A stretch of DNA of 64,000 nt, taken from contig OOIN01000002.1 in the NCBI GenBank assembly GCA_900323505.1, forward strand, positions 1 to 64,000, in the 5' to 3' direction. Made by a program: the position numbers and the translations under genes. Of this stretch, positions 1 to 64,000 are shown one piece after another. Source of the DNA: Ustilago trichophora (lineage: Eukaryota; Basidiomycota; Ustilaginomycetes; Ustilaginales; Ustilaginaceae). Numbering within the stretch: position 1 is the stretch's first letter; each line of letters starts with the position of its first letter. The notes beneath the pieces were generated by a model. It was not told the origin of the DNA and searched no databases. It saw only the letters and a list, made by a program, of their open reading frames with translations.

Positions 1-162
1 CCCTAACCCTAACCCTAACCCTAACCCTAACCCTAACCCTAACCCTAACCCTAACCCTAACCCTAACCCTAACCCTAACCCTAACCCTAACCCTAACCCT
101 AACCCTAACCCTAACCCTAACCCTAACCCTAACCCTAACCCTAACCCTAACCCTAACCCTAA
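1..162. repeat. Telomeric repeat array (CCCTAA)27
   Basis: Twenty-seven perfect CCCTAA units fill the first 162 bases with no variant unit. This is the C-rich strand of a TTAGGG telomere, in the orientation expected for a left chromosome end. The array passes directly into unique sequence at base 163, with no degenerate telomeric buffer. TTAGGG is the telomere unit reported for Ustilago maydis and many other fungi. The true array may be longer, because the assembly simply starts here. Confidence 0.98.
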
Positions 163-163
163 T

Positions 164-601
164 CTGATCACTGCATATGTCTGCAGCACGGGTCACTTCC
201 TCAATCATGTCCGCCAGTCAGTCACGTCTGTCACGTCACCAAGCTTGTCAGTCAGTCAGTCATGTCCGTCACTCATCCTGTCTGCCAGTCAGTGAAGTGA
301 CAGACAGCTCAGTGAGTCTGCTGGAGGAGTGGGCCGCTCAGCCAAAAAGTTGGATTGGTCTGTCAGGCACTAGAGCAGTGTGGGTGAGCGTGTCTGTCAC
401 GCTAGCAATTTCCCTGAATTTTGACGCGTCCGTCACCCACCTGTCCGCTGCCCAGCCAAGGAAAAAGAATTTTCCGTTGCGGCACTGCACCAGTGTTTTT
501 TGACGCGTCCCTCAGGCTGACGGAGCGTGGTCAGGTTGGCCATTTTGGCGGGACGGACTGGTGCTTCTCCTGCGGCTGGCGCACCGCAGCCTAGGGCTAG
601 G
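164..601. repeat. Telomere-associated direct repeat, outer copy
   Basis: This block recurs at 5204-5642 in the same orientation with only scattered substitutions and a one-base length difference. It is rich in GTCAGTCAGT-type runs and carries two TTGACGCGTC motifs (421-430 and 500-509). It ends in the telomere-like string CTAGGGCTAGG. The left edge abuts the telomere array. The right edge falls inside the reading frame of the helicase gene, whose last 30 or so codons are encoded by this repeat. It is probably a subtelomeric (TAS) unit shared among chromosome ends. Confidence 0.93.
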
Positions 602-3600
602 GTGAGCTTCAAGGAGACGCTTGATTTGGAATGGCATTTCCACACTTGATGTAAGTTGCTGGACCTTGTAGGAGATGTTTTTGCGGTTGGTGGCCGCCCT
701 GATCATGCCAGTACCATCTTGCGGGAGACAGAGTGTGGTCTTGAAGGTGGGAACCAGAGTTGGTGGCAGCGTAGCCGTAAGGAAGTACTGCTGCACCCGC
801 ACAGCAGAGATGAGTGCCTTGATCTTCTCCATTGCCGGACGGAAGGTGTTTTGAGTTACGCAGACATGGCACTCATCAAAGAAGATGGCTGCCAACCGCT
901 TCTGCTGATCCAACTCTTGCGCCCAGTTGGCAAATGCTTGACTGTAGCAGTTCTCTGCTGCAACAAAGACCAGCTGACTGCCCTCTACTCTGTCTGCACT
1001 CCGGTAGCCTGTCCACTTGCTTGCCACAATTCCAACCCACTGACACTGCTCCATCAGATCATCTGTGAGTGCAATGAATGGCACCACCACAATAATGACA
1101 GAGGCTGGCGGCAGCCAATGCAGCGGTGCCATGAAAAGTGCAGACTTGCCGGACCCAGTGGCCATGACAATGATCAGTGGTGTCTCCTTGGCATAGATGG
1201 CATTGAGCGCATAGGCCTGCTCCAGTGTCTTGGTGCGGTGGCTGCCGGTCACCTTGAAGAGTGCATTGCTGACTGGTTCTGCTAGCACAGCAGAGCGTGA
1301 AATGGGGGCAGCAGGCACCGCACTTGTAGCGCTTGGTGGAGCAACTTCAATTGGATGCTCCAGCCTTTGCTTGACACACCGCATGTCCTCCTGCAAAGCA
1401 TCCAGCTGCCGCTTCAGTGAAGATACTGCCTTGCAGTCATCTCCTGCTGCCTTTCCTGCCATGAGGTGGTCATATGGCTTGACGTCCTCTTCAAAGCGGG
1501 ATGGCATACCCCAGAATGCATGCCACCGCTCTGACACTTCCAACATGACATCCATGCTCTCTTGCGTGAGCTGATGCAGCATGCTTGCATCCAGGCCATA
1601 GTGCTGCTCTGCAGTCCGTGTTGAATGTCCAGCTTGAAGATCGTGAGCGCTGTCCAACACCTCTTCTGCAGTCATGGACCTCGGACGGATGAGCTTGCGG
1701 TCAATGCTCACTGCCAGTTGCCGCCAAGTGCGCATGTTGAGGCCAGCCGTGATAGAGCTGATGTGCTCCTGGCAGAGTGCTTGCAGCATCTTGGTGACGG
1801 CATTTGTCTCCCATGCATTGCCGTGATGGTCCACCAAGAGCATAGAGCTGGCCGCACGGGGCTGCAGCACTGCATTATGTAGGAGATGGACAAACGGCAC
1901 CACCTGAGCTACGTAAAAGACCACCATGCATCCCACTGGGTATGGCAGGAAGCGTGGAATCACCTTTTGACGTCCAGTGCCTTTCTTGCTGGGCAGAGCG
2001 GTGAAGACACTGCCATCATGCACAAAGAGGTTGCGTGGACCAACAAGCGTGTTGGTGTGCTGCAATTGGAGCAGCTCTGTACCTCTTGCAGGCAGACCGC
2101 TACCAAGCTCAATGAGCACCGCAAGCAGCTTGGTGAATTCATTGTGCATGCTGAAGTACGCATTGGCAGCATCTGCATCGAACTCCAACTCATCAGAGTA
2201 TGGATCCATGAGGGGTTGCGCAGCAGGTACGTTACCAGCAGCAGCACGGCAGAGAACACTGCTGATGCTCTGCAGCTCCGGAGAAGCGGCCACAAAGCTG
2301 AAGTCTGGTTGCATGTTGCGGTGATCATCCAGAATGTGCTTCAGGTTGAGCGCAAGTGATGCATCCTCTGGCAAAAGGCAGAGCTGACGTAGCAAAGCTT
2401 CTGCCCGCTTTTGCGCACCATGCATCAGAGCTTGGAGACGGTCCACTTGGATGGTCTCTGTTCCAAACTTGACGCTCTTGAGATCTTGCTGCCAGGAAAA
2501 GTGGAAGTTGGTGCCATCATCTTGCGCAAGTACTGTGCCATACCGGTGAAGGGATTGTAGGTATGAGCTGGCGGAGCTGCTGGTGCTGTACAGATAGCGC
2601 TTCATCTGTAGATCAACCTCGGCAGCAATCTCCTCAGCAGAGCGCTCAATGAGCACACCATCTTCTGGATCCAACAGCCACTGCCAGAGCACTGCACGGC
2701 AGCAGAACTCCAAGCTGGCAATGATGGACGTAGCGGCATTGACGGGAATGGGAGTGCCATCTGCGCTGACGCAGAGGTGGAGGAACAGCCGTACCAAAGC
2801 AAGCTTGTCATTCTCACCATACACCTCTGGCTGTTGCGTGACCAAGAGGTGAGAGAGTTGGAGGAGGAGCGGCACTGCCTTGCTTGCCAGATCTTCATCA
2901 GTGAGCGGATCAATGTCTGCATCTGCACCGTAGTAAAGATCATGCAGATCTTGCAGTACAGAGTCCAGGTGTGCGCTGAGACCAAGATGCTCAGTCTGGT
3001 CACTGTCACCGTAATAGCCAAAAGAGACACCGTCAAAGACCGCATGGATAAGCAGAGCAAGTAAAAAGGCCCACATGTCCGCACGTTTCTTGACTGTTGG
3101 TAGGCTGAGGTTGTACGGCTGGCTTGGTTCAGGACTGTAGGCACGGAAAGTCTGTTGCACCTGCCTGCCAGTCTTGAGGAAAGCCATCATCCATGTTGCG
3201 GCTGCTTGCTGTGTCATGACCAATACCCAATGGACAAAGTCTATATGAGCACCAGGCCACACCTTTTTTGACTTGCTGAGTGCGCCGATGGCCACAATAG
3301 GCTTGCCAGCCCAGTACGCATGCCAACCCAGCTGCTTGGCCCAAGGACCAATGTTGCCGCTGGCAGATTCAGGCTGAATGCCTGGCTTGAGCAGGTCTGC
3401 TTCACAGAGGCAATCTTCATTCTTCTTGAGGAAGGCATCCACCTTTGTCTTGATATTGGCGCTGATGGTGCTGGCATCCAGAGCGGTGGTGAGAATGGCA
3501 GGAGGCGGTGTGGGATCCAGATCTTGATTGCGGACGTGAAGGTAGCGGATCTTCTTGCCGCACTTGTGCAACTTCTGCATGGGAACAGGATGGGTGTATG

Positions 3601-4220
3601 ATGCTCTGCCTTTAGCATCAGGATGCCCACGCAGATGCTCGTAGAAAGCAGACTTGGCTTGGACGGCATAGGAGCACAAGTTGCAGCGGTAGCCTTGGAA
3701 GAGCTCACCCAGCTCAGGAATCATGCGCTCTGGCAGAAGATCCTTGTTGATGCAGACCGTGCCAGGAGACGGTACATCCAGTTCATCAAGGAGGCTACGC
3801 AGCATATCCTTGGCAGACCCAACCAGCGGCTTCTTGTGGACCTTCTTGATGTGAGCCATGACGTGCTTGAAGTCTGGGATGAGCGGCAATTGAGGACAAC
3901 AGCTGTCCAGGGTGCAGAGCAGGATGCGGGGATGGTCCACCAAGCGTAAGTTGAAGCGTGCCAGCTGAGCGGTGTGCTGAGGATCCACTGGAGTGGAAAT
4001 GGTGGTTTCTTGATTTGCGGCTTGGTTGGCAGCAGGGAGAGCGTGACTGAATTCAAAAAATGCAAATAGTGATGTCAGCTGCTGATCATTGATGATGTGT
4101 GGTGATGATTGCCCAAACATACCTGTCCGTATCACTGACTGCGTCCATTGTGTTGATGCCTGCATCAACAAGTTCAGCAGCAAGTATGCTGTCATCAGGA
4201 TGGAAAGATTGCTGAGACAT
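512..4220 (-). CDS. Telomere-linked OrsD / tyrosine-recombinase-like / RecQ-type helicase, 3'-truncated
   Basis: The proposed start is ATG at 4220. Exon 1 (4220-4123) ends at a GTATGT donor. A 76-nt intron (4122-4047, acceptor TTCAG) then restores the frame of the large exon 4046-512, giving a protein of about 1210 aa. An alternative unspliced start is ATG 4195. Residue numbers below count codons back from 4303 in the long frame. The N-terminus has two C2H2-type fingers (around 130-156 and 207-227), as in OrsD/DUF3505 proteins. A central region has R740, the HxxR pair H893/R896 and Y902, the layout of a tyrosine-recombinase core. The C-terminus has helicase motif I (MATGSGKS, 1047-1054), a DECH box (1143-1146) and motif III (LTATLP, about 1175). 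Motifs IV-VI are absent: from about residue 1234 the frame reads the subtelomeric repeat and stops. RecQ-like genes at U. maydis chromosome ends are established. The recombinase assignment is inference. Confidence 0.82.
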
Positions 4221-5203
4221 GGTTGAAGAATTTGCTGGCGGTGGATAAAAGTGGTAGAGTACGGTAGAGAGAAGCTGGAATGGATTGTTGGATTGATGAG
4301 CAATGACGGTCAGCAACGGTCAGAAAGGCACAGTATATATGCTTCAGAGGAGACAAGCAGCGCACATAGCAAGCACAGTCAGATGTACACGGTCAAGGAT
4401 TCCAGCAAGCGTAATGGGTTACAGCAACAGCCACTTGGAATCAATGTGTCCAAGAGGGAAACGTACAAAGGCTGAGATGGGTTCACTTGCGCTCATGCTC
4501 ATCCAGACACACACCGTAAAGCAATCAAGTCAAGAAAGGATAGTGCAGAGCTGTGAGCGGTGTGTAAAGTTTTGTTTCAGTGGCGGACAGACAAAGCTGT
4601 GTGGTGAGCAACAAGCAGACAAAGATCTGTGGTGTGTGACGGACAATGGACAACAGACAAAGGTGTACAGCGTGTGAAGGACAGACAAGGGTGTGGGTGC
4701 ATGGCGGACAAAGGACAAGTACGTCAAAGTCAAGCTGTGAGAAAAGCTGTCCGTCAAACACAAAGCAAACTCAAAGCAACGGTCTGCATTTGGGAGCATC
4801 TGAGTTAGCTTTGTTGGTTCCAGCCGTGAGAGTCATTGACTGTTGTCTCAACATTGTCCTTCACACGCTTCCAGACAAAGGAGCCATGACTTGACGGACC
4901 AGCCGCTGTTCAGAGTGCTGTTGAAGGATGTACACGCTGCCAAGATGAAATTACTGAAATTTGACGCGTCTGTCAGTCAGTCAGCGCAGAGTCAAATTGT
5001 GCGCGGTGCAATGAGAATCTGTCTACTCATGCCCAGATGCGTCACACTCCTTCTCCAAGGACACATTGCGCTCTCAATTTTGAGGCCAGCATTCTGATCA
5101 GATTTTTGGCAGACATGATTTTTGACATTGTCCGTCAGTGTTTGTATTTGAGTTTTGTCTGTCTGCTGCAGTCCATGGGTACACATTGGTCACCGTCACA
5201 CAC
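4221..5203. promoter_or_regulatory. Upstream region of the helicase gene with degenerate short repeats
   Basis: No convincing gene is present. Bases 4570-4760 are packed with variants of GGACAGACAAAG and TGTGTG. A TTGACGCGTC motif lies at 4961-4970, followed by CTGTCAGTCAGTCAG. The same motif sits in both flanking repeat copies. The core ACGCGT matches the MluI cell-cycle box bound by MBF in yeasts, so cell-cycle control of the helicase is possible but unproven. Confidence 0.4.
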
Positions 5204-5642
5204 CTGATCACTGCATATGTCTGCAGCAGGAATCACTTCCTCAATCATGTCCGCCAGTCAGTCACGTCTGTCACTTCACCAAGCTTCTCAGTCAGTCAGT
5301 CATGTCCATCACTCATGCTGTCTGCCAGTCAGTGAAGTGACAAACAGCTCAGTGAGTCTGCTGGGTGAGTGGGCTGCTCAGCCAAAAAAGTTGGATTGGT
5401 CTGTCAGGCACTAGAGCAGTGTGGGTGAGTGTGTCTGTCACGCTAGCAATTTCCCTGAATTTTGACGCGTCCGTCACCCACCTGTCCGCTGCCCAGCCAA
5501 GGAAAAAGAATTTTCCGTTGCGGCACTGCACCAGTGTTTTTTGACGCGTCCCTCAGGCTGACGGAGCGCGGTCAGGTTGGCCATTTTGGCGGGACGGACT
5601 GGTGCTTCTCCTGCGGCTGGCGCACTGCGGCCTAGGGCTAGG
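5204..5642. repeat. Telomere-associated direct repeat, inner copy
   Basis: This is the second copy of the block at 164-601, offset by 5040-5041 bases. It starts at CTGATCACTGCATATGTCTG and ends at CTAGGGCTAGG. It carries TTGACGCGTC at 5462-5471 and 5541-5550. Outside these borders the two copies have different neighbours: telomere and helicase 3' end for the outer copy, helicase upstream region and LTR-like DNA for the inner one. Together they bracket a 5.04-kb helicase unit, as expected for a tandem subtelomeric element or an element with terminal direct repeats. Confidence 0.93.
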
Positions 5643-6330
5643 CCTCACGTGGGCTGACCAGGGTCAGGCATGAGTGGAGGCCGGAGGAGCGCAGCAGCGG
5701 CTGTGCGCAGAAATGGCGCACAGGTGCATAAGTACTCGGCCGGCAGGTGGAGCTCACTGGCCAACTTTCTGGAGGGAAATCGGCAAGTGGCATCCACCCG
5801 GCAATCCGTACGCGTTGAGCGCAAAAAGGCACCACCAGGGACGTACGGGAGAGGTGCGACCAATGACGCACGGCGGAGGGGTGGCCAGGGTCTTGTCGCC
5901 ATCAGGGATGGCGAGCAAGACGCTTGGGGGAGAGATATGAAGGACGCGTAGATGAGGGGGGGAATGAAGTGGGTGGCTCCCCACGGGTGCCGCCCAGAGC
6001 CGATGGACACAGGCTGATACAGCATGTGGCCACGTCGAGCCATACGGCCGCCCTCCTGGTGAGGGTGAGGCCATATATACTCACACTGCACAGGCGTGCG
6101 ATGGGGCGGAGCCCCATCCACTCTACTATTACTCAACTTATCACAATCGTTCAACCGTCAGTACAACACTGTCTCTTGTATCCGTCGTTTCGTAGCAATC
6201 CAGGCATTGCTACTATCCCCTGTGTGTGTAGTATCACATTAGCGACGCCGTCGACACCTACATCGACGCTACGGAACCTCAACCGTAGGCAGTACCTCCA
6301 CTGCGGTCCTGATACCTCCATCAGTACCAT
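5643..6330. mobile_element. Possible solo-LTR or degenerate retroelement relic
   Basis: This stretch has no long frame with coding character but resembles promoter-bearing LTR DNA. A TATA-like CCATATATAC lies at 6071-6080, followed by a pyrimidine-rich leader. It directly abuts the subtelomeric repeat. No terminal TG...CA pair, target-site duplication or primer-binding site could be fixed. A 7-bp inverted repeat (CTGTCGG/CCGACAG) lies just downstream at 6338-6344 and 6366-6372. The element class is unknown and the call is tentative. Confidence 0.22.
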
Positions 6331-6505
6331 ATAACGACTGTCGGAGCGCTACGGACACTCGTGCACCGACAGGCGTCAACCTGCATTCCCCGAACCCTCG
6401 TACGACCTCTCGTACGATTCGCCAAGGTCTAGTTTCGTGCCGCTCTGCCTCTGGACGGAGTGTCCACAGTGGTTAGTTGAGAGTTGCCCGTAGGCCGCCG
6501 TCCAC

Positions 6506-6580
6506 CGATTAATTAGTGGAAAATCGCCAGAAGACATCGATTCGACAATTCCAGGATTCTCAGGCACACGACCCCTGACA
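6506..6580 (+). repeat. Dispersed 75-bp block R1, copy 1
   Basis: This block begins CGATTAATTAGTGG and contains CGACAATTCCAGGATTCTCA. It recurs at 7744-7818 in the same orientation with a handful of substitutions. Neither copy is coding. The second copy is joined directly to block R2, so the pair records a past duplication and rearrangement next to the nuclease cluster. Confidence 0.85.
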
Positions 6581-7215
6581 CCCCTCTGCAACTTTGACAG
6601 CCCATAGCTTGGTGACCGCGTTAAATGGTAACGTCAGACTTTGCATACACCCCCCTCTAGGGTATCCCTACATATCTCATTAGTACAGATTTGCAGTTGT
6701 GCGGCACCTCTGTGGGAACACCCTTGTAACCCTAAGGGTAACGTTTTCACGTTAACCCCTGTACCATCATGGCCGTCCAGCTTCAGACTGTGACACTGTG
6801 CATACCTCCATTTGGCACCATTATGCACATCTTTCATTAAGAGACCAAGGCAAAAGGGCTCACTTTTTCCGAAAAGTTGGTGCTACAATGGTCCCCCCTT
6901 TGGATTTGGCCATTTTTCCACTTTTTCTGCCCCTACACCCTCAATTCACATCTGATGGCTCTGCAAACTCTGGAAACATAGTTTGTAGCCTAGATGCATC
7001 CAACAAGCCTTCAAGTTGCCTGATCGGAGCAAAAAAGATTTTTACCCCTAAGCTCCGACCCCAACTTTGACGCAACCCTACGCAAAATTTTATTATGCTT
7101 TCAGCCTTAGGGGTCACCAGCACTTTTGATCAGCACCCAAAATGCTACATGAATCCACAAAAATCAGCACTCAACCCTGTGCGGGGAGTACCTTGTAACC
7201 CTAAGCACTCTTAGT
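6581..7215. other. Gene-free, AT-richer subtelomeric stretch
   Basis: No credible coding region was found on either strand. Composition is visibly more AT-rich than the flanks, especially 6840-7140. The string CTTGTAACCCTAAG occurs at about 6722 and again at about 7193, each containing one CCCTAA unit in telomere orientation. The stretch may be old transposon or subtelomeric debris. Confidence 0.5.
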
Positions 7216-7311
7216 GGCCACAGCTGGGAGCTCGCGAGCGACTCTCACGAGTAAGTCAATCATATCTATTCTTTCTACTTGTTGGTTTCCATGGATGAGG
7301 ATGATGATGGT
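7216..7311 (+). repeat. Dispersed 96-bp block R2, copy 1
   Basis: The block starts GGCCACAGCTGGGAGCT and ends in GATGAGGATGATGATGGT. It recurs at 7648-7743 with three mismatches. It contains a GTAAG string after CTCTCAC, so it could descend from an exon/intron junction of an old gene, but no continuing frame is visible. Confidence 0.88.
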
Positions 7312-7647
7312 GAACAGCCGGTGTACCAAGTGACGGTGATGCAGAGCGCTTGTTTGCGAGCGCTAGCTTCACTGGAGCATATGGCACGCGGCTGCGCATG
7401 TGATCACTCAGCAAGCCGCACGAGAGTTGGAGCGTACGCGCTCAGTCAAATCTCCGCACTCTCGTCAACACAGCCTGCTTTCTTACCATCATCATCACTC
7501 ATGCTGATCGCTGTGCAATTTGGTTTTCTTTCTTTCACCCGCCCTCCCTTTGCCCTTCTTTGTCACCTCTTGCTTCTTTTTGTATACACAATCTTGCGCG
7601 CCATCCACTCTGCTCACAGGCGACGCTCAACCACCCGTGTCCCTTAC

Positions 7648-7818
7648 GGCCACAGCTGGGAGCTTGCGAGCGACTCTCACAAGTAAGGCAATCATATCTA
7701 TTCTTTCTACTTGTTGGTTTCCATGGATGAGGATGATGATGGTCGATTAGTTAGTGGAAAGTCGGCAGAAAGCATCCATTCGACAATTCCAGGATTCTCA
7801 GGCGCACGACTGCTGACA
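7648..7818 (+). repeat. Blocks R2 (copy 2) and R1 (copy 2), joined
   Basis: R2 copy 2 occupies 7648-7743 and R1 copy 2 occupies 7744-7818, with no spacer. In the first occurrences the same blocks are about 640 bp apart and in the opposite order. This layout lies about 60 bp from the stop codon of the first NTPase-nuclease gene. It suggests local shuffling rather than a simple tandem duplication. Confidence 0.85.
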
Positions 7819-7879
7819 AAGAGAGAACTTTGGGATACAACATGTGCACTCGCTCGCTTGGCAGCTTGATGACGACTTT

Positions 7880-10800
7880 TCATGCATCGGCCATCTCGAC
7901 GTTGTCCTCAGCATGAGTTGACCCACTTGTCTTGCCAGGTTGCTCTAGTGTTCTGACCTTGCCCTTGCTCTTGCTTGACCTCTGCTTGGCCACGAGCTCA
8001 TCAGCGATTTGCTTGGGGGTTTGCCTGGGAGATCTTGCGGCACCGGTGATCGAGATACGCTCTCGGTCGTCGGCACCTTTCGAGTAGCACGTGTGCAAGC
8101 CTCCGCCATACTTGTAAAAACGACGGACATCATCAATGCCTCGAGTCGAGCTGACAGCTCGCAAAAGACGCGTGCTTTGAACTGTGGATGACTCGCTCAG
8201 ATCAAACAGGCGCCGCATTTGCTTTCGAGCGTCGTCTGTGAGCTTTACCAAGGCGCCAAACACTTGGGAGCTCCAGCCACTGACCACGACATTGCGACAG
8301 ATACTCGGCTTCTCGGTCGACTCACGGTAGGTCTTTTGGTACGCATGCGGCGTGACCACGGGGGAGCGAAGGTCGATGAACATCTCGAGGCATTCATTGT
8401 GTATCGTGAATCGAGGCGCAGCAACCCCCTTGGCTGCCGCCAGGTGGGAACAGTGCGATGGACCAAACTTCTTGGTTGCAGTAATCGAGGTAGTGCTATT
8501 CTTGACTTGAAGTGCGACATACGATAGCCGTGACGGCTCAAAGGTGTCCGACAACTGCGTCGGCTGCTCGGAATGGTAGATCGGAATGAGCAAGTCCCAC
8601 CCGGGTTGGTTAGTGTTGCCATAGATGGCCACCTGACGCCACCATGCTTCCACCAACAGGGTCGGATCCATGAGGCCAGGATGGACCCAGTGTTGCAGCT
8701 CGAGGTAATGGGTAAAGTTTAGATAGTAGCTCAAGGCCCACGACAAAAGCTCCCCAGACAGGTTCTCGACCTTCAACAGTTGCTTGAGCCAGTCGGCCAG
8801 GCAGACGGGATTGCACTGATCTGTGAGAGCATCCAAGTCGGATTGCAAAGCCTGATCGCCACGCTGTGCTACTCGATGTGCGGCGGCCAGGTCACTCGCG
8901 AGACTGCAGAGAAGACGAACACACTCTTCACCTTCTTCGCCAAGCAGTAGTCCCACCGTCTGGTACGCCTCGCTGAGGATATCGACGATGTCGGACCATC
9001 TCTCAGAACACTGCTCCACGGCCTCATTGCCCTTGCCACGCAGCAGAGAGGCCACCGCCAGCGAAAGGGGCGGCTCAGATACAGTTGTGGTGACAAAGTA
9101 GCTGGTGCCATGCACTTCGCTGATGACACGAAGATGGTGCGAGACCTGGGCCTTCAAGAAGTGAGTTTGTCTTGCGAACATGTCGTCGGCGAGCCGAGCC
9201 TCAGAGACGGCCTGTGGTGGGGTTCTTTTAGCCACCGTCAAGCGACTTTGCCGACGAGCACCTCGAATTCCAACAAAGGTGAGAGGGAGTCGTTGAGCAA
9301 AGGCGGCCATGATGGTGTCGAGGCGATGCAGTCCATCCTTTTCCGGCCAAGGATTTGTGCAATCTGCATGAACGAGCAGCTTGTGCAAGAGATTGGAGAC
9401 CTCAGGCCATTTCTGGTCGCCTTGGACACCAAGATAGAGGCCCGTGCTCCACAGGGGTCTTCCAAAGTATCGAAGCGTCTCAAGAAGATGACCAAAGGTC
9501 AGACGTGAGGCCAAGAGGTCGTCGAAACGGCTGAGTCCCTCGTGCTGGAGTGTGACATCGAAGGGGAGGAAAGTAAAGGGGTCGACCACAATCAAGCCGC
9601 TAACCTTGCCGAGTCGAGCCGACGCCTCGATCACTTCTTGACCGGCAAGCAAGGCTACGTTAGAGTCGGTATCAATAAACATGAGCCAGGTGCAGCGAGG
9701 TTTGCTTTCCCTCCAGAGTCGACGGAAAATGGGAAGCAGATCGCCCAGAGTAGCCGCTTCGTCGACGGCCAGGAAGAAGTAGTGACTGGCGTGCAAATCA
9801 GAGGGGAGGAGCGCCTCGAGTTGCTGCAAAGGCGCCGCCATGAACTCGTCAGCAGCCATCTTGGCTTGAAGTTCAGGCTCGGGCTCAGGCTCAGGCTCAA
9901 GGCCAGGACTCGAAGCACTCAGCTTGTGCTTGCTACGGGGGGCGTATTTGTTTCCTGCCTGCTCAGAGACTTGGTGGAGAAAGTGTGTACGAAAGTGGCC
10001 AGAACGGTTGAGTTGTGATGGTGACGACGAGCCCTTGGACATTTCAGAGGGCATGAGGGTGCTTTGTTGGCAGAAGCGCTTGTGGTTGTTGGCATTCGAG
10101 GGGCGTTTGGGGTCGAAAAAGGTATAGTTTTCAATAAAGTCGGAACCGCTGTGGATGGCAATGGCCAGGTCATAGACAATGGTTGACCAGCACGCTGCGA
10201 CGTCGTCATGACGAGGCGAGAGGTCGGGATGGAAGCAACCGCTGCAGTGCATGCGCTTTTGAAGCTGAAGGTGGAGCTGGTCGAAATAAGCGGCGAGCCA
10301 GGATGCAATACGGCGATGTGCTTCAAACAACGCGACGGTGGGTTGCGCTTGACGGAGAAAGCCATAGACCTCGTCATCGTTGGGCGGGAACGAGGTGCTG
10401 GCGTGACGGTCGCGGCGTTTGGGTGAACGCGTGCAAATGAGGAGACCGGCCTGGAAAGCGGAAAGCTGCACGGCGAGCTTGGTCTTACCGGTACCCGAGG
10501 ACTGGAGGATGGCAAAGGTCTTTGCATAGACGAGGTCATGGTTGTTTCCGATGAATGAATTGGTCGAGAGGGTATAGCTCTGAAGGTCAAAGACGGCATC
10601 ACCGTGCAAGGGCGAGCTAAAGTCGCGACATACTTGGAGGTCGGTGTTGGCATCGTGTAGCACCGGTGTAGGTTCAACGGTGGAGAAAAGGAGAGGCAGA
10701 AGTTGGAGCAAAACCTCAGTAGCAACTTGCAATTTAGATGGAGGTGGAGATGATGCCAGAGCATCAACAATGCCTTTGAGGGTGATGGACTCAGATTGGA

Positions 10801-11197
10801 TCAAACTCATTAGCTTGGAGGCGGAAGAGCATTGCCGCCGATGACCGTTTTGCCAGATCATATGCGTGGAGCAGGGCGAGATCGAGGACGCAGGGAACGG
10901 CTTGCCAGTGATGACATCAAGCGAAGGATGCGAGCAACGATCTTCCGCCTTGATCCCGTCGAGAGTCCTTTCAATCCATGTGATGATTAACGCTAGGTTT
11001 GTGAGGTAGTCATAATCGTTGTTGTTGTTGTTGCTGTCAGTGTCGCTGTCGTCGTCGGTCTGCTTTTGTCCGTCGTTGCCACCATCCTCATTGCCGCCGG
11101 AGGGGACCGATAACAAGGTCATCTCAATCATCTGGCTTTTTTGCAGCTTTCTGCGTAGCAACGTGCCTAGACGGCAATTTGTGTTCGACTTTGACAT
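7880..11197 (-). CDS. P-loop NTPase with C-terminal PD-(D/E)xK-like nuclease domain (paralogue A)
   Basis: An intronless gene of about 1105 aa. The frame stays open upstream, but the first ATG is at 11197, and numbering is from there. A Walker A motif ILQSSGTGKTK lies at about 231-241, and a Walker B-like FFLAVDEA has the D-E pair at 479-480. GRPLW follows at about 579. A C-terminal segment GWDLLIP (D868) ... LSYVALQVKN (Q897, K899) matches the D...QxK pattern of restriction-endonuclease-fold enzymes, and LEMFIDLRSP follows. An acidic Asp/Asn-rich tract (about 48-62) and an EPEPEPEP run (about 434-442) are low-complexity inserts. The closest relative here is paralogue C. The role is unknown: nucleic-acid cleavage coupled to NTP hydrolysis is inference. 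P-loop plus nuclease fusions are known among fungal Crinkler-type and other conflict proteins. Confidence 0.8.
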   Translation of the reverse strand: MSKSNTNCRLGTLLRRKLQKSQMIEMTLLSVPSGGNEDGGNDGQKQTDDDSDTDSNNNNNDYDYLTNLALIITWIERTLDGIKAEDRCSHPSLDVITGKPFPASSISPCSTHMIWQNGHRRQCSSASKLMSLIQSESITLKGIVDALASSPPPSKLQVATEVLLQLLPLLFSTVEPTPVLHDANTDLQVCRDFSSPLHGDAVFDLQSYTLSTNSFIGNNHDLVYAKTFAILQSSGTGKTKLAVQLSAFQAGLLICTRSPKRRDRHASTSFPPNDDEVYGFLRQAQPTVALFEAHRRIASWLAAYFDQLHLQLQKRMHCSGCFHPDLSPRHDDVAACWSTIVYDLAIAIHSGSDFIENYTFFDPKRPSNANNHKRFCQQSTLMPSEMSKGSSSPSQLNRSGHFRTHFLHQVSEQAGNKYAPRSKHKLSASSPGLEPEPEPEPELQAKMAADEFMAAPLQQLEALLPSDLHASHYFFLAVDEAATLGDLLPIFRRLWRESKPRCTWLMFIDTDSNVALLAGQEVIEASARLGKVSGLIVVDPFTFLPFDVTLQHEGLSRFDDLLASRLTFGHLLETLRYFGRPLWSTGLYLGVQGDQKWPEVSNLLHKLLVHADCTNPWPEKDGLHRLDTIMAAFAQRLPLTFVGIRGARRQSRLTVAKRTPPQAVSEARLADDMFARQTHFLKAQVSHHLRVISEVHGTSYFVTTTVSEPPLSLAVASLLRGKGNEAVEQCSERWSDIVDILSEAYQTVGLLLGEEGEECVRLLCSLASDLAAAHRVAQRGDQALQSDLDALTDQCNPVCLADWLKQLLKVENLSGELLSWALSYYLNFTHYLELQHWVHPGLMDPTLLVEAWWRQVAIYGNTNQPGWDLLIPIYHSEQPTQLSDTFEPSRLSYVALQVKNSTTSITATKKFGPSHCSHLAAAKGVAAPRFTIHNECLEMFIDLRSPVVTPHAYQKTYRESTEKPSICRNVVVSGWSSQVFGALVKLTDDARKQMRRLFDLSESSTVQSTRLLRAVSSTRGIDDVRRFYKYGGGLHTCYSKGADDRERISITGAARSPRQTPKQIADELVAKQRSSKSKGKVRTLEQPGKTSGSTHAEDNVEMADA

Positions 11198-11346
11198 GAT
11201 AGGCGTACGGTGCGCCTTGAATGGTGGCGCACTATTGAAGAAAGAGAGAGCAAATGGGAGACATTGTTTCGGTGGTGTGGTAGTGGTGGTGATGGTGATG
11301 ATGAGCTGAATAAAACTGAGCCAAAGTCGTCCAACCAAAGCGTGTC

Positions 11347-11369
11347 TGAGAATATCGGAACTCGGACAC
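11347..11369 (-). promoter_or_regulatory. Shared upstream motif of paralogue A
   Basis: On the minus strand this reads GTGTCCGAGTTCCGATATTC and onward to TCA. It lies about 150 bases upstream of the ATG of paralogue A. The same string with one internal difference occurs at 15193-15215, in the promoter region of paralogues B and C. A shorter version, CCGAGTTCCGAGCTCG, lies at 11505-11520. It may be a common regulatory site or simply residual homology from gene duplication. Confidence 0.45.
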
Positions 11370-11764
11370 TCGGATAAATTGCGCACGCATGCGCACAAGC
11401 ATTCATTGCTCAGCCATCCTTGCCTTTCTCAACTACCAATATGCTGACACAGCAGGTGACTGTGTATTCCAACACTTGGGCTCCCAGCTTCCAGCTCCTG
11501 CCTCCCGAGTTCCGAGCTCGGTTGAGGAAGAAGGTTTGGGCAGCGCCCTTTGTTCATTTGGCATCTGGCCTTGAGCTCGAGGAAAAGGAGATGTCGGAGG
11601 GGTGATCAGTTTGTTCCTTCCTACCTCCAACACCGTACCGCATCACACACACACTAGCGATTGTTTTCACGAATGAATTGATGGATCTGTCGACAAGATT
11701 CTGAACCCCCTTCGACCAACGCAATGTCAGATTAGACACATATCACCAACACTGCCAAGCCATA

Positions 11765-14700
11765 TCAATCCAGATCCATGCCCTGTGCTTGATGTTGAGC
11801 CTCATCATCCGTGTCCAAGGCAGCCGAGATTGAATGTAGCAAAGGTGACACCTTATCATTCCAGACGGGGTTGGGTAATACGTTGAACTGCTCATACGAA
11901 GGCAGCGCAGTGAGATCGGCCAGCATTGCCTGAAAGATGGATCGCATCTCGAAGTCGTCCAGACAAGGGTAAGCATGCGGATCGAGCACACCTCGGATGC
12001 AGAGTCGAGGGCATTCCGTGCCCTTGATGATTTGCACTCGCGGTTGGAATCCTCGAGGTTGGCTGGCAAATGGTGTTGATGTGCCAAGGTCGAGGAGCAC
12101 TGTCATCAGCGCCCGTTCGGTAAGTGGCTTCTCTCCTTCAGGCGCTCGCGAGGCGCGCTTGATCAATGGCCCGGCAAATTTGAGCATCAATTCCGTTCTG
12201 CCCGATTCCACTCCGGGCTGCGGGTCGACAGTGTTCTTGGCTTCCCACGCAACATAGGTCATGTAGCGCGCAGCGTGCATTTCAAGGGCGGTGCCATCGT
12301 CTATGGTGCTGGCAGCGGGATCCTCAAAAGGCTGCTCGAGATTGCCCATAAAGACGGGAATGATGCCGTCAATGCCCGCCTGCGAATGGGCCATTTGCAG
12401 CCCCACTCCACGCTTCCAACAGTACCATAGGTATTCCGCCGATATCTCGGTGATCTGGTTGGGCAACACATCAAAGTGCGTAAAGTTGGTCCATGCAGTC
12501 GTGCTTCCAAGAGCATCGTCTCGTGTTTGCAGCGCCTTTCGAGTCTGCGAGCCATCGTCTTGGACCTGTTGGATGCGTTGACGCAAAGTAGTCCAGTTGG
12601 CCTCATCAAGGCGGGCCAGGCCTGAGATGATGCTTTCAAGAGGGACGGCCTCGGTCAGCACCCTCCGGTAATCAAACGAGTTGGGGGTTCCCAGCTGGTT
12701 GAGCGTTTTGCGCTTGGCCGCGTCCCAAGCAACGGTAAAAGCGATGCGTGAGGCAAGCTCTCCGTGCGTGCCTTTGAACAAAGCGATGGCTGGACCGTTC
12801 AGGCACTGCGTTCGGAACTTGGCAAAGATCAAGGCGTACGTGTGGGCAGCTCTGTTTTCTAGCATGATTAGTGAAGCCGCAATGGCCAGCACTGGTTCCG
12901 AGGGAGACCCAACCTGCATGACCGCTTCGTTGGAAATGTGATTGGCTATACGCATGTGACGATCCACGGCCTGGTCCATAAAGAGCTTTTGCGCACCAAA
13001 TAAGGGAGAGCGGTCCGAGTGTATTGGGACAAGGCCGAGGGCGAGCCGAGACGCTAGGATGCTAAAGAGCTGCAGACCGTCCTCGTAGGAAAATTCTCTG
13101 GCCCCTTGAAGCTTGGTAACGACCGTTTCCCAAAATTTGTCTTTTTCGAGTGAGACCCACAGTGGACGTCCGTACTTGATGATTCGATCATGGTGGGATG
13201 CCTCGGAGGCTCGAGTCATGTCTTCTTGTTCTGTCACAAGCACATCGAAGCCCACACCAACAAATGTCGGTAAAGGCGCCGAGTTTCTCCGTCGAAGTGA
13301 AACCTGGTCATCGAGGTGATCGACAAGATGAGCAGCGCTGCTACTGGTGCTCAATAGCACGAGCCAAAAGCTCAGCGTTTTTTTGGAATCTCGGAGCGCG
13401 CCAATGTAGTTCCAAGCTCGGCGGAGGCTATTGAGCTGAGTGTTGCCATTGGTCGCGCCAGTGACGTTGATCTCGACGCATTCATCAAAAGCTACCAGCA
13501 CCGGAGGCACTGGCATCCCGGATTGACCCTTAGACAGATATCGCGAAATGGCACCGAGCTGTTCATTGAGGTTGAGGATGGGCTGGAGGAGAAATTCGCG
13601 AAAGATGTCCTCGTAATGACCCGTTCTCAGCGCCGGCGAGACTTCTTTGAAGTGGAAAGTTGCAAGTTTCGATACAGCTGTGAAGAGCTCATAGCGTGGG
13701 TGGCTGGCATCAACGGTTGGACTGAACTGGTTCAGTTGGGAAAGAAATTGATACTTGGCGGCGTCGGTGGTGCAAAGTTTCAAGCTCTCTGCAAGCTTTG
13801 AAAACCAGGCACCGAGGAAGCAGGCCACCTGAAGATCGCACAAGGAAGGGTGACGGGACTCGGCTTCCAAAAAGAATTTTCGAACGCCCTGGTCTGCGAG
13901 AGGAAAGCCATGCCTTGCGTTGCCGTCGGCGCCGGTTTTGCGAATGCAGACGTACAGAAGCGGGGTGCGGTGGTGGCATTCGAGAACCATGCGCGTCTTG
14001 CCGGTGCCGCTGGACTGGACAATAGGCGTGCCGCGATAATAAGGTTTGGCCTCCTTGTCGAGGATCTGATCAAAGTAACCATTAAGCTGAGTGATGAAGG
14101 CGAGGAAACGTTCCGGAGCGTTGCCGCGGTAGGGGCGATTGAACTCTTGAGCGAGATGTCTGTATGTGCCCCATGCCTCATAATCGCTAGAAGGCTTGGG
14201 GGTCGAGACAGCAAGATGCACAAGTAGAAATGCCAAGGTCTCGTCGTTTGTGGCGAAAGTGGCGAATCGGGGGATGAGCTCAGAGTAGGCGGCAGTGAGC
14301 GGCTGGACAAGCTGATTTTCGCCGTCGTCGAAGAATTTGTCGAGCTCTGGTATTACTTTGCATAGTTCGACGCGCTCTTTCAAGATCATATCGGCTAGGC
14401 ATTTGATCTGTCCTGCACAGATAGATGGGTCATCGTTCGAAAGTTGGCAGACTAGGTTGTGTATCTGCACCATTGTTGACCACCTCTTTACTCGATTCAG
14501 CTGCGGTACGCATGATCTTGCTTGTTTGGCGCGAGGAGAGTCTTGTAGGGATGACGGATGTGCAAGCGCAGTGGTGGGCGTGGTAGGCGTGGTAGGCGTA
14601 TCATGTTGGATATTGGGTGTCTGGCTTTGCGATTGATGGGGTTCAATGATGGCCTTGAGCAAGGTCAGGAGGCGGTCAAGGGGCCATTGGGTAGGCTGAA

Positions 14701-14878
14701 AGTGGGTGGCAAGCTGGTCGTGCAAGACTGCAGAGACAGCCTCGAGGTGAGCCCATGGCGGCAATCTAGTCACATCACGAGACTGACCCAAGAGATGGTC
14801 ATTGATTTGGTCGCTGAGCAGCGCGAGCTGGCTTTCACTCAACCGAGCTGTGAGCTTGACGGCGGCATGATACACCAT
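11765..14878 (-). CDS. P-loop NTPase with C-terminal PD-(D/E)xK-like nuclease domain (paralogue B)
   Basis: An intronless gene of 1037 aa with ATG at 14878. The Walker A motif VQSSGTGKTR has G291-K294-T295, and a Walker B-like VLVAFDEC has D465-E466. GRPLW lies at about 570-574. The C-terminal segment GIDGIIP (D837) ... YVAWEAKN (E879, K881) gives the canonical D...ExK of PD-(D/E)xK nucleases, unlike the QxK of paralogues A and C. A Thr/Pro run (about 94-102) separates an N-terminal helical region from the rest. B is the most diverged of the three: it lacks the A/C-specific blocks around HLRV(I/V)S and SEPPL. It is divergently arranged with paralogue C across about 680 bp. The function is unknown, and the nuclease fold is inferred from motif order and spacing. 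Confidence 0.78.
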   Translation of the reverse strand: MVYHAAVKLTARLSESQLALLSDQINDHLLGQSRDVTRLPPWAHLEAVSAVLHDQLATHFQPTQWPLDRLLTLLKAIIEPHQSQSQTPNIQHDTPTTPTTPTTALAHPSSLQDSPRAKQARSCVPQLNRVKRWSTMVQIHNLVCQLSNDDPSICAGQIKCLADMILKERVELCKVIPELDKFFDDGENQLVQPLTAAYSELIPRFATFATNDETLAFLLVHLAVSTPKPSSDYEAWGTYRHLAQEFNRPYRGNAPERFLAFITQLNGYFDQILDKEAKPYYRGTPIVQSSGTGKTRMVLECHHRTPLLYVCIRKTGADGNARHGFPLADQGVRKFFLEAESRHPSLCDLQVACFLGAWFSKLAESLKLCTTDAAKYQFLSQLNQFSPTVDASHPRYELFTAVSKLATFHFKEVSPALRTGHYEDIFREFLLQPILNLNEQLGAISRYLSKGQSGMPVPPVLVAFDECVEINVTGATNGNTQLNSLRRAWNYIGALRDSKKTLSFWLVLLSTSSSAAHLVDHLDDQVSLRRRNSAPLPTFVGVGFDVLVTEQEDMTRASEASHHDRIIKYGRPLWVSLEKDKFWETVVTKLQGAREFSYEDGLQLFSILASRLALGLVPIHSDRSPLFGAQKLFMDQAVDRHMRIANHISNEAVMQVGSPSEPVLAIAASLIMLENRAAHTYALIFAKFRTQCLNGPAIALFKGTHGELASRIAFTVAWDAAKRKTLNQLGTPNSFDYRRVLTEAVPLESIISGLARLDEANWTTLRQRIQQVQDDGSQTRKALQTRDDALGSTTAWTNFTHFDVLPNQITEISAEYLWYCWKRGVGLQMAHSQAGIDGIIPVFMGNLEQPFEDPAASTIDDGTALEMHAARYMTYVAWEAKNTVDPQPGVESGRTELMLKFAGPLIKRASRAPEGEKPLTERALMTVLLDLGTSTPFASQPRGFQPRVQIIKGTECPRLCIRGVLDPHAYPCLDDFEMRSIFQAMLADLTALPSYEQFNVLPNPVWNDKVSPLLHSISAALDTDDEAQHQAQGMDLD

Positions 14879-15060
14879 GTGACAAGCCTAGAGCCTGTCC
14901 TGGAGCTTTACTTTGTGGTTGGATGCGATGATGGTGGTGGTGATACAGAGAGCTGGATAAGATTGAGCCTGAGTAATGCCAGCCGTGGCGCGTGGCAGGT
15001 GGACTGTGGAAGATGGACGTTGGTCGATATGTTTTGAGTGTTTGACGGTTGGGTTGTTGA

Positions 15061-15129
<69 letters not shown>
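15061..15129 (+). repeat. (ATG)18(GTG)5 trinucleotide microsatellite
   Basis: Eighteen perfect ATG units are followed by five GTG units. The tract sits between the divergent starts of paralogues B and C, so length changes could alter promoter spacing. It is likely to vary in length between strains. Confidence 0.97.
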
Positions 15130-15192
15130 ACGAGGAAGGCGAGGATGGCTGAGCAGCTGAGTCAACGCATGCGTGCGTGCGTGCGTGCGTGC

Positions 15193-15215
15193 GTGTCCGA
15201 GTTCCGAGATTCTCG
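15193..15215 (+). promoter_or_regulatory. Shared upstream motif of paralogue C
   Basis: The string GTGTCCGAGTTCCGAGATTC and its short extension match the motif upstream of paralogue A with one internal difference. It is in the same orientation relative to the downstream gene, about 350 bases from the ATG of paralogue C. It follows directly on a GCGTGCGT run; the A copy also has a GCGCATGCG string nearby. Confidence 0.45.
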
Positions 15216-15562
15216 CAGCTCAAAGCTGGTCACGACTCAACCATGTTTTCGTTTTCAAACCACCATCATAAAATTCCACTTTCATCATCGTTTTTTCTTT
15301 TGGCTCAATCGTTGGGGGCCAACCTTTGGTTGTCTGTTATACCTCGTGACAACGTGATGCCGGCAAGCATATCATTTGGCCGGCCTCAGTTTCATTCAGC
15401 TGTTTAATTTGTGCATCCCAACTTGGCTGAAGTCGGCGGGTCTTTGTGATTAGGCACCACCATCACCACCATCATCATCATGATCATCATGATCAGCTAA
15501 TCCAACAACCCTAGGCTCACATTGGAGTGACTATCGTACCGAGTTCACTCTCACGATTCGAG

Positions 15563-18500
15563 ATGTCCCCCTCGTCGCCACTCAGCTCGTCTTCTGCGTC
15601 CCAATCCACATCTACAGGTGATTCAGACGTCATCTCTTTGGAGGCTAGAAATAAGCTCTACTCGAAGCTTCTCTCGGATCTACTTTTGGAATTGGTAAAG
15701 GATCCCAACCAGTACCCCAAGGCTCTCCGAGACATCTGCAAACTCGTCAACCCGAAACCAGAGTGGCAACTTCGCGCCGCGCTCGCTGTACTTTGCGATC
15801 ACCGTCAATCCTTTTTTCCACTCGTCCACCGTAAGCTGGGTGACAACGCCCTACACCTGCCCCGCGACGTTAAGAATGAGCTCATGCATCGCATTGGAAA
15901 GCGGCAATACCAATGTAATCAGCCTCAACACATCGACATTGTCTATACTCGGCTAGTCGCATGGATTAAAACCCAAACCTCCCAAAACTCCGACAGCGAT
16001 ACTTCTGCTCAACCACTAAGCACGCAAGACTGCCTTGACGTCGTCCTTCGACTCATACTGCGTCCTTCACCAAAGTCGCCGCCACCACTTGAAACACGAG
16101 CAACCAGGCAGCAACTTGTCCAAGCTTTTGCCACCGACTTTCGTGGGCCAGCGTTGCACAATTTGCTACGACATCTCAAAGTCTTATCCAGACACTCGTT
16201 CAACCCTATACCCCCGTCAAAATCTGCAGCAGGTATCCCATCGCGTCCTTACTACGCCAAAGTGGTTTCCATCCTTCAGTCGTCTGGATTTGGCAAGACC
16301 AAACTCTGTGTCCATCTCAGTGCGCAACAAGCTGGTCTCCTCGTCTGTTTGCGAGCAGACGACAAAGCAGCAAGCTCCGTCACCTCGTTTCCACCGCAAG
16401 ACGAGAAGATTTACGGACTCCTCTCCGCCTGCTCCACAGCTTTCGCCGATGTCATCAACAACGTCGATCGTAAGAACAACGACGAGCTCGCAGCTACTGC
16501 TGATCTCTGCGCTTGCGTCACCCTTGGCTGCTTCTTGGCTGCATATTGCCATGTCCTTACCGACAAGTTGACAAAGCTCATGCGTCTCTCCGGCTGCTTC
16601 GAATGGCATCACCACGAGCAGCATCCTCAATCCAAGCATGCTACGCCCGGCATGTGTTGGAACTCGATTGTGTTTGCACTTTCGGCCTCGCTCCATCGCA
16701 AATCCACTTTTGTCGGTCAACTCAAGCTCAAAGCCGATGGCATGTGTCGCACGTCTGCCCTCTTTTCTCACGACTTGATCCGCATCGACGCCGACGAATC
16801 TCCTCACTCCACCACGCCTGCGCCGGATCTTTCTCTCTACGACCAACTTCCCAAAGATCTCAAGTTGTTTGTCGACGAGCTCCGAAGCCCAGATACGCGC
16901 GACAATCTCCTCAAAGCCGTCAAAGAAGAGGCCGATCGACTCTTGCCTGAGGCTCAACAGCTAAAAAGTGCCAAGGATCTAGCCCAGGGTCTCGTCAAAC
17001 CAAGACTCTCCCAGCTCGAGCGTCTCGCCCCCTCGCAACCAGACGACAACAGTACCATCTTCTTCCTCGCGCTAGATGAGTGTAGTTCCATCTCGCCCAT
17101 TCTCCCCCACCTACGGCGACTCTGGAGTTTCAGCCAGCCCCAACGTACCTGGATCTTCTTGATCGACACCAAGAGTCACATACCTCCGTTGGCTGGTAGC
17201 GAAGCCCTCTCTTCTTCAAGGTTGCAATTTGGCACGGGCACACATCAGATCGCACCGCCCTTCACCACCATGCCTCTCGATGTCCATCACTCGCCCGAAG
17301 AGGCAGCGAAGCTCCAAAGCGACTTTGCCAACAGATCTTGCACGGCCCGCCGACTCAATCTTTTGATACCCAAGCTGGGGAGGCCGCTCTGGAACGACAA
17401 GCAATTCTATCGCGACGAGCATGGCATACCCAAGTGCCACCACATCATCAGCAAGCTTGTCAAGAGCAACTTTGTATGGCAATGGCCTTCCGACTTGGAT
17501 AAAATCGTCGATCTGTTTGACTGGGACGATGACAAGGCAGCCGGAGACAGGGATTTTCAAAACATCATGGCTCTCACCTCGCAGCGTGTGCCGCTTGGTC
17601 TATCTTGCAATGCGGTGAAAAGAAAATGGCAAAGATTTGCAAAGGATCAGATCTCCAATCATTTGCGTGTCGTCTCCAAGGTTCATCCGCAAACCGATGT
17701 CGTCGAATCGCACACTAATAGCGAACCTCCGCTCGGCATAGCAGCCGCTTGGTCCTTCCGATATCAAGCTGACCGTATTAAGTCCAAGTGGTCTCTCGCC
17801 GTCGCTACGGTAATCCGTGCTCAGAATGCCATTGGGCTCAACGTCGGACTCGAAGGAGAGGAGGGCATTCACCTCCTTTGCACTATGGCGACTGATTTTG
17901 CCGCTGAAGACAAGTACCAGAACGACTACGAGTCTGTAGGATTGGACGACGAGGCCGAGGACCACGCGGCCAAGTACAAGTGTACTATGGGCCTAGTCAC
18001 CGTCAAAGATTGGCTAGATGTGCTCATCGGTAGCAAGCTTACCTCTGCCGACGAGAGCAATGCAGAGGCTGATCGAGCCTTTGACGCATGGTGCAGCCAA
18101 AACTGGATCAATTTTAAGCAAATCGGCGATCACGATCTTGGCCGCCAAGTCAAGATGAAGAGAAAGGCTGATGCTAAGGAGACAGACGGTAAAAACCACG
18201 TGGATGGTGGCGACGAGGACCACAACGCCTACGACAAGAAGGCAAGCGGTGGACGTGAGCATGACAAGGATGCTGCCACCAGCCTGGATCGCGGCCTGCT
18301 CGCCAACTTTTGGGTTCGGCATGCGGCCATACGAGGTGTCTCGAACCAAAAGGGATGGGATCTCCTGATCCCCGTGTACGAGTCGACAGAGATGCCGATC
18401 GGCGATGAGCCCTTTGCGCTTGAGCGATTGTCCTACATAGCTATCCAGGTCAAAAATACCGTCAACGCGCCCGACTTCCCAGAGCAACTCGGCCCCGATC

Positions 18501-19027
18501 TGGACGATATCGTCGACTCAATCAGGACCACGTCATGTCTCGAGTTGTTTTTGGACCTTCGTGGACCAATCACAAAGGCTCACTCGTTGCTCAGCTCGGC
18601 TGAGCCGGCAAACACGGATGCCAACATTGCCCGCAGAGTACGCTACAACATTTATGTCAGCGGCTTGGACGAGCAGAGCTATCCGGTGCTGAAACGATTG
18701 GACGAGCTGGCCAAAAACATGACCCCGACGCTGTTTGGTCTGAGCTCCTACGGTACCAATCAATTTGACCACGACTTTGCTCATTACGTCTGCGATCTTG
18801 AAAACAACGACGACAAGGTGGCGGATCGCCAACAACTTGATGCGGCCGAGGGCAAATGCCCGCTCATCCAAGGAATACCCATGCGCAATCCTCCGGCCTT
18901 ACTGCAAAGACCGACCAATCGGATTTTCGGCACAGGTCAGAGCAAACGAATGCGTGCAACAGGCCAAGATGATGCTGGGCTGAGTGGAGAGCTTCAAATC
19001 AAGCGGCTCAAATCAAGCCCTGCCTGA
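15563..19027 (+). CDS. P-loop NTPase with C-terminal PD-(D/E)xK-like nuclease domain (paralogue C)
   Basis: An intronless gene of about 1154 aa. The first ATG is at 15563, and residue numbers run from there. The N-terminus is Ser-rich. Walker A ILQSSGFGKTK has G242-K245-T246, and a Walker B-like FFLALDEC has D505-E506. GRPLW lies at about 607-610. The nuclease-like segment is GWDLLIP (D932) ... LSYIAIQVKN (Q962, K964), followed by LELFLDLRGP. A charged Lys/Asp/Glu/His-rich insert (about 865-905) lies just before the nuclease domain. The Lys/Arg-rich C-terminus (QIKRLKSS) could serve as a nuclear signal. Many blocks match paralogue A: SFPP(N/Q)D, HLRV(I/V)S, SEPPL, and EGEE followed by LLC. 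The role is unknown. Confidence 0.8.
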   Translation: MSPSSPLSSSSASQSTSTGDSDVISLEARNKLYSKLLSDLLLELVKDPNQYPKALRDICKLVNPKPEWQLRAALAVLCDHRQSFFPLVHRKLGDNALHLPRDVKNELMHRIGKRQYQCNQPQHIDIVYTRLVAWIKTQTSQNSDSDTSAQPLSTQDCLDVVLRLILRPSPKSPPPLETRATRQQLVQAFATDFRGPALHNLLRHLKVLSRHSFNPIPPSKSAAGIPSRPYYAKVVSILQSSGFGKTKLCVHLSAQQAGLLVCLRADDKAASSVTSFPPQDEKIYGLLSACSTAFADVINNVDRKNNDELAATADLCACVTLGCFLAAYCHVLTDKLTKLMRLSGCFEWHHHEQHPQSKHATPGMCWNSIVFALSASLHRKSTFVGQLKLKADGMCRTSALFSHDLIRIDADESPHSTTPAPDLSLYDQLPKDLKLFVDELRSPDTRDNLLKAVKEEADRLLPEAQQLKSAKDLAQGLVKPRLSQLERLAPSQPDDNSTIFFLALDECSSISPILPHLRRLWSFSQPQRTWIFLIDTKSHIPPLAGSEALSSSRLQFGTGTHQIAPPFTTMPLDVHHSPEEAAKLQSDFANRSCTARRLNLLIPKLGRPLWNDKQFYRDEHGIPKCHHIISKLVKSNFVWQWPSDLDKIVDLFDWDDDKAAGDRDFQNIMALTSQRVPLGLSCNAVKRKWQRFAKDQISNHLRVVSKVHPQTDVVESHTNSEPPLGIAAAWSFRYQADRIKSKWSLAVATVIRAQNAIGLNVGLEGEEGIHLLCTMATDFAAEDKYQNDYESVGLDDEAEDHAAKYKCTMGLVTVKDWLDVLIGSKLTSADESNAEADRAFDAWCSQNWINFKQIGDHDLGRQVKMKRKADAKETDGKNHVDGGDEDHNAYDKKASGGREHDKDAATSLDRGLLANFWVRHAAIRGVSNQKGWDLLIPVYESTEMPIGDEPFALERLSYIAIQVKNTVNAPDFPEQLGPDLDDIVDSIRTTSCLELFLDLRGPITKAHSLLSSAEPANTDANIARRVRYNIYVSGLDEQSYPVLKRLDELAKNMTPTLFGLSSYGTNQFDHDFAHYVCDLENNDDKVADRQQLDAAEGKCPLIQGIPMRNPPALLQRPTNRIFGTGQSKRMRATGQDDAGLSGELQIKRLKSSPA

Positions 19028-19480
19028 TCGGCATCATCACGACGCAGCTGTTGCTCTTCCTCCTCCTCCTCCTGATCCTGTTGTCATTTCTCCCTGTGCA
19101 TGAGTGTTGCCATTGTTGGTGAATATTGGCTTGTGCATCTGACATGCCACATTGCCATTACCAACACAACATGGTGGTTGAAGCAATCAGCAGACCCCGC
19201 CATAGTCGAAGCTATAGGTCCGCGACAAGACGGCATGTCATGGCAATGTTTTGACAGAATAGACAGTTTTATTTTGGCTCTTGCACTTTTTCAGGGTGGT
19301 GTTTTTTAACATGAAAAAAACATGAGAAAAAAGAAGAGAAAAAAATGCCGCTATGCACACAAAGTTGGTGAAATAGCCAAACTGGTCTGACGTGGCCACG
19401 ATATGTTCTTGCTTGAACTGATTGGCAAACAAAAAGGTTTCATTGCGAGATGTGTGACTGTCGAACACAAAAAACTCGAC
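19028..19480. other. Intergenic between converging genes
   Basis: Convergent 3' flanks of paralogue C and the RING protein. It holds a TCC-rich run near 19056-19075 and A-rich tracts near 19310-19345. No gene was recognised. Confidence 0.6.
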
Positions 19481-21367
19481 TCAGGACACTAAGCTTGTCC
19501 TCCGCCTCGAAGCGACAGCAGCAGCAGCCCTCGGACTGAAGCTGAGCACAACATGACAAGTCGGACAGAACGCCTGCGCGGTCAACCATGAGACTAAGCA
19601 CACATCGTGCAGCTCGTGGCCGCAATCGAGTCTACAGAACTCGAACTTCTTCTTTTCCGCTTCGTCCGTGTTCTTCTGCACGCCATCCTGCGCGGCCGCT
19701 GTACGAGTTTGCTCGAAGCAAATGGCGCAATATACATCATCGTACGACTTCCACTTGTAGTCTCCTGCCTCTACGGCTGCCCGTGGCCTCACCACAGACG
19801 CGTACGGATCCTGTCCCTGCGGCAGCTGCACGCCCCACCTGCGACGGACGAACTCCAGACACTCGACGGAGCTGCGCGCGCGAGACCAGATCTGCGTGAG
19901 GGACGCCAACTCTGATCGCAAGCTCAGCAGCGATAGTACCGGCGGCAGGGAGGTGGGTGAAAGCGTGGGCAGTCGCAATGTGATCACAGAGTAGATGAGC
20001 GCGCCGACGAGTTTGTCGAAAAGCGCAGTGGCCGTCTCGGAGAGCCATTTAGTGGAGACGAGAACTGATTGTCCACGCAGGCGTGGGGCTCGGCGGCGAC
20101 GGGTAGATGGAGTCTGTGTTGCGTCGTTATTCTCCGAAAGGGTCAATGGTGCGATAGGACGGGAGACGCTTGTTGATCGCAAAACTTCGTTCTCGGGCGC
20201 CCCGACTCGTCGATATGTCTGTTGCGGATAGGCTTGACTCGGTGTCTCTGCGCGGGTGGCCCGAGAAGCGACTCCAGAGGCTGTAGCTGTGTCGTCGTTG
20301 TTGCTATTCGGCTGATGAGAACCTGGCTCCGCACTGATTCCATCTGCTATAGATGTCGGAGCTGCCGTGCTGATAGAAGGCATCATCGGACGTCGTCTGC
20401 CACCGGTGTATCTCTGTGTTGCTGATCTCATCACCGGCTCCGTCAGCGCGGCTTTGACCGATCTTGGCAGGGGCAGCAGCTCCACCAGTGGCGGTAGATG
20501 TGACGGAGACGGCAGCTTCATCTGCATCGGCACAAAGCTCGAAATCAAGTCAGCGTCCACCTTTGGCAGGATACTTATCAGATGTACCACCGTAGATGCC
20601 GCTTCTAGCATGACAAACAGCGACAGTGGTAGCAGTCCATCTGCCTGAAAGATCGACTTTGACTGTGGTTCCGGCACTCGAGGTTGAAGCGATTCGTATC
20701 CGAGCTTTGCTCTCCAGATGCGACAGCGAGAGTGTATCGCAGCTACCGTCCCCCGCAGTCCGGCGAGGATCGCCAGTGTACAGAGTAAGCCGAGATAGAT
20801 AAGCGGCAGAGTCACCGAGTAGAATCTAGATTTGGCGCCAAGCAACGAGTTCTTGACAACTCCATCTTCGACAGCCAGTCCTGCGAGACGAATTATCCAG
20901 AGCACATGGAGCGAAAGTAGCGCGGGTAACACATGCTCGTCGACGATCAAGCCCCAGCTAAGCTTGGGGAAGCGGAAAAGGGAGCCGGGAGGAGGTTGAC
21001 CTTGTGCAGTTGCGGCAGTCTCTGTTTGCTGTGCTGATGGTGCTGGTGACGGATAGGCTACACCGCTCTTTGATGCAACTGCTGGTGCATCGGGTTTCGA
21101 GCTGGCAGTGGAAGGAGTAGAGGAAAGAAGCTCGGAGGCAGGCGGCGCAGCAGCTACAACCAGACCGTCAATGATACTGATCGACCAGCCTTGTTGCGCC
21201 GGTTGGCTGGCGCTGACTGCAACAGTTCCTGATTGCGAAGAGGAGAGCTGACTCGTGTTGTAAGGGCTCAGGAGGACTAGAAGAAGCAACAGGCAAAGTC
21301 GAGGTCGGTAGACGTTCTTCCGGAACGAGTCCAGACTGGACGAGCTGAGTGCGAGCGAGGGTAGCAT
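19481..21367 (-). CDS. Multi-pass membrane RING-H2 protein, putative E3 ubiquitin ligase
   Basis: ATG at 21367 gives about 628 aa. The frame stays open further upstream but there overlaps the divergent J-protein gene, so that part is not used. A hydrophobic stretch at about 20-33 may be a signal anchor. Further membrane segments lie at about 145-164, 182-205 and 245-267, with a weaker one near 450-465. The C-terminal RING-H2 finger (about 547-604) reads CAIC, then CGHELHDVC, then CPTC, with a long insert after the second Cys. This fits a membrane-bound E3 ligase of the ER or another endomembrane acting in protein quality control. The overall layout recalls Hrd1-like proteins, but the order of segments differs. 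The substrate is unknown. Confidence 0.72.
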   Translation of the reverse strand: MLPSLALSSSSLDSFRKNVYRPRLCLLLLLVLLSPYNTSQLSSSQSGTVAVSASQPAQQGWSISIIDGLVVAAAPPASELLSSTPSTASSKPDAPAVASKSGVAYPSPAPSAQQTETAATAQGQPPPGSLFRFPKLSWGLIVDEHVLPALLSLHVLWIIRLAGLAVEDGVVKNSLLGAKSRFYSVTLPLIYLGLLCTLAILAGLRGTVAAIHSRCRIWRAKLGYESLQPRVPEPQSKSIFQADGLLPLSLFVMLEAASTVVHLISILPKVDADLISSFVPMQMKLPSPSHLPPLVELLPLPRSVKAALTEPVMRSATQRYTGGRRRPMMPSISTAAPTSIADGISAEPGSHQPNSNNDDTATASGVASRATRAETPSQAYPQQTYRRVGAPENEVLRSTSVSRPIAPLTLSENNDATQTPSTRRRRAPRLRGQSVLVSTKWLSETATALFDKLVGALIYSVITLRLPTLSPTSLPPVLSLLSLRSELASLTQIWSRARSSVECLEFVRRRWGVQLPQGQDPYASVVRPRAAVEAGDYKWKSYDDVYCAICFEQTRTAAAQDGVQKNTDEAEKKKFEFCRLDCGHELHDVCLVSWLTAQAFCPTCHVVLSFSPRAAAAVASRRRTSLVS

Positions 21368-21788
21368 GACTGTCGATCCACATAGCACTGCGTCGTCCTG
21401 AGTGTCGAAGCAGAAGAGTCGCAAGGAGCACAGAGCATCGGTGAGAAAGAGTTTGAGCTCTAATTCATGTTGTTGTGTGCTTGCGGTTGTGTGGCAAGAC
21501 GTGGGAAGACAAGTGCGAGTGCTTTGAAAGCGCTTCAAAGCCGCCGAGATTGAGTGGAGGCGCAAGCACTTTTTCCCAGAGACGCTGGTCTGCCGCTGCG
21601 TGGACCCTCTTTCCAGCCACAGAAGAAATAGAGAGGAGATGATTTCCAGCAACAGAGTCGCGGGCAGCAAGCAAACATCATCCGAGTTGGTTGCTGCTGC
21701 TTGCCTCTCAATCGCATCGTTTCTGCATTGGCCACTAGATGTTCCGTCTCTGTGTCGATCACCGAGCAAGGGGCAGCGAGAGGACAAC
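21368..21788. promoter_or_regulatory. Divergent promoter between RING protein and J-protein genes
   Basis: A 421-bp gap between two divergent ATGs. Frames cross it on both strands without stops but lack ATG starts and recognisable domains, so it is treated as shared promoter and 5' UTR. Confidence 0.5.
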
Positions 21789-22757
21789 ATGACCGGGCAG
21801 GCGCCGCCACCACCTCCACCGCCCGGCCCTCCACCGGGTCCCCCTCCTGGACTACCGCCGCCAGTTCCTCCACAGCTGATACGAGGGCCATCATCTGCCA
21901 ATCCCAGCTCCGGGTCAGCACCAGTCACGAAACTCCTAAGCAGTAGCATTTCAGACTCCCACCCGAATCCTTCCAATGGTGCTGGAAAGTCGAATGAAAA
22001 GTCGCAACAAGAGCCTACAGCTGCCAGCAGCTCAGCCAGCGACAAGCGAGCCTTTGCGTTGGAACGCACCTCTCTTTTCCAACAGCTCGAAATTGATCGC
22101 ATACTCAGCGCCTTCCGCTTGAATCCATACGACGTGCTCGAAGTGCCACTAGAAGCAGACGACAAGGAAATCAACAAGATCTATCGCAAAAAGTCGCTTC
22201 TCATCCACCCGGACAAGGTCAAGCATGGTGAGCCTCTTCGCCGTCCAACCCCTTGCCATCTCAAATCTCCGTCCTTCTCTTACTGACTTTCCTTTTGAGA
22301 TGTCTCCTTTGGCACGGCAGAAAGGGCCGTGGAAGCCTTCGACCTGCTCAAAAAGGCCTCTTCGCACCTTTTGGATGAAGACAAGCGTAACGTCCTCGAC
22401 GAAACCGTGATGGATGCCCGGCTGATGGTGCTCAAGCAGCTGAACTTACCCTTTGCTACTGCTTATGACGATCCACGTCTGGCGAATCTCAATCCAAGCT
22501 GGGACGAACGTGTACGCCAGGCCACCAAGGAGCTTATGGTGGACGACGAACTGCGCAGACGGAAAGCGATTCGCATTCAACATCAGGCCGAGGGAGAGGC
22601 GCAGAGGAAGAAAGAGCAAGCGGCCGAGGAACGGAAAAGGAAGGTAGAACATGATGCTGCTTGGGAACAGACCCGAGATCACAGAGTGGCCGGTTGGAGA
22701 GCCTTTCAGAAGGGCAGCAAGAAGAAGAAAAAGGCCGGTACCGACGTTCTTGGTTGA
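21789..22757 (+). CDS. DNAJC8/Spf31-type J-domain protein (splicing-associated)
   Basis: Two exons, 21789-22227 and 22321-22757, flank a 93-nt intron (GTGAGC donor, TACTGAC branch-like site, GGCAG acceptor). The intron splits the J domain and its removal restores the frame. The product is 291 aa. An N-terminal Pro/Gly-rich tract is followed by a J domain of the form NPYDVLEVP, then IYRKKSLLIHPDK with the HPD motif, then RAVEAFDLLKKA. The C-terminal half is a charged Lys/Glu/Arg coiled-coil ending in a lysine cluster. Domain order and sequence fit DNAJC8/Spf31, a nuclear J-protein linked to pre-mRNA splicing, which would recruit Hsp70 through HPD. Confidence 0.85.
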
Positions 22758-23165
22758 CCAGGTCGCATCCTACATTTGGAGCAATGCTATCTGTTCACAA
22801 GATCTTGATTTGATGTCTGCACGCTACTCTCTGCTGTGACTGCGATTCATGATGTTACAGTAATGTACATTGCAGTGCTGTACTGTGAGACTTTGTGTGG
22901 GCGCCTCGTAAACACTTTGCGAATCAAACACAGGGAAGCACGGCGACCATCTTGAAAATCTATCGATGATGCTCTTTTCAACGCCTTGTTTTTATTTTTG
23001 GCGACAAAGACCTCCACAAACGCCTCAGAGCCTCGTCATGCACTAACTTTTCCGTAGACAGGTGTGATAACTCAATTTGTGACGACACAACCACACAAGA
23101 TCTTTCCTTGGTTACAGCCTCTATTTGCCGTCTCACCACCATCACACTAGGCTCATTCGATAGTC
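22758..23165. other. Intergenic
   Basis: 3' flank of the J-protein gene and promoter of the next gene. A CACCACCATCACAC string lies close to the downstream ATG. No gene was recognised. Confidence 0.6.
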
Positions 23166-24107
23166 ATGCCTAACGTCACATTCATCAACGATACGCAAGT
23201 GCCGCTCAACATCTGCTTGAAGCAGGTCTCCCCTTTGCACTATGCCAACTCTGTCCCACCCAATGGCGGGCGGACGACGATGCACACCGGCAAAGTGTGG
23301 TTCACGATCCAAGCACGCATAGACCGTGGAGACAACGGCTACGACAGGTTTCAAACTTACGCTCCTATTGCTGCGGTCACTGTGGGCGCACTCTCCCTTG
23401 GCGCAGGTGCGATCTATTTTGCCGGTGCAAGCGTTGCCGCTGGTGGCACTGTCGCTGCGGTCTCAGCTGTGGCCGCGCGCATTTCTGCCGCGGTGGCAAC
23501 ACATACACCCACTGTAAAGCGTCTGCTCAAGTACGCATCGAAGGGTCAGACCGTCGCCAAGATCGGTCAGGTGGTGGGCATCGGAGGAGGCGCATTGGCA
23601 GGCGCTAAAGGCGCAAATGGCAAGACCAAGCCAGTAGAGCAGCAGCTGAAAGATAGAGCTGCACAGGCATCCAAGTCCGCCCTTCAAAAGCTGTTGCAGG
23701 GTAGCGTTCTTAGCTCGGCCGGCTGGTACATCGACCGAGACCGTACAATTCGCATCACTGGTGGACCGAAAGCTTCCATCACAGACGGACTGCTTGTGAT
23801 CGAAACCGACACAACAATTCCTTTCACACTTGTCGACGAGACAGGAAAAACGGTTGCTGTGGGTAACCAGGCGGGCGCAGAGCCGGTGCCACAGTCTCAG
23901 GCGGTAAAAGATGAATTAGATGACACAGAGGATGCAGCCAAATTGAATCCGCCTCCCGGTGCGTCAGTGTCGATGGGAATTGGGTCGGCGACGGCTGCTG
24001 CAGCTGCTCCTGGGGCTGCTCCTGTGCTGCAAGCGGAAGGGAGACAGCAGCAAAAGAAGAAGGATGGATTCTGGATGCGCACGCTGAAGGGCGACGACGG
24101 ATTCTAA
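23166..24107 (+). CDS. Unknown protein with Ala/Gly-rich hydrophobic segment
   Basis: An intronless frame of 313 aa with ATG at 23166. The first 55 residues look like a beta-strand-rich domain (PNVTFINDTQVPLNICLKQ...), with no signal peptide. Residues about 66-110 are a long Ala/Gly/Val stretch that could insert into or hairpin through a membrane. A lysine-rich helix follows, then a second beta-rich stretch (about 185-235) and an Ala-rich tail with a lysine cluster near the C-terminus. I do not recognise the family. The two beta-rich parts flanking a hydrophobic hairpin could suggest a membrane-interacting protein, but this is speculation. Confidence 0.7.
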   Translation: MPNVTFINDTQVPLNICLKQVSPLHYANSVPPNGGRTTMHTGKVWFTIQARIDRGDNGYDRFQTYAPIAAVTVGALSLGAGAIYFAGASVAAGGTVAAVSAVAARISAAVATHTPTVKRLLKYASKGQTVAKIGQVVGIGGGALAGAKGANGKTKPVEQQLKDRAAQASKSALQKLLQGSVLSSAGWYIDRDRTIRITGGPKASITDGLLVIETDTTIPFTLVDETGKTVAVGNQAGAEPVPQSQAVKDELDDTEDAAKLNPPPGASVSMGIGSATAAAAAPGAAPVLQAEGRQQQKKKDGFWMRTLKGDDGF

Positions 24108-24253
24108 CAAACGGCCTCAACACGATCAGCAGCTACTGCTCCACAGCAACAAAAAAAAAATCCATTGCATGATACCCTTTTCAAACAAGTGTTACTTGAT
24201 CCCCTTTTAATCTATGTTTCGAATGAAGGGTTGACCACACCTGAGTCAGGGAT

Positions 24254-25618
24254 TCAGGCGGAGAACAGGTCTCGCAACTTCTCCTCAGCACTCGTGAAGC
24301 GCGCCAAAGCGTCCGCAAGCATGTATCTACATCTCTCATCCTGCTCCAGGACGGTCTGCAGACGAGTGTATGATTGCGCACTCTCCTTGAGCCATGCACC
24401 ATACCCAACCTCCTGAGCTTCCTGTGCGGCCGAAACCGCGCCATACCTCTCGAGCTCTGCGTCGTCCGCGACGCTAAATTTGGCACGAGCCTCTTTGAGT
24501 GCCTGCTCATACTCTGCCGTGAGCTCGGTGTTTGCGAGCCGTTCCACGATTGGCGCGCCGAGGGTGACATGGTCGAGACCACACAGCTCGACCGCTTCTT
24601 GGATCCTGAGGAACGACGCGGCCATGACCTGGGTCTTGATGGTGGGGTCATCCTTGCGGAGGCGCAGAAGACATCGTTGAAGCGGGTAGATGGTCTCTTC
24701 CATCGAACGGCCGCCTGCGGACAATGCGATCTGCTTATCTGCCTGGCTGGGGTTCTCAGCGCCAAAGAAATGGGCGGCGAGGGCGTTAATGTAGGGAGCG
24801 GTGTAGATGGCGCCTGCAGCTTGTGCAGCCGCGAGACCTTGCTCGACAGCAAAGATGGTCGTGGCGAGCACCTGGATGTTGCCCTCTGGTAAGGGGCCGC
24901 CAAGGTGAGACTCGTCCAGCTGGCCACCAGAGGAGAGATATCGCATGGCTTGCAGGCCTGGAATGGTGGAAGGAATCTTGATACAAACCCGCTGGCTGTC
25001 GACAGAGCCGCCAGAAATGAGCTCGTAAAGCGCCACAAAGCGTCTAGCGTGCTTTACGGTGGCTTTGAGGTTGTACGACTGCGAAGTAGCCGTTTGGGCA
25101 TGCAAATTACCATTGGAGAGCAAATTGGGGAGCATCTCGAGGCCAAAGTGGACGGTAAGGATATCGGAGGCAAAGTGTTGGAACCTTTCCTCTGAGGTCT
25201 CGGTGCCAGTCAATCCGGATGCAACTGAAAGACGTTCCAACATGTCAGTGCTTAGCTGCTCTCCGTTCCATGTACCCGCTTCGAGCTGCTTGGCTGCAGC
25301 CATGCAATTTTGGAGCAGTTTGTGCGCCTTAGCCGGTTCAGCATCGAGCAGGCCGGTGTAGGTGAACAAGACGATGATCTGATTAGAGGTCATGTCGCGG
25401 AACAAGGAGCTGAACTCGCTCAGCACTTGCTGTTGGGCCGCAGAAGAGGCGGTCTTGTTGGTCGAGGAGAGCTCCAGAAGCCGACGATGGGCAATGTTGT
25501 GCTGCACTGCGATGGAGGCCACATTGTTGTCGAAATCGATGATACTAAAACTTCCCAATTCGGCAAGTAGAGAGTTGGAGATGTGAACTGGTCCAGAAGA
25601 AGGCTGGTCGAGGGTCAT
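24254..25618 (-). CDS. Transaldolase family protein
   Basis: An intronless gene of 454 aa with ATG at 25618. The active-site segment VCIKIPST places the Schiff-base lysine at K214. The barrel strand GNIQVLATTIFAVEQGLAAAQ and the AGAIYTAPYINAL segment follow in the order seen in transaldolases. The N-terminal FSIIDFDNN supplies the acidic residue expected on the first strand. The protein is about 120 residues longer than the classical enzyme of about 330 aa, mostly in a helical C-terminal extension (from about 365). Classical transaldolase moves a dihydroxyacetone unit between sugar phosphates in the pentose phosphate pathway. This may be a divergent paralogue with another aldehyde substrate. 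Cytosolic. Confidence 0.82.
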   Translation of the reverse strand: MTLDQPSSGPVHISNSLLAELGSFSIIDFDNNVASIAVQHNIAHRRLLELSSTNKTASSAAQQQVLSEFSSLFRDMTSNQIIVLFTYTGLLDAEPAKAHKLLQNCMAAAKQLEAGTWNGEQLSTDMLERLSVASGLTGTETSEERFQHFASDILTVHFGLEMLPNLLSNGNLHAQTATSQSYNLKATVKHARRFVALYELISGGSVDSQRVCIKIPSTIPGLQAMRYLSSGGQLDESHLGGPLPEGNIQVLATTIFAVEQGLAAAQAAGAIYTAPYINALAAHFFGAENPSQADKQIALSAGGRSMEETIYPLQRCLLRLRKDDPTIKTQVMAASFLRIQEAVELCGLDHVTLGAPIVERLANTELTAEYEQALKEARAKFSVADDAELERYGAVSAAQEAQEVGYGAWLKESAQSYTRLQTVLEQDERCRYMLADALARFTSAEEKLRDLFSA

Positions 25619-26781
25619 GCTGGGCGAGAGGCAGTAAGCAAATGTGGCGAGACCAAGGTGATCAAGCAAACTGAACTCGATACAGCTTCTTGGAAGGAAG
25701 AGACCACATTCTTATAGGACACGACCAAGCAACATATGCATTGATGTGAATGCGGAGAAGAAGCGCACGAAGGACTTGTCGGTGTTGTCAATGTGGGGGG
25801 AAGGTTCGTGGTCGAATCTGGTTCAGGGTCTTCTCCCGGAAAAGCTGCTCAGTGTGGGCTGCCAAGAGCATCGTCAACGGTGTCGGTCATTTCAACGGCC
25901 GAGCTCCGCATGTCGACTTTCGAGGGTCAAGATGATTCAATTCGGCTTGGTCACGAATCTGATACATCACGAATCGGTCCATAGGGCCGCCCGATATGCT
26001 TACTTCTGTCACACTGGCTGCTGCGTCGGGTCATCGTGGCCGCTTGACAGAGCGTCTCGCAGACGCCAATCTATGCGAGAGCACGTTAGAGAGACGCAGA
26101 TGCACGGTTGTCAAGCTGCAAAATGCACGCGTTTGGATTGGTCAGATTTCTAGCCGTGGCATAGAGTGGATCATTCCACGTCCATGAATTCCGATGACGC
26201 AGTCCAATTGAGCGTACTGTACTGTACTGTACTGTACTGTACTGTACTGTAGAAAAGCACGTTCGGGCTGTATGCGTTCGATGCTGCATCATCAAGTGGA
26301 GGAAAATAGAAGAGAGAGCCCAATTCAAGCTCAGCAAATCTTTACGCCGCTGACTGAGCCGTAGGTCTCATGCAATCGACTGTTTCGAAGTGCACTTCCA
26401 GAAGCATTGTCTTATGGCAATGGTGTGCTTTAGGAGAAGGCGTACAGCTTTGTTCGAAAGCGAAAGCGAGAAGAGGGAGCGAGAGAAAAGAGAGAATGAA
26501 CTACGCCAAAGTGCATGGTCGCGCGCTGTTTGTTGTGTGTGTTGCTCTCGCGATCGAGGCAAAAGCTGCAGATTACACGAGCAACTTGGGACGTGGAGCA
26601 GCTCAGAGTGCCTGTGATGGTTTTGTGACCAGTGTGACAAAGTCTAAGCCTTTCCCATGCAACCCGCAACTCAGAGACTGCAACCCTTGGTCGCGGTTGT
26701 CACGGCACATGCCTTGAAGTCACCCCTCCGACCTCATCACCATCATCCACATCGTCTCCCATATATCAAGCCCTCGCTTTT
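25619..26781. other. Intergenic region with pentanucleotide repeat
   Basis: A divergent promoter region of about 1.16 kb between the transaldolase and the AIFM3-like gene. It carries seven ACTGT units at 26216-26250. Short frames here lack recognisable domains. Confidence 0.55.
26216..26250 (+). repeat. (ACTGT)7 microsatellite
   Basis: Seven perfect ACTGT units, preceded by GT. It is likely to vary in length between strains. Confidence 0.97.
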
Positions 26782-28584
26782 ATGCATCTGTTCCGACAAC
26801 ACCATCTGTTGATTCGAACAGCTCGCGCTTCGCTTTCCACCGCCTCGCGTCCCTACTTTCTAGCATCCAACCTCGCCCTTTCGCTCTCGAAAGCACCCTT
26901 CTCTTCTTCAGCCATCACAATGTCGGAGCAGCGTGTTCGCGTCGGCAGCACCAAGGATGTCGCCCAGGGCAAGATGAAGGAGTTCACCTTTGCTGGCGAG
27001 GGCGACGACGCCGTCAAGGTTCTCATCTCCAACGTCAATGGCCAGCTCCATGCTACCTCCTCCAAGTGCACCCACTACGGCGCTCCCCTCGCCAACGGTG
27101 TGCTGACTGGCGACGGCCGCATTATTTGCCCGTGGCACGGTGCCTGCTTCCACGCCAAGAATGGTGAGATCGAGGACGCCCCCGCTCTCGACAGCCTGCT
27201 CAGCCTTAAGCTTGATGTGGAGGGCGACGATGTCTTTGTCACTGCTGACCCCGAGAAGCTCAAAGGTAAGCCCGGTGTCGCTCCTAGCTGCAAGGGCGGT
27301 GCTCAGAGCGTCGCTAAGGGCAAGGGCGTCGTGATTGTCGGCGGTGGTGCTGGTGCCATCAACTGTGTCGAGGAGCTCCGAAAGAGCGGCTACCAGGGCA
27401 GCATCACCATCGTCTCGAACGAAGAGGCCATCATTGACCGAACTAAGCTCAGCAAGGCGCTCATCTCGGATGCTGACAAGGTCACATGGCGCAGCAAGTC
27501 GCACCTCAACAACGTCCTCGGTGTTCAGGTCGAGAACTCGACTGTCACCAAGGTCGATGCTGACTCCAAGTCGGTCGCCCTGGAAAACGGATCTAAGATC
27601 GAATACGAGAAGCTTGTTCTCGCCACTGGCGGCTACCCCAAGCGCATTCCCATTCCCGGTTCTGATTTTAAGAACGTCCTCGTGCTCCGACAAATCAACG
27701 ACACAAAGGCCATCAACGAGGCTGTGGGCAACGAGGAAGGAGACGAGTCCAAGAAGAGCAAGAATGTCGTCGTCATTGGATCCAGCTTTATCGGTATGGA
27801 GGCTGCCATCGCGCTGACCAAGCGTGCCAACGTCTCGGTGGTCGGCATGGAAAAGGTTCCGTTCGAGCGCGTTCTTGGTGAGGAGGTTGGACAAGGCCTC
27901 ATGAAGGCCCAGCTGAAAAACGGACTCAAGTTTCACATGCAGGCTGGCGTTGAGCGCATCGAGGGTGACAAGTCCTCGGGTCCCAAGGCTGTGGTGATCA
28001 AGAACAGCGAGGGCAAGGAAGAGTTGCTCCCCGCTGACGTGGTCATTCTCGGCGTTGGTGTCGCCCCGGCTACCGGCTTCCTCAAGGACTCTGGCTTCAA
28101 GCTTGAGAAGGATGGCGGTGTTGCCGTTGACTCGAAGTTGCGCGTCGAGGGCCACCAGGACATCTTTGCTATTGGCGACATCGCCGCCGCTCCCACGCGC
28201 GCTTCGGACCACAGCAGGATTGAGCACTGGAACGTTGCCTCGAACCAAGGCCGCGCTGTCGCCAAGACTCTTGCTGGAACCGAGACCGACTACGACAAGA
28301 TCGCCATCTTTTGGTCTGCGCTTGGATCGCAGCTGCGATACTGTGGCAGCGGTGGTCCCCAATTTGACAATGTCTACGTGGATGGCAAGCCCGAGGAGCT
28401 CAAGTTCGCTGCGTACTACGCCAAGGGTGATGAGGTGGTTGCAGTCGCCACGATGGGTGTGGACCCATTGATGGTGCAGTGCAGCGAGCTGATCCGCATC
28501 AGGGCCATGCCCAAGCTGTCTGAGATCAAGAGCGGCAAGAACCCTCTCGAAATGGATCTGTCGAGTCTCTCGGCCAAAATTTAG
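26782..28584 (+). CDS. AIFM3-like Rieske / FAD-dependent oxidoreductase, mitochondrial
   Basis: An intronless gene of 600 aa. Residues 1-46 are Arg/Ser-rich and look like a mitochondrial presequence. A second in-frame ATG (26920, residue 47) has an A at -3 and may start a shorter form. The Rieske domain binds a 2Fe-2S cluster through C96-T-H98 and C116-PW-H119. Then come an FAD-binding VVIVGGGAGAINC (about 183-195), a second dinucleotide fold starting VVVIGSSFIGMEAA, and the FAD signature IFAIGDIAAAP. This domain order is that of apoptosis-inducing factor 3-type proteins, which transfer electrons from NAD(P)H through FAD to the Rieske centre. The physiological partner in fungi is not known to me. 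Codon use is strongly biased, suggesting high expression. Confidence 0.9.
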   Translation: MHLFRQHHLLIRTARASLSTASRPYFLASNLALSLSKAPFSSSAITMSEQRVRVGSTKDVAQGKMKEFTFAGEGDDAVKVLISNVNGQLHATSSKCTHYGAPLANGVLTGDGRIICPWHGACFHAKNGEIEDAPALDSLLSLKLDVEGDDVFVTADPEKLKGKPGVAPSCKGGAQSVAKGKGVVIVGGGAGAINCVEELRKSGYQGSITIVSNEEAIIDRTKLSKALISDADKVTWRSKSHLNNVLGVQVENSTVTKVDADSKSVALENGSKIEYEKLVLATGGYPKRIPIPGSDFKNVLVLRQINDTKAINEAVGNEEGDESKKSKNVVVIGSSFIGMEAAIALTKRANVSVVGMEKVPFERVLGEEVGQGLMKAQLKNGLKFHMQAGVERIEGDKSSGPKAVVIKNSEGKEELLPADVVILGVGVAPATGFLKDSGFKLEKDGGVAVDSKLRVEGHQDIFAIGDIAAAPTRASDHSRIEHWNVASNQGRAVAKTLAGTETDYDKIAIFWSALGSQLRYCGSGGPQFDNVYVDGKPEELKFAAYYAKGDEVVAVATMGVDPLMVQCSELIRIRAMPKLSEIKSGKNPLEMDLSSLSAKI

Positions 28585-29482
28585 AGCTCTGCTTGTAACT
28601 TGCGCAAAGATCTGTTTGCAGCACTGCACTTTCAGATGATGCACTCTCCGTATGCCCTAAATGAACAGTTGTCGACATCTATAGCAAAGTATGAGTGGCA
28701 CTCCTCAAAGAGACAACGCGACTCACGTGGAAGGTCGCAGTAGTGAAAGTAAGATCGCGACCAGGCCTATGCTCTAGAAAGACAGGTTGCGGTACCAAGT
28801 GCGCTCTCTCAGACTACGTCACCTACAAGCTGTCAGACGGACACGGCAAGCTGTAGTAAAGACAGTACGTGTGGCGGCCCAGCTGTCCTGTCGTATCGGG
28901 CCACATAGTGGAACTATTCTATCGGCAAAAAACAAGATCGTGTGGGGCGGGCCAAAATAGCTTTCGGCGCAGAAAGAGTGAGAATTTTTGTGTGAAAGAG
29001 AAAGCACAGAGATGTCGTGATTCGTGATGTTGCGTCGGGGTTAGAGACCAAAAAAGGGTGGCTTAACGAGGACCAATCCAGAGAGGAGAGAGATGAGCTT
29101 ATCAGCCAATCTGGCATCGCACTGGCAGACGGTGGATGCTCGGCTAGTTTTTTTTTTTTTGTTTTTTTTTCCTTTTCTTTTTCTGTTTGGGTGCCCCACA
29201 TCTTTCTGGCAAGGCTGTTCTGTGAGGTGCTGCGTGTCGTGCTCGTGGGAAATTCGGATTGCAACCCGGCTCAGTCAGCTGCTCCTTTGTGATCCCTTTT
29301 CACCTACAGTAGTGTGGTGTGCCAAGGAGGCACTTCGGCATTCTTTTCACGCCGACCTTTCTTCTTACTTGGTGCTCAAAGAAGAGGATTCCCGCGCCTG
29401 CGTTGGTATATATCTGCACATATTTTCTTGATTCCAATGCATTGCACCATCATCGTCGCCCCCTTCCATAGTAGCAGCAAAC
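28585..29482. other. Intergenic
   Basis: About 0.9 kb between two plus-strand genes. It holds a T-rich tract near 29149-29180, and no gene was recognised. A TATATAT string at about 29406-29412 could serve as the promoter of the YciI-like gene. Confidence 0.55.
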
Positions 29483-30145
29483 ATGTCTCTTCTCAGCACC
29501 ACTCTGCGTCAGCCTTTCATTGCTGCAGGCCGCACATTCTCCACCTCTATCGCGCCTCGCTTCGCCTCGGCCGCTAGCGCCGCTAACACAACCGCCGGAC
29601 CCTGGGCCGACCGCCCAACCACCCAGCGTCTCAACCGCTACCTTGTCGTGGCTGAAGACTACTCCGACTCTGGAGCAAACGCACGTCGCTTCGAAGTACG
29701 CGAGCGCCATCTGGAACAGGCACAGAATGGAAAGCGTGCCGGCCGCATCGAACTCGGCGGAGCCCTCCTCAAGAGGGACTTTAAAGACATCGACCACGAG
29801 CTCGGCCCTGGCCCTCACATGGCGGGTAGCGTCATGGTCGTGCTCGGCGAAAGCATCGAAGATGTACGCGAGAGAGTGATGAAGGATGAATACGTTCAGG
29901 GCAACGTGTGGGATATCGAGAAGCTCAAGATTTTCCCCTTCCTCCAGGCACCGCTAGTCAGTGCTGCCGCAGGCGCAGAGGCAGCTGCCGAAGCGGGCGC
30001 AGAGGCTAACGCAAGAGTGGTGGCAGACAGCAATGCCACACTGGGCCAGCTCAGACAGGATCTGGCCGCAGGAAAGGGTCCCAAGATGGTCACATTGGGC
30101 GCTCTGAGGAGGATGCATCAGAGCGTATACCGTTCTGACAAGTGA
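29483..30145 (+). CDS. YciI-like (YCII domain) protein, mitochondrial
   Basis: An intronless gene of 220 aa with ATG at 29483. The first 35 or so residues (TTLRQPFIAAGRTFSTSIAPR) look like a mitochondrial presequence. Residues 53-150 fit the YCII-related fold: a first strand YLVVAEDY, then ARRFEVRERHLE with the conserved His, then RIELGGALL, VMVVLGES and a helix. The C-terminal part is an Ala/Glu-rich extension. The molecular function of fungal YciI-like proteins is not established. The conserved His/Asp suggests a small-molecule enzyme. Confidence 0.8.
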   Translation: MSLLSTTLRQPFIAAGRTFSTSIAPRFASAASAANTTAGPWADRPTTQRLNRYLVVAEDYSDSGANARRFEVRERHLEQAQNGKRAGRIELGGALLKRDFKDIDHELGPGPHMAGSVMVVLGESIEDVRERVMKDEYVQGNVWDIEKLKIFPFLQAPLVSAAAGAEAAAEAGAEANARVVADSNATLGQLRQDLAAGKGPKMVTLGALRRMHQSVYRSDK

Positions 30146-30894
30146 ACGGCTTCGTGAAACACTACCCATTTACAAGGCTGTCCATCTTTACAAGCCTTTA
30201 CAGCAAGTTCGGGTGCAAATGACAATGCATCTATCGCATCATAGCAATGTGCAAAAGGAAAAGAAACAGCAGCAACACAACTCTGGCAACACCCACATCA
30301 AGGCACAACCTGTCAAGCTTCAAACAAGCTATCAACCGATCCAGACCCGGTATGGAAGCGTCACGCGGGCTAGTTGCCCTAAATTCTTCTTTTACACGCC
30401 ATCTCATCACGATACCCAACCAGAAGTGTTCTGGAAACATACGCAAACAAGTGCGCTCCCATACGGGCCCGATTCACATGCGCAAACTAAGCTCGGCCTT
30501 CAACAACACACAGCTCTCTTTCGTCTTGGAGTCCGGCCTACGTCGCAGATTCAATGCATTTGCTTCTTCTATCGAAGTGTAGTTTTGTGTTCCGGTGTGA
30601 ACATGTGACATGTCTGAGATCTGAATTGTCTGTGCAGAACGCTTTGTCAGAGCTCCACTGCTGCTTCAATTGGCTTCCTCTTCGCGCCTTTGCTTCTTTC
30701 GCTCGAGATCCAGCCGTCCCGAATCTGTAAAAGCAAAGAAAAGAAAAAATCCCATCATCGCTCAAGCATCCATCACGATTCCACACCATCCTCAGCCCCA
30801 CGCACCGAACAGTGAGGCGCACAGACATCATCGTATCTATGAAGATGCTTCTGTTTCGTGAAGGAGTTTATCCTGCACGTCTGTTGACACCAAT
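30146..30894. other. Intergenic between converging genes
   Basis: Convergent 3' flanks of the YciI-like gene and SDHAF2. Short frames on both strands show no recognisable domain. Confidence 0.55.
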
Positions 30895-31823
30895 TTAGGT
30901 GCGGTTTGCGTCCAACTCAGGCATCCATCTAACGGCCTTTTCCTCGTTCTTCGTGTGCTGGATGAGCCTCCAGCCCAACTTGCCTTCGGTGTGGAAGCTA
31001 GAGTACCAACGTTCGGGGATGGGCTTGCGCTGGGTGCACCAGTAGAAGATATCCCAGTCGGGCTCGTCCAGCAACTATTCAGAAGCCACACAGTATCGTC
31101 ACATGCAATGGCAAGACGCGAAACAGTAGCGAAGAGATTGTCAGTCGTCTGTCCGCTGTCTTTCTTCGGTGTATCCCTTGTTGGTTATGAATAAGGCTGG
31201 CAAGCCAAAATCTCGAGAGGATACTTGCACGGCACTCCCGCGGTGCAGAAACATCATGATAGGGTGAGTATACTTACACGATCGAATTCGTCCAACTCTT
31301 CGGTGGGCAACTTTTTCAGCTCCTTCTTTGCGAAAGTACTCAGCAGCAAGTCAGTCTCGAGCGTTCCTCGCTTCCTGCACTGATACACGAGTCTTGCAAT
31401 CTTGGTGTCTCTCTCCTCGCTTTCCCTTCCGGGCACGCGCATGGGTGCGTCCACTCCGTCCAACGCTTGACGTTCTGATGCGAGGTTCAGACCCGCCCAT
31501 TTGGATTCTGGCCCAGTTTCAGGACCGCTATCGGCATTGTTCAGGTCCACGATGTCGGGCGAGAAGGGCAACGGGTAGGGATCTGATAGTTTGGCATCAG
31601 GAACGCGACCGGATGGACCAGCAGCGTTTGAGGCTGACTGAGTGGGTCCGGTGCTACCTTGGTCCGTCTTGATCGGGTCGGGGACGTCAGGTCGGCAAGA
31701 TGAGGAGGACCAGCGAATGGCTCCCCTGGCAGATACAAAGATGCGACGCTGAGCGAGAGGTGCTGAGTTGAGGAGTGTGCGTTGCACGCTGGCAAATGTA
31801 GCGAATCTGAACGGGGCTGTCAT
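30895..31823 (-). CDS. SDH5: Succinate dehydrogenase assembly factor 2, mitochondrial
   Basis: Two exons, 31823-31278 and 31074-30895, flank a 203-nt phase-0 intron (GTAAGT donor, AATAG acceptor). The product is 241 aa. The splice joins ...EELDEFDR to [12 protein letters not shown]..., rebuilding the conserved core of the SdhE/Sdh5 family. The RKRGTLETD motif lies at about residues 150-160, matching the RGxxExD signature. An N-terminal Arg/Ser-rich presequence targets the mitochondrial matrix. The family promotes covalent FAD attachment to the flavoprotein subunit Sdh1 and so assembly of complex II. The linker between presequence and core (about 45-130) is long, Pro/Ser-rich and probably disordered. 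Confidence 0.93.
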
Positions 31824-32244
31824 GCTCAAGTTGAATGTATACACTGGATCAAGACGTGTGATCGTTTAGATGATGACGAAGGTGAATCTGAATGCGAAGG
31901 TCGACATTGAACAGCGGGATTTTCGGCAATCGGAAGTGCCCGGCAGCCACAACATTCTCCACTTCGACCGCAGATGACCAAAGCAACCCTTACATAATCA
32001 TATCTTGCCCATTCAGTGTGATTATTCTGTCACAACTCAGACTACTGTTTTGCTGTGGGTCCTCAGCAAATTTGATTGATAATGCATGAGATTTTGGTGA
32101 ATGCGCTAGGAGTACATTAGATTGCCGTTATGAAATAAGGTTGCGGGAATCAAAAGAGAAAATGTTCTGTGCAAATGTAGTGATAGAAAGAAGTGTAGAC
32201 ATCATCTCGGGTGTTGTGCAATGGACGAAGTGCTGTTTGGGCGC
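31824..32244. other. Intergenic
   Basis: Promoter of SDHAF2 and 3' flank of the DHA1 transporter. AT-rich 31980-32180. No gene was recognised. Confidence 0.55.
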
Positions 32245-34056
32245 TTATCGACCGGCGCCAGCCTCGCTCGAGGTGGCGGAGAGTGACTCTGCTGGGTATG
32301 GCGTGTGCGCTACGGTCGAACCCTCGACGTCGAGGCTGTGACGCGCTGCGTCGTCGGTGTTCTTGCCTTCGTTGTGGCTGTTGGTGCGAGTAGCTTGGGC
32401 GGAGGTGGCCTTTTCGAGGTCGCTCTCGTCGCTGCTCGTGGTCTTGACGACCGTATTCTTGGAGGAAGCCTGCATCTGTTCAAGCATTGCCTTGGCTTCC
32501 GAGGCGTATTTGCAGCGCTCGCGGATCTTGGGACCGTACTTGTAGAAGATGAAGGGGAATGGCAGACAGATCAACGCGAGCAATCCGCCAACCGCTGGGC
32601 CCCAATGGATGCCGTTCTTGCCTCCAATAGAATAGAGCTGAGGCGTGAATAATGGAAATGCAAAGCCGAACAAGGATCGAATGACGGAGTTGGAGGCCAA
32701 AACCGAAGCGGCGTAGATCAAGTACGAGTCGGTGAGGTAGGACATTGTCGACAGGAAGATGAGAACCATGCCGAGACCGAAAGGACCACCACCGATAACG
32801 GGCGCAATCCAAGGGAGGTCAGGGCTATCGGTGGCGGCAAAGATGCCAAGGCCGACGACAATGGCAACGGCGCCAATCATGGCAGGCACCAGGCGGACTT
32901 CAGGAGGAGCGATGCCGCCGTGCTTGTCGGCGATGCGACCGTATCTGGGGTTCTCGAAGAAAATGATGTAGGCGAGCGCGATGAGCATACCGACCAAAAC
33001 ACCGATGAAAGCGAGACCTCCGATGCCTGGACTCCAGCCTCGGTAGCGTTGGAAGACGATGGGGAAGGCTCCAAAGAGACTGTAAAGGATACCGTAGATG
33101 ATAGCAATGTAGATGGAGAGAAGAGAGACGATGGGCTCGTAGAAGAGAAGCAGCCAGGGACGGCTGAGAGCCACCTTGAACTGGCTCGTAATGCTGAGGT
33201 CTTTGCCTTTGTCAAGTTTGCAAATGTAGTAGTGTCCGGTGGCCTCGCTAAGCTTCTGAGCGCGCCATCGAAGAAGTACAGGTGCGTAGGTTTCTGGCAT
33301 CGAGATGGCACCAACGATGGTGATGACACCGGCAAAGATGGCGAGGAAGCCAATGACCCACTTCCAGCCGGCGCTCTCGCCGAGGAAGCCACCGGTGATA
33401 GGACCGAGGGCGGGACCGAGGAAAGGGGCACTGGCAAAGATGGCCATTGCAAGGCCTCGCTGTTTAGCGTTGAACATGTCGGCAAGAACACCACCCGTGT
33501 TGACGAGTGGGCTGGAGCCGAAGAAACCAGCGAGGAAACGGAAGACGAGGAGGGAAGCCATGTTGGGGGAAGCGATAGAGACGGCCTGCCACATGGTGAA
33601 GATGAGGTAGGTGAAGATGTAGAGCGAGCGCCTACCAACGACTTCGGAGAAGGGAGCCCAGAAGAGGGGGCCAAAGGCGAAGCCGAGCACAAAGAGCGAG
33701 ATGCCGAGGGTGATGATGATCTGCTTTGGTGGGTGGAATTGAGCCTGGAGCGATTCGACAGCTCCTGAATAGGCACTTGAGGCTAGTGCTACGGACAGGG
33801 TTGCAATGGCGACCTGAATGGTAAGCAGCCACTTGTAGACGGGCGCCCAGGTCTGGGGGTTTTCGGCATCGTTGGGAAGCCATTCTACGAGATAGGGGTC
33901 GTCTTTTGTGCCTGATCCTGAATACTTGTGTGCGAGAATATCGCGGAAGGATGTTGTGTAGAGCCGATATGTTGTCTTTCTGAGAGTATGCTGATCGGGG
34001 TCTGCTAGTGCATCTAGTGCAGGAGAGGTTGGCTCCGGTCTGATTGACGACGGCAT
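32245..34056 (-). CDS. MFS transporter, DHA1 family (drug/polyamine:H+ antiporter)
   Basis: An intronless gene of 603 aa with ATG at 34056. Twelve membrane segments are apparent, after a cytosolic N-terminus with the motif WLPNDAENPQTW that precedes TM1 in fungal DHA1 proteins. The antiporter motif C appears as GPALGPITGGFLGE in TM5. The loop after TM2 has the form FSEVVGRRSLYI (motif A). The C-terminal tail is Ser/Thr/Lys-rich. It probably exports polyamines or xenobiotics from the plasma membrane in exchange for protons, as Tpo1/Flu1-type proteins do. The substrate cannot be read from the sequence. Confidence 0.88.
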   Translation of the reverse strand: MPSSIRPEPTSPALDALADPDQHTLRKTTYRLYTTSFRDILAHKYSGSGTKDDPYLVEWLPNDAENPQTWAPVYKWLLTIQVAIATLSVALASSAYSGAVESLQAQFHPPKQIIITLGISLFVLGFAFGPLFWAPFSEVVGRRSLYIFTYLIFTMWQAVSIASPNMASLLVFRFLAGFFGSSPLVNTGGVLADMFNAKQRGLAMAIFASAPFLGPALGPITGGFLGESAGWKWVIGFLAIFAGVITIVGAISMPETYAPVLLRWRAQKLSEATGHYYICKLDKGKDLSITSQFKVALSRPWLLLFYEPIVSLLSIYIAIIYGILYSLFGAFPIVFQRYRGWSPGIGGLAFIGVLVGMLIALAYIIFFENPRYGRIADKHGGIAPPEVRLVPAMIGAVAIVVGLGIFAATDSPDLPWIAPVIGGGPFGLGMVLIFLSTMSYLTDSYLIYAASVLASNSVIRSLFGFAFPLFTPQLYSIGGKNGIHWGPAVGGLLALICLPFPFIFYKYGPKIRERCKYASEAKAMLEQMQASSKNTVVKTTSSDESDLEKATSAQATRTNSHNEGKNTDDAARHSLDVEGSTVAHTPYPAESLSATSSEAGAGR

Positions 34057-36173
34057 GGTGCCTTGTAAGGATGGAGAGCCAGCTCTGTGCTTACGGGATG
34101 ATGATGGATAGCGAGAAAGGCGATAGATGAAGGAAGAGAGGAAGGGAGTTTATAAAGCAAAGGGGGGCTAGACATACGCTCAGGGTGCCGCCGACAGATA
34201 TTTCCGGCGTTTGGCAACAAGAGACTGACGGGAAAAGAGTTCTGAGGCTAGAAAGCGGTGGCGTGGTTGACAAGTGCACCCTGTCCCGAGATCGCGTGCA
34301 CGTTTGAAGCCAGTGGCTAGCTAGATGTAATGACGCTGTGACAGAAAGAATTGAATCTTGCTCTTCGTGATTTGCGGTGTTGGGGAAGACAAGATCCGGT
34401 GCAGGTGAGTTGGCAAGGGGGGCAGCAGCATGCGTAATCTACAATGCACAGTTTGGCTCGGGAACAGCAAGGCAATGTTACAAGGCAACCTCTCAAAGGG
34501 TCATTGCCAATGACAAAAGCAGAAGCACAGAACCATCTTGAGTACTATACAGACGTTCTCCGCGGAGCAAATCAAGTGGGTTCAAGACTGTCACTACTGG
34601 CGTAGGGGTAACATCACTCACGGCACTAGGCTAGCTTTAGTTTAGAACGCAAATGTGATGCTACGAAATGCGTGTCAGTTGCAAATCTTCTCAATAGGTC
34701 ACGGTTGTTTCGCAACATGCCGACGTCAAATCAGGCGAGGTAAGAAAAGGCGAGTCGAAAGGGCGGCCAAAGTGCAGCAACAGGAATCAAAAGGAAAAGG
34801 GAAAAGCCGTCTAGAAAAGTAATCGGTCATGACACTTTATCTAGCCCGGATCTGCCACGCTCAACCCGACGGAGCATTTCGCCGCAGATCCCTTTTTTGA
34901 CACTTCCGTTCCACATTATCACTTCCATCAGCATCCATAGCTCAACATCATCGCTGAGAATACCCATCATCATCACAGCGCACTAACTAGTAGCTACCAT
35001 TGCTACTCTGCATGGCTATCTTGCAAGGGAAGGTGGATGGGTGGACATACATGTACAGTGTTCATTTTGTGGTCGGAGTTTCAATTGGAATCTGCCGCAT
35101 TTTTTTAGATTGCCGCAAATTTGTCAAGACTGCTGACTTTTTGGATTTTGTGGTGACAGCGCCACTTTGGACACTTCTGCACTCTGCTTCTCCACTCTCT
35201 CAGCCCTTTCTGTTTGCCTTTTTCGGCTTGGCATTTCCGGTCCAAGTTGACGTTCTTTTGCCGGTCAAGCCTCTATGGGCCACTCAATCTCTTCACTGGC
35301 TGCGACCAGCACAGCACAACGCCCGACTTGACCATTCCTTTGGGCGTTGCACTTGCTATCTGAAGCGATCCCGTCGCGTACAGTAGTATGACCTCGCCTC
35401 TAAAGGTTGCAGTGCCTCCCCCCAGCTCGATCGCGAGCAATACGTTGCCGAGGCCATGGCAGGTCGCACGCAGCCTTGCAGCTTGCCCTCGCAGGCACGG
35501 GGTCTCGCTCCATTAGTTCAAAGGAACAAGTAGCGCATCGGCCTTGCTCGACGAGGCGGGCGGCTAGCGTTTAGAGTACGCCATTCACTATTCCTTGGCG
35601 CCTACGCCTCGGTCGCACACGACCGATACTCGACACTTGCCTCAATGAGCAAGAGCTTCTGTGTATGATCGTGCTTGCGTTTGCGTGTGTCTGTCGGTCT
35701 CCGAGGACCTGCATCGACTACTCCGGACTCCAAACTAAACAGTGTATGAGACTGCTGCACGAAATTCTGCGATCGCGAGTCCAGCGCAACTGCAGAGCCT
35801 GAACCCAGCGTCACAGCTTGAACATCAGACCCTGGCGGCTTGTTCGAATGGAGCCCAAGCTGCAAGCCAATCATGGCCCTCTTCAGGCTGCCTTGCTCGA
35901 GTCCTCCGATCGCTGCTCGGACCTGTGACTGTATCACGCCCTCCGCCCTTCGAGGCCTGTGCACTCCACCCTTATCTCAATCATCTCGTCCAAGCCGCCG
36001 GTCCAGGTGCAGCTCATGCATGTGTCCGGAAATCTCTGCCGTCCAGTTGGCAAATTTGGCGCATCCTTTTAATGGTACAATTTGCATACGTTTCACTATA
36101 CATGCTATTCCTCAACATCATCTGATTGACATTCCTTTTGATATGTCTACGAGGCACGGAACCCTCAACTAAG
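34057..36173. other. Long intergenic region (2.1 kb)
   Basis: It lies between the 3' end of the Zn2Cys6 gene and the start of the DHA1 gene. Frames exist (for example near 35013-35386) but have no domain, no conserved pattern and no splice logic. No tRNA-like fold was found. It may hold the transporter promoter and a long 3' UTR. Confidence 0.5.
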
Positions 36174-39100
36174 CTAGAGGAAAGGCATGTCCAGCCCGGC
36201 AGCAGCTAGGTCCGTCAGTGCGTCGTCCAACCACATTCTTGTCAAAACATCTTCTTGACCATTCTTGAGTGGACCTGCAGCTGTACCTCGCAGCATCTCG
36301 TTGGACCACAGTGGCTGCGAATGCATGCCTACGTGCAGGTTGGCGCTGTCTGTATTGTGATGGGCCGGATTCGATGAGTGTGCCATCCCTGCGCCGCTCG
36401 CAACGGATGAAGGCGACCGATGCATAGTGCGCGAAGGCGGCTCCACCATGCCGCCCAACGAGCCAGCATGTTGTCGATGTGCTTGCTGCTGCGACCCTGC
36501 AGGTGACACGCCGCTCGCCCACGAAGACATGGGATGGTGCGATGTGGGAGGTGCCAACGTCGATGTTTGATCGTCGAGCCACTTCAGGAAGAGCTGCGGA
36601 TCCACTTCTCCAGGCAGGATATCGGCTGTGCTCCACCAAGAGCCTGAGCCTCCGGTCAGGTTCTGTGAGGTCGAAAGCGGCGCCGTGGGCCATCCCGTAC
36701 TTGTCGCATTGCCCCAAGCGTCGTTTCCTGCCGACGTGGGTTCCTGTCGCACGCCATCCGAAGGGCGTACGAAGACCGAATTGCTTGTCGTAGCAGGCGC
36801 ATCCATCACTGCACTCGTCTGCATTGTCCCATCACTGCTACCAGCAGCTTCGGCGTGACGTGGCTGTGCACTTGATCCCGCAGTCATTCCACTCATAGCT
36901 GAGCTTTGATCCATCGGAAGCGATCCGACTGGGGTGTTCGCATCCGTTGAAGCGGCAGTTTGACCCCGTGCAGCAGCGCCTGCTCGAATAGTATGGGCAT
37001 CGGTCGTACCTGGTCGTTTCTCCAGCGAAGTGGGTCCGAAATCGCTTGCCGATGCTACACTGCCCGGTGTCTCGGTCTGCGCCATGTGTGAAGTGCTTCG
37101 AGTACGTGACTTGTTCCTAGCTTGACCAGAGCTGCTGGATGCAGTTCTCGTCTTGGCGTCGGTCAAGACCAATTGTTTGGCCAGCTGGCGCAAGTACATT
37201 GAATATCGATTCGCAAGATGCACGCCATCTGGAGCCGCACGTTCCAACGCAGTGATGACCTGTTGCAGCGACTGAGCACAACGTTTGAGCGGTAAGATGA
37301 CATCCGACACCGCTGTCGCTTTCACGCAAAACACAGCTGCCATGACGAGAAGCAGAAACCATCTCGCTGGCGCGCACATCATGGTCTCCAATTCCACCGT
37401 CAAGATGCGGATCAGACTCTGTGCTGCTGCCAGCGCCTCCCGTACAAAGGGATATGCTGGATGCGTTGAGAAACTGACCGTGTACGAAGCAGCTGCTGAG
37501 GCTGCTGCACTTGTGCCTGCTTTGCCAAGACGACCCTTGGATCCGATCTCGGCAGCTTCCGAGGCGCGATACTGTCGGTGATTCCGGAGTGTTCTGAGAC
37601 TGCGCTTGACTGAATCCAAGGCGATGCCGTTGGCGTACAGTCGAGCATAGTGATACTCGACACGCACGCGAAGCGAGGTCATGTCTCGTGTTGGCTCAAT
37701 GCGTGGTTGCGTCCAGTTGGCCCAATTGTCCAAGTCATCACGGATCGATTTGAGCGCCGGCACAAAGTCCTCGTCTTCCAGCAATCGCTCCGTAACAGCT
37801 TTCGATCGATACAGGTTCTCACAGGTGCGAAAGACGATTTGAAGAAGCTCTGCATGAGCACGGAAGGCGATCCACGCTCGATTCGAGCCCGAGGGGAAGC
37901 CCACCTCGCCGCTATTGCTGATGTCGGCATTCAGCAGGAATGGATGCGTCCGATCACGAACCAGATTCATGAAGGGCGCAGCGAGACCAGGACTCGAGAT
38001 CCTGCGACCCAGTCGAACCGAAAGATGGCAATCGGCATGCACGCTCGACATCCACACCCGCATTCGACGCTCGGCGTTCCTTCTCGATGCTACGTTACGA
38101 CTCGAGATGCCGCTGTAGGTCGAATCATTGTGCAGGTCAAGTCGTTCAGCCAGACGCAGCGCAGTTCCTGTCAACATCCAAGCTGTGTCGTCAAACTTTT
38201 CCGATTCCCGCATGTCGGCCTGTCGTGGTCCCTTGGAGGCTCGCGGTCCTGATCTCTTGTGATCCCGAGCTCGCGGGATCTGTCCTTCGTGCTCTGATCG
38301 AAGATCGTCGCCTGTCGCTGCAATCGTCGCTGGACTCGTAGCCGACGCGTCGTCCGCTTCCTGCTCGGCTTCCGATTCTGTCTGCTCTCCATCTCGCACC
38401 TCGTCCTCTGAATCCTCTGAATCAGAGCTGGCGTCTGGAGAGGTACGTCGGTCGTGCAGATCCAAGGTCGCCCATTCACTGAGAATGAGCAGCGCTTCGA
38501 TCGTGCCGATGGTATGCGAGGCTGGCAGGAAGAACGAACGGCTGATCTTTTCTTGGGTCCATTTGGAGATCTTGCGGTGAAACGTGTCGACGGCGGTGAC
38601 GTGTGCGTTGTGGTTGGCAACATCGTAGCGCGAAGCAACCGATAGCATGGCACCGAGCAGAATAGGTTCACGGCAGACGAGCTCCGATAACGCTTCCGAC
38701 GACTTGTCGAGGAGGTGAGGCGAGCAATGTGGTGCAAACGAATGCATCTGTCGAATGAAAAAATTGAGAAAGTAGCGTGCTTCGCTCCGCTTGATGAGCT
38801 TGAGACGGACGGGCTCGAATTTGCTCCAGCCGTAGTTGTGCTTGAGCGGTGGTGGGGTCACTGGACGATACAGAAGCGCGGCGGCTGACCGCTGCGCAGA
38901 GCTCAGGTTGCTGCGATGGCCTGGCATTGGATGCGAAGCCGGTCCGCCTGCAGAGGATGAAGCTGCTTGATCTGAAAACCGTTGGTCTATCGAAGGAGTC
39001 TGCCCTTGTTCGTTACGTGCACCCGCGTCATCCGGAAGGGCTAAGCTACCAGTTTCTTGCCCGTCGTTCGCATCACGACCTGCATCCACATCGTTTGTTG

Positions 39101-40067
39101 CTTCTCTCGAGTCCACCGCAACACCTGCAAGCACCCTCAGCGCATCCTTGCTGTGCTGCAGACCGACTTCTGCATACTGCTGTAAGGAGTCGAGTCTCGA
39201 TATCAATCCCAGAGGTTCACTGTTGGTTTCATTGGCGGCAGACGGGCTGGCGGATCGAGTGGACGAGGCAAGCTGTTCCTCCATCATCGGCTCGTCCATC
39301 GGTTCGTCCATCGGCTCGTCGACCTTTTCGGCGCGTTCTGATGCCTCGATATTGGTGGACAGCTTCCTGCGTTTGCTTTGGGAATGCGTGCCTTCGTGGC
39401 GATTGAGTCCGTAGATCATACCAATGCTTGGAGCATCGGACGGGTCGAGAGCTGAAACGGGCACATCGTGGCGCGCCGAGTGAAGTCGAGGGTTGGTGGC
39501 AGGCAGAGAGGCTAGGGCAGCACCAGCGAGTGCGTCGATGGCCGAAGAGGCAGTGCTGTGTTCGTCATCATCGTCCATGTCATGAGCAGAGGAAATGCGA
39601 GGATTCTTGGCCAGATGGTGTGCTCCAAAGGCCTGTGATCGAGAGGAGCGAGCTTTGGGACCGCGGCCTCGAGTCGACATGGTGAAGAGGCAAGGCCGCA
39701 TCTCACGCTTGCATCGCGCACATGGTGGCTCGGATGGTGCAGCAAGATCGCCTAGCTCACACTTGACCTTCTTGGTGCGACATCCATCGCATGCTTTGAA
39801 CGAGCGCTGAAAGTCTTTCTTGGCCGAGCCGCCATCGGTCTCCTGCATGGATCGAGAGGCAGGTGATCCCACATTGGCAGGCACCGAGGTCCCAGCAGCA
39901 GCAGCAGCAGCAGCAGAGTCGCTCATTTTTTGGCTGTCTCGAACGGGGGAGTGCGCACCATTGCTCCGCGCGCCTTTTGGCAAGGTCGCTTGATGATGAG
40001 CAGCAGAGGATTGGTGATGGTGGAGTTGAGTCTCGTTCTCGTGCGCAGATCGGCCTGGCTCATGCAT
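36174..40067 (-). CDS. Zn(II)2Cys6 fungal transcription factor
   Basis: An intronless frame. The first ATG is at 40067 (1297 aa), and a second good candidate is ATG 39926. The DNA-binding cluster has six cysteines at 93, 96, 103, 116, 119 and 126 (CxxCx6C...CxxCx6C), starting KACDGCRTKKVKC. Low-complexity tracts include poly-Ala before the cluster and a four-unit DEPM repeat near residue 257. The middle region (about 430-800) resembles the fungal-specific regulatory domain: helices with LSELVCREPILLGAMLSVASRYD, and later ERRMRVWMSSVHADCHLSVRLGR. An acidic Ser/Asp/Glu insert interrupts it. The C-terminus is Ser/Pro/Gln-rich and probably activating. A nuclear regulator whose targets are unknown. 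The region resembles Aro80-type regulators, but this is not firm. Confidence 0.87.
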   Translation of the reverse strand: MHEPGRSAHENETQLHHHQSSAAHHQATLPKGARSNGAHSPVRDSQKMSDSAAAAAAAGTSVPANVGSPASRSMQETDGGSAKKDFQRSFKACDGCRTKKVKCELGDLAAPSEPPCARCKREMRPCLFTMSTRGRGPKARSSRSQAFGAHHLAKNPRISSAHDMDDDDEHSTASSAIDALAGAALASLPATNPRLHSARHDVPVSALDPSDAPSIGMIYGLNRHEGTHSQSKRRKLSTNIEASERAEKVDEPMDEPMDEPMMEEQLASSTRSASPSAANETNSEPLGLISRLDSLQQYAEVGLQHSKDALRVLAGVAVDSREATNDVDAGRDANDGQETGSLALPDDAGARNEQGQTPSIDQRFSDQAASSSAGGPASHPMPGHRSNLSSAQRSAAALLYRPVTPPPLKHNYGWSKFEPVRLKLIKRSEARYFLNFFIRQMHSFAPHCSPHLLDKSSEALSELVCREPILLGAMLSVASRYDVANHNAHVTAVDTFHRKISKWTQEKISRSFFLPASHTIGTIEALLILSEWATLDLHDRRTSPDASSDSEDSEDEVRDGEQTESEAEQEADDASATSPATIAATGDDLRSEHEGQIPRARDHKRSGPRASKGPRQADMRESEKFDDTAWMLTGTALRLAERLDLHNDSTYSGISSRNVASRRNAERRMRVWMSSVHADCHLSVRLGRRISSPGLAAPFMNLVRDRTHPFLLNADISNSGEVGFPSGSNRAWIAFRAHAELLQIVFRTCENLYRSKAVTERLLEDEDFVPALKSIRDDLDNWANWTQPRIEPTRDMTSLRVRVEYHYARLYANGIALDSVKRSLRTLRNHRQYRASEAAEIGSKGRLGKAGTSAAASAAASYTVSFSTHPAYPFVREALAAAQSLIRILTVELETMMCAPARWFLLLVMAAVFCVKATAVSDVILPLKRCAQSLQQVITALERAAPDGVHLANRYSMYLRQLAKQLVLTDAKTRTASSSSGQARNKSRTRSTSHMAQTETPGSVASASDFGPTSLEKRPGTTDAHTIRAGAAARGQTAASTDANTPVGSLPMDQSSAMSGMTAGSSAQPRHAEAAGSSDGTMQTSAVMDAPATTSNSVFVRPSDGVRQEPTSAGNDAWGNATSTGWPTAPLSTSQNLTGGSGSWWSTADILPGEVDPQLFLKWLDDQTSTLAPPTSHHPMSSWASGVSPAGSQQQAHRQHAGSLGGMVEPPSRTMHRSPSSVASGAGMAHSSNPAHHNTDSANLHVGMHSQPLWSNEMLRGTAAGPLKNGQEDVLTRMWLDDALTDLAAAGLDMPFL

Positions 40068-40810
40068 TGATGTGCGGGGAAGTGGTTTCGTCCTAGCCAC
40101 GATGATTTCAAATGCCGCTGTCGTAACAATTGAGGACTGGCAGCTTGGTCTACTGCCGCTGCAAAGTTGCGCCAAAGAACAGGATGCTGGGACGGTCGGA
40201 ATCGATCGGCGCTCAATCGGTACTTTCCGGTGAGGGAATGGGCAGCCGTCGACCAAGCTTGAAGCTACAGATAGGCGGAAAAGAGTCGTTCCGGCAACGA
40301 TTCGGTGCAAGTTTGGGGCTGGGAGGATTGGCAATGGAGTGGAAGGGATAGGTTGGTCGTTGTGTCGATTTGGATCCTGTTTCCGCTCTTTGCCGGTTGT
40401 GGTTGGGCAAGGGCCTCTCTTGAAGGATCAAAACCAAAGAGGGGTCCACTTTTTTCCCCGCGACGCTGCTCTTCTTCCGGCTTTTGGCGGCTATTTGGCA
40501 GAAAAAGGCATCTTGTGGCTTTTCAATCGTGTGATAGGGTAAAACATATCGGTGATCCTCAATTGTGCTCAAAGGCTTCACAAGGACGGCTAGTCACGAC
40601 CCGAGGGCTTCGTTGTTCATGTTTGTGCGGTCTCAAAGAGTGTTATTGAAGAAGGAGAAGAACGAAGGACAGTGTGGAAGCAGCATGAGGTAAAACCCGG
40701 CTATAGGCAATGGAAATCAGAAAAGGGCAAGACAAGAATTGCTAGGAAATGTATCTGGCAAGCAAGACCTTGATTGTGGTCGCCAGCTCAAAGTTGACCA
40801 CCAAGCCAAC
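40068..40810. other. Intergenic
   Basis: Upstream region of the Zn2Cys6 gene and 3' flank of the small secreted protein gene. The Zn2Cys6 frame stays open to 40334 but without ATG. No other gene was recognised. Confidence 0.5.
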
Positions 40811-41320
40811 TCAATAGTATTTGTAGGCATTGGTGTACGAAATTAGCGGCTTGAACCTCCTTTCCTGCTCGTTGCAGTTGAAAGATGCCGGTCGCATCGA
40901 GTCTCCCTTGGGCACGAAACCGTCAGTGTGCAATTCGTCCCAGGACTGTTGCATAGACTCTTCTTGCTTGGCCACGGCCTTACAAGCGAGATGCTGGGTG
41001 AAAACTATGCCAGCCGTACCCAGTGCAATTGCTGCGGTCACTGCGGCACTTACAGCAAGTCCTATGTTGATCTTGTTTTCGAACTTGGTAACGGCCTGAT
41101 AGCCACCGCGCGCGACTAATTTCCGAACTGTTGACGAGAATTCAGGAAGAAGGTCAGTGGCTACAATCGATCAGAGTCGAGGGCAATACTGCGATTCATC
41201 AGGACTGGACTCACGATCTCGATGTGCTTTGCCCGCTCTGTGCACGTGCGGCACTGGCTGTGCTTGGACGACACAGCTTGTGCAGAGCGCGGCCAGGGAG
41301 ATGATGGCCAGGACTTTCAT
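40811..41320 (-). CDS. Small secreted protein (two exons), unknown function
   Basis: Reconstructed from two exons: 41320-41215 and 41127-40811, with an 87-nt intron (GTGAGT donor, CAACAG acceptor, phase 1). The product is 140 aa. Residues 1-20 (MKVLAIISLAALCTSCVVQA) form a classic signal peptide with cleavage likely after VQA. The mature part starts QPVPHV, has a basic stretch, then an Ala/Gly-rich hydrophobic segment (about 53-80) and a polar C-terminus with two Cys and a Tyr-rich end. The hydrophobic segment could instead be a membrane anchor. No homologue is recognised. Size, signal peptide and novelty fit a candidate secreted effector in a plant-associated smut, but nothing shows that role. 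Confidence 0.68.
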
Positions 41321-41684
41321 TGCTGTGTTCTACGTGGTCCCTTTGCTAGCGGTCGGTAGGATGCAGCGAGGGGGTTCAAGATAGTGAAAGGGCTTGAAAT
41401 GGCCGGATCGTGCAAGCAGTGAAGAAAGACTCTCATCTGACCCGACTTACCGTCGACCTCACCGAGTGAACGAGGCGGATGCCGTGAGTGGGAGCAATTC
41501 TGGTGGCTTGTCGAGCACTAATGAAGCAGCGACCAGCGGAGTACTTGCGTTCGCATATGAAATCCCACACTACAAAGTTTCAGAGCAGATGCGCACTAAC
41601 TTCAATTGCGGCTAGACCGGAAGACGCAATTACTGCCACGCTGTACATACAATACAGTAAAGTTGGTGGCGAGAAAAGGTCGCC
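41321..41684. other. Intergenic
   Basis: A 364-bp promoter region of the small secreted protein gene, which is also the 3' flank of the PQ-loop gene. No gene was recognised. Confidence 0.55.
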
Positions 41685-43208
41685 TCAGAGAGAGATTGGA
41701 GCAAGCGGGCGACCGTAGTCATCGATGCCGGCCCGTCGCTGGCGAAAGCGCCAAGCCACGCAGAGGACCAGAAGCACGAGTTGGAGCGCGCCTGTCAACA
41801 CATAGGCGGCTAGCGACGACCAGTCGGTGCCTGGCTGAAGCGCCAACGAGTAGACGAAGACGGCACTGCCGGGCACCTGAAGGCACATCATGGGAATGCT
41901 GAGACTGCCGACGAGCTTGGTGCGCGCAGTGTAGACGATCTGCGGTAGATACTGGCCGGCGGCAAGCACGGTCGCAGAGCTGCCAAGGAAGGCGGCCCAT
42001 CGAGAGACGAGGAGGCGCGAGGAGGGACGGCTCAGGGCAAAAGTGGGCATGTTGCCGATAGCCTGCGTCCAGCTGGTGAGAGCAGAGACTTCCTCTGGTG
42101 GTGGGAAAGACCTGGGTGGGAGGGAGCTGACAAGCAGCAACGAAATGGCGCTGATAAAGATAAAGTGGATCAAGACCACCCATGCGAGGGCCAGCGCCAG
42201 GCTCCATTCCTCGGTGCGACGTTTGCGGGTGCGAAGCGTTCTATGGCCGATCTTGGCTCGCCTCTGGCGTTCGATCCTGCGCATTCCACGCGGCGCGTTG
42301 GAGAGAAGGTCGCGCCGGTTTGACGAGCGAGGGTGATCAGATGCGCCCGCGTCTTGGTTGCCAGGAGCCTTCCACATGGGCCAGAAGGTGGGGACGAGGC
42401 GTGAAAAGGCGCTGCTGCTTACATCGCGCGCAGAGGAAGAGTTGTGAGGGGTCGGCTGCAACAAAGCTTCGGGGTCGTGGCCGTGATCTTGGTCTTCATC
42501 CTCACCGCCATCCGAAGAGGTATCATCTCCATTTGACTGAGTGGGGTGGGTGGCATAGTTCTGAGCAATGTGGCTATCAATCGAGTCGAGGTCGGAATTG
42601 TCCGAACCGACTGATGAGGCATCATCAGCGGTAGCGCCTATGAAGGATCGTGAAGTCTTGGCGGGGGCTGTCAATCTGCCTGTGCTGTCGGTACTGTGGG
42701 AGGGGAGCTGTCGATCGGCGGCCGCTCTGCGAGCAGCATTGCGAGCCTGAGCACGGACGCGGCGGTCTTGCTGATCACGCTCTGGAAGAGCGATAGCGCG
42801 TTCGTACCTCTGATCTGCGGGATAGTAGATGAGGAAGAGGACGAAAACGGCGGCAAACATGAACCACTGCAGACCGACTTGGAAAATGCCGAGGAGGGAC
42901 TCTGCGCACTCCCAACTGGGCAAGGACGGACAGCATCTAATGATGCCCCACTGGAGTGCGACGACGTTGAGGAAGCTGGATGCGCTCGAGGTTGCTCCGA
43001 GAAGCAAGAACCATGGCGAGAAGCCCTGTGACGACTTGTTGAGGACGATGCGAATGATCTGTGGTAGGTACGAGATGACCAGGCCGACGCACAGGAAAGT
43101 GGAAAGGTAGACTGCCACAGGATCGTGGTGAACATGGCAGCTTCCGTCATCATGAACGTTGGCGCCGACCGAAGCGCCAGCCCATAGGGATGACAGGGTG
43201 GTCTGCAT
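41685..43208 (-). CDS. PQ-loop repeat membrane protein
   Basis: An intronless gene of about 507 aa with ATG at 43208. Two PQ-loop repeats are visible: ISYLPQIIRIVLNKSSQGFS with the PQ near residues 49-50, and GQYLPQIVYTARTKLVGSLS with the PQ near 422. About seven membrane segments surround them, as in cystinosin/Ypq/SWEET-like proteins. A long polar loop (about 130-330), rich in Ser/Asp and Arg, separates the two halves and is much larger than in classical seven-TM PQ-loop proteins. The family includes lysosomal or vacuolar amino-acid exporters. Location and substrate here are unknown. Confidence 0.83.
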   Translation of the reverse strand: MQTTLSSLWAGASVGANVHDDGSCHVHHDPVAVYLSTFLCVGLVISYLPQIIRIVLNKSSQGFSPWFLLLGATSSASSFLNVVALQWGIIRCCPSLPSWECAESLLGIFQVGLQWFMFAAVFVLFLIYYPADQRYERAIALPERDQQDRRVRAQARNAARRAAADRQLPSHSTDSTGRLTAPAKTSRSFIGATADDASSVGSDNSDLDSIDSHIAQNYATHPTQSNGDDTSSDGGEDEDQDHGHDPEALLQPTPHNSSSARDVSSSAFSRLVPTFWPMWKAPGNQDAGASDHPRSSNRRDLLSNAPRGMRRIERQRRAKIGHRTLRTRKRRTEEWSLALALAWVVLIHFIFISAISLLLVSSLPPRSFPPPEEVSALTSWTQAIGNMPTFALSRPSSRLLVSRWAAFLGSSATVLAAGQYLPQIVYTARTKLVGSLSIPMMCLQVPGSAVFVYSLALQPGTDWSSLAAYVLTGALQLVLLVLCVAWRFRQRRAGIDDYGRPLAPISL

Positions 43209-44038
43209 CCTGCTGGACGATGGACAGGGTAGTGGCTGACGCAATCTTGTCTTTGGCTGATTGGGTCTAAAAGCCCGAGTTTTGGTCTGCTCTACTACCA
43301 CCGAACTGCGCGCGCTTGCTGAGAACTGGAAAGGATGTTCAGGCTCGACGGCTGCACGTACTAGTGTCTGCTGGAAGGATGGAAGATGGTGGTGGTCGTG
43401 GTCGTGGTCGTGGTGGTGGTGGTGGTAAGGTTGGATGAGGAATGTGATGGCGTTGGATGGTCAAAGCCTGTTTGTGCCACAGAATCCTCAGTATGATTTC
43501 AGATTCCGATCGCGAACAGTGGGCAGGAGCAAAGGTCAAAGCGAGCAACAAAGAGACCACCAAAAAAAAAAGAGCGGAAAAAAGAGGCACTGCAGACTCT
43601 CTCACAATTGATGGTTGCGTGCATACTGGTCGGTACAGGCAAAATACCATCATTTACAGTGGTAGCACTTGACCGTTGTATCTAGACCCTGAACTGCTTT
43701 GCTGCTGGACCGGTCAGGTGCTCTTCATGCAAATGCTCCTAAGATGAAAGGGAGAAACAATTAACATGTGCTGTGAAAGGAAAGAAGGTCTCACCGGCGG
43801 GAATAGGGCGCAGAAGGCGTTTGCATCGGTCATTCAGAGCGCTGCAGCAAAGAAGCGATGGGTCACAGGGCTCGAGTCTGAGTCTGGGATTTGTATTTTT
43901 GACGTTGCAAACGTGCATTCAAAAATGCATGGTGCCTAGCTGCCGTCCAAAACTGGATAAGACCAATCACCGCCTACCAAAATGTATGAGAATCAATAAC
44001 AGAATATAGACACAACTTAGCTTTCCATGAGCATCTTG
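43209..44038. other. Intergenic with GGT/CGT microsatellite
   Basis: Promoter region of the PQ-loop gene. A GGTCGTGGTCGTGG-type tract runs over about 43389-43424. The rest is A-rich, with no gene recognised up to the tRNA. Confidence 0.55.
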
Positions 44039-44123
44039 GGGGGTTTAGCTCAGTTGGTAGAGCGTTCGCTTAGCATCTAGTCTAAATTGCGAAAGGTCGC
44101 GTGTTCGACTCATGCAGTCTCCA
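44039..44123 (+). tRNA. tRNA-Ala (AGC) with a 12-nt intron
   Basis: A complete cloverleaf can be drawn. The acceptor stem GGGGGTT pairs with AGTCTCC, with the discriminator A at 44123. The D arm is GCTC...GAGC. The anticodon stem TTCGC/GCGAA encloses the loop TTAGCAT. The T arm GCGTG/CATGC has the loop TTCGACT. The anticodon is AGC. The third acceptor pair is G3-U70, the identity element for alanyl-tRNA synthetase. A 12-nt intron (44076-44087) lies one base 3' of the anticodon, the canonical site. Box A (TAGCTCAGTTGG) and box B (GTTCGACTC) are present. T-rich runs downstream (from about 44128) fit a Pol III terminator. Confidence 0.95.
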
Positions 44124-44607
44124 AAACTTTCTTTTTTGTCTTTTTTACATCTCAGCTTCAACTTTTTGGACTTCGCACAATTTCGGTGAATCCAAGTTCG
44201 GCCAATTCTTGAGTTTTTTTGTTGACAGCGGCCCCGTGACCTTGAACTCGCCGAGTTCCTGTAATTTTGCTCCAAGGAGCAGCAGTTCTCCCATGTGGGG
44301 AGCCTCTCTTTCCGCCTCTTCGTGTTCTTCGCGGCCCAATCAAAGCAGCCATCCCTACGCTTTTGTCTGCCATCGTCTGCGGTTTTCGTCCATCCCGCTT
44401 TCCGGTTCAATTTCCCCACCTTTCTTTCCTCCTATCTTCCATCGCCTTGCCCCTTTCTCTCCCCTCTCCCCCCCTTTCTGTGCCGTGGTTCCTTTTTCTT
44501 GGTCGTGGTTTCCCCTCCTCCCTTTCCTTTTATCCCTCCATCTGTTCTCAACAACACCCTCCTACCGTGTAAGACCACTCGCACAAAATCGAAAGAGTCG
44601 AGGAGGA

Positions 44608-46632
44608 ATGGCGCAAAACCGTCGTATGGCCCCATCCCTGGCTCGATCCTTTGCGTTGCGCTCCGAGTCCTTGAAAAGCTGGACCAGCAAGCTTGCTTCG
44701 CCTAGACCATCTTCAACACGATGGACCAGTGACCCAAGCTTTGTTGGCAAGCGATGGGCATCCCTCCATACCCACTCGGCCTTTGCAAATCCGCAAGCTT
44801 CGACCGCCAACCGATTCGGCCTGTACGTCCTCCGTGCTGCTCTCGCCGGTTCAGCTCTGACCGCACTTTCTCTTTCCTTCGCCGACCCGCTTCATCTCGA
44901 CGCCCAAAACCCTTCCAAGTCCAAGTCGCTCGCCCAGGCCCACCGCGAGGATGTACAGCGCGAGGACGAGACTCATCGTCCTTATCGCCCGCTTCGTTCG
45001 CAGCCCGCGTCGATGCTGCTCACCAACTATGTCGTCTTTACGCTCTGCTCCTTTTCGTCTCTGGCCAAGATTGGCCCCCAACTCATCGAATGGAGTGCCA
45101 ACACGCAGCTGCCTCTCGTCTGGACCGTCACCGAGTACATCATCCGTCGCACCTTTTTCCGTCAGTTCATCAGCGATGATACCGCAGAAGGCTCGCTTCC
45201 TTTGCTCTCTTCGCTCTCGCGCGACAATCTGGGTGCCATGCTCAACTTCTCGGTCGAGGTAAACCACGATGGCAAGCCGGCCAAGGGCTCGGAACGCGGT
45301 GCAGGACCCAAGTCGGCCGTTCATCGTCCGTTCGTCGATGAGCTTCTGCACAGCATTGACGTTTCGGCTAAGCTTGCATCGCTTCCCGCATCTCACGGTG
45401 TGGCTGACAGCCAGCAAGCTGCCGAACTCGCTGTCCGTCCTGACCGATCCGGCAGCACATTTGTCGCCATCAAGCTTTCTGGGTTGCTCTACGACTCTTC
45501 GGTGCTCGAACGCGCCTCTGCTGCCATTGTGCCTCGAGAATGGTTCAGCTCGCCTCCCGAGCCGCTCCCTCCTCTCACCATCAACGGCAAGGGCCCATGT
45601 GGTGGCCTCGCCATTCCAGTCGCCGCGCTCCCGCCCAAGGATGTCGAAGCGCTCAAGCAGCTCTGGGAAGCCCTCCGAGAGGTGGCCGAGCGAGCCAAGC
45701 AGCACGGCAGTGTTCGCCTTGCCATCGACGCCGAGTACAGCTGGTATCAGCCTGCCATCGACGCCATGTACGAAGCCATTGCTGCCGAATACAACCGACC
45801 CGCCTCTTCGTCTGACAAGGCGCCCCAGGGAAGCATCACCGGTCCTTTAGTCTACAACACGTTCCAAGCCTACCTTCGCCGAACTCCTTCGCATCTTGCA
45901 GCCTCGTTTGAGCGCGCCAAGCTCAACGGTTATACGCTTGGTGTCAAGCTTGTCCGAGGCGCTTATGTCGACATTGAGAACCGGATCTGGTCCGACAAGA
46001 TCGTAGATGCGCCTCCGGTTCCTGGCAAGGGCGCAGACGCCCCTGCATACCAGGGCTGGGGCAGTCCTGTTTGGCCAAACAAGGACCTCACCGACCGCTG
46101 CTACGATGGCTGCGCCATCCGTCTCGTTCAGGAGATCCATGAGGATCTTGCTCGCAGCGCCAAGAGGGGAACGCAACCCAGTCTTGCTGTCGTTTTTGCC
46201 AGTCACAACACTCAGTCGGCCCTCAAGGTGATCCGCGAGATGGTCCGTCTCGGCATGGCCACGCCCGCTCCTACACTGTTGAAGGCAACCAAGGAGGCCA
46301 ACCCCGGCATGGACAATGGCGCGCTATTGAAACATGTTCCCTTGGTCGACTTGGAGCTGCAAGACTCGGTGCGAGGACGCATCTTCTTCGCCCAGCTTTA
46401 CGGTATGGCCTCGGTCCTCACCGCACGCATCCAGGCCGCTTTTGACCCAACTTCTGGCGGCGTCGGTCCGCATATGGTGCTCAAATACATCCCATATGGG
46501 CCCCTCGAGCTCACTCTGCCTTACCTAATTCGTCGCGCTCTCGAGAACGGCGATATCATGACCGGTGGCGCAGCCGCTGAGAAGGCGCTCGTGTGGGATG
46601 AACTCATGCACCGTATCGGCCTCCGGCGCTGA
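44608..46632 (+). CDS. PUT1: Proline dehydrogenase, mitochondrial
   Basis: An intronless gene of 674 aa, with ATG at 44608 chosen because the upstream part of the frame overlaps the tRNA flank and is Phe/Ser/Pro-rich. Residues 1-60 form an Arg/Ser-rich mitochondrial presequence, and a hydrophobic stretch (about 70-92) follows. The barrel motifs of proline dehydrogenase appear in order: LGVKLVRGAYVDIEN (about 444-458), VVFASHNTQSALKVI (about 528), the LQDSVRGRIFFAQLYGMAS segment (about 584-602), and KYIPYGPLELTLPYLIRRALEN (about 626-647), which carries the proline-binding Tyr and paired Arg. The enzyme oxidises L-proline to pyrroline-5-carboxylate with FAD and passes electrons to ubiquinone. 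Confidence 0.93.
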   Translation: MAQNRRMAPSLARSFALRSESLKSWTSKLASPRPSSTRWTSDPSFVGKRWASLHTHSAFANPQASTANRFGLYVLRAALAGSALTALSLSFADPLHLDAQNPSKSKSLAQAHREDVQREDETHRPYRPLRSQPASMLLTNYVVFTLCSFSSLAKIGPQLIEWSANTQLPLVWTVTEYIIRRTFFRQFISDDTAEGSLPLLSSLSRDNLGAMLNFSVEVNHDGKPAKGSERGAGPKSAVHRPFVDELLHSIDVSAKLASLPASHGVADSQQAAELAVRPDRSGSTFVAIKLSGLLYDSSVLERASAAIVPREWFSSPPEPLPPLTINGKGPCGGLAIPVAALPPKDVEALKQLWEALREVAERAKQHGSVRLAIDAEYSWYQPAIDAMYEAIAAEYNRPASSSDKAPQGSITGPLVYNTFQAYLRRTPSHLAASFERAKLNGYTLGVKLVRGAYVDIENRIWSDKIVDAPPVPGKGADAPAYQGWGSPVWPNKDLTDRCYDGCAIRLVQEIHEDLARSAKRGTQPSLAVVFASHNTQSALKVIREMVRLGMATPAPTLLKATKEANPGMDNGALLKHVPLVDLELQDSVRGRIFFAQLYGMASVLTARIQAAFDPTSGGVGPHMVLKYIPYGPLELTLPYLIRRALENGDIMTGGAAAEKALVWDELMHRIGLRR

Positions 46633-48064
46633 CCACCTAAAACATCTGCTCAAAACAGATGACGATTTCCGTCAGTCCGCACTTATGCTTTCTCCGTTGA
46701 TTCCGCAACCTAATCGGAGATACCCGGCACGGTGCCTTGCCCTTAACACCAGGCACACACCTTAGTCATTGCTGTTCCCCTCGCACATACCCGCGGCACG
46801 GTGCCTTGCCATTAACACCAGGCACATCTTTCACTCTTTCTCTTGTCTCTCGTATCCGCATGCTTCTTCACTATCAAGGGTTTCCTTTCGCGCGCTACGC
46901 TCGCAATGGTTGGCGGTTGCCCACTTAACACTTGCATGCATCTTCTCTATTCTGGCAGTATCCACGCATGATTCATCGTATCCACTTGTAACACTAGGTC
47001 GGTCGAGCCACTTAACACATCGACGCATCAATCGTAATGGTATCTCTGAATTTTCTCGTCTCTCAGAAGGTGGGCACTGAGTATGGCTGTGCACTCTGTA
47101 TTCATGAAGCAGATATTTTTATTATTTTTTTTGAATTTTTTTTGGCCAGTTTTTTTCACTCTGTTTTCGAGATGTTATTTGAGATGTTATTTCTGCAAGA
47201 TTCGAAACTGCTCGAGATTTCCTCTTAACGCACCAACCTGGCTGATAGCTTCACGGTACGTACTTTTTTTTAGCTCGGCTCATTTACTGTTAAAGCTCTG
47301 GCAATCTCGGCGCATCGGTGGCCAAACGGCGAGCACATACTCTAAAAAGCCGCGTCGATCCCGTTTCGGTCGTGACACGGCAAATTGTTCATCGGTCAAT
47401 TGTCAGTTGAGCGGTCCGACCGTCAGTGCTGTATGTGGTATGGATGCCCCCACGCCTTTTTCTCTCTGGTAGCTGCAGTCAAATGCCTCGGGTACAACAT
47501 CCTTTACCAATCTTTTTATTCTGATCTTTGGAGTTGGAGTGCCCAGGTCTTGGCTTGCGGAACGAGGTCCTGTGGGTTTAGCACCGACGAGAGAGAGAGT
47601 TCACCGAAGTTGGCCACACGCACCGATTTCCTGGTACGCTAGCATCAGCTGCCTGTCACTGCGACCGTCGGTCCTTGCGCGGCGTCCAGCGAGGCAACGA
47701 AACGAGTCCTTGGGGACCAAACGCTACTTCTGGTCCTCGTAGAAACAAACCTCTAGGCACCTGACAACACCCCGCAAACATACCGATGCGTTCACCTTTG
47801 CATCGAGTAGCTACCGAATTCACCGGTCAGGGATCCCTTTGCCTCATCGCAAAGTTTTGTCCATCGAACTCCTCTGTTGCAATTCATGCCATGTAACTGC
47901 CTGTCAAAAGTGGGGTCAAAACCGGTATTCCAGCCGACGAGGCGGGCAACATATATGAACCCTGGATGCTAAGGTCGATGTCCATGTTGGCCCGCTAACC
48001 TCGCCCCACAGTTCTTCACCACATCTTATCTTTTCAGCCTTCCACAGCATCTGACAAATTCATC
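46633..48064. other. Intergenic region (1.4 kb) with short degenerate repeats
   Basis: No gene was recognised. A 36-38 bp unit containing GGCACGGTGCCTTGCC and TTAACACCAGGCACA occurs twice, at 46722-46757 and 46789-46826. CTTAACAC recurs near 46924 and 47011. T-rich tracts lie at 47110-47160. The end of this region is the promoter of the myo-inositol oxygenase gene. Confidence 0.55.
46722..46826 (+). repeat. Two copies of a GGCACGGTGCC-containing unit
   Basis: The copies at 46722-46757 and 46789-46826 share ACCCG, then GGCACGGTGCCTTGCC, then TTAACACCAGGCACA, with small differences. GGCACGGTGCC is a near-perfect inverted repeat, so each unit could bind a dimeric factor. They lie 90-195 bp past the proline dehydrogenase stop. 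Confidence 0.8.
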
Positions 48065-49060
48065 ATGGCGCCCATTGCAGTTGATCCTGTCGTGCTACCT
48101 ACTCCGACTGTCAAGGCTGCCGATTCGATCGTGGCCAAAGGCACCGCAATGGACAGCATCTCTGATATGGTAGATGAGGTCAACGTCTACCGCGGCACCC
48201 ACCCTGACGCACCTCAGCCTAAGACTGCCGAAGACCAGGCTTGGCGCTCTGAAGGATCGCGCTTCGACTCTGACAAGGACAAAGCTGACTTTCGCCGCTA
48301 TGAAGACGCCCTGGACCACGTCAAAAGCTTTTACAAGACGCAGCACGAGAAGCAGACCGTGGAGTTTAACCTCGCAGCCCGTGAGCGCTTCCTCAAGAAT
48401 CACCATGCCAACATGACTGTATGGGAGGCTATCGAGAAGCTCGACACCCTTGTGGACGAGTCTGATCCTGACACATCGCTCTCCCAGATCCAGCATCTGC
48501 TTCAGACTGCCGAGGCAATGCGACGAGACGGCAAGCCGGACTGGATGCAACTCACTGGCCTCATCCACGATCTGGGCAAGCTCCTGTGTTTCTTCGGCGC
48601 CGATGGCCAGTGGGACGTTGTTGGTGATACCTTTGTTGTCGGCTGCGCTCCTGAGGGCACTGTCTACCCGCACACATTCCAGAACAACCCTGACTTCCAC
48701 GACTCGCGCTACAACACCAAGTATGGCATCTACGAGCCCAACTGCGGTCTCAAGAACGTTATGCTCAGCTTTGGCCACGACGAGTACCTTTACGAGATTG
48801 CGAAACGCGAATCGACTCTTCCACAAGCGGCACTCGACATGATCCGCTACCACAGCTTCTACCCGTGGCACCGAGAGGGCGCTTACCGCCACCTCTGCGC
48901 CCCTGACGACGAAGACGCCCTCGCCAACGTCCTCGCTTTCAACCCTTACGATCTTTACTCCAAGTCCGACTCGCCCCCTGACCCGATTGCCTTGCGTCCT
49001 TACTACGAGAGCCTTATCGAGAAGTATTTCGGCGGCAAAGACCGCAAGATTCAGTGGTAA
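48065..49060 (+). CDS. myo-Inositol oxygenase
   Basis: An intronless gene of 331 aa with ATG at 48065. The di-iron ligand set of the family is intact and correctly spaced: H144 (IQHLLQTAE), H168-D169 (LIHDLGK), H238 (FGHDEYLY), H263 (RYHSFYPWH) and D296 (NPYDLYSKS). The enzyme uses O2 to cleave myo-inositol to D-glucuronate, the first step of inositol catabolism. It is cytosolic, with no targeting signal seen. The length is near the usual 285-330 aa, the extra being an N-terminal extension. Codon use is strongly biased, suggesting good expression. No other inositol pathway gene lies alongside. Confidence 0.95.
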   Translation: MAPIAVDPVVLPTPTVKAADSIVAKGTAMDSISDMVDEVNVYRGTHPDAPQPKTAEDQAWRSEGSRFDSDKDKADFRRYEDALDHVKSFYKTQHEKQTVEFNLAARERFLKNHHANMTVWEAIEKLDTLVDESDPDTSLSQIQHLLQTAEAMRRDGKPDWMQLTGLIHDLGKLLCFFGADGQWDVVGDTFVVGCAPEGTVYPHTFQNNPDFHDSRYNTKYGIYEPNCGLKNVMLSFGHDEYLYEIAKRESTLPQAALDMIRYHSFYPWHREGAYRHLCAPDDEDALANVLAFNPYDLYSKSDSPPDPIALRPYYESLIEKYFGGKDRKIQW

Positions 49061-49295
49061 TCATTTCAGTAAATTAGCATTAGAGCCTCTTTATCCGTCT
49101 CGTCGCATCCACGGGTCGAAATATACCCCTCTAGCCCCATCGACCGCACCCATTTCGCTTCACGTTGTAACCTAGATCATCGAGTCCTCAACATCGCAAG
49201 TTTTGCCGTTCATGTGCCGAATTCTTGATCGGTAGACAGTGTGTGGATGTAGAAGAGGCTGATATTACGCGCGTGTGTAAAAGAGCCAGACGTTT

Positions 49296-50181
49296 CTACT
49301 TCTTGTTGTGGGAGCCGAGCGGGTCCTTACCCGGCTTCCAGTAGCCAAAGAGCAGTTGGAAGATGCCGACAAAGATGATGCAATTGAGCGCGGCGATTTT
49401 CTTGACCAGCATCGTAGCTGTCTCGCCGCCAGGGACGAGGCCAAAGGGCAGTCTGCAGGCCGGCGTCAGAAGCCATAACGTACCGGGTGGCAAGATCAGC
49501 AATCACATCCAAGGCAAGGGTACGCAGGTATAGCGGGGCTGGTAGGATACTTACACTTGGGGCGCGTAAAGGTCTTCTTGACTCTTGACGTAGAACTTTC
49601 CATCCGCACCGCGCTGAAGTTGGAGGGCGACAACGATGCGTGCGTCCTTGGCAACAACATCGCGGATAACGGGGAGGTTGGGGCGCAGGGTCTGGACCGC
49701 TTCGACGAATCTATTTGTGAATGTCAAAACCATACGAAGAAAGGGAGTCTCAGAGTCAGACCATGATAGAAGTAGGTATCGATAGAGATGAGATCTGCGG
49801 GGCACTCACAACTTGTTCGTCTGCTGGTCGAAGGCTGCGCAGAATGGCCAATGAAGCGATTTCGAAGAGCCACCACAGTATGACATTTCAGATCATTCCG
49901 AGTCAGTACAAGCTCGCAATCTATCAATCACGGCACTGTGATATACACTCACCGACGTGAAATACCTCAATATCGGACCTAGAGATGACCCTCAACCACT
50001 GGTAGATGGGCAGAATCCCATTATCTCTCGAGTTTGGACCCGAAGTGACGGTGCATAATACATGGTCAAACGACGCATCGGGAGCAAAGTACCTCTGCAT
50101 GCAGTACTTTTGCTCGCTTGCGTTCCTAGCCGCCACAAGGCCTTTGACGACGCCGCGAATCTCGTTGACCGGGTCCTCCAT
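49296..50181 (-). CDS. NTF2-like (SigF-type) fungal protein with C-terminal membrane segment, four exons
   Basis: Reconstructed as exons 50181-49953, 49834-49810, 49710-49555 and 49452-49296. The introns are 118, 99 and 102 nt, each with a GTGAGT or GTAAGT donor and an AG acceptor. The spliced frame is 188 aa and is uninterrupted. Exon 2 is only 25 nt; it joins VFH, VAFDQQTNKL and FVEAVQTL into a continuous strand-rich segment. The N-terminal half (EIRGVVKGLVAARN, then YFAPDASFDH) looks like an NTF2/SnoaL cone fold of the fungal SigF-like type. A hydrophobic helix near the C-terminus (LNCIIFVGIFQLLFGYW) is a likely tail anchor. The function is unknown. The family assignment is from memory of the pattern. 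Confidence 0.7.
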
Positions 50182-50853
50182 TTTATGTTTATGGTAAGAT
50201 GAAGAAGGGTTGTGATGGATGCGAAGAGGAAAGACAAGATAGGATAGTGCACGTTCTGAAAGGCGAGAGGCGAGGTGGAGGCATGACAAGTGTGGAAATG
50301 CGTGTGCATCACGTGGTCAGTTGGGAGGGCGTGCGCGTCTGGACTGAGCTTTTCGGCCGGCTAGGCTCGTGCTTCATTCCACTGATCCGTCACCCCTATG
50401 TTGACGGTCTGCTCATTCCCTCTCTCTCTTCTCAACCATCATCTTGTTTGCAGCCAAGTAGCAGTCTAGACCTCTTGGCTGTTTTTTAGCTTCCCACCCT
50501 GTATTCCCTCCCTTGCTGCTCGTCCTGCGCTCGACCAGCCCCCGTCTACGGCGGGCCGGGAGCCTCCATCGAGCCCAAAGGCCTCACGGGTCTCTGCCTG
50601 CAATAAATATGTTTTGTGTCTCTGTTAGCTCTCACACCGGCCGATGAGTCAGGCGGGATGAAATTGTCATTTTGCAGGAGCGCGCCATTTTTTCGAGTTC
50701 ACGCATACTGTACACACAGACGCCTGCCGCAAGCTCAGTGGATGCAGCGTGTCAATGCAGGTTGCCAATAGAGCACGGGTATCTATTATCTAAGTCAGAG
50801 TAGTCTAGGGAGTCGCATAAGCCACATATACATATGAGCGAGCAATGCTGCGT
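50182..50853. other. Intergenic
   Basis: Promoter of the NTF2-like gene and 3' flank of the hydrolase gene. No gene was recognised. Confidence 0.55.
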
Positions 50854-52269
50854 CTAGAGCTTGGGGCTCTTGAGAGTGGCTGGGCGGGAGAGCGAGTCGC
50901 GAGCAGCCACAGTAGTGGACGTGTTCAAGCTGGATCTCGAGCGAGTTTCTGCGGTGTCGGACAAGGCAGCTAGTCTGGAAGCGCTTTGTGCGGCTCTATC
51001 GGCTATTCGGTCTTCAATGTCCTCCTCCTCCTCGTCGTCTTCTTCTTCTTCCTCCTCCTCCTCAGCTTCATCAAGCCGCACACGCGGATCATCATACCCA
51101 ATGCCGATGGATGCGAATGCGTCTCTGATTCGTCGTACCGTTAGAGAGTACGCCTCGTCCTTCATCTTTTCCGGCTTGGAACCTTGCTTGGTCATCTTGT
51201 CCCAGTTGTGGCCTTGAACTTGCGCTTCCCAATGCAAGACGGATCCCTTGTAGGCGGAACTGGAGTTGAGGCGGTCTGCAAGCTTCCGCCCTTCTCGAGC
51301 GAGCGAGTCTTGCTCTGCAGTCAAGATGGTAATCGAAGGTGGGAAGGAGGCTGGGTCGGCAAAAAGCGGCGAGATGAGGGGTTGCCTCCGATCCTTGACC
51401 CTCTCGATTGGAACGTAACATCGATAAAGGATCTTGCGAAGCCAGGGAGGAAGTGTGCCTCCGGCAGCGCCTTTCACAGGTTTGAGCTGTGGCTTGGCAT
51501 ATGGGTCTTCGTCGAGGTTTGTCGAGGGGTAGAAGGCGACGGCTGACTGAACGCCGCCGTGGAACTCTGAGCGGGTGGCGCCTATCAGCGCTAGGTTTCC
51601 GCCCGAGCTGAAGCCAACCAAAGCGACACGGTTGGGGTCCCATAACCACTCTTTCTGACCCGTAGCTCCGACAGCACCATGTCGGCGACGCTGCTTGCGG
51701 TTCTCATTCGCAAAGTGCTTGGCGAACTGGATAGCCGAATCGACGTCCTCCACTGCTGCTGGCCAAGGATGTTCAGGTGCGTGCGAGTAGTCGACATCAA
51801 TGACGATGGCCGGGAGGGTGCGAGCCGCATATGCACAGAAGCGCGCATCGTCGCCGTGGGTGTGGAAGCAGAATCCCGAACCGTGCAGATTGATGACAAT
51901 CGGCAGAGCTACGTCGTCAGGTTGGCTAGATGGCCAGTAGATATCGGCCTTGAGACGGCGTCGTTGCTCCTTTCGTGTGATCTTGTCCGGAACAAACGGT
52001 GATGGGATGTAGGTCGTCACATTGGGTTTGGGCGCTGGAGACTGTTTTGGGGTGATGAGCGGCGTAGCTAGGGGCAGGATAGCCCGGATCGCCTTGATGA
52101 TAAACGCGTCCAACATGGTGATCTTGCCGCCATGGATTTGAGATGGAAGGAAAGAGCAAAGAGCACAAGATGGAGCAGAGATGTGGATGCCTTGCTGGAC
52201 GACGCGAAACTCAGTCATCAAAGAGGAAGACAAGTTGGGACTGACAAAGCCAGTATGTGAGACTTGCAT
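50854..52269 (-). CDS. Alpha/beta hydrolase of the hormone-sensitive lipase type
   Basis: The frame extends to 52377 but the first ATG is at 52269 (471 aa). A later ATG at the MLDAFIIKAIRAI helix (near 52116) is a possible start. The oxyanion motif HGSGFCFH lies at about 129-136. The nucleophile elbow GFSSGG has Ser at 221. The acid is D321 (TAEQDSLA) and the His is H354 (VQGHNW), the order of fold-3 esterases. The substrate is unknown: ester or lipid hydrolysis is expected. An almost pure Glu/Asp tract (about 402-417), encoded by a CTC/TCC microsatellite near 51018-51060, and a Ser/Arg-rich tail follow the catalytic domain. Confidence 0.85.
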   Translation of the reverse strand: MQVSHTGFVSPNLSSSLMTEFRVVQQGIHISAPSCALCSFLPSQIHGGKITMLDAFIIKAIRAILPLATPLITPKQSPAPKPNVTTYIPSPFVPDKITRKEQRRRLKADIYWPSSQPDDVALPIVINLHGSGFCFHTHGDDARFCAYAARTLPAIVIDVDYSHAPEHPWPAAVEDVDSAIQFAKHFANENRKQRRRHGAVGATGQKEWLWDPNRVALVGFSSGGNLALIGATRSEFHGGVQSAVAFYPSTNLDEDPYAKPQLKPVKGAAGGTLPPWLRKILYRCYVPIERVKDRRQPLISPLFADPASFPPSITILTAEQDSLAREGRKLADRLNSSSAYKGSVLHWEAQVQGHNWDKMTKQGSKPEKMKDEAYSLTVRRIRDAFASIGIGYDDPRVRLDEAEEEEEEEEDDEEEEDIEDRIADRAAQSASRLAALSDTAETRSRSSLNTSTTVAARDSLSRPATLKSPKL

Positions 52270-53075
52270 GACCAGGGCGCTAGCGAGAGCATCAGAGCGA
52301 GGGTGCCGCTTCAGAAGTCCGGACCAAAGTAGCAGTCGCTCCCATAGCGTTCTCTGGATGGACCGGCGAGGTCGCACAAGGCTAGACCTGGTGAACGCAG
52401 GGTCTAGATGCGAAAGACAAGCCAGGTTACTGTCGCGCGTGCGGTAGCTCGGTTCCCATCAGCCCTGCACACTTGTTTGCAGTATTCTTGCTGTGGAGGC
52501 ATACGGCATTGCATCATTGTAGCAAGCCCCTCTCGGCTTTGGAAAGGAGAGAGAAAAAAAAATGCGAAACATTCCTGAAATACGCACGCCAACAGCTTGG
52601 AATTCTCGACTCGCCGCTGCGTCTGGGCGTCAGACCGAACAGAGGACTGGGAACTCTTCTCGCGCGAGAAGCAATATCCCCATTGCGGCACATTTCGACA
52701 GCTCCGGCCATTGTCACGTTCCACCGTTCCCATTGAAACCACCAACACCATCACATCGTTCGCTCCCCATCTTGGCAGTTCGCTAATATCAACTTGACAC
52801 GCTCAACCTGGCCTGAACCAGAACGGAAAGATCATTGACATGGCACACCAATCGCTAGCTGCTGTAAGAATACCCAGTAATAATACTGTGATTGACACGA
52901 AACCCTATTAGATGACAAATGAAACGAAGCCTGTAAAAGTGAACCGCGAAAAATGGAGCGGAGGGATATACATGGACTGCGAGATCCAAAGAAAACTTTT
53001 GGGCAGATACCACCAGGGGGGAAGCGATGATGTCTAAGAAAAGAGATAAAAGCAGGATCCGAAAGTCCGAGCTGC
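52270..53075. other. Intergenic
   Basis: Promoter of the hydrolase gene and 3' flank of the phosphate transporter. No gene was recognised. Confidence 0.55.
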
Positions 53076-54671
53076 TTACTGGAGACCAGCGCGGGCGGCG
53101 AGGAACTTGCGGTCCTCCTCGTCGGCGTCGTACTCCTTGGTCTCGGGGACCATGAAGTAGGTGACAATGGCACCGAGGATCGAGACACCGAAGAAAATCC
53201 AGAAGACACCGGTGTTACCAAGCTTGGTCTTGCTGGCGAGGTACGAGAAGAAGAGCGACGACAGAATGGCACCGCACTTTCCGCAGGCGGCACAGAAACC
53301 GTGGGCAGTGGCACGAACTCGGGTGGGGAAAGCTTCGGCGGGCACGATGAATGTAGTGGCGTTCGCGCCAAAGTTGAAGAACAACTGAAGGAAGACGAAA
53401 ACGACGAAGAAGGGACCTGTCTGGTGCTTGAGAGAGTCGAACTTGCCAGCAAGGATACCGAGGAAGAGGGCGTTCATGATGAAACCGAGGAGCTGGATGG
53501 GCTTGCGTCCAACAATGTCGACAGTGAACATGGTGAAGAAGTATCCGGGGAGGAAACCAGCGCAGGTGATGATGAGGTTACCAGTGGCGGTCTTCATGAG
53601 CTTGCCCCAGGTAGAGCCCTTGGTGAAGCCGATAGCCGAAAGAATCGAAGACTGATTGAGGTTGATACCGTAGAAGGTGATGTCGACGAGGAACCAGCAG
53701 GCGGCGCATCCGATAAGGGCCTTGAGGTTCTTCCACTCGGAGAAGTACTCGATGAACTCGTTCTTGGGCTTGCCGATCGACTTGAACGACATACCGACGG
53801 CGGTGTTCTCGATGGGGGTGACGTCGCCGCCAAGAGCCTTCTCCTTGGTGAGGTCTTCCTCGTCCGAGGGAGAACGGTTGAGGGCGGCGTGTCCCTTGGC
53901 AATGAGCTCGGGGTCGTCCTGGAGCTTACGAGCCTGGGTGAATCGGGTCGACTCGACAAGGGTGAGACGGAAGTAGAGGACGATGAAGGCGGGGATCAGG
54001 GTAAGACCCTGGAGGATACGCCAAGCACCCGAAAGCTTGTGAACCTGACCGGCGTCAACGTAGTGACGGTAGCCAGCGATGACAATAACGGCAAAGAGAG
54101 CACCGACGAGGTTACCCCAGCCCTGGTTGGAGAAGATCCACGAGAGGAGGAAACCACGGTTCTTGTTGTGAGATCGGTCGGAAACGATGGTGGCAGACAT
54201 GGGGTAGTCACCGCCGATACCGATACCCATGATGAAACGGAGGACAGCGAGCCAGATGGTGATACCGTGGCCGCCAATCGAGTCGGGAGCAGAGATCTGG
54301 AGGATGACGGCAATGATGACAATGATGAGCTCCTTGCCGTAGACGGCGGAACGACCAAACATGTCACCGCAGAAACCGAAGAAAAGCTGACCAACAATGT
54401 TACCGATGTTGGCGGAGGCCTTGAGCACACCACCCTCGAGACCCCAGTCGATGTTCTTGGTACCCTTGGGGTAGTAGGCAACGAGGATGATCGCGTAGAT
54501 CATGTTGATAATGAACAAGTCCCAAGCGTCCATGAGGAAACCAACACCAGCAATGGTGAGGAGCTTGGCCTCAGCCCAGGAGACGGAGAAGCGCGACTTC
54601 TTCTCGTTCTTCTCAACCAGAGCCAGGCCGGTGTCGCCGGCCCAGGCGTCCATATCAGAACCGAAAGCCAT
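53076..54671 (-). CDS. PHO84: High-affinity inorganic phosphate transporter, Pho84 type
   Basis: An intronless gene of 531 aa with ATG at 54671. About twelve membrane segments are visible. Family signatures are clear: GVGFLMDAWDLFIINMI in TM1, GFCGDMFGRSAVYGKE in the TM2-3 loop, GIGIGGDYPMSATIVSD in TM4, and TTFIVPAEAFPTRVRATAHG in the second half. A central cytosolic loop (about 250-310) is rich in Glu/Asp/Lys. The protein imports phosphate with protons across the plasma membrane. In yeasts its transcription is controlled by phosphate starvation; no clear CACGTG-type sites were looked for in detail here. Codon use is strongly biased, implying strong expression. Confidence 0.93.
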   Translation of the reverse strand: MAFGSDMDAWAGDTGLALVEKNEKKSRFSVSWAEAKLLTIAGVGFLMDAWDLFIINMIYAIILVAYYPKGTKNIDWGLEGGVLKASANIGNIVGQLFFGFCGDMFGRSAVYGKELIIVIIAVILQISAPDSIGGHGITIWLAVLRFIMGIGIGGDYPMSATIVSDRSHNKNRGFLLSWIFSNQGWGNLVGALFAVIVIAGYRHYVDAGQVHKLSGAWRILQGLTLIPAFIVLYFRLTLVESTRFTQARKLQDDPELIAKGHAALNRSPSDEEDLTKEKALGGDVTPIENTAVGMSFKSIGKPKNEFIEYFSEWKNLKALIGCAACWFLVDITFYGINLNQSSILSAIGFTKGSTWGKLMKTATGNLIITCAGFLPGYFFTMFTVDIVGRKPIQLLGFIMNALFLGILAGKFDSLKHQTGPFFVVFVFLQLFFNFGANATTFIVPAEAFPTRVRATAHGFCAACGKCGAILSSLFFSYLASKTKLGNTGVFWIFFGVSILGAIVTYFMVPETKEYDADEEDRKFLAARAGLQ

Positions 54672-55452
54672 CTTGGATGTAGAGCTCTTCAGCGTGTGGT
54701 GGCAGGAAGAGTTTGGTAAGGAGTATAGGTGGCGGAACAGAGAAGCCTTGAAGGGATGGGTGAGGACAGGCAAGTGGGAAATGGGATCGGAGAGTCCGGC
54801 CTGATATAGGTTTGAAAAGATTGGTGGCTGAGCATGCTGTATACGCTTGGTTCCGTTGCCGTCCCTTACGCGTGTCCTGGCCTTTGCACGACCAGAGTAG
54901 CTCAGAAAGCGCCCGGAAAGCATACAGGCACCACAACCCGAGCCATGGCGCTGCGAACAGACATTTTTTGTTGATAGCCTGGCTGATTAAGTGCCTTGTC
55001 GATGGACCATGCACAACAAAGCTCGGGTCGAATCTGATTGAATTGGGAAGGTTGCATAGGGCGGAGCGGGTGGGTTTGAAACGGAGGGTCTGATGAACCA
55101 ACCACAGATGGGAGAAACGAATTCTCAAAGGACACGTTTCCAGTGATAGGCCGACGGTGAAAGCTGGGTGTGTCGATGTAGTTTTTGACACCTCGTGCTT
55201 CTCGAGGAGGTTGAAGCCAGAGATCCAGCGAGTGAGAGCAAAGAAGGTCACCCGTTGCGGCGGTGGAGCCCAACCAGCGGATGCGGCCTAATCCGTTTCA
55301 GACAGCCGGTTCAATTTTTTTTTCTTTTTCTTTTTTTCCCTCTTTTTTGTTTTTTCTCTCTTTCTTTTGGGAAGGGGAGACCGCCACGGCCAACTAGCAG
55401 ATTTTGGCCTTTTGCTTCCACATTCTGGGTCGGCGATGCGCTCTCTACTGTA

Positions 55453-55453
<1 letters not shown>

Positions 55454-55478
<25 letters not shown>
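55454..55478 (+). repeat. (TC)n microsatellite
   Basis: A run of about twelve TC units follows ACTGTATC. It lies within the gene-poor stretch upstream of the phosphate transporter. Confidence 0.9.
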
Positions 55479-55483
<5 letters not shown>

Positions 55484-57580
55484 GATGCACTTTCTGCTTT
55501 GTATAGTTCACCGTCGTTTCTGTTCAGATTTGGACATTGATTTCACACAGTCGGCCCTGAAAGCCAGAGTGGGTTTGTGTTCAAACAGCAAATCTGCAGC
55601 CCGGTTATGCGTTGATTGATTGAAATCAAGATTCGACAGCTCGAGTTCTTCGCAACGCTCTGATCCCTTCGTCGAATGAGGAACCAGAGACGAATGATTT
55701 GTAGGCGGGTGATGAGGTACCGTGTGCAGCCCCACGTCTACACCTTGCATATTGCAACGGCTCCATCGCTACAGACGTCGAAGCTACGTTAGTCTGTAGC
55801 TTGGCTCTTACTCATTTTCAGTTTATTTCAGCGCCGTCAACATTCCGGCGAGCTTGGTCCCGACGGGTGGATAAGACTCGCTTCATCAATCGGCGGCAAC
55901 ATGGTTGGCCGCGGTATCGTACAAGGCTTGGCGGTAGTTGCGGTCAGGAGCGGGCGGCAACACCAACCGCAGAAAGGTGGCGATGCTACGAGAACGTGTA
56001 CAGTAGGAACAAGCCAGAATCAGCCACCGAGCTGATTCTGCAGTAGGCCGTCCAAAACTCTGAAGGGTAAGGGTAAGAAAGTACTCCAAGGCACACACGG
56101 TGCGAGGCTGAGCGAGGTGTGAGCACGTTCTTCTGACCAACGTCCAAAAAGCGAATCAGGCTTGGCACAGTCCGTGCGGAGAATTGTCGTCCGTTTGGTC
56201 CCATCCTCGAGCCATGCGACCGTACAGAGCTCACAGAGTGGAGAGCGAGTTTTCGACCTGTCGAATCGATTTGCACCAAGGTCGCACGATATAGCAGCGA
56301 GAAAGACCTCTTCTGAGAAGAGCTCGATAATCAGCTCTCGAGCAAGTCTGGGTGTCGAGACAAACTTGCGTGGAGGTGTGGCAGATCCCGACGCTCGTTT
56401 TGGTAGAGAATTCATGCACCGCTGTCCACGTTCTTCGAGACGCAGCTGAAAATCTGCACTCCGCACCGACACGTTCAAGAATGTCGCTTTCTGATTGGCT
56501 GAAAAAAGCCGCGTGGCTAGCTTGAAACAGCGGGGCCACCGCCATCCGCTTCGTGCCTCTGAAAGCGAAGACTCAGACAGCTAGGCTTCAAGCTCGAAGA
56601 GCTTGCTTCCGTGGTGATAGGCACAGAATAATATCGACTCATTTCGTTCTCTTACAATAACTACGGAAAGGAGTTCCTAGCGTCGAGATCATCTCAACTT
56701 GAGCTTGAGAAAGCTAATTAGTATACCCGGCAGCGGTACGCAAATCAAAAGGGAAAATCAAAAACAAAAAAGAAGCGGGTCGACAAAGTCAGCTGCAGGA
56801 CGCAGGGCTTGGCGTGCTCAACTTGCACAAGCGGGACAGGACCCGGTTCAGCTGCCTCTCTCCCGGACAAGAGTTTGTCTTCCAATCTTTCTTCTCGTTG
56901 ACTAGGGTCGAAACCGCACGGCGGCAAGCCACGGACCGATGGACGAGACTGACTCGGCGGCCTCGTCAGGCTCACACACCAGCGACCCCGGTCTTTTCCG
57001 TAGGTAATCTCGACAGATCGTTTCCTGCCTTTCATGGTGGGATGAGCAAGGTTTGATGTTATTGCACTGGAAATACAGATACGATACTCGTCTCCGCACA
57101 AAGTTGATGAATTTGATATTCGCGGAAGAGAATCCCCTGCTCTGAAACACATATCTTCCTCGCTCAGATGGAGAAAAAATGGGGACAATGCGAGGAAAAA
57201 GTGTCGATAATGATTTTGGCAGGCTTGGACTTGGTGGCTCACTTTATCATGACCCAGATTTCTTTCAGGGACCTGGCGGATCTCGCGTCGATAAAATCGA
57301 CCTCGATGGCCCCAGCCTGGCCCACTACCATCGTAACGCAGTGATCTAGTGGCGCACTCACCAATGACCAAAGTGGGATGAGCTAACGGCAATCCATCTT
57401 CCCGCCATCTAAGTCATTGTCAAAACGATTGGGGTGCAGAGTTTGAGCCTGTTCTTGTCTGACACCTGTCGAAGCTCGACCCGTTAAGCATCTGAGGCGA
57501 GTTTTCCTTTTTGCCTTTCGGAGACTGTACGAGGACCAAGCATGCTGAACTCGCCGCAAGAAGGAGCGAACGTGTCTTCT

Positions 57581-58112
57581 TTACAGCTCATTGAATTCGC
57601 GAATCACAGAACATGAGGTGGGGAGAAAGACCATCTTCGATGGCAACCTGTCTGCCAGGCCTCTTGTATCCAAATTGCCAGGCTCGCAGGTAAAGATCAC
57701 GAACTCGTCGTAGCGTTTGGATTCCAAATCAAAGCCCACTCTCCTCCGCCGGGCATCATAGCGGGCCTCAGGGCGGACATACTTTCTTGCCGCCTTAGGA
57801 ACGTTTTGCGCAAGCATTCGGTACCTGCATGATACAGTCCGAGCTCCTTTTTCTCCGGAACAAACTCAAGCCTTTATGGCCGTACTTCACAGCACACTCA
57901 TAACATGTAGCTTGATCTCGAACCTTGGCTGCAAGCCTGGTCAGAACTCGTACAGCAACATGGTTCGGCATTGGCCAGCGCCAATTAATGATGAATAGGA
58001 TAAGCTCGGCGTGTGCCTCAGTGCACACAGCGTCGTTCACGTCCTGACAGCACGTGGACAGATACTGTATGTGTGTCTCGCACATGAACTTACGGTCCAT
58101 TCTGACCGACAT
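57581..58112 (-). pseudogene. Possible multi-exon gene or relic, unknown
   Basis: Two minus-strand segments adjoin. One starts at ATG 58112 (105 aa, containing CETHIQYLST, AELILFIINWRWP and CYECAVKYGHKG). The next ends at 57581 (containing ARKYVRPEARYDARRRR and YDEFVIFTCEPG). A possible GTAAGT donor lies in the frame near 58095, and a candidate junction lies near 57820. The helix pattern faintly recalls the C-terminal part of BTB/POZ proteins, but I cannot build a complete frame. This may be a decayed gene or chance open frames. Confidence 0.2.
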
Positions 58113-59201
58113 CCACGGCCCGGTTCATTCGGATGTTCTCTCCCGTTTTGTCCCAGCCAGCCCAAGCAGAGCACGGCGGAGCGTAGCTCCACTGTACTGC
58201 CACTGGTGGCAAAACGTGAGCTGGCGATGACGGCGACGGTGGCGACGCAAAATCCGGCATCTATTCTTTGCTCTCCGGCGTCTTCCAACCGAGTGAAAAA
58301 TGGGTCACCAGATCATAGCTGGCCGATCGCCTCAACTTGGCTCCAGCTTTGTTGCGGCCAACTTTGCGGAGGCGAGGTTATCAAGGTGATCATCAAACGA
58401 CGAATGCATGAATTCGACGTCATTTTTTGCAATCCAGACTGGGCATAATTTTAAGGAGAGGGCTACATTTGTAGAGTCTACACACAGTAGTCAGACATGA
58501 AATGTCGATGTCCTGAAAGCAAGTCCGTCAGTGGCGTACCGGCAACTAGTCATTTCGCACGTTCACCTAGATCACGTAAAGTAACAACGATCAAAGTCAC
58601 ATGTTCGCGCTTCAGTCTCGGCCTGTCACAAGGCGAGCCCCAGGGGTTCAAGTCGTAAATTGGCAGAGACGCCGTAACCCGACAGGACGGATTTGAGCTA
58701 AGCGAAGAGACTAGTAGACTTTAAAGTGCGTTTCGGCCAGCTCATTCTAGACCTTGGCCGTCTGGGTCTCAATCACCGCAATAATTCAAGGGCGAACTAC
58801 AACGGCGGCGATCTGCCAAAGCAACGTGCGCATTCCTTCGCTCACATGAGGATCCTTCCGGTCGAGTAAGAGCCACCTCTCATGGGTATCTGTTCAATCG
58901 CTCTGTGAAGCCGGTCTGTCTGCAGTGGCGTCCGTGTGTAGAAGCAGTTGCAAGTCGAAGATGTCAGGTCGGGTCCGGTCATACTTTTTGGCACCTGTCA
59001 GGATCGCCTTGCGACCGGCCGTCCCGATTCCTTCGTTCATCGGCATGAGGTGATGAGAGTGTTTCGGTGCGTTGAGAGGTGTGCTAGGTACATGGTGCGA
59101 TATCCAAAGTCGCCTAACAGCAAGGATTGTTCCGCTGTGCTCGAAGCACAATGTCCTGAAACGATCTACGGCTCGGATCGCAATACATCTACAGGCTTCC
59201 A

Positions 59202-59819
59202 TCAAGGTCCAGCTTCGTCTGCCACCTCGGCAGCATCGGCAGCATCCGCATCCACTTCGTCCTCCGTGACAGCCTCGAGCACACGGCCGGCGGCATGCGC
59301 AGCTCCTCTGGCACCATCCCTAGCTGGCTTGTAGAGAATGTCGAGCATGCGTTGAATGGTTGCCAAGTCCAGGTTTCCGTCCTCATCAAATTGTGCTTCG
59401 ACTTGGCCCTCGCTGCCCAGTCGTTTGCGAAGTTCGTCGAGAGAATCCATCGTTTCTTGTCCGGGCACGAGTGCCGGGGCTCCACCCACAGCACCTTCAG
59501 GTGCAAGCTTGTTAAACTTTGTCCTTGCATCGCTGACCACACCGGGTGCGCCTACCGAGCTGACATGGTCATGAGCGCCGTACTTGGTCTTGGTCCATGA
59601 GGAAAGCGGAGAGAGTGCTGCCTGGCCGCGGTAGTAGAATCGCGCGAATTGGTAGCCTAGCAGCAATATCGTAGTCGCCAGCAGAATGTATAGTAGAGAC
59701 TGCAGTTTGGATGACTCCCCAGCTCCACCCTTCTTGCCTTTGGTCGGAGGAGGACGCGAGACACCTCCTGTGGACGACAATGCCCGCTTGTTGCGCTGCC
59801 TGGCTGATGATGATGGCAT
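59202..59819 (-). CDS. Small single-pass membrane protein, unknown
   Basis: An intronless gene of 205 aa with ATG at 59819. A basic Ser/Arg/Lys-rich N-terminus (1-38) precedes one membrane segment (about 39-58, LQSLLYILLATTILLLGYQF). The rest is soluble and rich in Ala/Asp/Glu, with a possible helix DSLDELRKRLGSEGQVEAQF and an acidic Ala/Asp/Glu tail. Positive residues before the segment suggest an N-in orientation. I do not recognise the family; an ER or mitochondrial membrane anchor is possible. Confidence 0.65.
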   Translation of the reverse strand: MPSSSARQRNKRALSSTGGVSRPPPTKGKKGGAGESSKLQSLLYILLATTILLLGYQFARFYYRGQAALSPLSSWTKTKYGAHDHVSSVGAPGVVSDARTKFNKLAPEGAVGGAPALVPGQETMDSLDELRKRLGSEGQVEAQFDEDGNLDLATIQRMLDILYKPARDGARGAAHAAGRVLEAVTEDEVDADAADAAEVADEAGP

Positions 59820-60298
59820 CTTGAGGTTGGAATGTGGTGATGCTGGAAGAGCGGAAACAAGATGGTCAAAGTCAATGATGTGGAAGAAGGGTCAAGCGTG
59901 GAATGTGATCAACCTCCACGTCATAGTCGGACGATGCTTGTCATCGTAAAACATGTCCCGAAATCCGAGATCCAAGCAACGCCGTCGACCCAAGCCCCTC
60001 ATTTTCTCCACATCGGATATAAGGGAGCATGCAAAGTAGTTGATAACACCAACTTGGCTCGTTGTCACAACGTTTGGCCTTGTGAGAATTGCAATGAAGT
60101 TTCTTCTTAGCGAAGTGATGCAACAGCACAGAAAGATGGAAAAATAGGCTGTACAAGCTTGCCTACAATTTCTGTGCGGCTTGGCAGAGGATCGGGGTCC
60201 AAATGGTATGCGGTCTGCGGACAGGTGCTTCGCATTAAAGCCACAGACAGGGTTCAAGCGAAGCGTTCCTTTCCTCGCCAACACCACTCCGCAGTCGC
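59820..60298. promoter_or_regulatory. Divergent promoter region
   Basis: A 479-bp gap between the membrane protein gene and the methyltransferase gene, which are divergently transcribed. No gene was recognised. Confidence 0.5.
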
Positions 60299-61319
60299 AT
60301 GTATCGATCGACCACCTCCCGTTTTCTCCACCGCCAAAACCCCGTTTCGTCTTCTACAACTTCTAACTCGCTACTGATCCGCTTTGCCAGGTCACACACC
60401 TACTGTGTGTCCGGTCGTTCAGCGATACTGTCAACCATGACCGCTTCACTTCCAAAGGAGGACCAAGTCCAAAACTTGCGAAAACTCTTCGCCGCATCTG
60501 ACATTCCCAACGATCCCAAGGCATGGGATCAGGCCTGGATCGACAGCACGACGCCATGGGACTCGAACCGGCCTCAGCCGGCTCTGGTCGAGTTGCTGGA
60601 GGGCGTGCACGACGCCGAGACTAAAGTACCTGATCTTCAAGGCAAGCTTGTACCCGTTTCAGAAGTAATTCCTAAAGGAGAAGGTACGGCTGTTGTGCCT
60701 GGCTGTGGAAGGGGTTACGATGCCAAAGTTTTCGCGGAGCGTGGCTTTACCAGTTATGGAGTCGATATTAGCTCAAATGCTGTCGCTGCGGCCAACAAGG
60801 TGAGTTTCCGGACTTTCTTTGCAGGCAGGAAGGAGCGGATTGACTGACCTCTTTTGTGTCTTTGTTGACGTTATCCTCGATAAACTTCAACAGTGGCTCA
60901 AAGATCAAGACCTGCCTGCCGACCTGAAATCTAGAGTCAACTTTGTCGAGGCAGACTTTTTTACCCTCGGCACGGACAAGTGTGCCACCGCCGCCCTATC
61001 TAAGGCAGGACAAGCATCGCTCGCGTACGACTATACTTTCCTCTGTGCGATCCCGCCTTCTCTCCGCTCAAGCTGGGGAGAGACCTACACTCGACTGTTG
61101 GCTAAGGATGCGGTCCTGATCTCGCTCGTCTTCCCGATTCATGGAGACCGTCCGGGAGGCCCGCCCTTCTCGATCTCGCCTGATCTGGTGCGGGAGCTGC
61201 TGGGATCACAGAAAAATGCAGACGGAAGTGCAGCTTGGAAGGAGCTCGCAGAGCTTAAGCCAAAGGGTTCCGAGACACGCCCCGATGTTGAGCGCGTGAT
61301 GGTCTGGCGCCGCCTTTGA
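60299..61319 (+). CDS. TPMT-type SAM-dependent methyltransferase
   Basis: Two exons, 60299-60799 and 60894-61319, with a 94-nt phase-0 intron (GTGAGT donor, CAACAG acceptor). There are two in-frame starts. ATG 60299 gives 308 aa with an Arg/Ser-rich presequence-like N-terminus. ATG 60437 (A at -3) gives 262 aa, starting MTASLPKED. The core shows WDQAWIDSTTPWDSNRPQPAL, the SAM-binding motif TAVVPGCGRGYDAKVFAERG, YGVDISSNAV, and a later VFPIHGDRPGGPPFSI. This matches thiopurine/thiol methyltransferases, which methylate small thiols or halides. The second start probably yields a cytosolic form. Confidence 0.85.
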
Positions 61320-62139
61320 TGTTGCTCAAAATTCCCAATGGTGGACAACACCGCAAAGCATTGTGCAAGGCCGTGAAAGCTGGCGAAAGACTTACAGAGG
61401 CTCAATTGCTGTAGCGATCGTTGACCGCCTCCACCACCATTACTCGTACCACTATGCCATTGCAGCGTGATGCGTCGGGACGAAGAGTGCTTGGGCTCTG
61501 TTGATGATGCGTCTTTATTCCGTATTGACTGCATGTATGACTGCAGTCAAGCTTTGCGACGAGTCGTGGTAACACATGAGCTCAGGCAAACTTTCATCCT
61601 GGATCCCGTGGCTTGCGCTTTGTCTCTTTGCCTCCGTATGCGCAACAATTTGATTGGTCTTATGGATATGTGCTTTCTTATGATGACAATGTGATGCTGT
61701 GTGGGGCTGGGAAGGACGCAGGAAGCATCGGCAAATTAAACGGCCTCGCTCTCACGACAGCAACAAGATGGGTGATTCCATTTTGATAGTATTTGGAAGG
61801 CGACCTACCATAACAGGCAGTTGGAAACGAGGCAAAGCCATGTGACGGTGCAGCCAGAGACCAACACTTTTTTGGCGTCCGAAGAATCGGACGTAATGGC
61901 TGCAATTTCTGCAATTTCTAAAATCACTTTTGGGTTGCAGCTGTCAAGCCTTATCTTCGAGTGCTTGCACTGACCTTGAAGGAGGAGCTGTCTTTTCCCT
62001 TGGTGGGGCAGTCTCCTATCACTTCCATGTTGCTTCTTTCGTTTAGACCACCAGCATCGTTCAGACCGGCCCTTTCACTTTATCAAAACAGAGTTTGCTT
62101 CCACGGAAAGCAAAAATCGCTGTTGGAAGGTGTACCGTC
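61320..62139. other. Intergenic
   Basis: The 3' flank of the methyltransferase gene and promoter of the serine dehydratase gene. No gene was recognised. Confidence 0.5.
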
Positions 62140-64000
62140 ATGGTGTCAGCCCGGCATTCGGTCACACTGCTGCGAAGCACTGCTGGCTCAGCAACAAGGC
62201 AAAAGCAGGCTCTCATCACGGCGAAAAGCACCTTGATCGAATCTGTAGAGCGTCGGACCACCCTCACCTCCGCCTACAGAGCACGAGCTTCCAGCTACCC
62301 AGCGCGATCTCTCCACACCTCTCGGCCACATCCCTCGTCAGTGACCACCTCCGTTGAAGTCCCCACCGCCACTGAAGCCTCGGAAACAGAACATGCGGTC
62401 ATCTCCACCTTTGACCTATTCTCTGTGGGCATCGGTCCCTCATCCTCTCACACCGTCGGTCCGATGCGAGCAGGAGTCATCTTCGTCTCGGATCTCGCCG
62501 ACATGAACCTGCTCTCCCGCGTACATACGATCAAGATCAACCTCTACGGCTCGCTCGCTCTCACCGGTGCAGGCCACATGACTCCTCAGGCCCTTCTCGG
62601 CGGACTGGAGGGAGATGACTGTGAGACGGTAGATCCACCCTCCGTCCCCGTGCGCTTTGAAGCCATCAAGCGGGACAAGAAGCTGCATCTCGGCAAGAAT
62701 CTCTTCAAGACTCTTGGAAAGAAACCAGATGGCCAGGTAGTAGAAACGGGGAAAGTCGTCCATTTCGACTACGATCGCGATCTCAAATGGATGTTTGGCC
62801 AGGTCCTTCCGCATCACAGCAACGGGATTCGGATGAGCGTATTTGATGACCAAGGAGAGATGTTGGCTACGAATGATTACTACTCTGTGGGTGGAGGGTT
62901 TGTGGTCAATGGCGCGCTTGCTACACCTGCATCGCAGGGTGGGGGCAAGGCAAAGGCGGCTACAGAGACAAAAGGGAATGGCGGGATGAGCCTGCACGAT
63001 GAGACACTAGAAGTGAGCGCTCATCCGATCGATTGGGGCGAGAACGTCTTCTACAAGCAAATCCGCCGTGCCGATGCCGAAGACGGACGTCGTGCTGGCT
63101 CCGCACCAATTGTCGACGGCCTCCTACCTCAGGTGGAAGCACCCTTACCCCAAGTAGATAGGTCTGGTAACGCGGCCCTTGCCCCGACGACTCAAATCCA
63201 ACAGCCGCATACACCCGAGAAACTCACCGCAAAGCCCCTCACTGGCCCCCCCTTCCCTTACCACAACGCAGCCTCCCTCTTACGCCAGTGCAAGACGCGC
63301 AACTTAACCATTGCCCAAGTGGTCTACGAGAACGAGCTGACGTGGAACGCTCCCGAAGTGGTTCACGACAAACTGATCAAGATCTGGACGACGATGGACG
63401 AATGCATCCGTGCTGGTGTCGAGAATACCGAGACTACGCTTCCGGGTCCTTTGGCTGTGAGGAGGCGCGCGCCTAGTCTGTATGCGCGACTGCTGAGGGG
63501 CTTGTACCGCGGGGCGAGTCTTCCGAACCCCACTGCAGCACCCGCAGCCGCTTCCGCTGCGGCTTCGGAAGGACCTGGGATCGAGAGCCCTTCACCGTCT
63601 CGCCCTGCATCCATGGACATTGTCACCCAAATGGGAGCTACCGGCCTGACCCGCACCCGCATGATCGGAAACTTTAACCACCCCGTCATGCCTTGCCCAC
63701 CCCGTCGGACCAACTTCCCTGCCATCGACTATCTCACATGTTACGCCATCGCCACCAACGAACAGAACGCCGCAGGAGGGCGCATCGTCACCGCCCCCAC
63801 AAACGGTGCAGCCGGAGTGTTGCCCTCGGTGCTAAAGTACTGTTTTGAGTTTGTCTTTGACGATGATCCGGTGCGTGATTTGGAGAACTTCTTGCTCACT
63901 GCTGCTGCGATCGGAATGCTCTTCAAGCGAGGAGCTACGCTCTCGGCTGCAGAGGGCGGATGTATGGCCGAAGTGGGTGTTGCCACGGCTATGGCAGCGG
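62140..64000 (+). CDS. L-serine dehydratase, bacterial-type iron-sulfur enzyme, mitochondrial (partial)
   Basis: ATG at 62140, with the frame open to the window edge (620 codons so far, 3' end missing). The first 70 or so residues are Arg/Ser/Thr-rich without acidic clusters and look like a mitochondrial presequence. The beta-domain starts near residue 91 with FDLFSVGIGPSSSHTVGPMRAG, the family signature. The alpha-domain follows, with NEQNAAGGRIVTAPTNGAAG and TLSAAEGGCMAEVG, where C608 is expected to be the first 4Fe-4S ligand. The other two Cys would lie beyond the window. A long low-complexity linker (about 265-520) between the domains exceeds the bacterial form. The enzyme deaminates L-serine to pyruvate and ammonia. 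The usual yeast enzyme, Cha1, is PLP-dependent instead. Confidence 0.9.
   Translation, partial: MVSARHSVTLLRSTAGSATRQKQALITAKSTLIESVERRTTLTSAYRARASSYPARSLHTSRPHPSSVTTSVEVPTATEASETEHAVISTFDLFSVGIGPSSSHTVGPMRAGVIFVSDLADMNLLSRVHTIKINLYGSLALTGAGHMTPQALLGGLEGDDCETVDPPSVPVRFEAIKRDKKLHLGKNLFKTLGKKPDGQVVETGKVVHFDYDRDLKWMFGQVLPHHSNGIRMSVFDDQGEMLATNDYYSVGGGFVVNGALATPASQGGGKAKAATETKGNGGMSLHDETLEVSAHPIDWGENVFYKQIRRADAEDGRRAGSAPIVDGLLPQVEAPLPQVDRSGNAALAPTTQIQQPHTPEKLTAKPLTGPPFPYHNAASLLRQCKTRNLTIAQVVYENELTWNAPEVVHDKLIKIWTTMDECIRAGVENTETTLPGPLAVRRRAPSLYARLLRGLYRGASLPNPTAAPAAASAAASEGPGIESPSPSRPASMDIVTQMGATGLTRTRMIGNFNHPVMPCPPRRTNFPAIDYLTCYAIATNEQNAAGGRIVTAPTNGAAGVLPSVLKYCFEFVFDDDPVRDLENFLLTAAAIGMLFKRGATLSAAEGGCMAEVGVATAMAA

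Follow-up and report, generated by a model that had tools for sequence, protein, structure and literature searches.

At the telomeric start of contig OOIN01000002.1 of Ustilago trichophora, three neighbouring genes, referred to here as A, B and C, encode paralogous proteins in which a P-loop NTPase is followed by a probable PD-(D/E)xK-type nuclease, and these genes belong to a large family concentrated at the chromosome ends of this fungus. Profile comparison assigns them to the Crinkler/RHS-type (CR) NTPase-nuclease proteins, as part of a smut branch; their N-termini are helical, and the Crinkler header is absent. The reading that we prefer, at a probability of about 55%, is that they are intracellular, NTPase-gated nucleases used in genetic conflict. 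The window analysed comprises the first 64,000 nucleotides of the contig (assembly GCA_900323505.1).

The three-gene cluster and its borders

The features of the contig start are listed in Table 1. A sequence-only reading of this DNA had described three open reading frames of 1037-1154 aa at 7880-19027 near a telomere, and these coordinates were recovered exactly, each gene being an uninterrupted reading frame. All motifs described in that reading are present, although the C-terminal aspartate of C is D933, one residue off the position 932 given there. The proposed paralogy holds in sequence comparisons of A with C (28% identity over 992 columns, E 2e-80), A with B (E 8e-12) and B with C (E 1e-7).

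Table 1. Features at the start of the contig; motif positions are in protein numbering.
Feature	Position	Strand	Description
Telomere repeats	1-162		(CCCTAA)n
DEAD-box helicase ORF	512..4195	-	Telomere-adjacent, not a family member; Pfam DEAD E 2.4e-14
Gene A	7880..11197	-	ORF, 1105 aa, NTPase-nuclease paralogue; P-loop 232-239 (QSSGTGKT); Walker B D479 E480; GRPLW 579; D868, Q897xK899
Putative nuclease core of A	8348..8737	-	Residues 821-950; from strand order in the model and conservation of D868/K899
Gene B	11765..14878	-	ORF, 1037 aa, NTPase-nuclease paralogue; P-loop 288-295 (QSSGTGKT); Walker B D465 E466; GRPLW 570; D837, E879xK881
Putative nuclease core of B	11999..12493	-	Residues 796-960; from strand order in the model and conservation of D837/K881
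B-C divergent intergenic region	14879..15562	.	684 bp; GAT/GGT trinucleotide arrays at about 15060-15130 and 15456-15495
Gene C	15563..19027	+	ORF, 1154 aa, NTPase-nuclease paralogue, A/C clade; P-loop 239-246 (QSSGFGKT); Walker B D505 E506; GRPLW 606; D933, Q962xK964
RING-like zinc finger gene	19481..22102	-	Pfam matches slightly below cut-off

The RING-like gene is the first gene collinear with another contig (C1) and forms the inner border of the cluster. Between B and C, the duplicated block of B stops at 15422 and that of C begins at 15514. In the other haplotype, the homologous end yielded no close copy of this cluster.

A genome-wide family at chromosome ends

The three-gene cluster is real, but it is a small sample of a family with at least 75 loci in the genome, of which at least 69 lie no more than 50 kb from a contig end, and at least 49 of the 90 contig ends, about half, bear such loci. 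The copies have gene-sized blocks in common and fall into two clades, the A/C clade and the B type. Both clades occur together on 9 of 48 ends, compared with a mean of 9.04 after shuffling of the labels; this count is based on 68 loci and omits seven of the 75, namely six that lie more than 50 kb inside and the locus C43:37248. Since the clades co-occur no more often than expected by chance, the data give no indication of a two-gene system, either a toxin with its antidote or an obligate A/B pair, and this idea is not supported; no partner gene was found.

The NTPase and the putative nuclease

The lysine of the P-loop is kept in all 85 ungapped rows of an alignment of 89 rows. AlphaFold models were made for A (mean pLDDT 78.0, pTM 0.76) and B (mean pLDDT 84.5, pTM 0.77), and in both the central P-loop NTPase is modelled with a STAND/Orc-Cdc6-like fold. 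The top solved chain in the fold lists is Avs3, tied with Orc rows in the case of A, while Foldseek with the whole B model returned nothing at E <= 0.001, as did the sequence search of the PDB at the same threshold. A, B and C contain no ligand-sensing repeat family according to Pfam, and neither Pfam, NCBIfam nor PADLOC assigned any family at cut-off to them, known nuclease families included.

The earlier suggestion that a PD-(D/E)xK-like segment follows the NTPase, which had been made dependent on the order of the nuclease core and on conservation of the D and K residues, agrees with both kinds of data. In the models of A and B the C-terminal elements follow the order helix - strand - strand - strand - helix (alpha-beta-beta-beta-alpha), with a near-invariant D at the start of strand 2 and a K at the end of strand 3. 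In the numbering of B, D837 is found in 82 of 84 ungapped rows, K881 in 82 of 89 rows, and E or Q at position 879 in 79 of 89, more than chance would give. The fold-search lists obtained with whole-protein models were filled by the NTPase region, with no solved structure matching the nuclease part; as these searches never reached this part, the nuclease fold is inferred from the conserved residues and the predicted strand order. On this basis the C-terminal part is likely a PD-(D/E)xK-type nuclease, in fold as well as in activity. Mrr_cat (PF04471) had no match in the genome of the fungus.

Relationship to Crinkler-type proteins

Homologues are present in many smuts, including Moesziomyces and U. 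maydis (UMAG_06351, UMAG_04693 and UMAG_03635 among others), and in mushrooms. In one mushroom relative, P0120, the Crinkler header PF20147 (E 2e-18) precedes the same body; in the non-smut alignment of 15 members, no other protein carries it. The smut and non-smut profiles, which were built separately, match each other over about 700 columns (E 9.4e-68 and 1.8e-53). Together with the header-bearing P0120, these matches indicate that A, B and C are CR bodies without a Crinkler header, so that the comparison with Crinklers drawn in the sequence-only reading now stands at the level of profile homology. The header itself is absent from A, B and C at E <= 10 in Pfam and from all 32 B-type members at E <= 1, and the LxLFLAK motif does not occur in the N-terminal 200 residues of A, B or C, nor in the header-bearing P0120. 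In a crude hydropathy check, the N-terminal stretches of A, B and C remained under the cut-off, which was reached by 3 of 88 members as against 224 of 1760 random pieces.

A tree was calculated with FastTree without the unrelated neighbours P0004 and P0005 and without P0132; its long branches (C and the mushroom rows) are placed with uncertainty, and P0127, which is also part of the non-smut profile, groups with the mushroom rows. Scans with few, short patterns for bacterial or viral relatives gave 27 pattern matches for P0120 in genome contigs and three for P0132 in viral contigs, none of which was confirmed, so that they speak only weakly for absence. The sections of the CR review drawn on here count the trypanosome RHS proteins among the CR proteins and argue for an origin from NTPase-REase proteins of prokaryotic mobile elements (PMC5289972). 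No earlier account of the family in smuts was found in the portions of the open-licence literature covered, so that an earlier description may exist, and in the passages of papers naming both Crinkler and Ustilaginaceae, Crinklers are not tied to smuts.

Selection and divergence

In the pairs A/C20 and B/C24, dN/dS indicates purifying selection on the nuclease and the NTPase, with the lowest point estimate in the nuclease. For B and its C19 copy the ratio is 0.73 (0.46-1.28), a range in which constraint is not clear; the pairs B/C26 and A/C11 are saturated, and the N-terminus and tail of B/C26 gave no estimate. The description of the family as fast-diverging applies mainly to the N-terminus, where acceleration is seen in a single well-resolved pair, A/C20.

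Proposed role and alternative explanations

We propose a part in genetic conflict for A, B and C, as self-contained weapons or sentinels. The variable, helical N-terminal part would sense or target, the central NTPase would serve as the switch, and the putative nuclease, once released, would cleave nucleic acid; possible targets are invading elements, competing haplotypes, or the foreign nuclei encountered after mating. Because neither a Crinkler header nor a signal sequence can be recognised in the proteins, they would act inside fungal cells. The subtelomere would be where copies of gene size arise by duplication, are exchanged and diversify. Genome defence, incompatibility and selfish action, all raised in the sequence-only reading, are compatible with the data. 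A more far-reaching version, which we put forward as a speculation with the odds against it, is that smut chromosome ends hold a repertoire of STAND-type NTPase-nucleases that is specific to the haplotype, goes on diversifying and serves intracellular immunity or allorecognition. Foreign nuclei, viruses or transposons would be sensed by the variable N-termini, the NTPase would assemble, and the nuclease would kill the cell or the invader. If so, differences between haplotypes at these ends would help to decide which dikaryons and hybrids survive.

Ustilago trichophora is a plant-parasitic smut, and the proteins could instead be effectors like the oomycete Crinklers, delivered to plant cells by an unconventional route, with the nuclease damaging host DNA. 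The homology of the body to a header-bearing Crinkler protein fits this, as does the account, in the sections cited, of the toxic parts of CR proteins as C-termini that combine an NTPase with an REase (PMC5289972). However, A, B and C have neither the header nor an N-terminal hydrophobic stretch over the cut-off, and the relatives include saprotrophic mushrooms and the yeast-like Moesziomyces, which makes a host-directed role unlikely. The mobile-element descent argued for the RHS proteins, together with the presence of the family on about half of the contig ends and the blocks common to its copies, could also point to nuclease-NTPases without a cellular role, which persist by spreading with subtelomeres or creating safe sites in them. 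Against such RHS-like persistence stand the purifying selection on nuclease and NTPase, the distribution of homologues across smuts and mushrooms, and a repeat scan of positions 1-22500 that found no repeat pair flanking a gene like terminal repeats; we consider it doubtful.

Alternatively, the nuclease fold of the C-terminal domain might be inactive or have taken on another use, binding DNA without cutting it, which would make the family DNA-binding ATPases; D or (E/Q)xK is substituted in 13 of 83 ungapped rows. All three residues are intact in the other 70, and the lowest dN/dS point estimates of A/C20 and B/C24 fall in this region, so loss of catalysis across the family appears improbable. 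Even less credit is given to a function in chromosome-end maintenance, with NTPase-nucleases working on telomeric or subtelomeric DNA in recombination-based end repair. It would suit the location and the resemblance of the NTPase to Orc/Cdc6, and in the parts of the U. maydis reports available the homologue UMAG_06351, which lies less than 20 kb from the end of its chromosome, is elevated in a single telomerase-negative strain, and another homologue, UMAG_04693 (Chr17:1396-4642), lies in a stretch with a copy number of 1.80 after adaptation to hydrogen peroxide. Yet many end-proximal genes of other kinds also changed in the portion of the ter1 study available, 41 of 90 contig ends have no detected copy (the copy count being a lower bound), and the family is far more diverse in sequence than the telomere-linked helicase.

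What was annotated as "conserved hypothetical Ustilaginaceae-specific protein" can now be recognised as a family of nucleases, probably gated by the NTPase, with members in the model smut U. maydis, and CR-type bodies have expanded at the chromosome ends of one smut without the canonical Crinkler header. This raises the question of whether the primary place of Crinkler-type proteins in fungi is the fungus itself, where they would function in mating, hybridisation or defence, with a role as host effectors in some cases only.

Comparison with known systems

Subtelomeric multigene families are the habit of the trypanosome RHS proteins, to which A, B and C are likened here by way of the CR class and not by direct sequence comparison. 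With the CR proteins as presented in part of the review (PMC5289972), they have in common the body by profile, the succession of NTPase and D...(E/Q)xK segment, and the multigene organisation. They differ in their N-termini, which are helical, about 180-200 aa long and take the place of the ubiquitin-like header, in their concentration at chromosome ends, and in being unrecognised by any Pfam model. Compared with Avs3 and other STAND defence NTPases and with fungal and plant NLRs, they have a C-terminal nuclease-like segment and, by Pfam, no ligand-binding repeats; identity to Avs3/STAND NTPases is 10-12%, a similarity of fold only, and the Orc/Cdc6 matches are nearly equal. The Spok spore killers of Podospora and Fusarium offer a parallel in their nuclease domain with an active-site lysine, of the same nuclease class according to the section cited (PMC12693581), and in their conflict role, whereas their kinase resistance domain has no counterpart in A, B and C, in which Pfam finds no kinase family at E <= 10.

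The neighbouring helicase is UTASa-like by position and domain, a likeness drawn without sequence comparison to UTASa, the telomere-linked helicases of U. maydis (PMC10532341, in part). Copies of it occur at no fewer than 38 places on at least 35 of the 90 contig ends, as counted from the 38 of 90 candidates scored after one 87-base row of 39 was dropped. The special tie between cluster and helicase suggested in the sequence-only reading is weak: the helicase is also present on at least 23 of the 49 family ends, a lower bound because only these candidates were scored, compared with about 19 expected by chance (35 x 49 / 90). UTASa-type helicases resemble the family in their location at chromosome ends, but the protein is unrelated to A, B and C, and most of the helicase copies are near-identical, 28 of them at 99-100%, in contrast to the diverse family.

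Three paralogous genes and their relatives

Contig OOIN01000002.1 (2,685,375 bp, in an assembly of 38.8 Mb in 45 contigs) starts with telomere repeats at window positions 1-162 and carries the genes A, B and C as predicted uninterrupted frames. Judged from protein alignments, the three are paralogues (A with C: 28% identity, E 2e-80; A with B: E 8e-12; B with C: E 1e-7). The sequence-only reading, which described three clustered paralogues with an NTPase and a nuclease-like part, is upheld in this observation: every motif it named was found in all three proteins. The catalytic-type residues are likewise present, although the aspartate of C is D933, one position from the number given. Two GAT/GGT trinucleotide arrays lie between B and C (15060-15130 and 15456-15495); the first of them also occurs at four other B-type loci (L036, L039, L044, L045) and might be a recombination point.

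Predicted genes of the cluster and counterparts of the adjoining core genes on contig C1
Feature	Location	Strand	Description
Gene A	window 7880-11197	-	uninterrupted frame, 1105 aa
Gene B	window 11765-14878	-	uninterrupted frame, 1037 aa
Gene C	window 15563-19027	+	uninterrupted frame, 1154 aa
RING-like gene counterpart	C1, 68.7 kb	same	81% protein identity
Transaldolase gene counterpart	C1, 73.5 kb	same	87% protein identity
Proline dehydrogenase gene counterpart	C1, 93.6 kb	same	90% protein identity

In the protein search, with about 8000 candidates scored, A gave 15 rows and B gave 91, the window's own protein counted in each. The rows that bear an organism name (10 of the 15 and 66 of the 91) all come from smuts, apart from P0056, which is listed under a plant, and the mushroom proteins P0108-P0110. 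Homologues occur in U. maydis (UMAG_03635, UMAG_06479, UMAG_06351, UMAG_01443, UMAG_04887, UMAG_04693, UMAG_04689, UMAG_05066, UMAG_06505), U. hordei, U. bromivora, U. tritici, U. loliicola, Sporisorium, Melanopsichium, Moesziomyces, Kalmanozyma and Thecaphora, deposited as ‘uncharacterized’, ‘hypothetical’ or ‘conserved hypothetical Ustilaginaceae-specific’ and otherwise only under chance labels. The profile search from eleven members added the mushrooms Stygiomarasmius, Dendrothele, Ceratobasidium, Cantharellus, Fistulina, Taiwanofungus and Amanita. A and C fell within one 16-row group with a support of 100 in a FastTree tree of 123 rows, with B outside it; the seven Thecaphora rows formed a cluster, and only three label changes account for the nine rows of U. 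maydis, which points to lineage-specific expansion. P0056, a B-type homologue with 44% identity, sits on a 48 kb contig filed as Cichorium endivia and is probably a smut contaminant of that plant assembly. The metagenome protein P0132 (786 aa) has the P-loop, GRPLW and D..IIP...QFKN pattern of the family, hinting at relatives beyond the named fungi.

Link to Crinklers

The Stygiomarasmius relative P0120 carries the Pfam Crinkler header (PF20147) at residues 3-98 (E 2e-18, above the cut-off), followed by a family-type body; none of the other 14 sequences in the non-smut alignment has this header. The smut B-type profile (32 rows) matched the non-smut profile (15 rows, 14 of them mushrooms) with E 9.4e-68 over 708 columns and the A-type profile (15 rows) matched it with E 1.8e-53 over 666 columns; smut and non-smut profiles were aligned separately and have no sequence in common, while most non-smut rows came from a query holding smut rows, so that the searches are not independent. 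At the level of profile comparison, the family body is homologous to a Crinkler body. Nothing reached the cut-off in the Pfam scan of A, B and C, the Crinkler header included, and structure models show helical N-termini for A and B. A review describes the header domains of Crinkler/RHS-type (CR) proteins as varied, with several unrelated helical ones among them, and assigns over a quarter of CR C-termini to NTPase plus REase (PMC5289972). The family is assigned here to a known kind of protein, the CR type, as its smut branch, and is not a wholly new system; remarkable in this branch are its concentration at chromosome ends and the missing Crinkler header.

Subtelomeric placement, selection and copy movement

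Genome searches matched at least 79 (A), 50 (B) and 74 (C) stretches, with the best 42 of 112, 44 of 89 and 40 of 95 candidates scored, and all family counts are lower bounds. Merging gave at least 75 loci, 63 of the 75 being 1.5 kb or longer. By these lower-bound counts, no more than 50 kb separates 69 of the 75 loci from a contig end (11.3% expected), and at least 49 of 90 contig ends hold one or more. Of the 60 loci that exceed 1.5 kb and lie no further than 50 kb from an end, 42 are transcribed in the direction of the telomere. Stop codons lie inside 18 of the 79 A-matching stretches, although a single stop may instead sit in an intron; intact and apparently decaying copies therefore stand side by side. 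Contig C43 (168 kb) breaks the end-proximal rule with four loci 37-61 kb from its ends (37-110 kb); this contig could result from a mis-join or a rearrangement of subtelomeric sequence.

For A and its C20 paralogue (84% identical), dN/dS was 0.82 (0.57-1.20) in residues 1-180, 0.27 (0.18-0.42) in the NTPase and 0.16 (0.04-0.53) in the nuclease part; for B and C24 it was 0.43 (0.21-0.65) in the N-terminal part, 0.29 (0.20-0.38) and 0.16 (0.09-0.24), the intervals of several regions overlapping. Constraint is not clear between B and its C19 copy (97% identical; 0.73, 0.46-1.28), and the C11/C32 B-type pair gave 0.31 (0.11-0.89). The B/C26 and A/C11 pairs are saturated, two B/C26 regions giving no estimate. 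DNA comparison with the retrieved loci yielded separate, gene-sized blocks: the A block is common to the C3, C10 and C20 ends, the B block (11762-15422) matches the C19 right end at 98%, and the C block (15514-19035) matches the C19 left end at 94-95%.

On the telomere side, about 440 bp beside the repeat (164-601) recur 5040 bp inward (5204-5642) with 94-98% identity, so the helicase element appears flanked by two copies of its own edge, like tandem subtelomeric elements. The DEAD-box helicase frame (512-4195) is matched at 22 other places over residues 1-1204 only, nearly all within a 1692-aa open frame; this copy, and one on C30, therefore look shortened on the telomere side.

Possible function

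The large, conserved, subtelomeric family combines an NTPase core with conserved nuclease-like residues, and the architecture proposed from sequence alone was a good guess. The C-terminal part would adopt a nuclease fold and have nuclease activity, the NTPase may have a gating role, and the proteins presumably act inside the cell, in a putative conflict role. Fungi holding relatives include some that are not parasitic on plants. A role as host effectors is possible; we favour an intracellular role, since A, B and C have neither the header nor a clear signal sequence (Pfam scan; N-terminal hydropathy check), relatives are found in fungi other than plant parasites, and the architecture resembles that of known conflict proteins. 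The genes may also be relics of retrotransposon hotspots. The A/C and B clades are not paired on contig ends beyond chance, which argues for self-contained genes.

Maintenance of chromosome ends is a further possible role. In U. maydis, UMAG_06351 is one of the genes raised in one telomerase-negative strain that lie no more than 20 kb from a chromosome end. After adaptation to hydrogen peroxide, UMAG_04693 (Chr17:1396-4642), annotated in that study as having a helicase ATP-binding domain, was in a stretch with a copy number of 1.80. The intracellular role remains our preferred reading.

The homologous chromosome end

The RING-like gene adjoining C and the genes for transaldolase and proline dehydrogenase each have a single close counterpart on C1, with order and strand kept, and by these three core genes window 19481-46632 is collinear with C1 68.7-95.9 kb. 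C1 begins with telomere repeats, and its sole family locus among the matches listed is at its right end. The cluster is seemingly absent from the left end, since the A, B and C searches list no match there; a diverged copy could escape, whereas a close copy would be expected to rank high among the candidates. From this comparison, the inner border of the variable region seems to lie between 19,027 and 19,481. Three stop codons lie within the match to the RING-like gene in its C1 counterpart. Since the counterparts are only 81-90% identical in protein, the comparison suggests that the assembly holds two strongly diverged haplotypes, possibly those of a hybrid.
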